From Eutreptiella sp. 'Long Island Sound 2002' (taxonomy: Eukaryota > Euglenozoa > Euglenophyceae > Eutreptiales > Eutreptiaceae), in assembly GCA_964036045.1 (NCBI GenBank), contig OZ038379.1, positions 79,268,929 through 79,332,928 of the forward strand: 64,000 nucleotides of DNA. Direction: 5' to 3'. The notes below the pieces were generated by a model. It was not told the origin of the DNA and did not search any database. It saw only the letters and a list, made by a program, of their open reading frames with translations. Each line of letters starts with the position of its first letter. Positions within the stretch are counted from its first letter, which is position 1. This document shows positions 1 through 64,000 of this stretch, in pieces. The position numbers and the translations under genes were made by a program.

Positions 1-64
1 ACCCTGATGGGTTTTGGGTCTTGCAGTCTACCTCAATGTTGGGGGTTGGGTCAAGTTGGCCTCC

Positions 65-1613
65 CTACTGCCATTCTTCCTCGCCGTTTGGCTGCACGTC
101 TTGTACTTGTCCTTCGTCAACCCATTCTTCTCCTGTCTCAACAGCATTGACTCCTTTCCCACGTCCACGACCACCATATGGCTTTCCACCGCCACCTATC
201 TTACCACCTTGGCCTTTGTTGTTGGAGGTGTTGGAATTGGGGTTGAATTGGTTGAATTTGCCCTTGCCACAACCTCCAGAGTCCTTGTCCTTGCCGTAGG
301 TCTTGTTAGCTGGCGTCTCCGCGTACCAGCGGTTGCCATTCACCTTAGAATCATCTTGATTCCCGGACTTTCCTTGGCCTTTTCCACCTTTTTTACCAGA
401 CTTTGCACCAGATTTTCCACCAGCATTGGTCCATCTTGAGCCGCTTGGATCTCCGCCTTGCTGCGAGTAATCTTTTGGTGTCCAATCTCTGTTCTCTCTT
501 CCGACTGCCTTTTACCCTTTCCCCTTCCATGCTGGTCAGCATCCTGTGCGCCATCCTGCTGGAAATTATTGGGGAAATTCCCTTTCCATTCATTTTGGTC
601 TGAATGGTTTTGAGATCTGAGGGCGCCCATCTGTGGTCTGCGGTCGAACGAGTCGCCGCTCGACCCTCTCTCCCCAGGCAGTGGCGCACGGCGCATCCCT
701 TCTCGCTGACGGCACTGATCTTGGTGCCCAATCCTCTCGCATCCTGGGACTTCTCGCGCTCCAGGTTTGCGTACTTTTCGAGTTGATCCCAGATCTGGTC
801 GACCCCGTACCAGAAGATCCATCGCCGCACCTTCAACACTGTCCCCTTAAACTTCGCCTTGCCGTCGACCATGTTGCAGAAAAATTCCAACTGTTCAGAA
901 TCGTGCAATTCGACTCTCCATCTGCCCTCACGAAGGGTGATGTCCTTCATACCAATGGCACTAACGGAGTTCAGCACCCTACGGACTTCCATTTTGCCCA
1001 TGGTCTCTGGCAATCCTCGGACTTCAACCCAGTTGCCCAGGACTTGTTTGTCCGCTTGGCCATCCCTGATCTTCTGCTTGGTCTCCGGCGTCAGCTTGCT
1101 CAACTGAATCTTCTTCATTTCGCCTTCAGACAGACCTTCTCCAGCGCTCTCCGCTTCCTGCACCAAGAACTCCCAATGTTGCCTTGCAATCTGGATGTCT
1201 TCCAGAAACAGCTTCTTGATCGCCCTGAAATTCTCGAGGCGGTCTCTGTAATGGTGCTCTGGGAGTCGAGAGCCCTTCTTTTTGAGCGTTCGCCACAGCT
1301 CATCGTGGGTCAGGGGATCTCCTTGGTTCTGCCTTTCCACATAGAGATTATATGTGCTTTCCCCGGGTTTACCAGTTAAACAGTCCATCAAACCGAGAAT
1401 CCAGAGTTCCTTGTCGAGGTTCCCCGTCTGCAGCCAAACCATGAATTGTCTTTCGAAAGACGCCCAGTAATTTGGGTGTCCTGATAAATTGGGCTGCTTC
1501 ATCACTGAACCTCTAAGCCCCAAATGCAGCAGATTGAGCAGGTGATTCAGATTCAATCCTGCGGATGTACCAATGAGATCGACCAAAACCGGGTTAACGG
1601 CGGCGCCTCCCAT
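65..1613 (-). pseudogene. gag: Gag-like retrotransposon protein, frameshifted
   Basis: A 406-codon frame (1613 to 393) begins with a Gag-core-like segment containing NLSGHPNYWASFERQFMVW and LTHDELWRTLKKKGSR, helical and charged as in Gag proteins of Ty3/gypsy and copia elements. Coding sense then moves to a second frame around 820-430 (Asp/Gln/Gly-rich). It moves again to a third frame ending at 65, which is Gly/Lys/Asn-rich (GKFNQFNPNSNTSNN, GGRGRGKG) and looks like a nucleic-acid-binding tail. No CCHC knuckle is visible. At least two frameshifts make it non-functional. The same gene continues to the right (1614-2766) and beyond the inserted element (14795-15511). The family assignment rests on composition and one Gag-like segment only. 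The left edge may be cut by the window. Confidence 0.55.
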
Positions 1614-1909
1614 CGCTTGTGCTTGAGCAATGCAGCCGCCAACAACGTCTGGTGCACAGTAGGCTGCACAAACGGTGTTGATTGCACTTGATGGTACCTC
1701 ATCTCTTTCAATTTCTTCTGTTTCTTCTTCATTCTGACCTCATTTTCCTTCTTTTCCTTGCTTTCTTCTTCAACGCTATTGATCTCTCCTTCACGGTGGT
1801 TCTTGCTTCTCCGTCAATATCGCCAACGGTACGAACAGATAGTATAGACCTCTCTGACGAAGATTCTCCTCCTTCGGTACCCAGATTCAAACCAATAGGA
1901 CTTGTAATT
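1614..1909 (-). pseudogene. Decayed linker between the two gag segments
   Basis: No long frame is open here. On the minus strand, short readable pieces such as GLNLGTEGGESSSERS and a Lys/Arg-rich run join the segment above to the one below, so this is probably eroded coding sequence of the same gag gene. The opposite-strand ORF here is hydrophobic and Phe/Leu-rich and is treated as a shadow. Confidence 0.3.
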
Positions 1910-2224
1910 CTAGCAGGGGAAATGCCAGGATTTCCAGTAAAAGCTGGGAGTGAACCAGTAAAAGCTGGGTGTGCCGGAGTGTGACGAACGCCGTAGGGCG
2001 CCGATGTAGGTGCAGCTGAGGAGGTAGGTGCTGGGTGGCTCGCCGGTGCCGGCGCTGGTCCAGGGAGCCCAGTAGTGCTCAGATTTTAAACCAAAGTAGT
2101 CAATTTTTCCAGCTTTTGCTCCATCTCCTCTCCACTTGCTGTCATCATCCCGCTTCCTTTCCTTGACGGCCTTCTTCAGCTCCTTCATCTTGTCCTCCAA
2201 GGACGAAATGTGGCGCCGACAGGA

Positions 2225-2766
2225 GCAGTCCTTGGCGCACTCACCACATGATGGGCATCGCGTGCTTTTTCCTTTACTTCTTACCTCATCAGCCCAAGTG
2301 TCATCACTGGAGTTAGAGTTGGGGAGTTTGGACAATTGCTCTCTGGAGAGGTGAGAATGCGTCGAATCACACCTCATTTCGTCGACATCTTCGTCTTTCG
2401 GACCCCGGGGGCTCGACGGGCCAGCATGCTGTTGGACATTCCGGCGTCTTTTCTCGGCAACGATGGCCATTTGCATTATCACGGCAGCCTGGTGGTCGAA
2501 CTGGTCCATAAGCTCCTCCCAGTCCTCTTGTTCCTGCAATGTGGCGTCGAATCTCAGGCGGCAGCTCTCCCTGATGAACTGGCATGACGCCCTGAACCAG
2601 TCCCTCAGGCGGCCTCGGTAGGTCGCCTCCGCCAGTAGCCAATTCTGGCGGTTCAGGAACTCCTGATTCCAGATTTCCTGGAGGTGATTTTCCCAATATT
2701 CATCAGAAAACTCACGGAGTCCAGTTTTCGACTGCTCTCCTTCGCTGCTGCTGTCTTCAAGATCAG
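2225..2766. repeat. 542-bp direct repeat, left copy
   Basis: Matches 14795-15336 at a constant offset of 12570 with no insertion or deletion. Hand comparison gives about 28 mismatches (about 95% identity). Its right edge abuts the (TTAC)n tail of the non-LTR element exactly, and its left edge continues into the remainder of gag. It is best read as the 3'-side target-site duplication of that element, which would be extraordinarily long. Confidence 0.8.
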
Positions 2767-2782
2767 TAAGTAAGTAAGTAAG
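2767..2782 (-). repeat. (TTAC)4 3' tail of the non-LTR element
   Basis: Four TAAG units on the plus strand (TTAC read in element sense) join the element body, which ends in a GCGGCCGCC block, to target DNA. A microsatellite 3' tail in place of poly(A) is known for several LINE clades. The same junction recurs near 52490-52509 in the opposite orientation. Confidence 0.75.
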
Positions 2783-5290
2783 GGCGGCCGCATCCGCAGC
2801 CTCATCTGACATCTCCTTGTTTGTTTTACATGGTGGCCGCCTCTGGCGAGAAGGAGAGCTCTCCACCATCAGTTCCCCTGGGGACCCCGGTCTCACCTCA
2901 CGGCCGAGACCTTCAACCACGTTCCCTTGGGGCATGACCGGCGGTAGGTTCCCTCCAGTCGCTGCCAGCACGGTTTCAGCTCCTTCCGGTCACCCATCGA
3001 AGGATCCTCCGGCCTTTTCCCCCCTAGCACAGCCTTTTGGGCGCCTGCAGGCAGGTTTCCTGTGGATAGCCCTCGCCGACAGCGGAGCATTTCTCTCTGT
3101 CAGCCACATTCCACCACTCCCCATCCCTCAAGGGTTGGAGAACCCACTCGGCTCCCGGATGCACTTGGGTGTCGTCCATCCACGGCTGGAGGCCAGGGGG
3201 CGACCCTTTCCACGTTTCCCCTGGTCCCGCTCACGCCTGAACCTACGTGTACTCAGGCCATTGACCCGGGGACCTCAGCGTCAACCCTCACCCCTGCGGA
3301 CACCTCACGGCCGTCTCGGAGTTCAGGGGATTTACCCGACTTCCTGTGGCCAGGCTCCCCATGGTTGGCCCATGGCTCACCACTCCATGGCGACTGGTCT
3401 CCCAATCCCACGGGGCTGTTGCTTGGCGCTTTCGGTCTTCCTTCCCATCCCATGTCCCATTCCTCTATGCCACATCCCGTCACCGGCCCATTCTCAGCGT
3501 CCTGTGGACTCCCTACCCCCTCGGGCTGTTGTGCGGCCCCATCCCATCCCCCATCCCGTGTTTATACCCCACCGGGCCGCCAGCAACCCTGTGGCGCGGG
3601 CCCACTGGATTCTTGTCTATCCGGGGACCGTTTCGTGCGCCTAGCACGGGTCGCTCCCTTCCCGCCCCCGCCCCTTTCCCCTGTGCAGTGTCCTCGGCCT
3701 ATCACCCGCTTCCCACGCCGTCCCAGGCCCCTGGGGCCGTCGTGTGGCTCTAGCCACACGCCTCTTTCTGTCCTGTCTCCTTTTCCTTGCATCCCGGTTT
3801 CTTTTCCGGGCCGCCTGCAACCCTCTGGCGCTGGCCCAGCGGATCCGCTGCCTTCCCGGGACCGCTTCGCGTGCCTAGCACTGGTCGCCCCCTTCCCGCC
3901 CCCTTCCGCTTGCGAGGTGTGCTCCCTTCAGGACCTGTGGTGGGTCCCTCTTCCTGGCCCCCGCGCCCCACATTACCCCTGCCTTTCACGCACTTGGTCA
4001 CCCGTCGCTGTTGTTATTGTTCTTTGTTGCTTATATATATATTTGCGCCACCCGCGATCTCTCGTCTGTCCTTTTGCTCCGTCCCGTTCCTCCGCCGCCC
4101 GCTCGCTTTGTGCCGCACGCCCTCCTGAGGCGCTTTGGGGTTTTGTTCGTGTTTTTTGGTTTTTCTTTCCGCCGTGCTTTCTGCCGTGTGGTTCCCTCCT
4201 CCCTGCATGCACGCACAACAACACTGCACAGCCATCTGTCTCGGCCCCCTCTCGGTGCTCCTGTCCCGTCCCATCGCCCTCCTGTGGCGTGGCCCTTGGC
4301 GGTCCCCGGCCATGCCAGGTGGGCGCCCCTCCCCCGCGTCCCACTCATTTAAGTCTTTCGATGATGCTAATCTTCTTTATCCCCTCTCCACCCTCCCCTC
4401 CCCTCTGTCTCCTGCCCACCCTCTTACTGTTGTTCTCCTCCTCTGTGTGCTCTCCGCCGGTCGTTCCCGCGCCATGGCTGTATCCCGCTCGCTCTCACGC
4501 GCATCAGGGCCTCAGCTCTGTCCTCCGACCTGTATGCCGACTTGGGCGGCCTCCCCAGATACCCCTTCAGGGGGACTCCCCCATGGTCCTTCCCCGCCGG
4601 CCGCCCCTCCATCAGTTCCCTGATGGTCGGGCGGGGCGGCCGGTACGGCTCAATGCGGGTCATTGGCATGGCGTTTCTCTGTGCGAGACAAGGTGCTCTT
4701 TTGCGCCATTGTTGGCCCCCTTCTTCCCCCCCCTCCCGCGCCCTGCCCCCTCTGTGTGTCCTTCCTTGGTGTCTTGTCAGCCTTTATTGTTTTTTTTTAT
4801 GTCCCCGTGGTTGCGCTCTCCGCTGCTCCCGCACGCCCTGCGTGTGCCCGCTGTTCTTCTCCGCGCTACTCCTGTCTCGCCGCCCCGTGCCCCCTAACCC
4901 GCCCGTCTCCCCTCCCATCCACCATCTCTCTGCCGATCCTGCATGCATTTTTCGTCCGCCCTCTCTGCCTTTGCCGCGCTGTCACTCGTGTGTGCCACCC
5001 GCGTGCTCTAACCCTGCCCCTCTGTGTCGTCCTTACCCTTTTTTCCTGGTGGCTCACCCACCCTAGTGTTATTCCCTCGGTCCCTGTCTCCCACCTCATC
5101 TGGGATGCCATGGTGCCCAGTGGGGAGGGGGGGGGGGTTATTTGCGGACTGGACTGTGGCCCTGCCCGAGGACTGGCATGACGCTGGCCGCTGGGATTCG
5201 ACGACCGCAATGTTCCTTACTCTGCCCACCCGAGTGAACAGTAGCCCACTGTAGCCGCTGCGGCCCCCGTAGGCCTGTCTCCCGGAGCGG
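2783..5290 (-). other. 3' untranslated region of the non-LTR element
   Basis: G/A-rich in element sense and C/T-rich on the plus strand. The last ~0.9 kb (2783 to about 3690) is shared with 51555-52509. Long plus-strand ORFs here (a 611-codon frame at 3062-4897) are Pro/Ser/Leu/Cys-rich, have no recognisable domain and arise from the skewed composition. I treat them as non-coding. Confidence 0.5.
3574..3910. repeat. Internal repeat in the 3' untranslated region
   Basis: About 105 bp at 3574-3680 recurs at 3806-3910 (CCGGGCCGCC...GCAACCCT..., then CTAGCAC.GGTCGC and CCTTCCCGCCCCC). Only the first copy has a counterpart in the short element near 51560-51690, so the second copy may have been added in the long element. 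Confidence 0.55.
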
Positions 5291-5331
5291 CCATGATGGT
5301 GCTCCACATCAACTCCGGTCGTCCGCGTTGG

Positions 5332-8300
5332 TCACGACCCTGTGCTCAGGATCCCCGCCGCGCAGCCCGGCTCCGTACCGCCGCTCGTCGTACTCCACCA
5401 GCACTCCAGTACAGTACTCCATTCCACTACAGCGTCTTGTCTGGCTTCTCGTTCTGCCCTACACTGCTCGCCGTATCCACGACACGTCCCACGTCCCCCT
5501 GCCCGGGCGCTCCGTCCGCACCCGTCTGCGCCCCCGTACTCCGCCGCTCCATCCGCCCCCGCCGCGGGACCTGTGCCCTCCGCTGGGGGTTCTCGTCTGT
5601 GTCGGCCATCACCACCTCGCCCTCTACCGCCAGCCGTGTCCCTGCCCTTCGCTGCGCACCTGCGCCTCACCGCTCCCTTCCTCCTGTCCTCGTGTCCTTC
5701 ACACCATCCCCTTACCCTCCTCCACCTTCGCCGACTCTCCGTGTCCTCCTCTCCCGCAGCTCTCCTCGCTTCTCGTCTGCCCGTCCCTCCTGCACTCCCC
5801 TGGCCCCTGGCCCCCGGCGCTTCTTGCTCCTGCTCCTGCCCCGTCCTACGCGTCGCCCCCGTACCACCCTCCCCGCTGCAACAGCTCCCGCAGCATCCGA
5901 ACTCTGGGCTTCTTCCCCTTCTCCTGAGAACAGTCCAGGCTCACACCCGGGAGCACCTCTCCCAGCATCCTCCTCCACCGGCTCTCCTCCATCTCAGGCC
6001 CCCTTTCCCCGCGCCTCCCTGCCCTGCCGACCGGGTCGCTGGAGGGGCGGGTCCCCCTCCTCTCCCGCCTTCCCCTCGTCCTCCCCGCCCACTTCACGTA
6101 GCGGACCAGTCCGCCACTTCCACCGCTGTCCACCCCACGACCCTCCAGGGCCCCCTCCGTACCGGCGGCGGCGCATACCGCCGCGGCGGTGGCGACTCCG
6201 AGTCCCAGTCCGCTGGCGTCTGCTCGAGGCTGAGGTTGGCCGGCTACGGCGCCCCCTCCGCTTCCCCTGCTCCCCGCTCCTCCACCCGGCGCCGCTCCCC
6301 CCTCTCCTGCCCCGCCTCCTCTTCCTCCTCCCTGGCCCTTTCCCTGACGGCGACCGCCCCTCCACATCCGTGGAGCGGAGGGTCCCCTTCTGGTTCCGGG
6401 GGGACCCGGTGTGCCCCCCGGGCCACCGCCTCCTCCTCCTCCCGCACCCTGCCCTCTCGCGCCGCAACCTCTCTGTCTCTCTCCGCCAGCTTCGCTGCCT
6501 CCCCCCTGATCTGTCTCCATGCCCTCTTCTGCATCTCATTCTCTTGCTTGGGCGGCATAGCCGGCTGCCTGAACGGCATCAGTGGGGGGCAACCCTCCTG
6601 CCCACCTCCCTCCTCATGTCGTACTTCCTCCTGTTCCGCCCTCTCCACCCTCTCCTGCCTTCTCTGAAGGTTCGCCCACACCCTCTGCAGCCCCTCCACT
6701 GCCTCTGCCTCCCCTCCCTGCGGCCTGCCTGTTCCTTCCGTCCTCCCCTCCGCCACCCTGCCCGCCCCACCCATGATTCTGGCGTCCCTCTCCGTCAGGC
6801 TCCTCTCTGCTTCCCTTATCCTCTCCATAGCCCTCCTGTGCTCTTCCTCCTTCCCTTCCTGCGCCTCCCACGCTGTCCCACCGGCCTGCGGGCACTGCGG
6901 CAGGTGTGTGTGTGGCTGCATGCCCTGGTACGCCGGCGGGGGTGGGTACATCATCCCCATTGCCAGGTAAGGTGGCGGTGGGAATGGTGGGACAATTGGT
7001 GGGATGGCTGGCGGGACTATACCTCCCCACCATCCCAATCCCTTCCCCGGGAGCACCGGGGAGCCCATGTACCCATGGCCATCCTCCTTCCTCTGCCCTT
7101 TGCCTTTTCGCCCCGCTGTCCCGTGCCCCTTGCTGCCCACTCCGTGGAGTCCCGTCTGCCTGCGTTGCTTCCCCTGGAGTCCTCCTCGTACTGCTCCTTC
7201 CCCTTGCGTACCGTGCCCTCTATGCTCGCTCTTACCGCCCTCTACTTGTCCCGCATCCCTGCCCTGCACCGCGCTGCCCGTGTGTCCACTTGGCTGGCCC
7301 CCACTCTCCTGCCCTCCTTCCCGCTGGCCGCGGTGCCCCTCCGCCGCTGCGCTGCCCTGTTCTGCCTGCCCTCCCTCTCTCCGCACCCCGTTACGGGGCT
7401 GCCCGCTGTGCTCCCCTCCCAACCCCTCCAGCCCCCCCTGGCGCCCCGACCCTGTCCTCCCCGACCCCATCTCCAACCGGTAGATGGTGTCCGCTCCCGG
7501 CTCTGGGCGCTGGTGGCGACGGCGCTGCCGCTCCAGGTGCTCCAGCGCCTTGTACCGCGCCGCCTGCTGGCGGCGCGCCTCCATCCCCTCCTCCGGCCGT
7601 ACCGCCGCACTGACCTGTGGGGGCAACCCTGGTCGCGACTGCATGAACAAGCGTTAGGGCTGCGGCCACTGTCGCCCCCGTCCACTCCCCTTCCCCCCCT
7701 TTCCTGCCTGGTGTCCCTTCGCGTGCCCAGCCCCCGACGTCCCCGCCTGCCCTTTCCCTCCCTTGCCTGTCCGTCCCCTCCCTCCGTTGCGTACACTGCT
7801 GTCCCCGCTCCCTGCCGCTCCCGCCGCTGGTTGTCCTTGTCCACCCTTGCCCTCCTCCTGCCTCTGCACTTCCGGGAGGATGGACTTCATGGCAGCCGCC
7901 GGCATATTGGGCGCTGTCGGCTGTCCTGGGCCTCCATCCACCGTGATCCTCCTCGCCCCCTCCCCCTCATCCTCCGACACCACGAGGATGTTGGTGACTA
8001 TTGACTCCCCCCTCCCCATATCCACGCCCGCCATCACATCCGCGATGTTGAACGGGTACGCCCGCCGCCTCACCACCGCCTGCTTCCCCTGCCCCTCTCC
8101 CTTTCCCTGAGCCTCCGCTGCCACCACCTCCGCTCTGCCTCCACTCGCCTCTGCCTGTCCTCCCCTGTCCCCTCCCTCTCCTGTCCCCGCCGCGGCCCCT
8201 TCCCCCCTCTGCCGCCCTGTCGCCCGAGGCCCTTCCCGCCTCACCGTTCCCGGCGTCCAGAGTCCGGAGACGAGGGCGATGACACTTCCGCGGATGTTGC

Positions 8301-8841
8301 TGAGGACGCCGGCGAAGGGGGCTGGGGGGCTGTGTCCGCCTGCATGCGGCCCACCTCGGCCGTCACACCAACCAGCCCCGGCCCCCCGTACCCCCTCACT
8401 GCCTGCGGCTGGCTTCGCTTCGGCTCAGGCTTGTGGGACATCTTTCTGCACACATGGTATCGGGACTGAGCCCTGAGCCTTGTCGCTGCTTCCCCCGCCA
8501 CCCGCGCCCTCCACTCCCACTGTTCGCGCGCCCTACGTGCGTTGTGATCTTGGTGCACCGCGGTTCCTCTTCCCCGTCTACTCCTCCGCGTACTGTCGAC
8601 GTTGCCGGGCGGTCGTCGGCCTCGTACTGGACCTTCTCGTCCTCGTCCCCGCACCGCTGGCCACGCTCCTCTTTTCCGCTTGCGTCTCTTTGTACCCGCC
8701 CCTGCTTCCCGCTAGGTGATCACCGTTATTGTGCTCTCTGTGCTTTCCACTCATCACTTCGCCCCTGGGCCTGTGCCTTGGTCCGCTCTGTGACTCAGTG
8801 CGCCCAGTCCTGGATGCTCCAGTCCATGTGACGGGCGACAC
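5332..8841 (-). pseudogene. Downstream Arg/Gly/Glu-rich ORF of the non-LTR element (ORF1-like)
   Basis: On the minus strand, coding-like sequence runs through several shifted frames: 8841-8640, then a frame starting MSHKPEPKRSQPQ (near 8440), then 8244-7654. After an in-frame TAA it continues as a 468-codon frame (7650-6244), and further pieces run to 5332. The 468-codon frame holds a Pro/Tyr-rich patch (GMMYPPPPAYQGMQPH) and a long Glu/Arg heptad-like coiled coil (HRRAMERIREAERSLTERDARI). A conserved-looking block at 8244-7654 reads YPFNIADVMAGVDMGRGES. Basic, coiled-coil proteins of this sort resemble LINE ORF1/Gag, but the position after the polymerase is unusual. No catalytic domain is recognised. 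The 903-codon plus-strand frame over the same DNA is Pro/Arg-rich and taken as a shadow. Confidence 0.45.
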
Positions 8842-10340
8842 TGCTGCCCCTTCCCCTTCAGTCCCCGGCGGCTCCAGCTGCTCCCCTTTGTGGTGACACC
8901 GTTCACCCGTCCTGCCCTCATATCTGCCTGATTCTCTTTCGTCTGCGTGCCATCAGGCGTTCCCTCTGCTCTTCTCCCTCTCTTTCCTCCCACTTCCGTC
9001 TCTCCCTCAGACCGCCTTGGCCGCCAATCGGGCCGCCTCCGCACTTCCATCTCCGTTTTCTTTGGGTTGTACCTGATCAACGTCATCTCCAGCTGATTTG
9101 TGACTGGATCACGCATGTCTTCCGCCCGCGCCTCCAACTGAGTCTCTCTACACGCCATGCGTTCCTGGAGATGCTCCACCATACGCCGCAACAGCTTGCG
9201 TGCCATGGCATCCGGCGCCATCGTATGTTCCTGGAGTGCCAGCCACAGCGACTTCACAATAACCATGTGCCACAGCCCTTCGCGATGCCCTTCTTTCCCC
9301 AGCTCCCTCTCCACCACGCTTCTGCCTCTCGCACCCTTCTTGAGCAACGAAACGTCCTGATCCCGAACCGGCGGCTCCTCGATGCCCTTATACTGTTCAC
9401 ACCGCATGAAGTGTTCGTATGTTTCTTGCCCTCGGCCGCAGTGGCATCTCATGTACTCCTCCGGGAGGTCCATCCCCTCATGTCTGTACCATCTCATGAT
9501 GGTTTCCCGCACGGGCACCTGGCCCGTGATTGCCTGCAGCCTTCTGGTTTGCGGCCTTTTGGGCAGTGTTTCTGGTCTCAGCACATTGGGGTAGTGGACC
9601 CGCTGTCCCACCTTACCCTCCAAGTACTCGCTCAGCTCTACAACCTCCGGCCCCCCTCGTACTTGAGCTAGCATGTGCACCGACTGTGGATACACTCTTA
9701 GTTCCTGCTTGCCCCTGGCCTCCTCCACCACCCACCTGGCCTTCTCCTCTTCCCCGACCCTTGGAGGTATATGCACCAAGTGGAGGTGCTCCTTTCTCTC
9801 TGGCACCCTCCACTCTGGTTCCTCCTCCTTATCCACTGCTTCTGCCGCCCCATCGGCCTCATGATTCCCCACTCCCGCTCTGTGTGATTCCTGTTTCACC
9901 AGGTGTATGACAAGAGGCACTTTCTTCATCTCCAGCCCGTGCCATATCGCGTACACCTGTCACCCTAGTCCCGTGCCCAGGGCCTCATGTAGCGGCCTGC
10001 TGGCCAGTCTCCTGAGGGATGCCATGTCCGCCTCCGCGTCCACCACCATCCACACTTCCCGTACTTCCTCCCCTATCTTTCCAACCACGTCCGTCACCGC
10101 CTGTACCTCCCCATGGGACGCTGCTCCGTACACCATCTTTTTCACCACGCTCTCCGTCACGTGTCCCACCCTCCTGACCCTTACTGCTGCTGCCCCCGCC
10201 ATGGGCGGTTGTCCTTCCAGACCCGGACCCGTCCTAAAATAGCACCACCCTCTTCTCCGTGGGCTCCGGTATGCGCACCACCTCCCTCGGGTAGTGGCAG
10301 TACACTTTGTGCCTCCCAATGCCATACTCTCGTACCCCAT
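8754..10340 (-). pseudogene. RNase H domain and C-terminal CCHC knuckle of the non-LTR element
   Basis: Two pieces in one frame (10340-9960 and 9956-8754) are separated by a TGA at 9960-9962. RNase H features appear in order: an acidic residue in SHGEVQAV, Asp in VWMVVDAEAD, and near the end QESHRAGVGNHEAD, the usual H..G.GN..AD signature. About 130 residues later CHCGRGQETYEHFMRC (9400-9450) matches the C-terminal zinc knuckle of LINE polymerases (C-x-C-x8-H-x3-C). A Lys/Arg-rich tail ends at a stop at 8754. The upstream end overlaps a different frame at about 10245, so a frameshift separates it from the linker. The TGA would read as Arg if it were CGA. Confidence 0.6.
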
Positions 10341-12067
10341 CCTCGATGCTCAGTTCTCTCACCCCTCTGTACACTGCCCATTTATTGTCCGTCTTGGCCC
10401 TCCAGCCCTTCGTTACCATCACCGCGTGAAACCATGCCCTGTCCCCCTTCGCCCTGCCCTGCTCCAAATATGCCTGTACCAGAACCAAATACCATACCCT
10501 GTCCGCTGGCAACCCCTGGACTGTCAGCCTGATCCTCCTCGAACTCTCTCCACACTTGTGGCCCACTGGCACTATGGGCGCCTCCTCGTCAGGCCTCCCC
10601 GTGTCCGTCATCCGGAAACTCACCGCCACTCCATCATCCTCTTCCCGTAGTCCCTGCACTGTGTCCCATCCCAACTGGACCCCTGTTCTCTTCCCTTCCT
10701 TTTCCTCTTCCCACCAGACCTCCACATCCCCCTGGGCCTCCTCACCCTCCTGCACCTCCTTGGGCAGCCGCAGTACCGGCCCCCACCACTGCCCGGTGGC
10801 GTCCGTAGTGCACATGGTGGCGTTCGGGAAGGCCCATGCCGTCTTACGCAGGACTTGCCAGGGGACCTGCCCCGCCTCCTTGGTGCATCTCCAGCACTTG
10901 TCCCCCTGTCCTGCCCCTTCAGGGATGTTGTCTCTCCGGAACATATCCGCGTGGCCATCATACCACTGCCCGGTCGCACTCTGCACCTTCTCCCTTGGCC
11001 CTTTGAGTCCCAGCAGCGCACACAACAGTATGCCCGGTCTGGCCCTGTCCCTCTCTTCTCTGTCCAGCACCACCCTTTCCTGCTGCGCCCCAGCTCCCCT
11101 CCCGCACCTTGGTTTCCCTCTCTGGATCCCACACAGCGCTACCTACTCGTTCCACATCTTGCGTATCCTCCTGCTCCACCTAGCGCGGTCTTCTTGTCCT
11201 CGCGCTCGCCTCATCATCCACTTGTATACACCCCATTCCACCATCCTGGCGTCGCGATAGAACTTAGCATGGTGCAGCCCCGCCTTCTTGTATTCGTTCA
11301 TATCCTTCCTGCGCACGTGCAGCACCTCCATACTCACCCCTTCCTTCCTGACCCACCGTACAGTCCCATGCGCCGCCCCTCCGAAGTCGGTGTCCGGAAC
11401 AAGGATCGGTCCCCGCCTGCCGCACGTCCTGTTGGTCGCCAGCATGTGCTCTTCCCCCGGCAACACCGCCTGTAGGGCGCGCCACATGCGTTCATTCCTC
11501 CCTGCTGCCAACCGCCTTTGCCGGTGCCACACATAGCGCGGGCACATGTTCTCTTCCTTCTGCACCTCTGCGACCGCGTGATAGCACACCCGTCTCACCA
11601 CCTCTTCCTGATTGTGGCACATCCTGCTCAGCGTCCTCGCCGTGTGTGCCCTGTACGCCTCCCCCGCCGTGGGCATCCCTTCTCCATAGTAGGCTGTCGG
11701 CAACCGCCTCACACACCACGGTACCTCCCTGGGTATCCCATCATACCCTCTGATGAGCCTCGAACTTCTCCCTCCACCCCCTCAAGCTGTTCCCTCCAGT
11801 ACCAGAGGTGCATCCCCTGGTATCCTATCGCCGCATTGAGCACCGGCCGTAGATAGTACAGGGTCGTCTGTACTGTCTGGGGGTGATGCTGTAGGACTAC
11901 CAGCATCGCCCTGAATGCCCTGATTAATCTGTTGGGCAGCCTGACTCCCCCTGCCTCAATGGCCTGCACATGTCCTCTGCCCTCTCCAGCCATGCCACTC
12001 CGTCTCCCACATCCAGTGCCATGCCATCCTCGCCACCCCTCTTCAGAACCGCCGACTTCTCCGTGCT
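10234..12067 (-). pseudogene. Linker/thumb region between reverse transcriptase and RNase H, broken
   Basis: Coding-like pieces in two frames: 11993-11709 (TVQTTLYYLRPVLNAAIGYQ, resembling the region after LINE reverse transcriptase fingers and palm), 11712-11143, and 11073-10234. The last includes a Cys-containing stretch (GDKCWRCTKEAGQVPWQ). Directly after the reverse transcriptase frame a TAG is followed by readable sequence (STEKSAVLKRGGEDG), so the domain originally continued. There is at least one frameshift near 11980 and a TAG near 11143. No separate function is assigned. Confidence 0.4.
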
Positions 12068-13243
12068 CTAGACAAGGTGGTCATCCCTCCCGTACCTCTG
12101 CATCAGGTCCTGCAGCACCCGTTGGGCCTTTTCATCCCGCGCCATGGGTACCGCATCATCCACATACGCCTGCGCTGGCAACGTGTGTGGTGCCCTCGCC
12201 AGCTGCGGATATTCCCGCGGTATCCAACTCAGGGGGAGCATGGCCAGCTTGTACAGGAATGTGCCCTCAACCCCGCCTTGTGGCACCCCGCTACCTGGGG
12301 TTACCCACTCGGTACACCCCTTCTCCGTGGCGACTGTGGACCTCCTTGAGCGCAGGTACTTCTCTACAAAGTCACCGTACGGGAGCCCTAGCTGCCGCAA
12401 CACCTCTTCTATGAGCCTATGTGGTGTGTTGGGGAACGCCCCCTTCAGGTCCACAGACGCCATGAACGCCTCTAAGTCCTCATCATCGAGGTACATGTCG
12501 TACAGGAAGCTTGACTCCTGTGTGGACCCCCCGGGCACGGACCCCCACATCTTATCCGGTATGACCTCCGCCGCATACAGCCGCCGCTGTATCCTCCCGA
12601 AGATCACCATCCAGACCAGCTTGGCTTCCGTGACGGCACAGCATATGGGTCTCCAGTTCCCCGGTCTGAAGTGATCCCCTTTCTTGTACAGGGGCTGCAC
12701 CTTGCCCCCCCATTCCACTGGGGGCTCGCCTGTGCGCAACACCTCTGTTACCCCCCCCCCCAGACCATCCAGCTCCGGCGCCTCTAGGTGCTGGTATGCC
12801 TCCCCCACCAGCTGGTCCACTCCCGGGCTCTTTTTCCCCTTGAGAGCCCGCACCGCCTCCTTAATTTCCCGCAGCGTCACCCTGCTGCGGTGTATGTCCT
12901 CGCTCTGCTCCGCCGTGAACACTCTCGGTAACGCCCTTACCATTCTCCGTGTGATCCCGCTGAGCTCCTGCTGCCCCTGGTTGTGCTGCCTCCTGAAGCT
13001 CTGCGCTAGTTCCTCCAGCACTTCCCTCTTGTTGCCCGTGGCCCTGCCATCCTGCAGTCTCACCGCCCGGACTTCCTGTGGCTTTCCAGCCTCTGCGAGC
13101 TCTCTGATGTACCGTAGCAACTTGTACGACACCGCTCTTTCCATGTACCGCTCATGCTCCGCCACTACCTTCTGGCATATCCTCTCGTGTTCCTCCTCAA
13201 CTGCCCTCCTCGCTACCCGCACCCTCTTCTTTGCCTGTGTCAC
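12068..13243 (-). pseudogene. Reverse transcriptase domain of the non-LTR element
   Basis: A 391-codon frame. An N-terminal charged helix leads into LKGKKSPGVDQL and LYKKGDHFRPGNWRPI (LINE motifs 1-2). These are followed by ASVDLKGAFPNTPH (motif A, first catalytic Asp), GVPQGGVEGTFLYKL (motif B) and AYVDDAVPMA (motif C, YVDD at 12155-12166). All catalytic aspartates are present. It is in the same frame as the upstream endonuclease and separated from it by a single TGA (13253-13255). This makes an original endonuclease-reverse transcriptase polyprotein likely. The frame is cut by TAG just after motif C. The reverse transcriptase assignment is secure; the clade is not. Confidence 0.85.
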
Positions 13244-13252
13244 CTCCGTTTG

Positions 13253-14287
13253 TCACTCTGCCCCCTCTTCCTGTGCCCTTGCCTCGACCTCCTCGTGCTG
13301 CCGCTTCCTCAGGGTGGCTACCAGCCTTTGCAGCTTGGGCTGTGCCTGCGATCCCCCCCGGTGCTTGTTAAACCCGCATACCCTCGCTGCGCTCCTCATG
13401 GCCTGACGCACGTGGCTCCCCTTCCTCATTTTGACGTGCACCCGCTGCCCCCACTGCTGCCACCTCTCATCCCCCTCCTCCGGCCACTTTACCCTTGGCG
13501 GCAGGCTGACGCCTTCTTCGTCCGACCCCTGCTCATCCTCCTCATCGTCCCCTGGCTCTTCCACCTTCACGTCCACTGTCACCATCATGGGGCAATGCCC
13601 CTTCCTGTCCTGCATTTCTTCCGGCCCCACCATATACCCCGCCGTCAGCCCCTTGACCCACCTGGGGTCCGCGTACACGGCGTCTATCCGCGACGGTGTG
13701 CTGCCTTCCGGTGCCGGGTAGTGTGAGGGGCCTGGCGCCCCACTGTACGAAACATCCTGCAGCCTCTTTTTCTCCACGAACATCCGGAGCATCCGAACAT
13801 CCGCCCGCACTTCGCGGTCCACCTCCGTCTCCGCGCCTCTCCTCCGGGGATCGTAGTTGAAGTCCCCAACCACAATGTCTGGCCCCCTCTCCAGCGCTCT
13901 GATGTACTCCATCCTCAGCTGCGCCACATGATTCTTGACCCTCCTCCCATGTGGGAAATGGCAGTTGATGATGACCACCTCTCCATGCTCCGTCGCCGCA
14001 TCATACACCGCCCTTGGTCCCCTCGCTCACACTTTTTTGTCCTCTACAACGCTGAGTCCTCTGCGCACCAACAGCGGCACCCCCTGTGCCCACTCCCGCT
14101 GGTACTCTCTCCCCTCCTTGTCGTACATCTGCGCGCAAACCAGGTTGTCCTTCCCCTTCAACCTTATCTCCTGGTACGCCACCACGTCGGGGTCCGCCTC
14201 ATGCAGCCTCATCTGCTGCCACGCTGCTTTGTCTGCCCGATACAGTGCCGCGGGGTCATTATGGGTGTACAACTTCATGCTTGCCAC
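13253..14287 (-). pseudogene. AP-like endonuclease domain of the non-LTR element
   Basis: The frame starts at an ATG at 14287 (MASMKLYTHNDPAALYRADK), runs to a TGA at 14027-14029 and continues in the same frame from 14008 to 13253. Endonuclease/exonuclease/phosphatase motifs occur in order: DVVAYQEIRLKG (metal-binding Glu), VVGDFNYDPRR (GDFN), SRIDAVYADPRW, and GHCPMMVTVDV in place of the terminal SDH. Such domains nick the target to prime reverse transcription. Read as sense, the TGA joins two natural-looking halves and would be CGA before a C-to-T change. A charged linker leads on to the reverse transcriptase. Confidence 0.8.
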
Positions 14288-14481
14288 CAGCCCTCCCCAT
14301 CCACGCGCAGTTTACCGCTGTCAGCCGGGCCTTTTCCTTCCCCATTTCTCCTTCCATCCTGCCTTCGTCCGGTGCTTTTCTGCGTCTTCCCGCCCGCCCT
14401 CCGCTTCGTTAATCGTCACTTTCGCTTCTTGTTCTTCCGCCCCGTCGACACCTCTTCTCCTTCCAATTCTCTGGCCTCCTG

Positions 14482-14794
14482 CTACGGAACCAGTTGCCCG
14501 TGTATTTCCATCTCTCTACCTTGTAGGCATACCTGCAATCTCTCCAACGGGTACAGCAGTCTCTCCTCATCCCCCTCCCCTTGATCCTCCCACTGCACGA
14601 TGGCGTCCCTTGTCACATGTCCCGTGCGATCTTGTTGTTCGATCATCTCTTCCACCGTTCCCACATACCTCCTCCACTTCCCACTCACCTTGTGCGGACC
14701 ATACACTGTAACCCCTTCCCACACTGCCCCCTGCTCCTCACGGCCCTTTTGTTCCTCCCAGTACCTGACTCTCCTCGTCCGTTTCCTTCTTGGC
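14482..14794 (-). pseudogene. Short ORF remnant at the 5' end of the non-LTR element
   Basis: About 100 codons from the element edge to a stop at 14482. Readable sequence includes YGPHKVSGKWRRYVGTVEEM, VQWEDQGEGDEE and LLYPLERLQVCLQ, the strand-rich pattern of an SH3-like or Tudor-like module. It lies ~200 bp upstream of the endonuclease ATG. It could be the C-terminal end of a lost upstream ORF1, meaning the copy is 5'-truncated, or a small independent ORF. Its apparent first residues come from the flanking repeat and are not native. Confidence 0.35.
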
Positions 14795-15336
14795 GCAGTC
14801 CTTGGCGCACTCACCACATGATGGGCATCGAGTGCTTTTTCCTTTACTTCTTACCTCATCAACCAGAGTGTCATCACTGGAGTTAGAGTTGGGGAGTTTG
14901 GACAATTCCTCCCTGGAGAGGTGAGAATGCGTCAAATCACACCTCATTTCGTCGACATCTTCGCCGTTCGGACCCCGGACGCTCGACGTGCCAGCATGCT
15001 GTTGGACATTCTGGCGTCTTTCCTCGGCAATGATGGCCATTTGCACCATCACGGCAGCCTGGTGGTCGAACTGGTCCATAAGGTCCTCCCAGTCCTCTTG
15101 TTCCTGCAATGTGGCGTCGAATCTCAGGCGGCAGCTCTCCCTGATGAACTGGCATGACGCCCTGAACCAGTCCCTCAGGCGGCCTTGGTAGTTCGCCTCC
15201 GCCAGTAGCCGATTCTGACGGTTCAGGAACTCCTGATTCCAGATTTTCTGGAGGTGATTTTCCCAATATTCATCAGAAATCTCACTGAGTCCAGTTTTGG
15301 ACGGCTCTCCTTCGCTGCTGCTGTCTTCAACATCAG
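14795..15336. repeat. 542-bp direct repeat, right copy
   Basis: Partner of 2225-2766, equal in length. It begins where the non-LTR element's 5' end stops (14794), and continues into gag sequence absent from the left copy. It is interpreted as the 5'-side target-site duplication. Confidence 0.8.
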
Positions 15337-15511
15337 GGAAAGAGGGCAAGTTGGAACCAGATTCACTTGAGGAGGGAGATTCTCGACCGGGTTTAAGGTT
15401 AAATGGGGCCTTCATACAACAACCAGCACAAGTATGAACTCCAGGCCAATGTCTATGACCACAATAAGGACACTCAGAAGGACGATCTTCGGTCAGCTGG
15501 AGAGATGCCAC
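14795..15511 (-). pseudogene. gag: Gag N-terminal fragment upstream of the insertion
   Basis: An open frame without an obvious ATG (it begins at GTG after an upstream TGA) starts with a Cys/His cluster, CPYCGHRHWPGVHTCAGCC, a probable zinc-binding module. An acidic stretch (DVEDSSSEGEPSKTG) and the helical gag segment shared with 2225-2766 follow, up to the Cys cluster CPSCGECAKDC. Beyond that it runs into the non-LTR element. With 2224 to 65 it reconstitutes the order of one gag-like gene, the insertion lying between the CAKDC motif and the coiled-coil part. A lone preceding frame (15759-15493) is not convincing. Confidence 0.55.
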
Positions 15512-16754
15512 GAATTTAACCTCGCGGGGAAGACAAAGTGACTCACGACGAGTGATAGCCCCGCTAAAGCCCGATGATCCAAGGGTGTCCGTGGAGATTC
15601 CAGAAGCAGAGTCATGATTTCCTCTGCTACTATGTCACGGCTGTGTAGTGGCGGATCTTTCTTGTAACTGCGAAGCCTGTAGCCTTGAAGCCCCAGGGGT
15701 CGAAACGCCCGACACTGCCCCTGATATCTCCGAACCCGACTGATCATCTCAAGACCCATATCCAGCCTCTAGGAGCGACATATGCAAAACAATTTGAGGG
15801 TCATTGAACGCCATGGTGGAAGAGGAATAGTCAGAAAACCCGGTCTACAAAAATGGAGCAGACATTAAATTTCGTTGTGCATTCATCAAACATAATGACT
15901 CCTTGCGAAATCCTTCGAAATAATTTACATAATTCTGATTGGGAAATCACGAAAGCCAAATGCAACTCGACGCGCGCTCCCAGGCGACATCTGGCGGCGA
16001 ACCAAAAACCTGAAAACAAGCGGAACATTTACTGCACTAATGTACATCTGAGAATCATTGAAATTCTGATCACATTGATGCATAAATTGCGTGCTGTCAG
16101 ACCGATGCCGGTACAAGGTGGGCCCACCCGACCCGGCCAAGAAGAGCGGGCACACGCACACACGCACGGGACCCAGGCGTGGCGTCCTTCGACCTGCAAG
16201 GGGGGGTGTCGGCGTCCACACAAAAAAGCCCCGATGCACTAACCAATTCCCTCGTCGAACGACGGACGGTACGGAAATTTGGACGCGTCAGTGACGGGGT
16301 CCACACACGCCAGCCAGCGCAGCGCACGCAGCCCAAGACCGACGTCGGAGGGACCCGCCAGGGACAACCCCATCGCGGGGACCCCAACTGGTACCACGCG
16401 GAGCGAGCCCAGCACCCCTGCCTCGGCAGCGGCCAGCGGCAGCCACAATGAGCCCGGTTGTCGGCCGGCCTCAGCGTGCCCCGTGCAGCCGCCCAGTAAA
16501 TCCGGGGGCGAAAGCCCTCAGGATGGAGAAAGGCACCACAGCGTCGGGAAGGCCGACCAGAGCACCGACAGCGACCAGACAGGATGAGGCACGGCGCACC
16601 ATGCAGGACCACGAGGCACGTCAGAGAGGCACGCCGCGGGGCACAACCACGGCACACGGACAGTTGCCAAGCAACAACAGCCGCCGGGTGCCGCAAACCT
16701 GGACAGCGCGCACAACACGCAACGGACCACGGCACGAGAACAGGCGCCAGGCAA
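15512..16754. other. No supported gene
   Basis: 15512-15760 may hold more eroded gag leader. 15780-16100 is AT-richer with no readable domain. From 16100 on, all frames are open by composition (GC-rich, few TA steps) but show no motif. Confidence 0.4.
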
Positions 16755-16975
16755 CACCGGCTGCCGTCCGGATGGACGTGTGGGCACGCGGCAGGGAACC
16801 CAGCCCCTGCCAGCTATGGAAAAGCCGCCGGAGGGATGGACGTTTGCGCGCCCGGAGAGTACCCAGCCCCTGCCAGCTACGAAACAGCCGCTGTCCGGAT
16901 GGACGTGTGTGCGCGAGAGGGTAGCCAGCCCTTGCCGGCTACAAAACAGCCGCCGTCCGGATTGACGATTGCGCG
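16755..16975. repeat. Short minisatellite, ~63-bp unit
   Basis: Four units keyed on GGATGGACGT (16770, 16834, 16897 and a variant at 16959), each followed by a CAGCCC.TGCC.GCTA block and AAACAGCCGCCG. Spacing is 64, 63 and 62 bp. It leads directly into the 65-bp array but has a different sequence. Confidence 0.8.
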
Positions 16976-16984
16976 CCCCGCAGC

Positions 16985-19880
16985 GAACCCGGAACACGCG
17001 ACACCACACACACAACACAGGGCACAACACACCGAGGGAGCACACTGGTGAACAGGAGCCAAGTGGCCCAGGACACCGCACACGCAACACAACACGCCGA
17101 GCGAGCACACTGGTGCACAGGAGCCAGGTCGCCCAGGACACCACACACGCAACACAACGCACCGAGCGGGCACACCGGTGAACAGGAGCCAAGTGGCCCA
17201 GGACACCGCACACAGAACACAAAACCGCAAGCGTACACACCGGTGAGCAGGAGTGAAGTGGCCCAGGACATCGCACACGCAACACGGAGCTGCGAGGAAG
17301 CACACCCGTGAACAGAAGCCAAGTTGCCCAGGACACTGCGCACGCACGACAGCGCACCGAGCGGGCACACCGGTGGACAGGAGACAAGTGGCCCAGGGCA
17401 GCGCACACACAACACAACACACCCAGCATACACACGGGTGAACAGGAGCCAAGTGGCCCAGGACACCGCAAACGCAACACCAAGCGCCAGGCAAGCACAC
17501 CGGTGAACAGGAGCCAAGTGGTTCAGGACACCGTGCACGCAGGACAGCGAACCGAGCGGGCACACCGGTGAACAGGAGCCAAGTGGCCCAGGACACCGCA
17601 CACACAAGACAACACACCGAGCGAGCACAGCGGTGAAAAGGAGCCAAGTGGCCCAGGACACAGCACACGCAACACAAGGCACCGAGCGAGCACAGCAGTG
17701 AACAGGAGCCAAGTTGCCCAGGACACTGCACACGCAAAACCAAGTGCCGAGCAAGCAAACCGATGAACAGGAGCCAAGTGGCCCAGGACACCGCGCACGC
17801 AAGACAGCAGACCGAGTGGGCACACCGGTGAGTAGGAGCCAAGTGGCCCAGGACACCGCGCACGCAAGACAGCGCATCGAGCGGGCACACCGGTGAACAG
17901 GAGCCAAGTGGCCAAGGACAGAGCACACACACAATGCAACGCACCAAAGGAGCACACCGATGAACAGGAGCCAAGGGGCCCACAACACCGTGTACGCGAC
18001 AGAACACACCGAGTGGGCACACCGGTGAACAGGAGCCAAGTGGCCCAGGACACCGCACACACACAACGCAACACATTGAGCAAGCACACCGGTGAACAGG
18101 AGTCAAGAGGCCCAGGACACCGCACACGGAACACAACGCAGCGGGCGAGCACACCGGTGAACAGGAGCCAAGTGGCCCAGGACACCGCACACACACAACG
18201 CAACACATTGAGCAAGCACACCGGTGAACAGGAGTCAAGAGGCCCAGGGCACCGCACACGGAACACAACGCAGCGGGCAAGCACACCGGTGAACAGGAGC
18301 CAAGTGGTTCAGGACACCGTGCACGCAAGACAGCGAACCGAGCGGGCACACCGGTGAACAGGAGCCAAGTGGCCCAGGACACCGCACACACAAGACAACA
18401 CACCGAGCGAGCACAGCGGTGAAAAGGAGCCAAGTGGCCCAGGACACAGCACACGCAACACAAGGCACCGAGCGAGCACAGCAGTGAACAGGAGCCAAGT
18501 TGCCCAGGACACTGCACACGCAAAACCAAGTGCCGAGCAAGCAAACCGATGAACAGGAGCCAAGTGGCCCAGGACACCGCGCACGCAAGACAGCAGACCG
18601 AGTGGGCACACCGGTGAGTAGGAGCCAAGTGGCCCAGGACACCGCGCACGCAAGACAGCGCATCGAGCGGGCACACCGGTGAACAGGAGCCAAGTGGCCA
18701 AGGACAGAGCACACACACAACGCAACGCACCAAGGGAGCACACCGATGAACAGGAGCCAAGGGGCCCACAACACCGTGTACGCGACAGAACACACCGAGT
18801 GGGCACACCGGTGAACAGGAGCCAAGTGGCCCAGGACACCGCACACACACAACGCAACACATTGAGCAAGCACACCGGTGAACAGGAGTCAAGAGGCCCA
18901 GGACACCGCACACGGAACACAACGCAGTGGGCGAGCACACCGGTGAACAGGAGCCAAGTGGCCCAGGACACCGCACAGGCGACACAACACACCGAGCAGG
19001 CACACCGAGAACAGGAGCGAAGTGGCCGAGGACACCGCACACACGACACAAACCACCGAGCAGGCACACAGGTGAACAAGAGCCAGGTGGCCCAGGACAC
19101 CGCACACACAGAATGCAGCATCGAGCGATCACACCGGTGAACAGGAGCCAAGTGGCCCAGGACACCGCACACGCCACACAATACACAGACCGGCCACACC
19201 GGTGAACAGAAGCCAAGTGACCCAGGACACTGCACACGCAACACAATGCACCGAGCCAACACACCGGGGCACAGGAGCCAAGTGGCCCGGGACACTGCGT
19301 GTACAACACAACGCACCGAGCGAGCACACCGGTGAACAGGAGCAAAGTGGCCTGGGACACCGCACACGCAACACAAGGCACCGAGCCAACACACCGCTGA
19401 ACAGGAGCCAAGTGGCCAGGGAGACCGCACACGCGACACAACCCACCGAGCGGGCACAAAGGTGAACAGGAGCCAAGTGGCTGGGGACACCGCACACACA
19501 ACACAAAACACCGAGCCAAAACACTGCTGCACAGGAGCCAAGTGGCCGAGGAAGCCGCACACACAACGAGCGGGCACACCGGTGAACAGGAGCCAAGCGG
19601 CCCAGGACATCGCACAGGCAACACAACACACCGAGCGGGTACACTGGTGAACAGGAGCCAAGTGGCCCGGGACACCGCACCCACAACACAAAGCACCGAG
19701 CGGACACAGCGGTGAACAGGAGCCAAGTGGCCAAGGTCACCGCAAACGCAAGACAGCGCACCGAGCAGGCACACCGGTGAACAGGTGCTAAGTGGCTCAG
19801 GACACAGCACACGGGACACAACGCACCGAGCGGGCACACCGGTGAACAGGAGCCAAGTGGACCAGGACACCGCACACATG
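16985..19880. repeat. Large minisatellite, ~65-bp unit, about 44 copies
   Basis: Units are keyed on GAACAGGAGCCAAGTGGCCC, then AGGACACCGCACAC, ACAACAC, and CCGAGCGGGCACACCGGT. Keys at 17053, 17118 and 17183 give a 65-bp period. The unit has no TTA, CTA or TCA, so all three minus-strand frames stay open. This explains a 1053-codon Cys-rich frame (20038-16877) and other long minus frames, which I do not call genes. Unit variants differ mainly in the A/C-rich middle. Confidence 0.9.
17500..18976. repeat. Higher-order duplication inside the 65-bp array
   Basis: The block 17500-18190 recurs at 18286-18976 with an offset of 786 bp (12 units), including the same variant units (GTTCAGGACACCGTGCACGC, the GGTGAAAAGG unit and the GGGGCCCACAACACCGTG unit). 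A 131-bp dimer is additionally repeated at 18020-18281. Unequal exchange or slippage in multi-unit steps is the simple explanation. Confidence 0.8.
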
Positions 19881-20634
19881 TTCGCACCAAAGGCGATCGA
19901 GGGACGGGCAACAACAAACCACACTCCATCTGTCCGGCGCACTGCGGCGACCCAGCCGACCAACTGGGCCAGCAGCAGGGGCGGTGCCCCAAGGCTGCTG
20001 GTCCGAGCCCTACCAGGCTGCATCGGAGACCATCGCAAACATCACCTGTAGCCATGGAAGCAACCGGTGACAGGCCAGCCGGTACACAGTCCAGGAGGGG
20101 GTCACCTGCCAAGCAGCGGAGCCCCGCAACTCGAGCCACAGGGGTGAGGCGGTCGTACCGTAGACTCGCGGAAACAATACCCCCTGTGGTGAGAGATACT
20201 CCACACGGCTGGGCAGCCCCCAGAGCTGCCGCCCAAAGGAGATGGCATGTGGTCTTTCCCATGGACACATGTGGGGACACTGTCCCAGCCAGGACACCTG
20301 GACTGGTTTGCCGCGACACTGCCTTCCCAAGCACCTGCGGGAGCGGCTTAAGAGGCACCTCAAATAGGGCAGTGGGAGGGACAGGACGTCCTCTTGGTAA
20401 GACCCTCTCCCTGCATTGTCAAAGCATCCTGAGCTCCCGAAGATACCTACCTGCCTACCCTTTCCTCTTCCTCCACCTTTTCCCTTGCGAAGAACCTTTT
20501 CCTCCTTCGTCGCTCTTGCCTTCTTTCTCAAAGACTCTTAGCTCTGCAGTCATCGAGTGGCATTGGGAGAGGAGTTCGGTGATGTCCGGCTTGTTCCAGA
20601 TGGTGGTCCACCAGGAGAAGAGGTGTCCTTTTCC
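19881..20634. other. No supported gene; possible tail of the gag remnant
   Basis: 19900-20450 shows no domain. On the minus strand 20531-20450 encodes a Lys/Gly/Arg-rich stretch (KVLRKGKGGGRGKGR) that could be the basic C-terminal tail of the gag remnant to the right, out of frame with it. Confidence 0.3.
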
Positions 20635-22021
20635 TCATCTCTCTGCTTTTCTTGGTATGGATTTGAAGCAGTGCGTCCGAAAGCAGACACGCGAAGCGGC
20701 AAGATGTTTGAACCAGACAGAAAGCTGTGCGCGCTCCTTCATGAGATCCTTCAGTGAATCATAAGAGTGCATCCTTGCAAAAAGGTTTTCATCCTTGGTC
20801 CACTCAACGAAGAGTTTATCATTGATCTTTGGAGAAAGGTCCATAAGTTTGCGCTCCTTAGTCTTAGCCCTTCGGTTCAACTTGTCAAACAGCCTTTCCA
20901 GTGTTTCCAATAATTTGACCACTTGCTCTGGTTTCCGATCATAAGGTAAACAGGACACCTTTGAGATCTCACTCAGAATTGATAGATGCGTCTCGGGAGT
21001 AGGATAGAAGTCTTGGAGTTTACTCAGAAAATCCTCAACGCTTGTGGCCTTTTTGAGCAATTTTGAGACTCGGCCTTGGAGTTCAGGATCTTTGATGCCT
21101 TGCACAATGAGATTAGCTTTCACCCGATCCTTGGCTTTGGCTTTGCCAGTGAGCACCAGGTATCTTCCAAATTTTTCCGCATACTTCTCGACGTCGCGCC
21201 CATCCAACGGTGGAATTCTCATTTTCAGGGCGTGAGTTGTATCCACTCCACTGTCACCCGACCATTCATCTTCATTCATACCTCCACAATCTTCAGTAAG
21301 TGTTGCAAAAGCCTATGACTCTCGCGTAACAAAGGCCTTTTTGTGGTAGGTGGTGAACAACTGGAGGTTGGCATAAGCGGAATATCCTCAGACGTCTTGG
21401 GGATCTTCTCGTTCATCCGATCAATACGCTGGAGCAACTTCTAAAGAAGGGGGTACTTGACTTTGTATTTTCTCTTCAGCGTCTTACATGTCTCGTACTT
21501 CGGTAGCTTTGTGCTTCATTTTCTCCTTGAGATCCCTCAAAAACTAATCTTCCAGCCAGCCACTCATCTCTTCGTGCTCTTCTTCTGTCAACTCGCCAAT
21601 TCCATCTTTAAGCTCTTTTGCAAACTTTGTCTCAGGTCATTCATAAGACCCTTCGGAGATATCGTGACCAACTTCAGAACTCGACGTCCAAACCGGTACT
21701 CTGTGATCGTCTCCCGTACCGTGACACTTTGGTGACGACATTAGTTCCAGTATAATGCTCGGTGGACTGGAAGCAACAGGTGTCGTAGTAGATGCTAACT
21801 GGAAACTTGGTAAATTAATATCTGGAGATGAACTGGTCAAACGTCTGCGCGTTGTGCTCTTCAATGGAAGCTGCGTTCCTGTTGAAAGCCAGCGTCCCTT
21901 GTAGGTAATTGAAATTCTGCATGTTGTCTTCTTCGACGCGTAAAACACGCTTGCGTTCTTCAACACCGGCCAGTACCAAAGCATAAGGATCACAAATAGA
22001 ATCTAATTGTTGTTTTCCCAT
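20635..22021 (-). pseudogene. gag: Gag remnant of a Ty3/gypsy-type element
   Basis: The clearest part is a 214-codon frame (21279-20635) with MRIPPLDGRDVEKYAEKFG, VKANLIVQGIKDPELQGRV and a long helical region (PEQVVKLLETLERLFDKLNRR). This is the same layout as the Gag core of the intact chromovirus at 33742-35916 (PEFDPKKLPEWAEEVAEFLLLTGQ). Upstream on the same strand, 22021-21815 (EERKRVLRVEEDNMQNFNYL) and 21850-21320 hold N-terminal pieces in changing frames, with stops between them. Several frameshifts and stops make it dead. No protease or polymerase follows, since the 65-bp array begins below 19880. Confidence 0.55.
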
Positions 22022-22166
22022 GGGCCGATAACTTTAATATGATTGAAATATTGGTTGCCTTTATTTATTCCCCCCATCATCTTCTTGTGCGCCGCGAACG
22101 AAAGACCCCAGTGACGCTTGTTGATCTCCGACGTTGCTAGAACTCGCGAGGTTGGCGCTTCCAGTT

Positions 22167-22783
22167 GTCCTGGGGCAGCGTGCCAGGGCATCGTGGACGC
22201 AAGCAACGCCCTCGTTGAGGGCCAAAAGGTCGTGAAATACACCGGCGGCGCTTAGCATCCCGGCAAGAGCGCCCTCGTTGACGGCCTACGGCTACTGGCC
22301 TATGGCGCTCAGCATGGTGGAAGCTGAAAGCTGGAAGGTCTCAACCTATGATGGATTCACTGAAAGAAACCCTCGATACAGGTCAGACCTCCTGTGGATT
22401 TGTGCGCTGCGTTTTCCATTGGGTGCCAGCAAGGCGTGGACGATCAAAGGGTTTTGTGTGTTTGCATCTCGCAAGGTGTTCAGCTTTTCTCACGTGAAAG
22501 CAAAGCAGGACCAAGAGTGCGGTGGCAAAGTATGCAGAAATACCAAGGGATCAGCATCTTGTTTTTCTCACGTCAAAGCAAAGCAAGGCTACGACTTGTT
22601 TTTCTCACGTCAAAGCAAACCAGGGCCAAGACAAGCTGTGATAGCAAAATGGCAGACGAAACAGTGGTGCAAGAAAGGGAAAATCAGTGCAAGGCAGAGA
22701 TCAATAAAACAAGTTCAGCGCAGTGTCCCATGAGTCTCAAGGGTCGAAGGCCTCAAGCTCCGCGAGGCTCCACGGTACTGCTT
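22167..22783. repeat. 617-bp direct repeat, left copy
   Basis: Matches 23487-24103 at ~95% identity. It contains small hairpins (GCCCTC-GTT-GAGGGC near 22207) and three copies of a CTCACGT.AAAGCAAA motif. The flanks do not match, and no 4-6-bp target duplication is visible outside the pair. It could be an LTR, or half of a long duplication around the 703-bp insert. Confidence 0.75.
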
Positions 22784-23486
22784 AAAACTAATTCTGAAAA
22801 TGCGTCTAGCCGCCTTAGGCGCGTTCGATCATGTGTTGCAAGCAGGCGCGTGTGGAGTGGACAACAAAATCGAAGTTTCCCGAATCCTTCGAGGGGTACA
22901 CGTTCCATGCCAGTGTGTACACAGTATGGGTGCTCCCGACCATGGTCCACAGTTACAGCGCGTGGTGGGGAAAGGTGCACAAGGCCAGCATCTGTGCTGC
23001 ACGGAGGCCATGATGAGTCGGAGGGGACAACGTCAATGCAGGCCTTCGTTCAACTTTCGAAATCTCAGCGAGAGTTGCCAAGTAACGCTGGAGAAGCCCG
23101 TCTTCGCGGCCGACAACCTGGCTAAGCTCTTAGGAGGGGCGTGAAGCGGAATCGGTAACGATCCCCGCATTTGCACTTTTGTAGCAGAGCTTAGCGTCAC
23201 GAAGGTTTCTGGCGCATAGCGCGAAGTCCACGCAAATGACGCAATTTTGCATCAGAAGAGTGACTGAAGGCAGCCAATAGCTGCCGTTACGTGTTTTTAT
23301 TTGGCATTCCCTTTTTATATAGTTAAATTCTGCAGCATAATATATGCGATTTGCGTCGTGTATGTTAACTCTGTTTGTTACGGAATCTGTTTGTCGTTGA
23401 CGTTCAGGTTTGTGTCATATGGGAGGACCGTCCAAGGTTCTGAGAATTATTTGTAGGCTGACACTGGCCTGAACGCCGCATCCCTC
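22784..23486. other. 703-bp insert between 617-bp repeats
   Basis: Its left half is GC-richer and includes one 114-codon plus-strand frame. Its right half (about 23280-23460) is AT-rich. It has no microsatellite tail, no primer-binding-like site and no recognised domain. Confidence 0.4.
22800..23144 (+). CDS. Hypothetical 114-residue ORF
   Basis: Starts at an ATG 17 bp inside the insert (MRLAALGAFDHVLQAGACGV) and ends at TGA. Mixed composition, four Cys/His-containing patches and no transmembrane segment. No family recognised; it may be a chance frame. Confidence 0.15.
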   Translation: MRLAALGAFDHVLQAGACGVDNKIEVSRILRGVHVPCQCVHSMGAPDHGPQLQRVVGKGAQGQHLCCTEAMMSRRGQRQCRPSFNFRNLSESCQVTLEKPVFAADNLAKLLGGA

Positions 23487-24103
23487 GTCCTGGGGCAGCA
23501 TGCCAGGGCATCGTGGACCCAAGCAACGCCCTCGTTGAGGGCCAAAGGTTGTGAAATACACCGGCGGCGCTTAGCATCGTGGCAAGAGCGCCCTCGTTGA
23601 GGGCCTACGGCTACTAGCCTATGGCGCTCAGCATCGTGGAAGCTGAAAATTGGAAGTTCTCAGCCTATGATGGATTCACTGAAAGAAACCCTCGATACAG
23701 GTTAGACCTCGTGTGGATTTGGTGCGCTGCGTTTGCCATTGGGTGCCAGCAAGGCTTGGACGATCAAAGGGTTTTGTGTGTTTGCATCTGGCAAGGTGTT
23801 CAGCTTTTCTCACGTGAAAGCAAAGCAGGACCAAGAGTGCGGCGGCAAAGTATGCAGAAAAACCAAGGGATCCGCATCTTATTTTTCTCACGTCAAAGCA
23901 AAGCAAGGCCAAGAGTTGTTTTTCTCACGTCAAAGCAAACCAAGGCCAAGACACGCTGTGATAGCAAAATGGCAGACAAAACAGTGGTGCAAGAAAGGGA
24001 AAATCAGTGCAAGGCAGAGATCAAAGAAACAAGTTCAGCGCAGTGTCCCGTGACTCTCAAGGTTCGAAGGCCTCACGCTCCGCGAGGCTCCACGGTACCG
24101 CTT
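23487..24103. repeat. 617-bp direct repeat, right copy
   Basis: Partner of 22167-22783. Its right end overlaps the last ~70 bp of the unrecognised minus-strand coding unit that ends at 24035. Confidence 0.75.
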
Positions 24104-25607
24104 CACTACAGCACCGAGGTTGTTGCAATACAAGGTGGTCGGGAAAGGAGGTGGGGGAGGCGGGTCCAGGAACCAACGTGCAACTGCTGTGTGGGGGGGG
24201 CGGGCAACTGGGACCACTGCCGACGAGAAGCAGCTACGCTCACCGGTGGTGAGGGAGACCGGGATCGCGTTCGGGACTAGGACCCCAGCCACAGCAGAGG
24301 ACGACCGGTCCGCTAGCTCCGTACAGCAGGTGGCACCCAGGGGTCGGGGAGAGGTGCAGAAGACCTCAGGGTAGTGGATGAGGCCAGAGGGGCCATGGAC
24401 GACCGCTGCCCGGCAATCTGGTCGCCCGCATAGGGGGCAGTCGGGAGTTATGACAAACACGACAGGGGGGGGGAGGTTGCAATCCAGGAACCATTCATGT
24501 CCCCGGCGCGCGTAGCAGAGAATGCCGGTAGGCGCCGGCAGTAGCTGCTGCATTGCGTCCCAGAACCAAAGCATGTCACCATGGGGGTTGAAGAAAGGGG
24601 GGGTCACTAGTGCAACATTGTGGTGGTGGAGCATGTGCTCGCGTGTGCCAGATAGCCAATGGATGGTGCTGGAGGCAACCATGTGCCATAAGGAGGTGGG
24701 ACCCAACAGAAGCGGCCGCGGGACCGCAGAAGGAAGGTGCGCGCGCGCCTGGACACGGAGCTGGGCTTCGGGGGAGGGTGCAAGGGGGTCGGGGGGGCAC
24801 AGAAGGGCGAGGCCGCCCCGGGTGGAGCAGTGGGGGCATTGGGGGGGTTGGCAGTGCGTGTGGAGGGCAAAGAGGGCGCCGCAAGCCCAGCAAGCCATCC
24901 ATAGTTCTGTCTGCGATGGATCTCTGACTGTTCTAGTGGGAGGAAGGACAGGAAAGCGTGTATCTGGCTGGGGATGCGGTCAACCGCATGACAGAGGGTG
25001 TGGGTCTCAGCGATGGACTGAGCCACGCGGAGGAGAGGGGCGGAGGGGGTGATGGTGCTCAAGAGGAAACGGGGGAGGTGCAGTCAGCGGCGTACGGTGC
25101 CATCGGAGGGGGCCGTGTCCGCGCCGTGGGCCCCACCCGGGGCTAGCAGGGGAGCCGGCAGTGGCCACGGGGCAGGAAGCTGAGGCTGCCATTGGCCCGG
25201 TCGCCAGACCACCACCGCCGCGCTTGAGGGGTCCCACGGGGGATGGCGTGCCCGGCTTGTGTCCTGGTGGTCTCCTTGGCGGGGGCGTTTGGCGTCCTTC
25301 TTGAGCCTGTCCCTATGGGTGGCCTGGGTGGGGGCGACGGCAGGCGCTGAGGCGTCACAGAGGTCGCTGGACCTCTCGATTGGGGAGCCATCACGCCGCG
25401 TGCTGGCCAGGGTGACCAACCACTGCGGGGGCACTGTGCTGGTGTCCAGGTACGTGCGGTCCGCACTGGAGATGAATAGGGAGTCCCATACGGACTCGTC
25501 CACCGTGGCGATGCCAACATGGCGGCGGATCATCTGGGGTGTCAGGGTGATTGGCGTGAGGAGGAGATCGGTGAGCTACACACTGGCCGCCATCAGGTGT
25601 GTGTTGC
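24035..25607 (-). pseudogene. 3' half of an unrecognised coding unit interrupted by the chromovirus
   Basis: Reading from 25602, codons continue exactly from the other half (36726-38272) once the element and one GTTGC copy are removed: ...ESISN then THLMAASV. A TAG follows, then a good frame (25533-25084: MIRRHVGIATVDESVWDSLF, DTSTVPPQWLVTLAST), a TGA at 25084-25086, more of the same frame (LLRVAQSIAETHTLCHAVD), and a shift into a 287-codon frame (24898-24035). That part begins with Cys pairs CWACGALF and CPHCSTRGG and later has CPLCGRPDC, suggesting zinc-binding modules. I do not recognise the family; it could be host or another element's protein. Stops and shifts show it is decayed. Confidence 0.5.
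25603..25607. repeat. Target-site duplication GTTGC, left
   Basis: Five bases directly outside the left LTR, matching 36721-36725. The length is the usual one for Ty3/gypsy insertion. Confidence 0.85.
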
Positions 25608-26333
25608 AGAAAGATGTCCTTGAATTATGCCCTAGGTCTTTTGATGTATTCCTGCAAGTTGGTTTTGTAGTGGAAAACCCCAAACCAAAGCAGCAAGTAG
25701 AGCAAGGACTGAAAATGGATCGAATCAATGAAATCAATGATTGGTTTTGGAATCCAGTGTAACACAGAAGGGCTGCAGATAGACAAAGCAGGTATATGTA
25801 CATAGATTCAATCACAAATGAATAATGCAAAAGGTTTTATATGAAAATTGGTCAGACTCTAGCCTCAGAGGTTGCAATAGGCACTTCATGTGCACTCTTT
25901 TGGGTGAAATGGTGCTGGTTAGGACTGAGGGGCATAGATGTCAGGACCACACAGAAAATGACTTGGCCAAGCAACTGAATTCAGAAACAGTTACAAAGTA
26001 GGACCACAATAAGTGGTAGAATCAATTGAGTATAGGGGTCTTGGGGTTGGAGACCACTTAGGCTTAACCTCCAAGGCCCACAAGCATGGAATGCCTGATT
26101 TATTTTGGTATGACCTCCATGAAGGAAGGTACCTCCGCTCAGTTGAGTGGTAGGGGTGAACTTCATGGGGGGGGCTAGGGTCACAACCCTAGTTACCTTG
26201 AGAAAGTGTACTTTAGGCCACAAAAGAGAGATAAAAACACTTAAGTTTGTCTCAGCATCAACAAAGGGTTTTAAGGGGGGCTTAGCCTGGATCAAGCCCT
26301 CCAAGAAAGACATGGCAGTGACTTTTTCTTACT
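25608..26333 (-). repeat. 3' LTR of the chromovirus (726 bp)
   Basis: Same as 35995-36720 at a constant offset of 10387. Four single-base differences were seen by eye. In element sense the LTR starts AGTAAG and ends CTTTCT rather than TG...CA. Short opposite-strand frames inside are shadows. Confidence 0.92.
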
Positions 26334-26341
26334 CCCCCCTG
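26334..26341 (-). promoter_or_regulatory. Polypurine tract
   Basis: In element sense the bases next to the 3' LTR read AGGGGGG. A purine run at this exact place primes plus-strand DNA synthesis in LTR elements. Confidence 0.7.
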
Positions 26342-26577
26342 GAGTACTAGTTGTTCATGCTAGTAGGACCAAGGAAAAAGGCTCAAATATTCCCAAAATT
26401 ACCTCAAAAAATGCATTAAACTTACCAAAAACATTCTCATCACTTCATAGAAGCCCATCACACTGTATGGACCCTTGAAAAACAGTGTAATGTACCGTGA
26501 ATGATGTCCCTTCGGAGGGGCATTCCTCAAAAGTCGTCGGCGTGGGGCGAAAACCTTTGGAAAGAGTGTGGGGGCAG

Positions 26578-26640
26578 TGGGAATTGAACCCAGGACTCCC
26601 TGTCCAGAGCACATGTGTCTGTCCACTAGGGTACAGTCGA
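26578..26640 (-). ncRNA. tRNA-like sequence with possible pol III boxes
   Basis: In minus sense TAGTGGACAGA resembles an A box and GGGTTCAATTCCCA a B box and T arm, with a spacing of ~35 bases. No acceptor stem can be formed, so it is not a functional tRNA. It may be a SINE-head relic. Confidence 0.3.
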
Positions 26641-27904
26641 ACGCTCTAATGCGGACGGTTATCGCCGTATAAACAGCGTTTTAGTAAACGTCCTGACCAA
26701 GGGCCAGGGCGGAGCAATACTCCCAATGGAGGACACAAACCCCCAGGAGCTGAAAAAAATAGAAAAATGGAACCAGCAGGGAGTGATTCCTGCGGTTTTG
26801 CGGAAGGGGCAGCGATTTAGCAAGTGAAATCGTTGAAAATCGACGAAACCACGCGGGAAATCGTCATTTTTACACATAACTTAAAGTCGCAGACAAGCGC
26901 AAACGAAGCGGACGCCAAGAAAAGGGTTGCGCAAGCGAAAACGGCTTTTGGAAAAGAAGGTATGAGCCGTAGTTTTTGAAGTTTTAAAGAAAATTTTTGC
27001 ACAGTTGCATCAAAATTTTTATAAACTTCAGAGTAAAGTATTCAAAATCAGCCCGCACCACAGAGCAGTTCAACAACCCGTCTCTCAGGTATGTCTGTGT
27101 CACTTCACACTCACGCATTGCGTTCGTGTTGGTTGCTCCGTCAAAACGTTAGGGTTGTTAACGCTGTGCTCGTTGGGGGGTCGGGTGTTCATCTCTCGTG
27201 CTCTGCACAGGTGAAAGCAGGAGTGAAAGGTATGTGATGCGAATGGAGCGCGCAGCGCGCATGTAGGGTTAGAATATGCGCTGTGCTCGCGATGCATGTG
27301 CCTAATCTAGGCATCCACACGCTGTATCGCTTCACCTGTATCCCTAATCCACCCTTGTTTCTTTTCTCACAGGTAAGCGTTTGTACGTGTGCGGCCGTAG
27401 CGTTCAAGTTGAGTTGCTTAAAACGCTTAGGTTTGTTTTGTGTTCGTTTCAATGCGGCATTCACACGATGCATGGTGAGTAAGGTAGGTTAGCCCAGGAG
27501 GAGCTCACCTCCTGGTTGAGTCTGTGGTTAAGCCTCCCTTCCCTGCATGCACATGATGCATTAAAGGGTAGGCCACGCGAATTGCGCACGGTAAACCTTG
27601 TTTAGGTTACCCAGAGGCTCCTCGGTACGTTCTTTAGGAGAACCCGAGGAGTTTCTTAAAGCTTGCTTGCTTGACAGGGGTAGCTGCATCTGCAGCGTGT
27701 TTGCGAACAGCGTATTATAGGTCACACTGAGAAGGGTATAATACCTGGAGTGTGGCTTGGTTCCACAGTCGCAAACGCCCCTTCATCTGCCTCTTTTGTA
27801 CAGGTGGGAGAGGTTAGGGTGATTGGTGCAGCAGCAGCCGCCTTCGGCGGCTACCATTTTTCTGCCCCAGCAAAACAGGGGCGCTGATCACAAATCAAAT
27901 CACT

Positions 27905-28095
27905 GTGCCTCTGCCAGGAGTGGCGAGGACAGTCCGACTTCAACGACATCTGCGCTGTGCACGCAACGAGTGCACCCCTTCCCTCCAAGCCCTAGCAGGG
28001 GAAACGCGTTGTGGCGTCCCCTGTTAGGCCACAGCTGCTTAGGAGCGCTGTGTTCTCTTGTCCTTTTCACAGGAGGGTCGTTAGGACCCATGAGA
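27905..28095. repeat. Dispersed ~190-bp repeat, copy 1
   Basis: The segment with CC(T/A)CCAAGCCCTAGCAGGGG, GTGGCGTCCC, GCCACAGC and a pyrimidine run ending ACAG recurs at 51085-51205 and 51315-51515. It is SINE-sized. This copy travels inside the young chromovirus. Confidence 0.6.
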
Positions 28096-28937
28096 ACTTC
28101 ACCTCCGCAACACCAAGTAGAGTGTGCGTGTAGGAGTGGTAGTCCTGAGTGGGGGCTAGAGCCAGTTGCCCAGTGCTCGCCCACCAGGATGGTGCCACTG
28201 TAGGGTGTGTAGGACCTGTAGGGGGCGTGTCACTGTCCCACCCTTTTCCTGCAATTTTAGCTGGGCTGGTGGGCTGTGACAGTGGTTAGGTTAGTGTTTT
28301 TGGCCACATAGCAAACAGGCGTTTTGCATGCCTTCATAGCTTTTGGCCACCCCTCCCTATAGTAGCCAGGTAGGTAGGGAAAACAATACCTGGACTAACA
28401 CTCTGGGTATTCCCCCAAGGTTTTGCGCCAGCACAGAAATTGGGCGCATAGGGGAGGGGAGACCCGGGGCGTACCCCGTGGCATCAATAAGCCAACCCTC
28501 CAGGGTTAGCAAGGGCGCAGACTTGGGTATAATTAGGACACACCTTCTGCGGCTTGCTCTCAGGACCTTAGGACTAGCACACTCACACATACGTTATGGC
28601 AGGTAAGGGTAAGGTAAACCCTGTAAGGAAGGGTAGAACCCCATGGGTCTGGACCAGTCAGGGGTCCTAACTGTGGGCTCGCTTGTCCCCAAGGAGGGAA
28701 GACACACCTTGCCTCATAACACCTTGCTTGTCATTCCCCCCTGGTGTAGAAAGCCACCGTTCTTCGTTGGCTCACCAAGGTCATTACATTAGGGCAGTAC
28801 CCATGCAACACATGGTCAACAAGGCAAACACGCGCTGGGTGGCTGCAATCTTGATAAGCGGCCATTTGGCTCACGCTGGAAACCATAGGCATGGGTCTGC
28901 AGGGCACAGACAGGGTCAGTAGACTGACACAGGGTAA

Positions 28938-31900
28938 TTAGTTTCGCTTCTTGCGCTGGGACATAGTCTCAGCACGGGTTAGGAGCTGCCCCTCGTTGTT
29001 CTCAACGAGGTAAGTGCGGAAGATGGGGTTGATACTCCCATCTGGTTGTATGAAGGCTGACATAGGTTCCCAGGTCGCCTCGGACAACCCATAGCCATCC
29101 CACAGGGTTAGGAATTCCCAGCCCTGTTTATACTCGTGGCGAGCAATACCTGCAACCACGTAGTAACCATCGACTGCCATCTCATCGGCAGTCATCTCTT
29201 CGAGTTCGTCTGCCTCCTCTGGACTGGCAGCGTTCTCTAGGTCTATACGTTCAATCTCACTGTCGCTGAGGCGCCACTCATCCCAAGACAAGTCGTCAGG
29301 GGAGTGATAGTGCCTCAGCTGCTTAGGAGCACATAGCAGTTCACCACCTAGACGTGGACTGCACCTGACATGGATCCTGGATCCATCTATCCTGATGATA
29401 CGATAGGGTCCAAAGTAAGGGTCCCGTAGGCAGTTACGTGGCCAGGAGGGTAGGCGTGAATGGTGTACCAAAACAAGGTCACCAACCTTGAAGCTGGCAG
29501 GTCGCCGTAGGCGGTTCCGTCGGCTCTGTTCACGGTCACGAATGTGCCTCAGGTTAGTACCAGCCTGGTTAGCCAGAGACTGCTTGTGTTCCAGCCAATC
29601 TCCCACAGGGCTCTTGAAGTCCTCAGGAAAGGGGGTTTTGAAGAACCAAGCAGGTCGTCCTCCATGGAACAGTTCGTGGGGGGTGAAACCCGTAGAAGAG
29701 CTCCGCTGTGAGTTCATGGACAGAACTGCCCAGGGCACTAGGCGTACCCAGTCCTTGGTGCGCTCCTGTTTCATCAGGATTCTTAAGTTTTGCTCCACCA
29801 CACGGTTCTGTCTCTCACAGAGAGGGTTAGACGTGTGAGTGTAGGGCACACCTGTGGTTACCTCCACGTTGAGGGCATTTAGCACTCGTTTGTACCACCC
29901 AGTGTCACTGCGGATGCGTACATCTTCATCAGAGTGCACCTGTTTAGGTGCTCCATAGGGTTCGAACCATTGTTCGACCAACATTTTTACAGTCTGCTCA
30001 CCTGTGATTTTCTTATTGCAAGGGAACACACGGGTGAAGCGAGATAGACCACAGGTGACCACGAGGCAACTATCATAGCCGCCAAAGCGTGGTAAGCCGT
30101 GGATGTAATCCACGTAGAGAAGAGAGTTAGCACAATAGGGTATGGGTAAGCTGGAGATCAGACCCCTATCCCTACTGTCACTTTGCTTGCTGGCATGACA
30201 GCCACAAGCATCCACAATGGTCTGCATACGCGACCTCAGTTCAGTCAGGGTTAGACTAGAGTAGAAACACTCACGGAAGAAGTCCACTGAGCGATTAGCG
30301 CCAGTGTGACCAGAACTGAGATGGGACCACTGTAGGCACCCATCCAGTCGGGCTTCAGGCACTACAATTCGGTCCTCGTAGAAGAGGTACTGATTGTCTT
30401 TATACCACTGGTGCCCGTCAATGACACGGGGTTCGAGACCAGTGTTGAGGGTTTGGAGAATTTCTTCATACTCTGACTGATAGTCGGTTAGACTCCAACC
30501 CTCCAGGATTCCAGCAGTGCGCATGGACAGGTCAAGCTGGACATCCATACGCTGGAAAGCCTCTTTGGCGAGTGCCTCAGAGCTCTCACCAATAAGCGCA
30601 TCGAAGTTGTTGCGCGATATATAGTCAGACAGTTCATTCTTAATCCCGGGGATATGATGCACTGTCAGCCTGAACTGGCTCAGGTAAGTCCACCACCGTT
30701 TTAGCTTCGCTTTTTCTGGTGGTGGGCCCTTCTGAAAAGACTTCACAGGCTCCTGGTCACACAGCCAGACAATAGGGTTAGACCCCAGGAGTCGGGATTG
30801 TGAAGATAGCACCAACATACCGGCCAGGAGTTCCTGGTCATAGGTGCTGTAGTTGGAACGCGCTTGGTTCCACTTCCAGTTCCAGTGTCCCAGTGGCACC
30901 AGTCGCCACTCACTGGTAGGATAGTCATGTTTCAACGAACCATCACGGTTCAGTCCAGTAGTACGATAATGGCAGTGGGTTAGCTCAGCGGGGTTAAGCT
31001 CCTGCCATTGGTAGATTGTACCTCCCCCCCCTACATCACTGGCATCAGTGATCAGGACTATCTCGCCCTCAGGGCGGGGAACTCCCAGGCAGTTGGAGGA
31101 GGCAATCTTCTTCTTCAACTCCTGGAAACACTCTTCCTCTCCGGAGGTCCACCTCCAGGGAGTAGTTTTCTTGATTAGGTCAGTGAGGGGTGCAGAGGAG
31201 TATGTAAAATTGTGGATGTGACGCCGATAGAAATTACAGGCGCCCACAAAACTCCTCACGTCGTGTAGACCCTTCTTAGGGTCATCGCGAATCTGCATGT
31301 CCTGTAGGGGCTGCATCTTAGACGCGGCTGGTTTCCACCAGCCATACCCCACATCGAAACCCAAATACTCCATCTCCTCTTTCATAAACTCGCATTTTTC
31401 GAGTTTGATTCGGAGATGGTTTTCTTGACAGACAGTGAAGAATTCACGGAGGAGAAGGACATGGTCCTCTTTGGTATTAGTACCCAAACTCACGTCGTCG
31501 ATGTGAGCCTCCATTTCTGCACCCCGAGAAATCAACTCTTGTACTAGAGGCCTGCGCCTCAGTATGTACAAAATTTTGTTCATAAGCTCCTGGAAGAGCG
31601 CTGGGGCGTTAGCCACCCCGAAAGGCATAACCTTCCACTTGAAGACACGACCCTTAGGGGTTATAAAGGCAAGCAGCTCCTGAGCTGCGGCGGTTAGGTC
31701 AACCTGCCAGAAACCAGAGCGTTTGTCCATTTTGGTCTTATACCTGCATTTGGCAATACGCTCCAGGGTGTTTTCCATGTTAGGAATACTCCCTGAATGG
31801 TTCTCGGTTTTCTTGTTGACCTCACCATAGTCTACAACAAGACGTAGAGCAGTCGACCCTGGTTTAGCAACTAGGAAACAGCGGCTGCAGTGATGGGGAT

Positions 31901-33428
31901 AGTCCCCATGTTTGTACTCTTCAACGAGGCCAGCATCAATGCATTCTTGGATCTGGCGCTCGATTTCTTCAACCTGTTCCTGTGGAGCGGGATAGGGACG
32001 ACGCCTCACTCGCGTCTTTTCAAATTCTGGTTTCAATTTCAGGTCCATCTGGACCAGTTTTTTGCAAGATAGGGGAGGCGGCAAGGCGCCGAACACCTCC
32101 TCATAGGTTATAAGCAGTTTCTTCAGGCGGGGGTCAAGGTTAAGACTCTCGACTTTCTGAAGGAAGTCCTCCTCAGCATGGAGGTTGCTTTTTCCATGTT
32201 CTTTCTTTTTATGCCGATCAGCAGTTTCGGCAGGTACAGTACCATCGTCCCACTCAGGGGGACATTGCTGCGCATAGTGTAGAGAGTACACTAGAGGTAT
32301 CTCAGGATCAGGCAGCGTATAGGACTCATCGTCCTCCTCAGACCAGATGGAGTATTTCCAGGTCTGTCTGAGGTATTGCAGCCGCTCTTGGCGCTCAATA
32401 CCTTCGGCCTTCAGGTACAGCAGCCGTCGGAGTTCTTGCGTGTCATGCTCAGACAAGGGCATGTTATTAGCAGCAGGCCGTGCTAGAGCATCAGTACTCC
32501 GGGCCACGGGTTCACCTGTGTGCACAGGCTGCATGTGTAGCACTGGTTCCCCAACACCGGAAGCGGGTTCAGAGGTTGACTCTAGATCTACCTCCTCTAG
32601 CAACAGCTGGGCCAGGAAAGCACTATGTTTTAGGTCAACACAGCTGGGATCAACAGAGGGAATAGTGCTGGCGATCTCAGACAGTTGGTCGTCAGCATCC
32701 TCTTTTACAGCTGCAGGTTCCAGATAGTCATCAGGAGACTCACACCCTGTAAGTGTGGCAGATAGGTGCTCAGGAGATCGATTTTTGAGATCATAAAGGG
32801 TCAGGCCACGATTTTCGGGTATGACCTCTTTTAGTAGCACCTGGTCCAGGTCACACAAGGGTACAGGATTGAGAGATCCATCGATGATGGACAGGAAACT
32901 GGCCCACTCAGGGGCCTGCATAGCTGTGTCTGAGTCCTCAGGCACATAGATGGGGCCGTCGGGGAGTTGCACTCTTCCCACGGTCATTCGGTCAAGCATA
33001 CGGCGCCAGTAAGCATGTTCACCCGAGCAACCCCAGTCAGGGGTGCACATAACAACCCTTCCTCCCTCATAAGCGATCTTGGTTAGAACCTTCGCGAGCA
33101 GGGAGGCGAGAGGGTTAGCATACGCTAGGCCCATTGCTTTCCAGAAGAATCGGAAAGCATTGTTCATTTGTTTCGAGCAGTACAACTGCATGATGTGCTG
33201 TTGTTGGCTCGCAAACAATTCCACCTGGATCTCATCCAGGTTTACCTGAAGGGCCGCCAGTCCATTTTCGAGAACGTGACGGGCCAGTTGGTAGTTTTCA
33301 GTACGATAGTTCGTCTTGGTTGCGTAGCGCAGCCCAGACTCTTTTCGTCCTGACAGCTCCAAAGGTACGGAGAATAGCCCACTGCCAAAGTCGCAGTGCA
33401 AAGAGTAAGGACGCTGTAGGGACAGCAT
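28938..33428 (-). CDS. pol: Pol polyprotein of the chromovirus
   Basis: 1496 codons from an ATG at 33428 to TAA. After a ~440-residue N-terminal region of unknown role comes reverse transcriptase (about 455-695; first Asp in TKMDKRSGFWQVDL, D568; active site HIDD at 642-645, where Y/F-x-DD is usual). RNase H spans about 785-940 with D795, E866, D891 and D935. Integrase has His/Cys residues at 1036-1077 and a core with D1107, D1167 and E1205. A GPY/F-type segment (DPYFGPYRIIRIDG, ~1336-1350) follows. The C-terminal chromodomain lies at ~1421-1475 (WEFLTLWDGYGLSEATWEP). It copies element RNA and inserts the DNA; the chromodomain would steer insertion to particular chromatin. The frame is +1 relative to protease. 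Confidence 0.92.
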   Translation of the reverse strand: MLSLQRPYSLHCDFGSGLFSVPLELSGRKESGLRYATKTNYRTENYQLARHVLENGLAALQVNLDEIQVELFASQQQHIMQLYCSKQMNNAFRFFWKAMGLAYANPLASLLAKVLTKIAYEGGRVVMCTPDWGCSGEHAYWRRMLDRMTVGRVQLPDGPIYVPEDSDTAMQAPEWASFLSIIDGSLNPVPLCDLDQVLLKEVIPENRGLTLYDLKNRSPEHLSATLTGCESPDDYLEPAAVKEDADDQLSEIASTIPSVDPSCVDLKHSAFLAQLLLEEVDLESTSEPASGVGEPVLHMQPVHTGEPVARSTDALARPAANNMPLSEHDTQELRRLLYLKAEGIERQERLQYLRQTWKYSIWSEEDDESYTLPDPEIPLVYSLHYAQQCPPEWDDGTVPAETADRHKKKEHGKSNLHAEEDFLQKVESLNLDPRLKKLLITYEEVFGALPPPLSCKKLVQMDLKLKPEFEKTRVRRRPYPAPQEQVEEIERQIQECIDAGLVEEYKHGDYPHHCSRCFLVAKPGSTALRLVVDYGEVNKKTENHSGSIPNMENTLERIAKCRYKTKMDKRSGFWQVDLTAAAQELLAFITPKGRVFKWKVMPFGVANAPALFQELMNKILYILRRRPLVQELISRGAEMEAHIDDVSLGTNTKEDHVLLLREFFTVCQENHLRIKLEKCEFMKEEMEYLGFDVGYGWWKPAASKMQPLQDMQIRDDPKKGLHDVRSFVGACNFYRRHIHNFTYSSAPLTDLIKKTTPWRWTSGEEECFQELKKKIASSNCLGVPRPEGEIVLITDASDVGGGGTIYQWQELNPAELTHCHYRTTGLNRDGSLKHDYPTSEWRLVPLGHWNWKWNQARSNYSTYDQELLAGMLVLSSQSRLLGSNPIVWLCDQEPVKSFQKGPPPEKAKLKRWWTYLSQFRLTVHHIPGIKNELSDYISRNNFDALIGESSEALAKEAFQRMDVQLDLSMRTAGILEGWSLTDYQSEYEEILQTLNTGLEPRVIDGHQWYKDNQYLFYEDRIVVPEARLDGCLQWSHLSSGHTGANRSVDFFRECFYSSLTLTELRSRMQTIVDACGCHASKQSDSRDRGLISSLPIPYCANSLLYVDYIHGLPRFGGYDSCLVVTCGLSRFTRVFPCNKKITGEQTVKMLVEQWFEPYGAPKQVHSDEDVRIRSDTGWYKRVLNALNVEVTTGVPYTHTSNPLCERQNRVVEQNLRILMKQERTKDWVRLVPWAVLSMNSQRSSSTGFTPHELFHGGRPAWFFKTPFPEDFKSPVGDWLEHKQSLANQAGTNLRHIRDREQSRRNRLRRPASFKVGDLVLVHHSRLPSWPRNCLRDPYFGPYRIIRIDGSRIHVRCSPRLGGELLCAPKQLRHYHSPDDLSWDEWRLSDSEIERIDLENAASPEEADELEEMTADEMAVDGYYVVAGIARHEYKQGWEFLTLWDGYGLSEATWEPMSAFIQPDGSINPIFRTYLVENNEGQLLTRAETMSQRKKRN

Positions 33429-33443
33429 TTTAACCCTGGGGGT
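33426..33443 (-). promoter_or_regulatory. Protease-pol junction: stop/start overlap or +1 shift site
   Basis: In element sense the protease frame ends CCC CAG GGT TAA and the pol ATG begins one base after that TAA. Either ribosomes restart at the ATG, or they slip +1 on the run of five C. The sequence alone cannot decide. Confidence 0.5.
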
Positions 33444-33741
33444 TTCTTCTTAGAAAGTCAGTGCCAATGACAATGTCAAAGGCGTCAGTGTCCAACACTC
33501 TGCAGTGTTGGGTCACGGTTTCGTCGCCCAGACATATGGTCACATCGACCCCCCCCAAGGAATGGATGGTACGCCCATCCCCTACTCTTATGGCCACAGT
33601 CTTGGTCTTCCTGAAAGTTTTAAGCAGGCGCCGGGCCACTATGGAAAGTGTTGCACCGGTATCAAGCACTGCTCCAAAAACCTGATCCCCGATTTTCACG
33701 AGGATCCAGAAAACCAAGTCCTCCTCTTCGGAGCCGCCCCC
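33430..33741 (-). CDS. pro: Retropepsin-type protease of the chromovirus
   Basis: In the same frame as gag, directly after its UAG. The first residues are GGGSEEEDLVFWILV, then the aspartic protease motif AVLDTGATLSIV. The flap and C-terminal strands follow, with FDIVIGTDFLRR near the end. The length (~103 codons) fits a retropepsin monomer that works as a dimer to cut Gag and Pol. There is no ATG before the catalytic motif, so expression must come from reading through the gag stop. The usual Ile/Leu-Gly pair before the last helix is present as VIGTD. Confidence 0.85.
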   Translation of the reverse strand, partial: GGGSEEEDLVFWILVKIGDQVFGAVLDTGATLSIVARRLLKTFRKTKTVAIRVGDGRTIHSLGGVDVTICLGDETVTQHCRVLDTDAFDIVIGTDFLRRNPQG

Positions 33742-33747
33742 CTATTC
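33730..33747 (-). promoter_or_regulatory. Gag-protease UAG readthrough site
   Basis: GAG GAA TAG GGG GGC GGC in element sense. Gag and protease are in one frame separated only by this UAG, followed by G-rich codons as in the gammaretroviral readthrough context (UAG GGR GGY). No downstream pseudoknot was worked out. Confidence 0.6.
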
Positions 33748-35916
33748 CTCATCAGGGAATTTCACATCCACTCCTGCAGCCATGAGGGCCTTGGCCATCC
33801 AGGCCAAGCGCCTCTTCTTAGAATTATTCCCCTCAGGGGTAGCGTTATCCCCTTGGGGGCGCTTCTGGGGGACACCCGCGGCAGGAGCGGGTGTAGCAGC
33901 AGGAGTAGGCGTAGCAACGGGCGCTGATGAGCGCCTCTGGGGGTTAGGGGGTCCAGTCTTACCACCCCCCTTGCCACCTCCTTTACCTTTATCCCCATTC
34001 GGGGGATTTCTGGCGGGCGTCGGGTTCTTCTGGCGCTCCGCCTCCTGACGCTTGAGTTTGTCACTCTCGCGTTTCTTGATGTGGCATTCCTCCTCATAGT
34101 GACGACGCTTGCCACAGTAACCACAGGTGATGGTACACCTGAAGTGGTCCTGATGGGTCACAGTTTTCCCATCTTTAGTATGCTGCTGACGTTTCATCTG
34201 CAGCATACAGCCACTGCGGAGATCGCAGTCAGAGGCATGACAAGGTCCCCCCTTGTCATTGACAGGTCGGCAGTAAAACAGGGGGGGGGTGCCTGCATCA
34301 GTTGGAACCTCGTTCATGGCACGTAGGTTGCCCCTCCCTTTACCGCCTCCCTGGTTGGTGTTAGTGGGATTTTTATGCCCCTTCCCTTCGCCACGTTCAG
34401 GGGTAGGGGTACCCCCTCGTCCCAAATGCTTCTTGAGGAACTTCTCCATGTGGGAGTCGTTCTCCCTCTCAAGAGCTAGCTCAATCAAGAGATCCACCAG
34501 TGTATCATACGAGTGGGTCCTGCTCTTCCTCTCAGAGGTTGAGCGGCAATCATCCCACGTACGCTGGGGGATCTTACTCATGAGCCACAGGTGGGGCTCA
34601 GTGGCTCCGTAGGAGCCCACATTCATCCTCGAAAATAAGTACTCCATGTCGCACACATACTCAGAAATTCGCGCAGCGGATGGAAACTCCGGGAGCATAG
34701 GTAGCTCCTCGATTTGTGTGCGTACGCTGAGGTCAGTCTCATAGACTGGGAATGTTTTCTCTAACCTCAGGAGTACCTCCGCCCAAGTAGAACAGGTTTT
34801 CACAATCTGTTTGACCTGTTTTTGCAAAAAATTCTTTTTGCATGAGCGTTTTAGCAGTGAACATTTGGTGGCCACATCCACATGGGATTGGCCAGTCAAC
34901 AAAAGGAACTCCGCAACTTCTTCTGCCCATTCAGGCAGTTTTTTAGGGTCGAACTCCGGCAGTTCCAGCTGGATGTTCGCCTGGGCAATTGGTCTGCCCA
35001 TCTTCCCACCCCCCGGAGTTAGGCCTGAAGGCGACACGCCGGCAAGTGGGGCCAGGGCTGACAGCCCTCTTCTCTCACTCTCTGTGACAGGCACGTCCTG
35101 TAGGTCCGCCATAGGCACAGTCCTGGCACGGGGGTGAAAGGAGCTGGGGCAGGTAACCTTAGGCAACAGCCTTGAGACCCTCGATCTCTTGAGATCTTCG
35201 GCCAGGGTACTCAGCCCTGGAGAGAGAGAGAGGAACTCAGGCTTGGGTAAGGGTTCTGCAATACCCAGTTTAGCCTTAATGGCCTCTGATAAGGCCGTCA
35301 CATCTGGATCTTCTGATCCAGACAGGAATTTGGCCAGCAGCTCGGCTGTTTGATCCAGGGCACCGTAGGTTGGCCTTGGATGATGTTCTTCGACTCGTGT
35401 TGGGCCCACTTCGGGAGCCCTTGGGGTTGGGTACTCAGGTCGTAGTCGTCTTGGCAGGGATGCAGTAGACGGAGGGCCTGAGTGTGAGTAGGACCCTAGA
35501 TCCGTACGTGGTCTGGACCCATGTACAGCCAGTGGTTCCTCTCCATCTTCCCCACGGATGGATTTGTAGTACTCATCGTGCATGATGTACTCATCCATCT
35601 TCATCTTCAGCTTCTCATATTCCTCAGGTCCTTCAATGGCAGTTGAGGATGAAGCTGGGCAATTGGATCGTGATACTGAAGCAGCCACACGTCTGTGGAG
35701 GTGACTGAAGCTGTCTCCACCGTGTGCTGCTAAGGCCTCGGCGGTAAGGCCTTTATTCTTCTCCGCCCTTCTGCGTTCTGGATCTCCTTGGGACCCAGAT
35801 GCGCCACTGAGGTGATGTGGTGCTTGGTGTGGTGGTTCACTCATTGGGTGGACCACACTGCCCATTTGTACTTGGACAGTTCGGATAGGCCAGGTCCTTA
35901 CACTTGGTGTGGACAT
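33742..35916 (-). CDS. gag: Gag polyprotein of the chromovirus
   Basis: About 724 codons from the first ATG (35916, MSTPSVRTWPIRT); the open frame begins 60 bases earlier without ATG. A Ser/Pro-rich N-terminal third is followed by a helical capsid-like core (PEFDPKKLPEWAEEVAEFLL ... ERENDSHMEKFLKKHL). A Gly/Lys-rich linker, a Cys-rich stretch, and a canonical CCHC knuckle (CGYCGKRRHYEEEC, ~596-609; C-x2-C-x4-H-x4-C) come next. The C-terminus is basic and Gly/Pro/Ala-rich. It would assemble the particle and bind element RNA. It ends at UAG and continues in frame into protease. The core resembles the gag remnant at 20635-21279. Confidence 0.88.
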   Translation of the reverse strand: MSTPSVRTWPIRTVQVQMGSVVHPMSEPPHQAPHHLSGASGSQGDPERRRAEKNKGLTAEALAAHGGDSFSHLHRRVAASVSRSNCPASSSTAIEGPEEYEKLKMKMDEYIMHDEYYKSIRGEDGEEPLAVHGSRPRTDLGSYSHSGPPSTASLPRRLRPEYPTPRAPEVGPTRVEEHHPRPTYGALDQTAELLAKFLSGSEDPDVTALSEAIKAKLGIAEPLPKPEFLSLSPGLSTLAEDLKRSRVSRLLPKVTCPSSFHPRARTVPMADLQDVPVTESERRGLSALAPLAGVSPSGLTPGGGKMGRPIAQANIQLELPEFDPKKLPEWAEEVAEFLLLTGQSHVDVATKCSLLKRSCKKNFLQKQVKQIVKTCSTWAEVLLRLEKTFPVYETDLSVRTQIEELPMLPEFPSAARISEYVCDMEYLFSRMNVGSYGATEPHLWLMSKIPQRTWDDCRSTSERKSRTHSYDTLVDLLIELALERENDSHMEKFLKKHLGRGGTPTPERGEGKGHKNPTNTNQGGGKGRGNLRAMNEVPTDAGTPPLFYCRPVNDKGGPCHASDCDLRSGCMLQMKRQQHTKDGKTVTHQDHFRCTITCGYCGKRRHYEEECHIKKRESDKLKRQEAERQKNPTPARNPPNGDKGKGGGKGGGKTGPPNPQRRSSAPVATPTPAATPAPAAGVPQKRPQGDNATPEGNNSKKRRLAWMAKALMAAGVDVKFPDEE

Positions 35917-35984
35917 TATGGACTTGTTGTTGAGCTTTTGTTCTGCACTTCTCAGGGTCGGTTCAAAAGGTCTCAAGGGACTGT

Positions 35985-35994
35985 CTCTGCTACC
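35985..35994 (-). promoter_or_regulatory. Primer-binding site, initiator tRNA-Met type
   Basis: Next to the 5' LTR in element sense, GGTAGCAGAG matches the complement of the 3' end of eukaryotic initiator tRNA-Met (TGGTAGCAGAG), with C in place of the first T, which overlaps the LTR end. Confidence 0.65.
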
Positions 35995-36720
35995 GGAAAG
36001 ATGTCCTTGAATTATGCCCTAGGTCTTTTGATGTATTCCTGCAAGTTGGTTTTGTAGTGGAAAACCCCAAACCAAAGCAGCAAGTAGAGCAAGGACTGAA
36101 TATGGATCGAATCAATGAAATCAATGATTGGTTTTGGAATCCAGTGTAACACAGAAGGGCTGCAGATAGACAAAGCAGGTATATGTACATAGATTCAATC
36201 ACAAATGAATAATGCAAAAGGTTTTATATGAAATTTGGTCAGACTCTAGCCTCAGAGGTTGCAATAGGCACTTCATGTGCACTCTTTTGGGTGAAATGGT
36301 GCTGGTTAGGACTGAGGGGCATAGATGTCAGGACCACACAGAAAATGACTTGGCCAAGCAACTGAATTCAGAAACAGTTACAAAGTAGGACCACAATAAG
36401 TGGTAGAATCAATTGAGTATAGGGGTCTTGGGGTGGGAGACCACTTAGGCTTAACCTCCAAGGCCCACAAGCATGGAATGCCTGATTTATTTTGGTATGA
36501 CCTCCATGAAGGAAGGTACCTCCGCTCAGTTGAGTGGTAGGGGTGAACTTCATGGGGGGGGCTAGGGTCACAACCCTAGTTACCTTGAGAAAGTGTACTT
36601 TAGGCCACAAAAGAGAGATAAAAACACTTAAGTTTGTCTCAGCATCAACAAAGGGTTTTAAGGGGGGCTTAGCCTGGATCAAGCCCTCCAAGAAAGACAT
36701 GGCAGTGACTTTTTCTTACT
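35995..36720 (-). repeat. 5' LTR of the chromovirus (726 bp)
   Basis: Partner of 25608-26333. Being on the minus strand, this is the upstream LTR and should hold the promoter. I could not place a TATA box with confidence. Confidence 0.92.
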
Positions 36721-36725
36721 GTTGC
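36721..36725. repeat. Target-site duplication GTTGC, right
   Basis: Matches 25603-25607 directly outside the other LTR. Confidence 0.85.
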
Positions 36726-38272
36726 TGATGGACTCCAGGTCCCGGATCATGATGACGCGCCAGCCCGGGAGATGGGGGCGGGACGCGTCCGTAGGGGTTG
36801 CCGTGGTGGCGGGAAGCTGGGCATCCTCGAGGCCCGGGTGACGAGGCGGGCTCCGGGCTGTTGTGGACCCGCTATTGGGGGCTCGGTCGACGGGCTGGCC
36901 TGAGTAGAGCCGCGTTGAAGCACCCAGTAGGCCGCATCTGAGGCCCTGCTTGTGATCTCCTTCTTGAGAGTCTGCGTGATTTGCGTCACCCCCGCGTTGG
37001 TCTCTATGCCCCTGAACGTCTGCACCAGGGCGTGGCGGGACGTGTCCTCCGTAGAGACCACCAGGAGGCTTTTGGAGGCCTGGTCTGATACCGCGTCGTG
37101 CGTAGCCAGTCTGCGGGCTACGTCCCCATACGGCAGGGCTTGGGAACCGGGCTGTTCGATCAGCCGGACTATCTCCTCCAGGGACGTGGTCTTGAGGTCC
37201 TGCAGGTTGTTGTTCTCGTACCGCTCCTCCACGATCTGGACGTAACGGGCCAGGTCCGCCCGTAACATAGGCTGGCAGTACGCGGGGCAGGTCAGCCATA
37301 GGGACTTGGCTACACCCACCAGTACCACCGTGGTTCGTACCCCGTTGATGTTGCCGTATGCCTTGGAGCCCAGCTGGTGTGCCCCAGCCAGTGTTAGCAG
37401 TGGCTGGGCATGTTCCTCGGACTTGTTCCCCAGCACGGAGGCGAGAGAGTCCAGTCAGGTGCGAAATTCCGCCGAGTCCGCGGAAGATAGTGCCCGGAGC
37501 TGCAGGAGCCACGGGTCATCCGACGTGTTGTCGGCCGTTCCTTGCGCAAGTGCTCCTTGGAGGCGAGCAGCCGCATGAGGAGGCCCGGGTCGCACAGCTT
37601 GCCATCGCCATCGGGGCTGTGAGCTCGCAGTTCCTTGACCCACTGGGCGGACGTGAGGACGCTGTTGGTGGGCAAAGGCGTCGGGGGGTCCGTGGGCAGG
37701 AGGTCAGGGCACGCCAGCGCGGATCCAGCCTGCTTGGCAGCCCAGCTGAGCAACCGGTATATAACCGGCAGGCGCATCACCGGGGGCTTCAGGTCGTGGT
37801 CGCCGGACAGGACCATCAGGAACTCATCCTGGCTGAGCGTGCCGAGGGTCTTGTCGCCATAGCGGGCGGTAAAGAGTGAGGCCTCGGAGTGCAGGTCGGT
37901 CATTTGGGCCAGCGTGGCCTGGGCATGGAAGGCCACCAGGGCGTCAATGGCCATGCCGTAGATTAGCCACGACGTTTGGCCTGCGTGGTTGCGCAGTGAC
38001 TCCATGTCAAGGTGCGCCAGCGAGTCGGTGGCAGCCGCCAACATGAGGCATATTGACCCCAGGAAGGCGTCGTCCGCTGGGCATCCCGCGCAGAGAATTC
38101 CGGAGGGGTGGTGGTGGAGGGTGAGCAGCAGCTCGCGCGCAAGAGGGTTTCAGGCGGCCTCCGTGCAAGTAAAGCTGTCCCTGGGGGTGATTGCTGCCAC
38201 GCGGTCGGCTGGTGAAAGGGCGCGGAACGCGCCCGCTGACACATCAGGGATAACGGCTGCAGCCGGTGGCAT
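36726..38272 (-). pseudogene. 5' half of the unrecognised coding unit interrupted by the chromovirus
   Basis: Starts at an ATG at 38272 (MPPAAAVIPDVSAGAFRALS) and reads with good protein-like composition. In-frame TGAs lie at 38150-38152 and 37455-37457. There is a frameshift near 37500 and another near 36770 just before the insertion. Recognisable pieces include FHAQATLAQMTDLHSEASLF, SQDEFLMVLSGDHDLKPP, VVLVGVAKSLWLTCPAYCQ and YVQIVEERYENNNLQDLKTT. No domain family is recognised. Joined to 24035-25607 the original protein would be roughly 1,000 residues with Cys-pair modules at its C-terminus. Both TGAs read naturally as Arg. It may be the main ORF of an unknown element or a dead host gene. 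Confidence 0.5.
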
Positions 38273-38603
38273 GGTGACTGCGAGCAGAAGGGATGGAGAG
38301 GGTGAGAGGTGTTGACTTGGTGTCCAGGTGTGGGTTCGCCAGATCCCCATGACGAGCCCGCTGCGCACAGAACATCGCCCTGCGGGAAGTGTAGCGGGGG
38401 CCGGGGTGACTGTGGTTGGAGTGGTGTACCGGTGCCGTGGTCCAGAGGGTCTAGCGGAGCATTTCCACGGCAGGCTGACACATAGCACTAGGGGAGTGTC
38501 GGGTGCGGTTGACGTGTGACCCGGGTGCCAGTGTATCTCAGAAGGCAGCCGCCCTGGAGGTAGCGCCCTTGGCTCGCGCCGCGATGGAGCTGGTTTGAAC
38601 CCT

Positions 38604-38629
38604 GGGATCGGTGGTCTCCCACCGATCCC
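38604..38629. repeat. Perfect hairpin, 11-bp stem
   Basis: GGGATCGGTGG, loop TCTC, CCACCGATCCC. It lies just right of a GGTTTGAACC sequence, which on the other strand resembles a B box. Confidence 0.75.
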
Positions 38630-38857
38630 TTCGAATACCGGACAAGGCCTCCCATCGACCTGTTCCAGTACAGGTGACAGTGCGCACTGCTCGAGGGGTG
38701 GGTGGCTCCCATGTGTTTTGTTTTTCTAGGGTTGGGGGTAAAATGAACGAGACCTCCACCCGATCCACCGGTACCAGTGGAGGCGCGAGTTGCTGGAGGG
38801 GGGGGTGGTTCTCACGTCGCCAACTAGAATGCTCTACGTGCAGGGATCCCAGGAGCA

Positions 38858-38930
38858 CCAACGCCCGGGATCGAAACCCCGCACTGGACGACCGAAGACC
38901 TACGCTCTCACTACTGGGCTGCAGGAGTCT
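38858..38930 (-). ncRNA. tRNA-like sequence with possible pol III boxes
   Basis: In minus sense TAGTGAGAGCG (A-box-like) is followed ~38 bases later by GGTTTCGATCCC (B-box-like) with GGG/CCC around the T loop. No full cloverleaf can be drawn. Probably a SINE head or tRNA relic. Confidence 0.3.
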
Positions 38931-39384
38931 CTTAGGTGACTCAGCGGTTCTGTCGGCTATGAATCCAGTCCTGAGGGAGGGGCTGTGCGTTGTCAAGCGT
39001 GTTGCGAGTGCCTGGAAGGCCCAGTCTACGTGTACGGGGCCGGGATAGGGGGGGAGGGGGTTGGGTGGGGTGCGGCACCGTCGGAGCGCCAACTGACGTC
39101 CACGGGAGGAAGAGTTGGGACAGTAACACCACCTCATGGCGGACTGACGTGCAAGGGTGGAAGGGGAGGGACAGTTGCACCGCCGCATTGCCGGCCGCCG
39201 TGCCTGAGAGTAGGGAACGCTCCGTCTGATCGCCGATCGGTTCGTGGGGAGGAAGGACAGGGAAGGGCAGGCCATCGCGGCTCCTGCTTGCGTTTGTACA
39301 CCCCTTCCTTGTGGGATGCTCCAAGGTTGACAAGCCATCTCAGAGGCGACAGGGCACTGCCTAGCGGTGCAAGCTCCAGCTGAC

Positions 39385-41210
39385 AGGCCTCACTGCCTGG
39401 GGGCAGTGGGCATTGCATCTCCTGCAATGCACAGCCTCCCTGCCTGGGGGCAGTGGGCATTGCAACTCCTGCAATGCTCTGCCTCACTGCCCTGGGGGCA
39501 GCGAACAGTGCAACTTCTGCATTGCACTGCCACACTGCCTGGGGCAGTGCGCAGTGTAACCCCTGTAATGCACTGCCTCACTGCCTGGGGGCAGCGGACA
39601 GTGCAACTCCTGCAATGCACTGCTCCACTGCCCTGGGGGCAGTGGGCAGTGCAACCCCTGCAATGTACTGCCTCAATGCCCTGGGGAAGTGGGCAGTGCA
39701 ACTCCTGCAATGCACAGCCTTACTGCCTGGGGGCAGTGGGCATTGCAACTCCTGCAATGCACTGCCTCACTGCCCTGGGGCAGTGGGCAGTGGAACTCCT
39801 GCAATGCACTGCCTCACTGCCCGGGAGCAGTGGGAAGTTCAACTCTTGCCATGCACTGCCTCATTTCCCTTGGGCAGTGGGCAGTGGAGCTCCTGCAATG
39901 CACTGCCTCACTGCCACGGGGCAGTGGACACTGCAACTCCTGCAATGCACTGCCTCACTGCCTGGGGACAGTGGGCAGTGCAACTCCTGCAATGCACTGC
40001 CCCATTGCCTGGGGGCAGTGGGCAGTGCAACTCCTGCAATGCACTGCCCCATTGCCCGGGGACAGTGGAGAATGTAACTCCCGCAAGTCACTGCCTCACT
40101 GCCCCTGGGGGCAGTGGACAGTGCATCTTCTGCTATGCACTGCCTCACTGCCATGGGGCAGTAGGTAGTGCAACTCCTGCAATGCACTGCCTCAGTGCCC
40201 TGGGGCAGCGGGCAGTGCAACTCCTGCAATGCACTGCCTCACTGCCTGGGGGCAGTGGGCAGTGCTACTCTTGTAATGCACTGCCTCACTGCCCTGGGGC
40301 AGTAGGCAGTGCAACTCCTGCAATGCACTGCCTCACTGCCTGGGGGCAGTGGGCAGTGCAACTCCTGCAATGCACTGCTCCAATTGCCTCGGGGCAGTTG
40401 GCAGTGCAACTCCTGCAATGCACTGCCTCACTGCCCTGTGGCGGTAGGCAGTGCAACTCCTGCAATGCACTGCCTCACTGCCTGGGGGCAGTGGACAGTG
40501 CTACTCCTGCAGTGCACTGCCCCGCTGCCTGGGCGCAGCGGGCAGTGCTACTCCTGCAATGCACTGCCTCACTCCCCTGGGGCAGTAGGCAGTGCAACTC
40601 CTGCAATGCACTGCCTCACTGCCTGGGAGCAGTGGGCAGTGCAACTCCTGTAATGCATTGCTCCACCGCCTAGGGGCCGTGGACAGTGCAACTCCTGCAA
40701 TGCACTGCCTCACTGCCTGGAGGCAGTGGACAGTGCAGCTCCTGCAATGCACTGCCTCACTGCCTGGGAGCAGTGGGCAGTGCAACTCCTGTAATGCATT
40801 GCTCCACCGCCTAGGGGCCGTGGACAGTGCAACTCCTGCAATGCACTGCCTCACTGCCTGGGGGCAGTGGACAGTGCAGCTCCTGCAATGCACTGCTTCA
40901 CTGCCCTGGGGGCAGTGGGCAGTGCAGCTCCTGCAATGCACTGCCTCACTGCCTGGGGGCAGCGGACAGTGCAACCCCTGCATTGCACTGCCTCACTGCC
41001 TGGGAACATTGGGCAGTGCAAAACCTTCAATGCACTGCCTCACTGCCCTGGGGCAGTGGGGATGGGAACTACTGCAATGCACTGCATCACTGCCTGGGGG
41101 CAGCGGACAGTGCAACTCCTGCAATGCACTGCCCCACTGCCCTGGGGGCAGTGGGCAGTGCAACGCCTGCAATGCACTGCCTCATTACCCTGGGGCAGTG
41201 GGCAGTGTTT
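39385..41210. repeat. 47-bp palindromic minisatellite, about 39 copies
   Basis: The unit carries GCAGTGCA, a 10-base spacer ACTCCTGCAA, and TGCACTGC (8-bp stem). It then has CACTGCCTCACTGCC, TGGG, and GGCAGTGGGCAGTG (a near-perfect 14-bp stem reaching into the next unit). Every unit can therefore fold into two alternative hairpins on either strand. The period is not a multiple of three, and long Cys/Ala/Thr-rich frames on both strands (for example 406 codons at 39453-40673) follow from it. I do not call them genes. Confidence 0.9.
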
Positions 41211-41755
41211 TGTGGTGTTCCGCCGCTGTTCGCGGCTGTGCTTTGTGCTGCGTATGGGGGTGTAGTGTGAGTCCTGGGGTGTCGTGCTGCGCGTTCCCTG
41301 TCCTCTCCGCTCTGTGCGATGCTGTGCTGCGCTGTGCTGGTGCGCTTGTCTTGTGCTGTTCGTGTGGTCTGCGCTGTTTGTGGTGCTTGGTGTTGTGGTG
41401 CCTTGCTGTGTGTTGTGCTGTTTCCTGTGGTGTTCTGTGCTGCGTTGCTAGGTCTGGTTGCATGCGGCTGTCCTCTGGTCGCGTGTTTCGCTGTCGGTGC
41501 CCCTGTCTGCAAGCGTGGACTGCTTCCCTGTGGTTCGTGTGATTTGCTGTGGTGCCCTGCTCCCCTGTGTTGTGTTCTCTGGTGCTGTGCTCTCGTGTGG
41601 TGCTGTGCTGTCGTGCTCTGCTGTCTGTTTGCGGTGCTGTTTGTGCTTGGTCTTTCTTTTGCTGTGTCCCCTGGTGCTGCGCTGGCCTGTGGTGCCGTGG
41701 TGCTGGGCTGTGCTGTGTGTTGTCCTTTGCTGCGTGTGTCTCTCCATCTTTGAAA
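41211..41755. repeat. TGCTG/TGTGC-rich low-complexity sequence
   Basis: Irregular GT/CT-rich runs built on GTGCTGTGCTG and similar words. The minus-strand complement is Ala/Thr/Gln/His-rich in all frames. No coding evidence. Confidence 0.7.
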
Positions 41756-42299
41756 TAGTTTTTGAAAGATACTAAAAAGAAAATTTAAAATGTGTCGCAG
41801 TAGAAAATTATACACTACCCAACACACGCACGCAGGCAGGCAGCAAGACGATTGCCGCGTCGCAGTCTTACGTGTTACCCCGCCACCTCGACGGCAGCAT
41901 TGTCGTTGATGGTGTCATCTTTGTCGTCTTTTCTCGAGTTCAACTTGACTTGACGTGCCTGCAGTGAGACGGAGGGCGAAAACGGCGAGAGTGGGGCGAA
42001 TAGGGGAAGGGGATGTGCATTGAGAAGAAAATATGGCAAGAGGGTGCGAGTTCAGGGGCGTAGCGTCTTAGAAGAATGTTTTTCCGTTCTTACGCGCTGC
42101 TCGCGGAGCGTTTCTCTTTACGTATACGGTGTGTTAGCTGGCGAGGGGCACGGTGTTCTACTGCTACATTCGCTACGGTGCTTACGGCTTAAACTATTCA
42201 CCTAATTTAGCTCAAAAAATGTTTGTTGCAAGTGGACAGCCGAAGCTGAAGGAAGCAACCATCAGTGCGACACTTCTGAGTGCTAACACCCCCCTGACA
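41756..42299. other. No supported gene
   Basis: Short frames only, no repeat or motif recognised. Confidence 0.4.
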
Positions 42300-44574
42300 G
42301 CCGTACCATCTGTACACGGATGCCTGCAAGGATTGCGTCGAGGCTACGCCAGCAGGAGGACGTGCACAGGGGAAGTACAAGGGACATCTTCTACCTATTG
42401 TCTTTATCTCGCGCAACATGCAGTCTGCTGAAAGTCGATACCAACTCCGAGAACAGGAGCTTTTGCCTATGGTACTAGCCCTAAAGCAGTGATTCCATCT
42501 CCTTCAAGGACCGCGGCAAGTGCATGTACTTACGGACCGCGAAAGCCTTCACTATCTCAAAATGTGTCCTGGCACGTTGACACCACGACAGGCGGGTTGG
42601 TCGTGGTGCCTCGAAGAGTACAACCTCACATTGTGGTATGTGCTGGGTCTGTAGAATCCAGCAGCGGACACATGGTCCCGCCTAACGTCAAGACAATTGA
42701 TGGACAGCGAGAAAGCTACACATATGGGACCTTTTGTGGTAGCCTTGGTCGAGAACTGGGTTTCAGCTGAAGGAGAACCTGTTCACGAGTTTCTGAATGT
42801 GCTCGGAGATACGTTGTCACACAAAGAGGTTTGACTTTAGCCATACCATCATATGTCCGTATCGCTTCGAAGTGGACCTTTCGTATGGGCGGATGCCGCT
42901 GTCAACACTGACGCTGGCCCACCACCCCATTGCGACACAGAATCAGCCGACGAGCCCGAGGAGCTGGAACCATTGTCAACCAAGGACGTGCTGACTGACG
43001 ATCTACATCAGCCTGCAGCACGCCTGGACGACGCTGGCAACAAAATACCAGACCAGTCAGCCGACCCTGATGATCTTCCGGAAGTGGACATGGACTGCCC
43101 CCTTCGAGTTACTTTTGGCAACGAACTTCGATATGCCCCGTCCTTGATGGAGTTGATCCGCTGTCGACGCCATTGAGACTGCACTCTACAGCCGGTACCC
43201 TTACTCAAGGCCGGCCCGAACATGCCGTACCCCTCAAATCTCAAAGGCATACACCGTAGACTGCACAGACAATACGAATGCAAGGATTTGACTTCGTCAA
43301 TAGTGTGGGTGGCAGCATATCCAAAAGATCCACGCCTAAGACACATCTGAGAAATCGCCATTTGAAGCCCTACGGCACAACATCAACTCCAAGATGCCAA
43401 ACTGTCCTTCGACGACGGTAAGTTCTTTCACCTGTCGACAGTGGGCAAGCATGTTCTCGTACCCCGAACGCTCGTGACATCCATTGTTGCCATGTACCAC
43501 GAGTCCGAGTTCTAGATCCATTCAGGAGTAATCCGAACGATGACATTGATCAAACGTGACTATGTCTGTTCCCACCTACAACACTACGTGGAGCTCTACA
43601 TCTTGAGTTGTGACGTGTGCCAAGCGGCTAAGTCACCACATGTCAACACCGCCAGACAGCCCCGTCCCCTAGCGGTGCCTGACACCAAATGGGACAGCGT
43701 GTCTGTCGATTGGGTCTCTGGACTACCCCTGACCACACGAGGTCATGATGCTAATATGACTGTGGTCCACCGGTTTTTGAAGCGGGGAATGTTCATTCCT
43801 TCCCGCAAGGACAATGCAGCCAATGACCTCGTCTATCTGTTCCTACGCGAAGTGATTTGACTCAAAGGATGCCCTGGACAAATCATTTCTGATCGCGACA
43901 AGCTGTTTGAGTCCCATTCGTGGGACGAATTGGCGCACCTCTTCAAGATTGAGATGCATCAAACAGTGGCCGACCGCCCTCGAGGCAATGGCCTGGCGCA
44001 GCGATGGAACCAATCAATCCTTCAACGTTTGCGGACAAATGACACTTTTGACAACAAGAAATGGGATGTTGACCTCTTGTTTGCCGAGATCCAGTTGAAC
44101 AACCTAATATCCAATAGTCTTCGACTGTCATCTTTCAAGATTGACGAGGGACGCACAACCCATTTTCCGTTGAATTTTCCCAGACTGACATCTCATGCAC
44201 ATGAACCTTTGACCTTGAGTGATTACCTGCATCGAGCTGAACCTTCCATTCTGTGCGCGCGAGGCATGCTGAGGAACGCCGACGCCAAATGCATGTGGTC
44301 CTACAAATGGACCGACACGCGCGAGTGCCTGAGGTGGGAGAGCGAATATCGACATAAGGGGAAACTGGACCTTGTTTTGTGTCGCCCATACAAAGTTTTC
44401 GAGGTTTTCAATAAGGGCGAGAATGTTAAACTCGACATCCCTGTGCCCTTCGACCGGTTGTTTGGTTTCAATTGTGACAGCATAATGCCCTACATCCATC
44501 GAGAGGGACAGAGAGTATGGGAGTTTCCGATACCACCTGGCAAGACTGTAGCCTCTCCTTGACTCGTTAAGATT
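42300..44574 (+). pseudogene. pol: Ty3/gypsy pol remnant: RNase H and integrase
   Basis: RNase H at ~42310-42730: LYTDACKD (first Asp), SAESRYQLREQELLPMVLAL (catalytic Glu region), HVLTDRESLHYLK and LEEYNLTLWYVLGL. It is broken by TGA near 42490 and TAG near 42650. After a degenerate stretch, integrase runs from ~43480: zinc-site residues in HSGVIRTM and SCDVCQAAKSPHV, then VSVDWVSGLP (first catalytic Asp). A TGA at 43858-43860 interrupts it, then IISDRDKLFES (second Asp) and RGNGLAQRWNQS, where Gln replaces the catalytic Glu. The C-terminal beta domain reads PYKVFEVFNKGENVKLDIP. No chromodomain follows, so this is a different family from the intact element. Inactive by stops and active-site loss. 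Confidence 0.75.
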
Positions 44575-44760
44575 CCGTACAATCCCATGTACCTTGAGTT
44601 CCTTCAACTCCACCCTAAGTAACTTCACCCTCTTTAGAGCGTGTATTATCAAAAACTCATGCTTTGGTCCAGATGTCCACATTCGACCCACATCTCTGTT
44701 GCCCGAGCATGCAGGAGTTCCTCTCCATCTCCACCCTCTTGAGCATGCGCACTGAACTTC
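44575..44760 (+). other. Short spacer after the pol remnant
   Basis: No feature seen. Confidence 0.3.
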
Positions 44761-45648
44761 ATGGATGTTGACGAGATGGACGACAGCGACGCTGCATCAG
44801 CCTCAGTTCAATTTACCTCCGTGCTGCGGAGCCACAGTCCATCAGTTGCATTGACCACGGCTCAGCCGAGGTACAGTGGATCAATGAATGCAGGCAGCTC
44901 AGGAGGCAAAGAAGACAAAGGAGGAGGCAAAGGAGCTTGGAGCGAAAAGCCCGAACGTGTGTCCCCCCAAGGGACATTCGCCGGGATGGCACTGACTGCA
45001 TGTCAGGAGGCAAGACTGCCTTAGGGATACTCGAACAAGCACTTGCCATCATGCCTGCTCTAGTGTTAACCTCGGAGGGAAGACCCCAGACCAAAATCGA
45101 CCACAGACTCTATAAGATACAGGGCGCCCTCCCCCTGATGATGCTGAATATCTTTGACAGCAATGCCAAGACCATCTAGGAGCCTGATGATCAGTTGAAA
45201 AGTGGATCAGTGCAATGGTTCGCGTCACCTGCAGAGTTGATCGACCCACAGGAGGAGGAGGATCTCAGCTGCTACACAAGATACGACTAAATTCCGCTTG
45301 TTTTGCTCAGTGCCCGGATGGGACAAAGGATGGGTCAAAGAACGGTGGACCAAGCCGGGGATGAAAGAGTCCAACGCCCCGAGGACGCAAGCATCTACTG
45401 GATTTACTCGAACCACTACAGCCGCCAATGACGACGACAACAGTACGGATGTCGAGGACTACGATATGCCGGATACCTATGGAAACGACTGGTCTTATTT
45501 GACTGGTCAGCCACCGGGCTATGACAAATTCGATCGACCAGAATCCCTGTGGCAACCGTATTACCCCGAGGGTCACGACAACAAGTTGGAAACCGTCGGC
45601 AAACTCCGACATCTGGTTGATTTCGCCCTATTGATCTGTTACACATGA
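44761..45648 (+). pseudogene. Gag-like coding remnant
   Basis: An ATG frame (MDVDEMDDSDAASASVQFTS) passes into a second frame (44937-45179: GGKTALGILEQALAIMPALV, DHRLYKIQGALPLMMLNIFD). It returns to the first at 45298-45648 with an acidic, Asp/Tyr-rich stretch (DDDNSTDVEDYDMPDTYGND). A Gly/Lys-rich patch (SGGKEDKGGGKG) fits a Gag-like protein, but no CCHC is seen. It directly follows the pol remnant, though gag normally precedes pol, so it probably belongs to another copy. Confidence 0.35.
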
Positions 45649-45924
45649 GGAGGACCCGCTCGCTCGATACTATAGCAAGCTCGACCCGAATGTGCTCGTC
45701 ATTGCATCACTCTCGGTATGGCAGCATCAGCCGCTGAATCCGCAGCACGCACGTGTTATATCGAGGACAAGAGCCTGCATTGACAACGGACACAAGATCA
45801 TCGACATGGACGGTTGGCGCACCACCGCACAATTTGACATCGACCTCATGCCAGCTGCTCGGACACCCCATTCGACAAGAACAGGAACCAAGGTAACGCA
45901 CCTGGCTACCAATAGATTCGGGTC
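45649..45924 (+). other. Eroded coding-like sequence
   Basis: Short pieces read well in changing plus-strand frames, probably continuing the remnant to the left. No motif. Confidence 0.25.
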
Positions 45925-46570
45925 GCCTCCCTCCTCTGTCGCCGCCCTGTTGCCTGCCTGTCGCCTCCCTGTTGCTTTTGTCGGCACTTTCGGCCCCGTG
46001 ATGCTCCCCTGTTGCTTCCCTGTCGCTTCTCTGTTGCTCTCTTGTTGCTCTCCTGTTGCTGCCCTATCGACTTCTTATCGCTGTCCTGCTGCCTCCTGTT
46101 GCTATCCTGTCGCTTTCCGTTGCCTCCTGTCCTTCACTGTTGCTATGCGACTTATGGCCTGGCGCCTTCCTGTTGCTCTCCTGTTGCTCTCCTTTCGCTC
46201 CTTCCCGTCGCTCTCCTGTTGCTATTTCCTGTTGCCTCCCTGCCGCTTTCATGTCGCCTGCCTGTGGTCTTCCTGTCGCTTTCCTGTCACCTCCTTGTTG
46301 CCTCCCTGTCGCTTCCCTGTTGCCCAATCTGCTACCCTGTTGCTCTCCTGTCGCTTGTCTGTCGCTTGCCTGTCCCCGTCCTGTCGCCTCCCTATTGCCT
46401 CCCTGTTGCCTCCCTGTCGTCTCCCTGTCGCTTCCCTGTCTCCCAATGTGTTACCCTGTCGCTCCCCTGTTGCTTTTTTGTGCCTTGCCTATCCATTTCC
46501 TTGTCGGCTCCCTGTCGCCTACGTGTCGCTTCCCTGTCGCTTTTCTGTCCACTGCCTGTCGCCTTTTTGG
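45925..46570. repeat. CCTGTYGCY short tandem array 1
   Basis: Irregular 11-13-bp units of the form CCTGTCGCTTC/CCTGTTGCTCT. Hydrophobic Leu/Ser/Cys/Pro frames in both directions are composition artefacts. Confidence 0.8.
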
Positions 46571-48819
46571 CGCTCTTTGGTCCGAGGAAAAAGGAAACCT
46601 GGTCGCCGTTGAGATCTTTCCCTTTTGCCTTGTGTTTCACCATCTTGTGGCTCTCGACCATCTCCATTATGGTTGTCTCATTCTTTGATCTCCCATTTAT
46701 CTATGCAAATGGTATGACTTGGTTATGAAAAGCAATTCGACGCGGAAAGCCACAAACACCTCAAACGGGTAGTTCCCAAGTGACAAAAATATTCTTTGTT
46801 CAGGCCAAATTGTCAAATTGCCCTTAGCAAACTTCCCCGAGGGTGTGCAAAGCAATGATGCAAATTGCAGTTCAATGCTCCAATTCTTTGTATTGTTTGT
46901 CAATACTAAATTCCTAACATTCCTGGTGAACTGCTATGCACCCCTGCATGGCCGCTTGGAGTAGACACGCAGGCAAAAAAAAGTACGTCAACTCGTCCTA
47001 TTCATACGATGCACCTCGGCTCTTAACTCGATGAAAAAGCCAAACTTCTGCATGTTGGAAAATGCGGTCTAAACAGCAATGCGCTGCTGGGGTGCAGTGA
47101 TGAAAGAGCAATCTAGCATACAAATCAAACACACATCTTTTTGGCTTTGGGCTTTTGTGTTCCATACCCATTCCCCTTTCAACATCTTTCAAACATGTTG
47201 TTTTTACAGTTCATGCTTTTGACCGTGCAAAATAGGCTTCAACTTGCATTCCATGCCAAGTCTTATTTGATTTTGTATTTGCCACTCCGCAATTTACCAC
47301 TGCAAAATGGTCAAAAGCCCCTGCTGCCCCTACTTTTGCGAATGTAGAAATTATGAAATCAAGCAGTGAATGCCAATTTCATTTTGTTAACCCTTACAAG
47401 AATATTCCGTTGTACACCCCATGCTTTTGACGATGCACAACTAGTTACAACTCACATTCTATGCCGCATCCAGTTATGGTTTTTTTGCTTCTACTAAGGT
47501 GCGGAACCGGTTGAGGTGGACAATCAGAAAAACCGTTCATTGGCCATGCCCATCCTGATTTCCTATTGCCCCTTGCCTGCAGCCCATGCCTAGTGCACAG
47601 AGTGTGACAGATCACACCCTTAAAACTGAAAACATTTTTTGGTACTCAGTAGGGCTTGCAAATTTGTCCACATCAATTTTGTCATCCCCTAAAATATATA
47701 CCCCCCGGTATGTATTTCGGTAGCCATAATATCCCTGCCCCAGGTACATATGTGGGTCATTGACCATTTTGGACCAAGGGATCCAAGGTGTTTGGCAGTA
47801 TTCCAACAACTTCAGCGTATTTCTTGCTGCAGCATTGTGCTCTTCTGAGAAACACCTCGCAACCCCCCAGAAAAAATTACAACATATGCAAGCAGGCTAC
47901 TACAGGGAAACTGTCCTACAGGCCATGAGCTGTTTTCCCTCAAATGGAACCCATTTCCCCTTTCATTCATTCATGATTGGTGCCGCCCCCCAGCCCTCTC
48001 CTCACCTTGCCCACTGAAAAAGGCATTTTTCTTCAGAAGTTCCAATCCCATGTAAACAGGAAATTTCACACATCCCATTGTCACATTCTCAGTCTGCTCA
48101 GCGCCCCGGGGCGGTTGGGATGCAGAAGCAGGGGAAACGACATCTGCACCTTGCGAGATGAATCAATTGAGTCTCGAAAATCGTTGGCACCAACATTGAC
48201 AGTGATTATCTCTTCAATAATGACTGAGGGAGAACCCCAATGTATACAAATAAACACTGGTGAATCATCTGCATTCTTTTCTTTCGTCTCTTCTCTGCTT
48301 CTTCCTCTTGTGCTCCTTCTTCGTCTTCTTTGTCACCTTCTTTCTGTCTTCATATTCTGTCCTCCTGTTCTTCTTCTCCTTCTTCTCCACTTGCTCCTTG
48401 TTTCGCCCTGCACACGCAGAACAGACAGAAAGGTTCAACCACTAATGTTAATCAAACGGAACAAACACAAAATGAAATTGAACAGTTGTAAATTGCATAC
48501 ATGTACCCCATTCCCTTTATATCGGGATTGCTGGTGGGGATAGGGATGACTGGTCGGGTTTCGAGGTGCTAGCTGTTCACTTAAACTGTCATTATGTGAC
48601 AAAGCGAAGATATTTTTCTGCTGAAAAAACAATTGAATGTAGTGATTCCAGAATAGAACTAAAAATCACCAAACGCTAAAAGTCTATGCATGAGACAATG
48701 AAATTAGATTCTAATAAGAATCCAAATAAATGTAAAACATTGCTTCTTATTTTCTTCACATATATGCACCTATAGCTAAATTCATGTACTGTTTTGTCTC
48801 CGTTATATTCGTCCACAAG
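46571..48819. other. AT-rich intergenic DNA, no supported gene
   Basis: GC content drops clearly. Frames are short, with scattered stops. A CT-rich tract sits at 48260-48420. Nothing with a domain, tRNA box pair or tandem repeat was recognised. Confidence 0.5.
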
Positions 48820-49240
48820 ACTGTCGCTCTTCTGTCGCACCCCTGTCGCCTTCCTGTCGCCTTCCTGTCGCAAAAAAAACCTTGCACGCTCTTCTGTTGC
48901 TCTCATGTCGCTCTCCTGTCACTTTCCTGTCTCGTTCCCCCGTCGCTTCCCTGTCGCTTCCCTATCACCGCTACCCTTGTCGGCCTCCTGTCGTCTTCCT
49001 TGTGCTTTTCTGTTGCTGATCCTGTCGCTATGTCTTGTTTCCTGTTCCTGTCACCACCCTGTCACCCCCCTGTCACCCTCCTGTTGCCGTCGCGTCGCAA
49101 CTCCCCTGTGGCCTTCACGTCGCATGCCTGTTGCTTCCTGTCACTTACCTGCCGCTTTCTTGCCGCTTTCCTGTTGACCTCCTTGCCGCCACCCTGTCAT
49201 CTTCCTGTCTGCACCCTGTCCCCTCTTTCTTCGCAGCCTG
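48820..49240. repeat. CCTGTYGCY short tandem array 2
   Basis: Same word family as 45925-46570. Its right part lies inside the long direct repeat starting at 48996, so the array was copied with it. Confidence 0.8.
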
Positions 49241-49715
49241 CGGCATTTCACCGTCGCCTGCTTCGTGCAGCACGAATCTAATGGTCGGTTGAATTGAAGT
49301 GGCCTGCCATAATCTTCCATCAGCTCTCGTGGCATGGGGACAATGCAACGAGGAAGCTGACTACCAGCAGCGTGATGGACTCAAAGATGAGAACCTGCCA
49401 GGTGAGATGAAATGCCTGAATTGCATGCATCGATAACTCTGTGGGGTCAGCGACCTGATCCATGTTGTCGGCGGAACCGACCTGATTTTTGGATACCGGC
49501 GTTTCCCGACAGGCAAGAAGATGCGTGGATCAGCCCCAGTGGCTGTCTCGATCCTTGGGCTCATTCCAGACCTCACAAAGGTCTGTCAAGCAGACAATTG
49601 GCTGGTTGAAGATCGAGAAACTTCCTCGCGTACAAGACTGATCTCCTCCTTCTACAGCATTAACTTCGAGGCCTTTGGGGAACTGTTCGACTTGGGTACA
49701 AAACGTACCAATGTA
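48996..49715. repeat. ~0.7-kb direct repeat, left copy
   Basis: Matches 52510-53180 (offset 3514 at the left end, with several indels further right; I estimate about 85% identity). It ends where the 2.8-kb element-like segment 49716-52509 begins. Coding-like on both strands (SSRTRL...NFEAFGELFDLGTK on plus), gene not recognised. Confidence 0.65.
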
Positions 49716-50340
49716 GCAACGGATGCAGCGCAGAGGACAAAGCCACGGAGATGCAGTGGTACAGTGTAGAGGATGACGCCGACAAGATGCAGTGCAGCAT
49801 TGATAAGGACGCCGCCGTGGTGAAGCAAAGAAGTGGTCCAGTGCAAAGAGGCCGCGGTGATGCAGAGATTCAACCAAGAGGACAAGACAGTGGTCATGTA
49901 GACAAGCGGTGACGAGGCCGAGGCCGAAGAGATACAGGGAAGTAATGATGAGGACACGGTCTTGGTGATGCAGTGATCCTGACAAGAGGACGAGGCCGTG
50001 GTGAAGCGGAGCAGCGGCCAAGAAGACGAGACCGAAGAGAAGCAGTGCAGCAGCAAAGACAAGGAGCCCGTGCTGATGCAGCGATGCGGTGACGACACCA
50101 TGGAGTGCCCCGGACTGGATCATCCGGGGCAAAACAAGAAGGAGCGGCCAAAACAAAACGACAGCATCATCCGTTGCACGAGATAGGCCACCACGGACAG
50201 GATCATCCAGGGCGGAACAAGCAGTAGGAGCGGCCGCGCCCAGAACTGGATCATCCACGGACAAGTGGCGGCCTGACGCCCAGGACTGGATCCTCCGGTG
50301 CAGAACAGGAGGGAGCGGCCACAACCCCCAACACTTGATC
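49716..50340. repeat. 33-36-bp array with palindromic blocks, first half
   Basis: Units around GATGCAG, GAGGACGAGGCC and GGTGATGCAGAG recur to ~50100. Then come blocks of CCCCGGACTGGATCATCC type, whose ends (CCCCGGA/TCCGGGG) are inverted repeats. Most of it is repeated at 50500-51050, offset ~745-780. Confidence 0.65.
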
Positions 50341-50499
50341 ATCCGGCCAAAAGTGGCCTGATGCCCCGGGCAGTATAGTCCGGAGCGGATGAAGCAGGAG
50401 GAGCCCCCAGCCCCCGGACTGTAACGTCCAGGGGAAAGGGGCGGCCAGAAGAGAAGGAGATAACAGCCTGAGGCGGAGCTGGTGCAGCGATGGAGTCAT

Positions 50500-51050
50500 T
50501 TCCGGATGCAGCGCAAAAGACTACGCCATGGAGATGCAGTGGTACAGAGATGAGGACGAGGCCGAGGAGATGCAGTTCAGCATTGATGAGGACGGGATGT
50601 GGTGAAGCAGAGAAGCAGACCTGTGGATGAGGCCGCGGTGATGCAGAGATGCAGCCAAGAGGACAACGCCTTGGTGATGCAGAGAAGCGGAGATGAGGAC
50701 GAGGCCAAGCAAATGCAGTGAAAAAATGATGAGGACAAGGCCGAGATGAGCCATGATGTAGACAAGGTTGCACGAGGCCATGGTGATGCGAAGCAGCAGC
50801 CAAGTGGACCACCGTGATGATGCAGCGAAGCAATGACGAGACCATGGAGTGCCCTGGACTGAATTATCGGGCAAAAAACACGAAGGAGCGGCCAAAACAC
50901 GACGATAGCATCATCCGGTGAAATGAGACCTGACGCCCCGGACTGGATCATCCAGGACGGATCAAGCAGTAGGAGCCGCCGCCCTCAGGACTGGATCATC
51001 CGGGCACAAGTGGTGGCCTGGCGCCCCGGAGTGGATGATCCGGGGCTAAA
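50500..51050. repeat. 33-36-bp array with palindromic blocks, second half
   Basis: Duplicate of the segment to the left, in the same order: array, CCATGGAGTGCCC..GGACTG, AAGGAGCGGCCAAAAC, then palindromic blocks. Further blocks occur at ~51020 and ~51530. Confidence 0.65.
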
Positions 51051-51084
51051 CGCTTGTCTGACAGAGAGCACGTATACACAGCAC

Positions 51085-51205
51085 TCCATCCCTCCAAGCC
51101 CTAGGTGGCGTATGTGTAGTGGCATCCCTGCTAGGCCACAGCCGCAAAAAAAACCGCTGTTTTCTTGTGCCCAAACACAGGTAGATCACTAGGGCCGCCC
51201 ACCCA
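51085..51205. repeat. Dispersed ~190-bp repeat, copy 2 (partial)
   Basis: CCTCCAAGCCCTAG..., GTGGCATCCCTGCTAGGCC, ACAGCCGC, ending AACACAG and TAGGGCC. Related to 27905-28095. Confidence 0.55.
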
Positions 51206-51314
51206 GCATAACTGAGGGCGCAGATCACACACACGGCAATATGCACCAGCCGGGCATGGCGGTGACAGATGAATGAAGGACCACCAGCCAGCAATGGCGA
51301 GGGACGAACAGCAG

Positions 51315-51515
51315 AAGGGCCTTCCGCCAGGGATGGCGTGGTCTGAACGAGGACGTAAAGGACAGCTAGACCACAGGCGGTGCACGCATACAGAACACTT
51401 TTCCCATCCAAGCACTAGCAGGGGTACATGTAGTGGCGTCCCTGCTGGGAAACAGCCGCTTAGATGCGCTGTGTCCTTGTGCCATTACACAGCTGGGCCA
51501 ATAGGGCCTAGACAT
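51315..51515. repeat. Dispersed ~190-bp repeat, copy 3
   Basis: GGTGCACGCATACAGAACAC, CATCCAAGCACTAGCAGGGG, GTGGCGTCCCTGCTG, and ACACAG near the end. In tandem with copy 2. Confidence 0.55.
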
Positions 51516-51554
51516 GGGAAATGTGGCCAGACGCCCCGGACTGGATCATCCGGG

Positions 51555-52509
51555 GCTCGTTAGGAGAACGCAACACGTGCGCGGGAAAAAGGGACGGGAT
51601 AGGGGCGACCCATTCAAGGAGCACCAAACGGTCCACCGTTAGGAGGCCCCTGCCCCTGGGTTGCTGGCGGCCTGGTGGGGTATAAACAAGGGATGAGGCA
51701 TGGGATGAGGGAACTGGACCGCAGAACAGCCCCTTTGAATTGTGCAACGACGGGACGCGGGCAGTGCGCCGGTGACCGGATGTGGCAAAGGGGATTGGGA
51801 CATCGTGGGGTTGCGAACAAATCAGAGTAGGGAAAATGGTGCGACAGAAAGCGCCAAGCAACAGCCCCCTGGGATTGAGAAACCAGCTGCCATGGAGTGG
51901 TGAGCCATGGGCCAACCATGAGGAGCCTGACGACGGGAAGTCAAGGAAAAGCCCTGGACCCCGTGACGTCCGTGAGGTGTCCGCAGGGGTGAGAGTTGAC
52001 CCTGAGGCCCCCCGGTCAATGGCCTGAGTACAGGTAGGTTCACGCGTGAGCAGAACCCGGGGGAACATGGAAGCGGTCGCCCCCTGGCCTCCAGCCGCGG
52101 ATGGACGAAAACCAAGTGCATCTGGGAGTCGAGTGGGTACTCCAGCCCCTGAGGGATGGGGAGTAGTGGAAACCTGGCTGAGAGCAATGCTGCGCTGTCG
52201 GCGACGGCTATCCACGGGAATCCCGCCTGCAGGCAGCCTAAAGGCTTTGCTGAGGGGGAAAGGCCGGAGGATCCTCCGACGGGGGACCGGATGGAGCTGA
52301 GACCCTGAGGGCAGCGACCGAAGGAAGCGTACCGTCGGTCGTGCCCCAAGGGAACCTGGTTGAAGTTCTCGTCCGTGAGGTGAGACGGGGGTAACCAGGG
52401 GGCTGATGGTGGAGAGCTGTGCTTCCCGCCAAAGGAGGCCCCCATGTAAAACAAACAAGGGGATGTCAGATGAGGCTGCGGACGCGGCCGCCCTTACTTA
52501 CTTACTTCC
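51555..52509 (+). repeat. Second copy of the non-LTR element 3' end
   Basis: Reverse-complement match to 2767-3690, in the opposite orientation. Both give the same translations across the shared part (for example RQRRPPCKTNK and SDEAADAAALTYLL next to the tail), which confirms homology up to the (TTAC)n junction. Confidence 0.8.
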
Positions 52510-53180
52510 TTCCTTTCGCTTACCTGTCCCTGATCCTGTCGCTATGTCTTGTTTTGTGTTGCTTCCCTTTCGTCTCCCTGTCACCATCCTGTCGCCCCCC
52601 TGTCGCCTTCACGTCGCCTGCATGTTGCTTCCTGTCACGTCTCTGCCGCTTTCTTGCCTCTTTCCTGTCGTCCTCCTGGCGCCACCCTGTTATTATCCTG
52701 TCACCAACCTGTCGCTCTGCCTGTCGCACCCTGCGGCATTTCACCGTTGCCTGCTCTGCGCAGCCCGAATCTAATGGTACGGTTGAATTGAAGTGGCCTG
52801 CCATAATCTTCCATCGGCTCTCGTCGCATGGCCAAATTGCGACAAGGAAATTGATTACCAGCGCCGCGATGTACTCGAAGAGGAGAACCTGCCAGGTGAG
52901 ATCAGATGCCTGAATTGCATGCTTCAAGAACTCTGTGGGGTCAGCAACCTGATCCATGTTGTCGACAGAATTGACGTTATCTTCCGATACCGGGGTTTCT
53001 GGACGGTCAAGAAGATGCGTCGATTGGGCCCAGTGGCTGTGTCGGTTCTTGAGCAGACGATTGGCTGGTTAAGGATCAAGCACCCTTCCTCGCGTACAAG
53101 ACTGGTCTGCTTCTTCGATGGCACTAACTTCAAGGCCTTCCAGGAACTGTTCGACTTTGGTACCAAAGGTACCAATGTGC
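52510..53180. repeat. ~0.7-kb direct repeat, right copy
   Basis: Begins within a few bases of the (TTAC)n tail and carries a CCTGTYGCY array (52510-52740) and the same coding-like stretch as 48996-49715. The plus-strand frame 52793-53203 is open (CLNCMLQELCGVSNLIHVVD) but has no ATG. Confidence 0.65.
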
Positions 53181-54508
53181 CTCAGTACGAACCCAAGACC
53201 TGATGGTCCAGTTGCAAAGGTGCCATAGAATGGTCCATTCGAGCTGCCGATCCCCCTAAAAGGTAGTTGCAACGGGGGCGCCAATCGATTTGGTTCAGCA
53301 GTTGAAAACCTTTCAAGTCGCCACTGGAGAGAGCAACTACCATGACTTCAAAAAGGAGATCCAAAGCGTTGCACGCCTGCCGCCGACTGACGGGGGGTAC
53401 ACAAACCTTTTTCCCTTTGATAATTGTGGAGATCTTCTTCGACGTCTGGGAACCTCGAAGTACCTCATATTCCCCTTCGAAAGTGGATATGATTGACTCG
53501 GGAATCATGGGCACCGGCTGGCCTCCTTTTGAAAAGATGTGTACGTCCATAAGCAAGAAAACCTCGAATCCAGAGGGCCGGCCGCGGATGACCTGTTTCA
53601 TCGAGCTCTCCTTGAATACGGGTTCTTGCCAAAAGATTGAAACATTTGTCAACACCACTCTGACGTGCCAATGTTCAAGTTCCTCACGGCGATAAAGACT
53701 GACTTCAAGCCGTTCATTGACGGAACGTACGGTGGCGAGACTATGCTTTTGACACTGTCATTGTCGACACGGTGGCGAGCCTTGTAGTTGCAGAGGCAGT
53801 TGGATCCGACCTGCAGAGTACTCTCGCCGATGGACAGTACGTGCATCAACATCTAGGTCAACTTCATGCCGATTCCTGAACAGAAACTCTCGATATTATC
53901 TATCGATACGGCCTTGCCCCCGACCCCGATGCTGTCAGCGCGATCATCGTTGTTCAAAGGCTCCCGATTGCCGCCAGCCCATGGTGGCGAGTCGACTCCA
54001 GGACTGGCCAGTTTTTCTACAGCGATAACGCCGGTTCCGGCTCCAGCCAGAAGTATCGAGGGACTACTGGCCGACGTGATGCACACTCCTTCCAGACCAC
54101 TTATCGACAGTACCTTTGGAACGATTCCATATGAGAGCAATCGTGTCTCCAGGACTTCTACACTGCCAGAGCGGGGACCCGGTGTATTGGGCAGCATTGA
54201 GCCCTTGTCCGCAAACATGTATGCGTTTTCGAATACAAGTTCCCCGTCGACTGACGACCTGGTGACCACACCTTCGATTGATCAACCATCATACTGGAGT
54301 GCCCATCGAGAAGTGGGCCTTCGAAAGCGACATCCGTCGCCATTATACTGGACACCACATCCTCAACTGGATGGCCAGCCCCGAGACGCAGCAAGATCTC
54401 AATGAAGTTTGTAGACTTGGGGTAAAGGACGGGTCCAGGCTCCTGTGGGGTACCAACTGGTGATTCGTCCAATGTTGATGCCAGGTTATGGCTTGATTCG
54501 CCGAACAC
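53181..54508. pseudogene. Coding-like sequence, strand uncertain
   Basis: Both strands read well in pieces. Minus: 54508-54158, 54269-53853, 53852-53649 (the last two in one frame, split by a TAG) and 53658-53182 (FEVFLLMDVHIFSKGGQPVP). Plus: KTDFKPFIDGTYGGETM, then in another frame VASLVVAEAVGSDLQSTLAD and RYGLAPDPDAVSAIIVVQRL. I cannot decide which is real. No domain is recognised on either. Confidence 0.25.
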
Positions 54509-55999
54509 GCCTTGTCTGTTCTGACAAATGTACGGTCCTATTGGCTAATTGTTTTCCAGACACTTCACCTCGATGGCTGTGTCCTTGTTTTATGGTATCT
54601 GGACGAGCCCAGAGCTTGACTGTGGGTTGCGCCTCACCCTGACGAGGCTTCTGCAGCTTTGACCCAGACATGGTGGCCAAGTTGAACACGGCGTATCAGT
54701 AGACGCTGACGACAGGCGTTCTCTGCACTGAACCCAAGGTCTGTGAATCTCGCCCATTATTATGTTTCATGAAACAAGCACATTTCGTGATCCAGAAATT
54801 TTTTTCGGTCGCCGTTTGTCCGCGCTTTGACAGTGCGTCGCCCACCAAGATGAGCCAGCCCTCTTTGACGTCTCAGGGTGGGGTAGTAGTATGGGTTCGA
54901 GCAGCAGCAGCACAGCAAGCGAGCTCACGCGCGATTGCGCACCGCACCCTGCAAATGTACATATGAAACATCGAGATGCCAGTAGCTGTGAGAAATAGTG
55001 TATGACATTTCGATATCTTTGAACAGGGTTTTTGTCCTTGAATTGTAGATTGGCTTCGATTTGGTGCCTTGCTGAACGATCCTGCGCAAGGTTGTCTTAT
55101 TTTCGGATTTTCGAGAACCAGGTCAGCCTCAAGGTCGAACCACAACAACCATGGAAAAAACCCGCAAGGATAGGAGATCTGCGACCTGTACGCGCACCAG
55201 CAGCACCATACCACATTCACGACACCGCTGCCGCATGCCAAGCACAGCAAAACCACCCAGCGCCACACCGACGAATACCACCACCCGACACGCAGACGAC
55301 CACCGCCAACGAAAGACATACCACTAAACACCACCAACCACCAGCGCCCCACCGACCAGGACCCCAACACCACCGGGATGCACACCAACACAACATACCG
55401 CCCCAACCAACAAACAGCAGGACAACCAACACCCACCAGCCCACCACAACCTCACACAAGCATCCGCTGACCACACGAACAATACCCCAAAGCGCCCTCT
55501 GCACACACAAAGAAACCACGCAACGCCCACCCAGAACCCCAGCACAAAGGTCCGAACCCCACATCAACAATACACACCCACCCGCTACGAGAAACACCCG
55601 GACACCGTGGCACGCAGGCCCAGAAAGAGCCGAAAGACTGCCACATTACCCACTGTTACATTCAGAGCCGCACACCTAGACACGCACTCCACACCAAAGT
55701 GAAACCTCCCCACAGACAACCCGAGATACAGCCACCAACCACCATGCCCTGACAACCTACAGAAACCAGGGAGGAGACCACAGGCCACGAAACGCAGCAG
55801 ACCAAAACAAAGTCACCCAGAGAACTACCCAGAAGACTGCAGAAACGCAAGTGCACAACAAAGCGCGGGCACGCCAGCATGCACATGCACCGCAACCCCC
55901 GTTGACCCCCCAACGACAAGCCACGCCACGACGCAAGAACCACATTGTCACCCCGCTTTCCACAATAAGATATGCGCTGGAGCCCACTGCTCATGGGGC
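54509..55999. other. No supported gene; A/C-rich stretch 55180-55860
   Basis: 54509-55150 has no readable feature. 55180-55860 is strongly A/C-rich on the plus strand, giving His/Thr/Pro/Gln-rich plus frames and Trp/Gly/Val/Cys-rich minus frames, both composition artefacts. Confidence 0.4.
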
Positions 56000-56854
56000 A
56001 ACAGCTACGATGTCCTCTCGCTGGTCAAACACCTACCAGCAGCCCTAAGCCCACGCCAGCAGACCAACCAACGAGTCTGGTTGCCAGAACCACAGGAACC
56101 TGATCACAACATGCGGCCCCGCCCCATGTCCCCCGATTACAGCGGGGTCCGCCACGAGGTAGAGCAGCAGACGAAATCCCCAGCCGAGGCCGCCGCGCCG
56201 CAACCCCTCCCACCACCCCGGGAGATCTGCGCCACTTCAGCACGCAACCTGACCCTGCCGATGGATGCCGAGCAATACTACTGAAACAACCTGCAAGAAT
56301 TCCCAGCCACCAGCGCAACGCTGCAGGGTCGGAAGCAGGAGATGGGGGGCGACAACGAATGGGGCAATGAAGACGAACTCCTCCGGGAGGACACTTACGC
56401 CGACGCAGATGCCTTCCTGGAGGCAGCAGCCACAACCTACCCCGGCCGGCCCGGAGAGTGCCAACACGTCCTCCACGCCCTCCTCAGCTTCCACAGCTGG
56501 ACACATCACCACGCAATGACCCTCTACCCCCCCGATGACAACCCACCTCCGTGGACGACCGAGGAAGACACCGCCACAACCATCAAAATACAACAAGACC
56601 CAGAATGCCCTGTAGGCTAGCACCCCACTTGGCACGATTTGCCACCACACAACCACATCTCACCCGCGCTCCATGACGTCTTTGCCACCATAAGCACAAA
56701 GCTGAAAGCAGCAAAAGACCAACAGAAACGGGAAAACATCCCCGCCCCCCAAAGCGCCAACCCCACTACCCCCGCAGGAACGCCCCCACGAGGAGCCCTC
56801 ACACACACAATCACAACACTGGAGCTCCCCCCACAACACCGCACCTCCCTGTGA
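56000..56854 (+). pseudogene. Decayed Gag-like coding unit
   Basis: One plus-strand frame reads from ~56000 to 56854 with two stops: TGA at 56282-56284 in AEQYY*NNLQEF (Trp TGG would fit) and TAG at 56618-56620. It has a Pro/Glu-rich N-terminus (RPMSPDYSGVRHEVEQQ), an acidic middle (NEWGNEDELLREDTYADAD), a helical His-rich segment (LHALLSFHSWTHHHAM), and a Lys-rich C-terminus (STKLKAAKDQQKRENIP). Composition is Gag- or ORF1-like, but no zinc knuckle or known family was found. The upstream start is unclear. Confidence 0.4.
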
Positions 56855-58579
56855 AGCCGGTGTGGACCCCATGACTTGGTTTCACGTTCATTGAGGGCTT
56901 GTATGTGTGGGCTGGCAAGCCGCCATCAGCTAGTATCTCTTTCTCTCCCGCGGATCTGCATTGCAATGCGACCAGCCGCAGATTCGGCGACCGTATATGC
57001 CAGCTAATCCCCAGAGATGTGTGTCCGGAGGGTGCAGATGTACGTAAATAACTTGGGCATACGTCTGCGGTTTTATCGGGGAGATAACCCTGAAATTCAG
57101 GCAGGAAAGTGCCGCCGAGAGTCGCCGCGGGCATTGTTGCAAGTTCCTCCCATGAAATAAGGACTAATCGAATCGGATTCTATGAAGTTTGAAAAGCTCG
57201 GTTAACCGACGCTAAGCATAAGATGAGGATCCAGATTTTTTCCTTACTTTTGCGGACAATTTGTATCCTTTGTGAAGCCTAGTTCTTTTGAGCATTGTGC
57301 GGTGCAAAGGGCCCGTGCCTGCAAGTGTGAGACTATTTGCCAAAGATGAGCTGCAAAGCCTGACCGTTGGAATGGGTACTTCTGCACCACAGGAGATCCC
57401 TTTTCAGGGAGAGTCAAGGGTTGCAGAACAGGCTTTGCAACAAATCAGGCAAATAGTAAACTCACAGAGCCAAGACTGGGCAAAGAAGGCACAACACAAG
57501 CAAGTGCACAGCACGTCAACTGTCAACTGTTCCGAAACCTTTACCAGCAACACAAATTAATTCCCAGGGACCTCAGTTCTCAACAGTTCTCACCAGTTCA
57601 GCGTTGTGTTTGCAAGCAAGGCAAAACAAAGGCAATTGCAAAGCATAAGTCACAAATGTCTTGTCCAAGTTTAGCAGTCAATAGCCGGAAATGTCTGGAG
57701 CGATCTGCACTACAGCTGAGCAGCACAAAAACAGCAGAACAACAATATTAAAACGACTTTTGGCAGGCATCTTTACATTCAACCACAGCATTGTAATGTT
57801 CTGACACATCCACACTTTTGTGCCAAGGAATCAAATGTACTCAAGCAATGGATTTTGCAAAAATTCATGTTTGAACGACAATTTTTTGGCACCGCGGCCG
57901 TTTCAGATCCAGTGGGCCGTTTCAGATCCAGTGCGGTAGCGTAAATGCGGTTTTGGCCGCAGAATGCCCCACAAAAATATAGGTGTTAAGTCCAAATTTC
58001 CATTTCGGGAAAAGTTGACGGTCGTCAGTTTTGATCATTGAAGTGGGCACCTCCTCGGGGCGTCCACATAGGTACTTAGTTGAGCCATTTTTGGGCCATT
58101 GACGGCATCTGAAGGTCACCCCAAGCTTTTGCCCAACCATAATATGGCTTAAACACCCCCAAAACGAACACACGCGGCACTAAGACTTTAAGAGACGAAC
58201 AGAAAGGGTCGAAGTGCTTGGTATGTGCACAAGTGAGCCAGCGATCGTCACCATCGTCAGGATATGGCCTAGCAAGACCTTGGTAGGGCTCCCTGGGGCT
58301 AGTTTGTTCATGGTCTAACGGAGGAAAGTGCCCATATTTTGAACGATGTCCTACGGTTGGCTTGGGTATGTCATGAATGCATGGATGGTCCCTCATGGGA
58401 AGCCTTAGGGACGCCGTGTGCTTAATTCACGTTAGGTTAGGGGCTATGCATATGCATTCTGATTCATTTGTGATCGGCCGTGCATGTGAGCCGAAATGTT
58501 GGTGTTCCGGACCACCGTGGGGCTTGGGGTAACCATCTCAGATTTGAGAGATTTGGGTCATATGTGTGTGTTGAATAGT
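56855..58579. other. No supported gene
   Basis: AT-richer DNA with short frames. 56895-56945 (GGCAAGCCGCC.T..GCT, TCTCCC) resembles 60890-60935 at the end of the charged-protein remnant, so a fragment of that family may end here. Confidence 0.35.
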
Positions 58580-60999
58580 ATTAACTTCGCTCAATTCAAG
58601 CCCATATCATAGATCTTCGTGGGGAGGGCTGTTATACCATTTTTAGGCCATTTTGGCACGGCCGAGAGCCTCAGGGACCGGCATCAGAGTGCCAAGATGC
58701 CTGCGAATCACAGAATCATACGCTGCAAGGGCCTTGCCTATGAGCACGTGATGAACTGCATAGCGTTAGATCACATCTACCGCTTATTTATTGCAAGTGG
58801 GAGAACTTGCGGTGAATCCCCCTAGCGCCAATCCCAATTTTTCCACTGTTGTGGTGTATGTTGAGAGGGGGTCCATATGTCTCACTATGCGCCCGATTGG
58901 GGATCCAAGTGGGGGGAGAATGCACAAATGGTCCGAGGTAATGATGTTTAGGGCCGTAGGTTGAATCCATGGGTGAGCAACTTTATATACTATCATATGT
59001 ACTCTGAATTTGGCAATATATGCACGTTTCTGACCTCAGTTTTTCCTCATTTTTGCGTTTTATGACCTCCCTTTACTGGTTAACAGCAAAGTGCCCAGAG
59101 ATTTATGAACCATGGTATGTTGCTTGCGTCTTGGCATATGCTTGGGTGTTAAATACCACATTCTGCTGGATCTCATGTTCGCCTTGGCTTGGCGCATGAG
59201 GCTTTACAAGATGGGGTCTCAAGATCGTGGGTTCACTTGTGAAGTGTGCCATTTTTGAAGGCGGAGGGGTTCAGGAGCCAATGATGGGATATTCTTGGGT
59301 ACTGACCTTCGGCCTTCAAAATCCTTGAATGCCACTCTCCGACTCGGTCCAAGCTCGGGGCATTTCGATAATCATTATATCCCTCTTGGTGGATATATGT
59401 GCATTTTGAGCATAACTGACTGTTTTTGGCTGATTTTGCCATTTCATGAGGTCAACTGCATAAGTCAAATCTCCAAGGCCATTTGACTGTGAGTCGAACC
59501 AATGGTATGTTGGAGTAGGGCATGGTCCTGTGTGCCACTGTAGGCCATGACACGCCACCCCTCCGATGGGGCTAGGATTCAGAGGGTATGGAGTGAACAC
59601 TTTTTCGGGGTTGGCGTAGTGACTTTTGACTCATGCCATTGTACGCAGTTCACGGACCTGGTTTGTGCCAACATGTCAGTGACTTCAGGGAAGGTCTTGA
59701 GTCCTGAGGATGAGGGGTTAATGGCTGGGATTGCATTTGTAATCATTTCCCCCCGATTGGTTCTTGATATGTGTATATGTGCCATATTTGCTGTTTTCTG
59801 CAATATTCAGGGCTTCCTGATACTTTCTTATGTACATGCTCCACGCCCGTGTATCCGTGTGCACCGAGAGACAGGCGTATTGAGGGTGTTGCTGAGTGGC
59901 GACGCGGGACCCTCACACACCATTGGCGCCCATCAGTTGGACTGATTTCGTATCGTGCTACCTTGGGGAGTTGGCTATTGCAAGGGTATTGCATATTAGA
60001 TTTTGAGGTCATTGCAGCTGGTTTTATTATCTTTTTTTGTGGAAATTAAGCAAGAGGAAAAATCACCAGCAGAATGCAGGACTTGATCAGGTCCAGGAGC
60101 ATGGGAATAGGTAGTACCCACCCAAGGACAGGCACAAGAGATGGGAACCACGGCGGTAGAGCCCATCCCACGGGCACAATGGCGGGGACCGGTCCGACGG
60201 GCCTTCTTGATGGTAGCAGAGGTTTACCTACCTCCTACCGCCGCCTTTGGGACTTGGGCCACTATGAGCCCTGCCCAAGAACACCCAGGGTCCAGATCAT
60301 CGAGTCTGTCGCGTCCACTCCTGATGTAGAAGCCCGAGAACATCGAACCCACTCCATCCGGAGAGCGGCACGGAGGGCGACATTCAGCACATAGTCACGC
60401 TGTGCGAGAGGCAGTGCCGTAAGGCCTGTAACCTTAGGACCCCCGCAGAGGACTCTGATGAGGCTGGCCACTCTAGCAGCAGCAGCAGCAAGGCCCGGCG
60501 CTGCCGGAAGCGTGGGTCTCCGAAACCAAAGGAGAAGGAGATGGCCATGGAGACGACCCCCAGCCCGATAAGGCTGTGGTCCGCTGCGGAGTCCGAGAGG
60601 CACTCTGACGGGTATGCGTCAGCCCTCCCCTCGGACTACTTCACGCCGGAGGCATTTGAGCCCGCCCTTGAACACGATGCTGAGGCATCGGAGAGAGCAG
60701 CCAGAGCCAGGACAGTGCCAGTGGCCAGGGATACCGGTCTGGATCCTGAGACATCGGGAGCACCACCTCCAACGAGTACGGGAGAGAGGGCGCATACCGC
60801 CCCGGTGGGATCAGAAGCTCCGCCACTGCCAACTGAAGCCGGTTCGGACCCCCGTGGCCATCTTTGGGTCACTTGGGGTGTGTATCTATGTGCCGGCAAG
60901 CCGCCGTTGGCTGATATCATACTCTCCCATACACCTGACCTAACCCGATGCGATAGTGTGATAGGTTTGGCCATTCCGGCTATGAGCGGCCATATTTAG
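58580..60999. repeat. ~3.1-kb tandem duplication, first unit
   Basis: Ordered matches to 61690-63990: GGTATGTTGCTT near 59113/62228, GGAGCCAATGATGGGAT at ~59276/62390, GGCCATGACACGCCAC at ~59544/62657, and the ATG of the ORF at 60074/63098. Offsets fall from ~3115 to 3024, so there are many indels. Non-coding parts are conserved as well. Confidence 0.7.
60074..60999 (+). pseudogene. Charged-protein remnant, first tandem copy
   Basis: ATG at 60074 (MQDLIRSRSMGIG), a 106-codon frame, then a shift. The next part includes LCERQCRKACNLRTPAEDSD, a Ser run, and KARRCRKRGSPKPKEKEM. The last frame (60541-60999) reads IRLWSAAESERHSDGYASAL, EPALEHDAEASERAARARTV and ends after LSHTPDLTRCDSV. The C-x3-C-x3-C cluster, Arg/Lys block and Glu/Ala-rich helix suggest a nucleic-acid-binding Gag/ORF1-like protein, but I do not recognise the family. 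The parallel copy at 63098 confirms it was once a protein. Confidence 0.45.
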
Positions 61000-61689
61000 T
61001 ACCGAGGCACCGCAAGCTAAGATTTAGATATCAGAATATCAGGAATCAACAGGGTTTTTTTATCATAATGTTTCCGTGATTTTTCAGCCTTCTGTTCTGA
61101 TAGTCAATGTATCGGCGACTGTCAGTTGGCTCGCGATTTTGCGGTAACCGAATGGTTAACTGTTATTTACAGATATTTCCGCGGAAACCCTGATGAGGGG
61201 TCAGATTTCATCAGTAAAGGGTTCGTTGCTTCCGCAATTTTCATATTATATACTCGCAAAATTAATCCGATTTTTTCAGACTTTCACTTTTCAACTTCGA
61301 TATCGCCGCAAGCGATATGATGAATCTCGAGTGGTCATACATTTTTCCCCGATCACGAATCAACCTTCCTTTTATTGTGTCCTTCGTTTTGCTTGGAGAT
61401 ATAGGCAAAACAAAATTGATTCGTGGGGCCACTTTGAAGAATCATATCTCCTGCTCACGGCGAGGAAACTCAATATCGAGAATTGGGTTAGAACCGCTAT
61501 GGTCTCAACTTAATTCAGAAAGCATCAAACGCATTTGGGGTGTACACATGCCCGGTATAGCAAGGGATAAGGGTCAAGGGGGTAGAAAGTGATATATAAC
61601 TCTTAGACCGTGCAACCAAATATTTTATTGCGACTTTCCAGTGTACCGCATGAGTGTTGGGGTTGCATAGCAATTTTCCTTGGGTTTCT
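61000..61689. other. AT-rich spacer, no supported gene
   Basis: Between the two tandem units; short frames only. Confidence 0.4.
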
Positions 61690-63990
61690 ACGTATTTTTA
61701 ACGCGAAGTTATGTCCATGGAGGGGCATGGCATATCATGGTGGGAGCCACTTTTGAGGGTATGTGTTATATGCATGGTTTATGTCTTGATATGCTCACGT
61801 CCATGTTATATATCTTCGTGTGGCCGAAGACATGGGGAACCACACGTGACAAGGGCTTTGCCCATGTCCCAATTGTGGGATTCAAAGCGCTAGACTAAGT
61901 CTACCGCGTATGTATTGCTCATGGAATGTTGCGCAAAGAGATCCATGAGTGCACTCCCATTTTCATGGGGCATGTAGATATGAGTGGCGAAGGTATCACT
62001 GTGGGCTCGATTGGGGATCCAATTGGGGGAATTGTTCGCAAATGGTTCCAATCATTTGTATATTGAACCATGCCCGGATATCATGGGTGAGCATAGAGAT
62101 ATTCTATCATGACAACTTTGTATTCGGACATATTTTCATGTTTTTGACCTCATTTTAAGCTCATTTTTGTGTTTTATGTGCTCAACTGGTCGGCCAACAG
62201 TAAAGTGCTTAGGGATCTGTGAACTATGGTATGTTGCTTATATGTTGGCATATGCTTCGGTGTTGTACCTCACCATATGCTGGATCACATGGTCACTTTG
62301 GCTTGGCACACGAGGCCTCACAAAATTAGGTCTCAAACTGATGAGCTGACTTGTGAAGCATGTGATGTACATAACTGGAAGGGTTTCGGAGCCAATGATG
62401 GGATGATCTTGGGCATGGATCTTTGGTCTATATCACCCTTGTATACTACTTTCCGGTTTCACACATGCATGGAGCATTTGAATATCTGCCGTATGCATTT
62501 TTGAGTATATAATTGAATTTTTGGGCATTATGGTGTGATTTGCCTGATTTTGCCATGTTGTGAGGTCATCTTCATGGGGCAGTTCTCCAAGCCCATTCGA
62601 CCCCAAGTCCAACCAAGGTTATGTCAGGATAGGGCATGGTCCTGAGTGCCACTCTAGGCCATGACACGCCACCTCCCCTATTGGGCTAGGACTTATAGGC
62701 TTGGGAGTGAACACATTTTCGGGGTTTGTGTAGTGACTTTTGACTCATGGCATTTAGCCATCTTAATGGACTGGGTTCAGGACATCATGTTGGTGAGTCA
62801 AGGGAAGGTCTTGAGTCCAGGGAATCAGGGGTCTCTGGCTGTGATTGTGTACGTTTCCATCTTTCCCCAACTTTGCTTTATTTGTGTTCATATGCCAATT
62901 TCAGGGCTTTCTTCTTTGGTGCATTTCTTGTACATGCCCGCCACCGTGGGACGACCGGTGTGCTGAACGGAAGCCCGCAGTGTGGATTGGATTGTGAATC
63001 GGGTTATTGCTGCATTTGTGGGATCTGGTTGCTATTCAGGGTTGAAGGAGGATTTTATTTTCTATATTTTTGGATTTTGGACCTTGGAATTTGAGGAATG
63101 CAATCGTTGATCCGGAGTAAATCAGCAGGGGTAACAGGCGGAAGGGGCACAGCGGGGACCGGTTCTGGTAGGGACCTTCTTTATGGTAGCAGAGGCGTAC
63201 CCGCTGCCCCTACCTACCGCCGACCCGGGGACTTGGGCCCCTATGAGCCCTGCCCAAGTACGCTCTGGGTGCGTATTGTGGACTCGGCGGAGACCACGCC
63301 GGAGATGGGAGCCAGAGAAGAGCCGAGACGCTCAAGAGCATGGCGAACTCCGGAAGTTGAAGCCCGAAGATAAGTACGACATTCGGGAAGAGGAGGACCT
63401 GACATGGAGGACCTGGTCTCCATGTGCGAGCGTCGCTGCTGCAAGGCATGCAACCTCCGCTCCGCCGCGGAGGACTCTGAGGAGGCCTGCCATTCAGGCA
63501 GCAGTGGAGGACGGGCCCGGCGCTACCGGAAGCGCGGGTCACCCAAGCCCGCGGCAGGAGACGCCAGGGGCTATGAATACGGACCCAGGCCCGGTCAGGC
63601 TGTGGGAATCCGAGGGGCACTCCGATGGCTATCGGACTTGCTTCCCCGCGGAGGCGGAGGAGACGCCCGCGCTGATCGCCAGGGAGCATACGGCCCCCGA
63701 GCCCGCCCTGAAGCACGACGCCGAGGGCTTGGAAAGGCCAGCCAGGGCCTGGACGGCACCTGTGCCCCGGCACACGGGACCAGAGACGGACGCCATAGGC
63801 GATACGCCCTTGGGCGATGAGTCTGAGGCGCCGGGAACCACGGGATGCGCTGGATCAGGCGGAAGGCACGCTGAGTGCCACTGCGAGCACGTGTCCTTCC
63901 TCATGGGCAAGTACCCAAAGATGGGGATGGACGCTATCGTGCATTGACTCGACCGCCTGGACAACGCGAAGGACGGCCTAGAGGAGGACG
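61690..63990. repeat. ~3.1-kb tandem duplication, second unit
   Basis: Partner of 58580-60999. It runs to the window edge, so its end is not seen. Confidence 0.7.
63098..63947 (+). pseudogene. Charged-protein remnant, second tandem copy
   Basis: ATG at 63098 (MQSLIRSKSAGVTGG), shared TYRRPGDLGPYEPCPSTLWV, a stop at 63371-63373, then in the same frame MCERRCCKACNLRSAAEDSE and RRYRKRGSPKPAAGDA. Another frame carries DPGPVRLWESEGHSDGY and EPALKHDAEGLERPARAW, matching the first copy, and continues to HAECHCEHVSFLMGKYPKMG at 63947. Past that stop, LDRLDNAKDGLEEDV suggests the protein continued in a coiled coil beyond the window. Dead by frameshift and stops. Confidence 0.45.
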
Positions 63991-64000
63991 TCGCCGGGAT

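Follow-up and report, generated by a model that had tools for sequence, protein, structure and literature searches.

Probable target-site duplications of 0.5-0.7 kb around two (TTAC)n-tailed non-LTR retrotransposon insertions in a Eutreptiella contig

Within a 64,000-nt stretch of contig OZ038379.1 from Eutreptiella sp. 'Long Island Sound 2002' (the window), a non-LTR retrotransposon (element 1) lies between two direct repeats of 542 bp. LINE target duplications are normally about 5-20 bp, their length varies among LINEs, and shortness is not strictly defining. The Rte-1 element of C. elegans, described by Youngman in 1996, is said to be surrounded by a direct repeat of ~200 bp. The question raised by this locus is whether repeats of such a length were made by the insertion itself, as the initial annotation proposed in calling them a giant target-site duplication, or came about in some other way.

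The two copies of the repeat were located at positions 2225-2766 and 14795-15336, both on the minus strand. They align over 542 positions with 0 gaps and 28 mismatches (94.8% identity), in agreement with the gapless match and roughly 28 mismatches noted at the outset, and the blastn alignment reaches 545 columns with 29 mismatches. At the repeat edges, identity was 97-100% in the inner 30 bases and 20-30% in the outer 30 bases. Element 1 occupies the 12,028 bp between the copies (2767-14794, minus strand, edges taken from the repeats). On this sense strand the copy at 14795-15336 lies upstream of the element and directly adjoins its 5' end, and the (TTAC)4 tail (2766-2781, minus strand; the last C may belong to tail or target) is followed directly by the copy at 2225-2766. 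The earlier placing of the repeats against the tail and the 5' end was confirmed on the minus strand.

The outer flanks of element 1 indicate what the repeated sequence was before the insertion. When the upstream flank (15337-15634), one 542-bp copy and the downstream flank (1910-2224, running to the stop), all on the minus strand, were joined, they gave one open frame of 384 codons followed by a stop, and either copy could be used. Because a single copy joins the outer flanks in this way, the 542-bp repeat is best read as target DNA. The flanks had been described as different parts of one gag-like gene; that they form one frame holds, whereas "gag-like" is a label by appearance, with 396-1739 and 1913-2989 assigned to no Pfam family and 14741-15634 matching only below the cut-off. 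The frame also bears on the reading that the repeats are LTR-like terminal parts of the element itself. They are long, direct and of LTR-like size, and a 725-bp LTR pair is present in the same window; however, the 542 bp sit in a frame that continues beyond the repeat on both sides. A further reading is that element 1 was inserted, with an ordinary duplication or none, at the junction of a tandem duplication that already existed. Since 542 is not a multiple of 3, such a tandem pair would have shifted the 384-codon frame.

From their divergence of 5.2%, the two copies are unlikely to be a simple duplication made by the assembly. Of the 28 mismatches, 12 were at first, 9 at second and 7 at third codon positions; 4 were synonymous, near the 6.2 +/- 2.2 expected under random change. 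For this reason the mismatches look neutral, which suggests that they accumulated by drift once the gene had been split, and not as two working genes diverged. The copies carry no stop (chance 0.30) and no indel, so some weak constraint may have acted on them.

The same counts are relevant to an origin by recombination. A crossover between two copies of the element that had inserted 0.5-0.7 kb from each other, in duplicated segments or on homologues, each with its own short duplication, would leave one element flanked by copies of the interval, and the repeats would end exactly at both element ends, as they do here. A related model has been published for another class of element: in PMC5488345, human HML-2 proviruses are described with direct repeats around the insertion that reach 250 bp in validated and 450 bp in estimated cases, and the authors discuss pseudo-TSDs produced by recombination as a possible origin. 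HML-2 resembles the present insertions in these long direct repeats, although, unlike them, it is an LTR element. If two working gag-like genes had been brought together by a crossover, an excess of synonymous differences would be expected, and only 4 of 28 were observed; two dead copies would have drifted neutrally as well. For this origin, both loci in the 64 kb (the second, element 2, is described below) would each need a pair of neighbouring insertions and a crossover, and we regard it as unlikely compared with duplication at insertion.

Element 1 is an APE-type element with an APE-like endonuclease encoded upstream of the reverse transcriptase (RT), and it is decayed, with in-frame stops and frame changes. 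The endonuclease region (13256-14311, minus strand) matched PF03372 at 34.3 bits with an in-frame TGA read as X (cut-off 24.5), and its C-terminal ORF alone (13256-14026) gave 22.3 bits, under that cut-off. The RT region (12071-13252, minus strand) matched PF00078 (RVT_1 type) at 53.9 bits, above the cut-off of 29.6. Five PDB sequences matched this RT at E<1e-3, four of them LINE-1 ORF2 protein and one an RNA-directed DNA polymerase; human L1 ORF2p was among them at E of about 1e-5 to 1e-4. In pattern searches with the RT, 2 stretches of viral contigs and 32 stretches of genome contigs were matched and none was a relative, in sets that may not include the source genome. A 39-base pattern from the 3' end had no match in the viral contigs. 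A dinoflagellate spliced-leader motif was also looked for and had no match, with up to 3 mismatches allowed.

Three in-frame stops checked in element 1 (14027-14029, 13253-13255 and 9960-9962) were all TGA. Reassignment of TGA as a sense codon was rejected because an intact pol frame of 1,503 codons in a Ty3-type element of the same window contains none, and the TGAs of element 1 look like decay rather than a different code. An RNase H motif suspected by eye near 9.8-9.9 kb was not borne out, as Pfam returned no family for 9501-10349 with TGA read as X. No unusual RNA fold was seen in the last 300 nt of element 1 (z 0.63). The sense strand is purine-rich, at 0.56-0.72 in 400-bp bins, and the content drops to 0.44-0.48 beyond 15.4 kb; on the low side the shift, to 0.53-0.56, is weak, with 0.53-0.57 both outside and at the edge. 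This shift in purine content is the sole independent marker for the 5' edges of the elements, and element 1 may be truncated.

The initial annotation had proposed, as a check, to see if other copies of this 3' end are bordered by direct repeats of 0.3-1 kb with a length varying by locus. When the window was compared with itself, the matches of positions 2000-16000 at E<=1e-5 included one other copy of the 3' end, and it is indeed bordered by repeats of ~0.7 kb. Positions 51591-52510 align with the opposite strand of 2765-3668 at 80% identity (753 of 937 columns), and the homology ends at the (TTAC)n tail, giving a defined 3' end common to independent copies. The second insertion, element 2 (49715-52508, plus strand, 2,794 bp), carries a (TTAC)3 tail at 52494-52505 (plus strand) and consists of ~0.9 kb at the 3' side homologous to the 3' end of element 1 and a 5' part that does not match element 1. 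Element 2 may represent a non-autonomous relative. Its 5' part holds a diverged internal duplication (49720-50301 / 50503-51046, 74.5%), the first unit of which starts 5 bp from the 5' edge, and a recurring CTGGATCATCC motif at five sites in 49720-51046.

The direct repeats of element 2 were found at 48995-49714 and 52509-53178 (plus strand), the latter beginning at the tail. They are identical in 562 of 723 columns (78%) with 56 gap columns. Identity at their edges was 0.80-0.90 inside and 0.27-0.40 outside, less sharp than at element 1. About the first 230 bp of the repeat is filled by a CTGTCGC-type array that recurs in the window, which leaves a clean duplication of ~450-480 bp. Scattered 11-bp arrays of this type were located at 45930-46542, 48821-48958, 49047-49084 and 52576-52618, some of them within the target repeat. 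The repeat of element 2 and the 542-bp repeat of element 1 are unrelated, with a best match at E 0.3.

This last result speaks against terminal repeats belonging to the element, because elements 1 and 2 have a common 3' end and unrelated repeats. By eye, no primer-binding site (PBS) or polypurine tract (PPT) was seen at the inner edges, unlike in the Ty3-type element of the window, and of the other traits of LTR retrotransposons, repeats common to the family were lacking and a short duplication outside the repeats (4-6 bp in such elements) was seen, by eye, only at the Ty3-type element. We consider LTR-like terminal repeats extremely improbable. The Ty3-type element itself (25609-36720, minus strand) has open frames of 757-758 and 1,503 codons, with RT and RNase H above the cut-off and integrase below it. 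Its 725-bp repeats (25609/35996) differ at 3 positions, and the element is probably young. By eye, PBS-like and PPT-like sequences stand at its inner edges, and a 5-bp duplication, GCAAC, lies outside, provided that the 3' LTR extends one base past the repeat. The 725-bp repeats were rejected as another giant duplication since they behave as LTRs with a short duplication outside them. The Ty3-type element is thus a control within the window, in which ordinary short duplications occur too.

Insertion at the junction of an older tandem duplication has some support in the window, where other duplications were found at 22167-22783/23487-24103 (94%) and, with a period of ~3.1 kb, at 58879-63632. 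It would nevertheless need an insertion exactly at the junction twice, in unrelated targets, and together with the frame shift expected at element 1 this makes it very unlikely in our judgment. The first of these duplications consists of 617-bp direct repeats (582 of 618 columns) around a 703-bp insert without recognised features (22784-23486). The insert has no tail, and by eye no PBS, PPT, short outer duplication or LTR hallmark was seen.

Duplication at insertion can also be compared with the ages of the two loci. The divergence of the repeats gives insertion ages of 0.027 and 0.088 substitutions per site, 0.115 in sum. The distance between the 3' ends of elements 1 and 2 is 0.169 substitutions per site, greater than this sum, which fits what would be required if the repeats date from insertion. 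At both copies of the 3' end in the window (2/2), a long direct repeat particular to the locus begins at the tail and stops at the 5' junction, measuring 542 bp in one case and ~0.7 kb in the other, where a short duplication of about 5-20 bp would be usual. Together with the joined 384-codon frame, this supports the giant target-site duplication first proposed for element 1. Based on two loci, in a window with other duplications and with the copies at element 2 only 78% identical, we consider it likely that the repeats are genuine target-site duplications and that the second strand was primed 0.5-0.7 kb away from the first nick.

The best explanation is that a single APE-type LINE family with a (TTAC)n tail gave rise to both insertions, by target-primed reverse transcription. 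With a distant second nick, this process explains the geometry in one step. One strand would be cut at the tail end of the future duplication and the element RNA copied from this first nick. A nick in the other strand, at a distance of 0.5-0.7 kb, would then prime second-strand synthesis, and displacement and filling-in of the long stretch between the nicks would give two copies. At element 1 the two target nicks would have been ~540 bp apart, we infer. The distant nick could come from the element protein or be an unrelated one made by the host, the latter as PMC5223499 proposes for L1 in cells without nucleotide-excision repair (NER). As a more tentative proposal, which we hold to be somewhat less probable than even, LINE insertion in the source organism routinely primes the second strand 0.5-0.7 kb from the first nick, for this (TTAC)n family and perhaps for other inserts, such as the 703-bp insert at 22784-23486, which shows the same layout of an insert between long direct repeats. 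The second nick would then not be tied to the element endonuclease but would come about through host repair or through an element complex that spans several nucleosomes, and this would be the usual condition in a natural genome.

Abnormally large duplications have been described for new L1 inserts in NER-deficient human cells, with up to 6,765 bp among the rows listed in PMC5223499, and the authors propose a distal unrelated nick for them. The half-kilobase duplications described here are consequently no length record for LINEs. The initial annotation gave ~126 bp, in rotifer R9, as the longest; this figure stands for a natural family, as R9 of bdelloid rotifers is the non-LTR family cited in PMC6895275 for unusually distant cuts (126 bp), but not as an overall record. 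The present elements resemble L1 in NER-deficient cells in being APE-type LINEs, and the L1 duplications in that source span hundreds to thousands of bp. Unlike these cases, which come from cell culture and repair-deficient lines, the insertions here have persisted in a genome and both (2 of 2) are long; in HeLa cells, L1 duplications over 100 bp were never more than 10% of recovered events, according to PMC5223499. R9 is rDNA-specific according to the cited title, whereas an APE endonuclease, duplications of 542 bp and ~0.7 kb and unrelated targets were found here. No rDNA target was recognised here, with no Rfam match at the gathering threshold anywhere in the window.

The elements share an APE endonuclease, an RT and a tetramer tail with the RTE-clade element SR3 of Schistosoma (TAAG in SR3, TTAC here). 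According to PMC1291365, SR3 has a length of 3.2 kb, a 177-bp 3'-UTR and duplications of 10-12 bp. Elements of this clade have a short 3'-UTR and are about 3-4 kb long in total, unlike element 1, which is 12 kb long and has about 9.3 kb between the end of its RT and the tail.

Among the open-licence papers searched, no natural LINE family was found in which duplications above 126 bp recur, and within this literature long duplications look new as a repeated trait of insertions kept in a natural genome. The second half of LINE integration is called very poorly understood in PMC6895275. A family that regularly leaves duplications of 0.5-0.7 kb would be a natural system for studying it, and every such insertion would duplicate half a kilobase of the host's DNA. 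One survey gathered duplications of 5-30 bp (PMC2912911) and another of 10-49 bp (PMC13295347). Surveys with these limits could not notice cases like the present ones, so long target duplications may be commoner than thought.

Several other repeats were identified in the window. The ~3.1-kb tandem duplication at 58879-63632 (58879/61993) is old, its identity being 72% over 861 columns and 64% over 500 columns. Two large minisatellite arrays were also found, one at 17023-19877 with a 65-bp unit in about 44 copies and the other at 39387-41207 with a 47-bp unit in about 39 copies.
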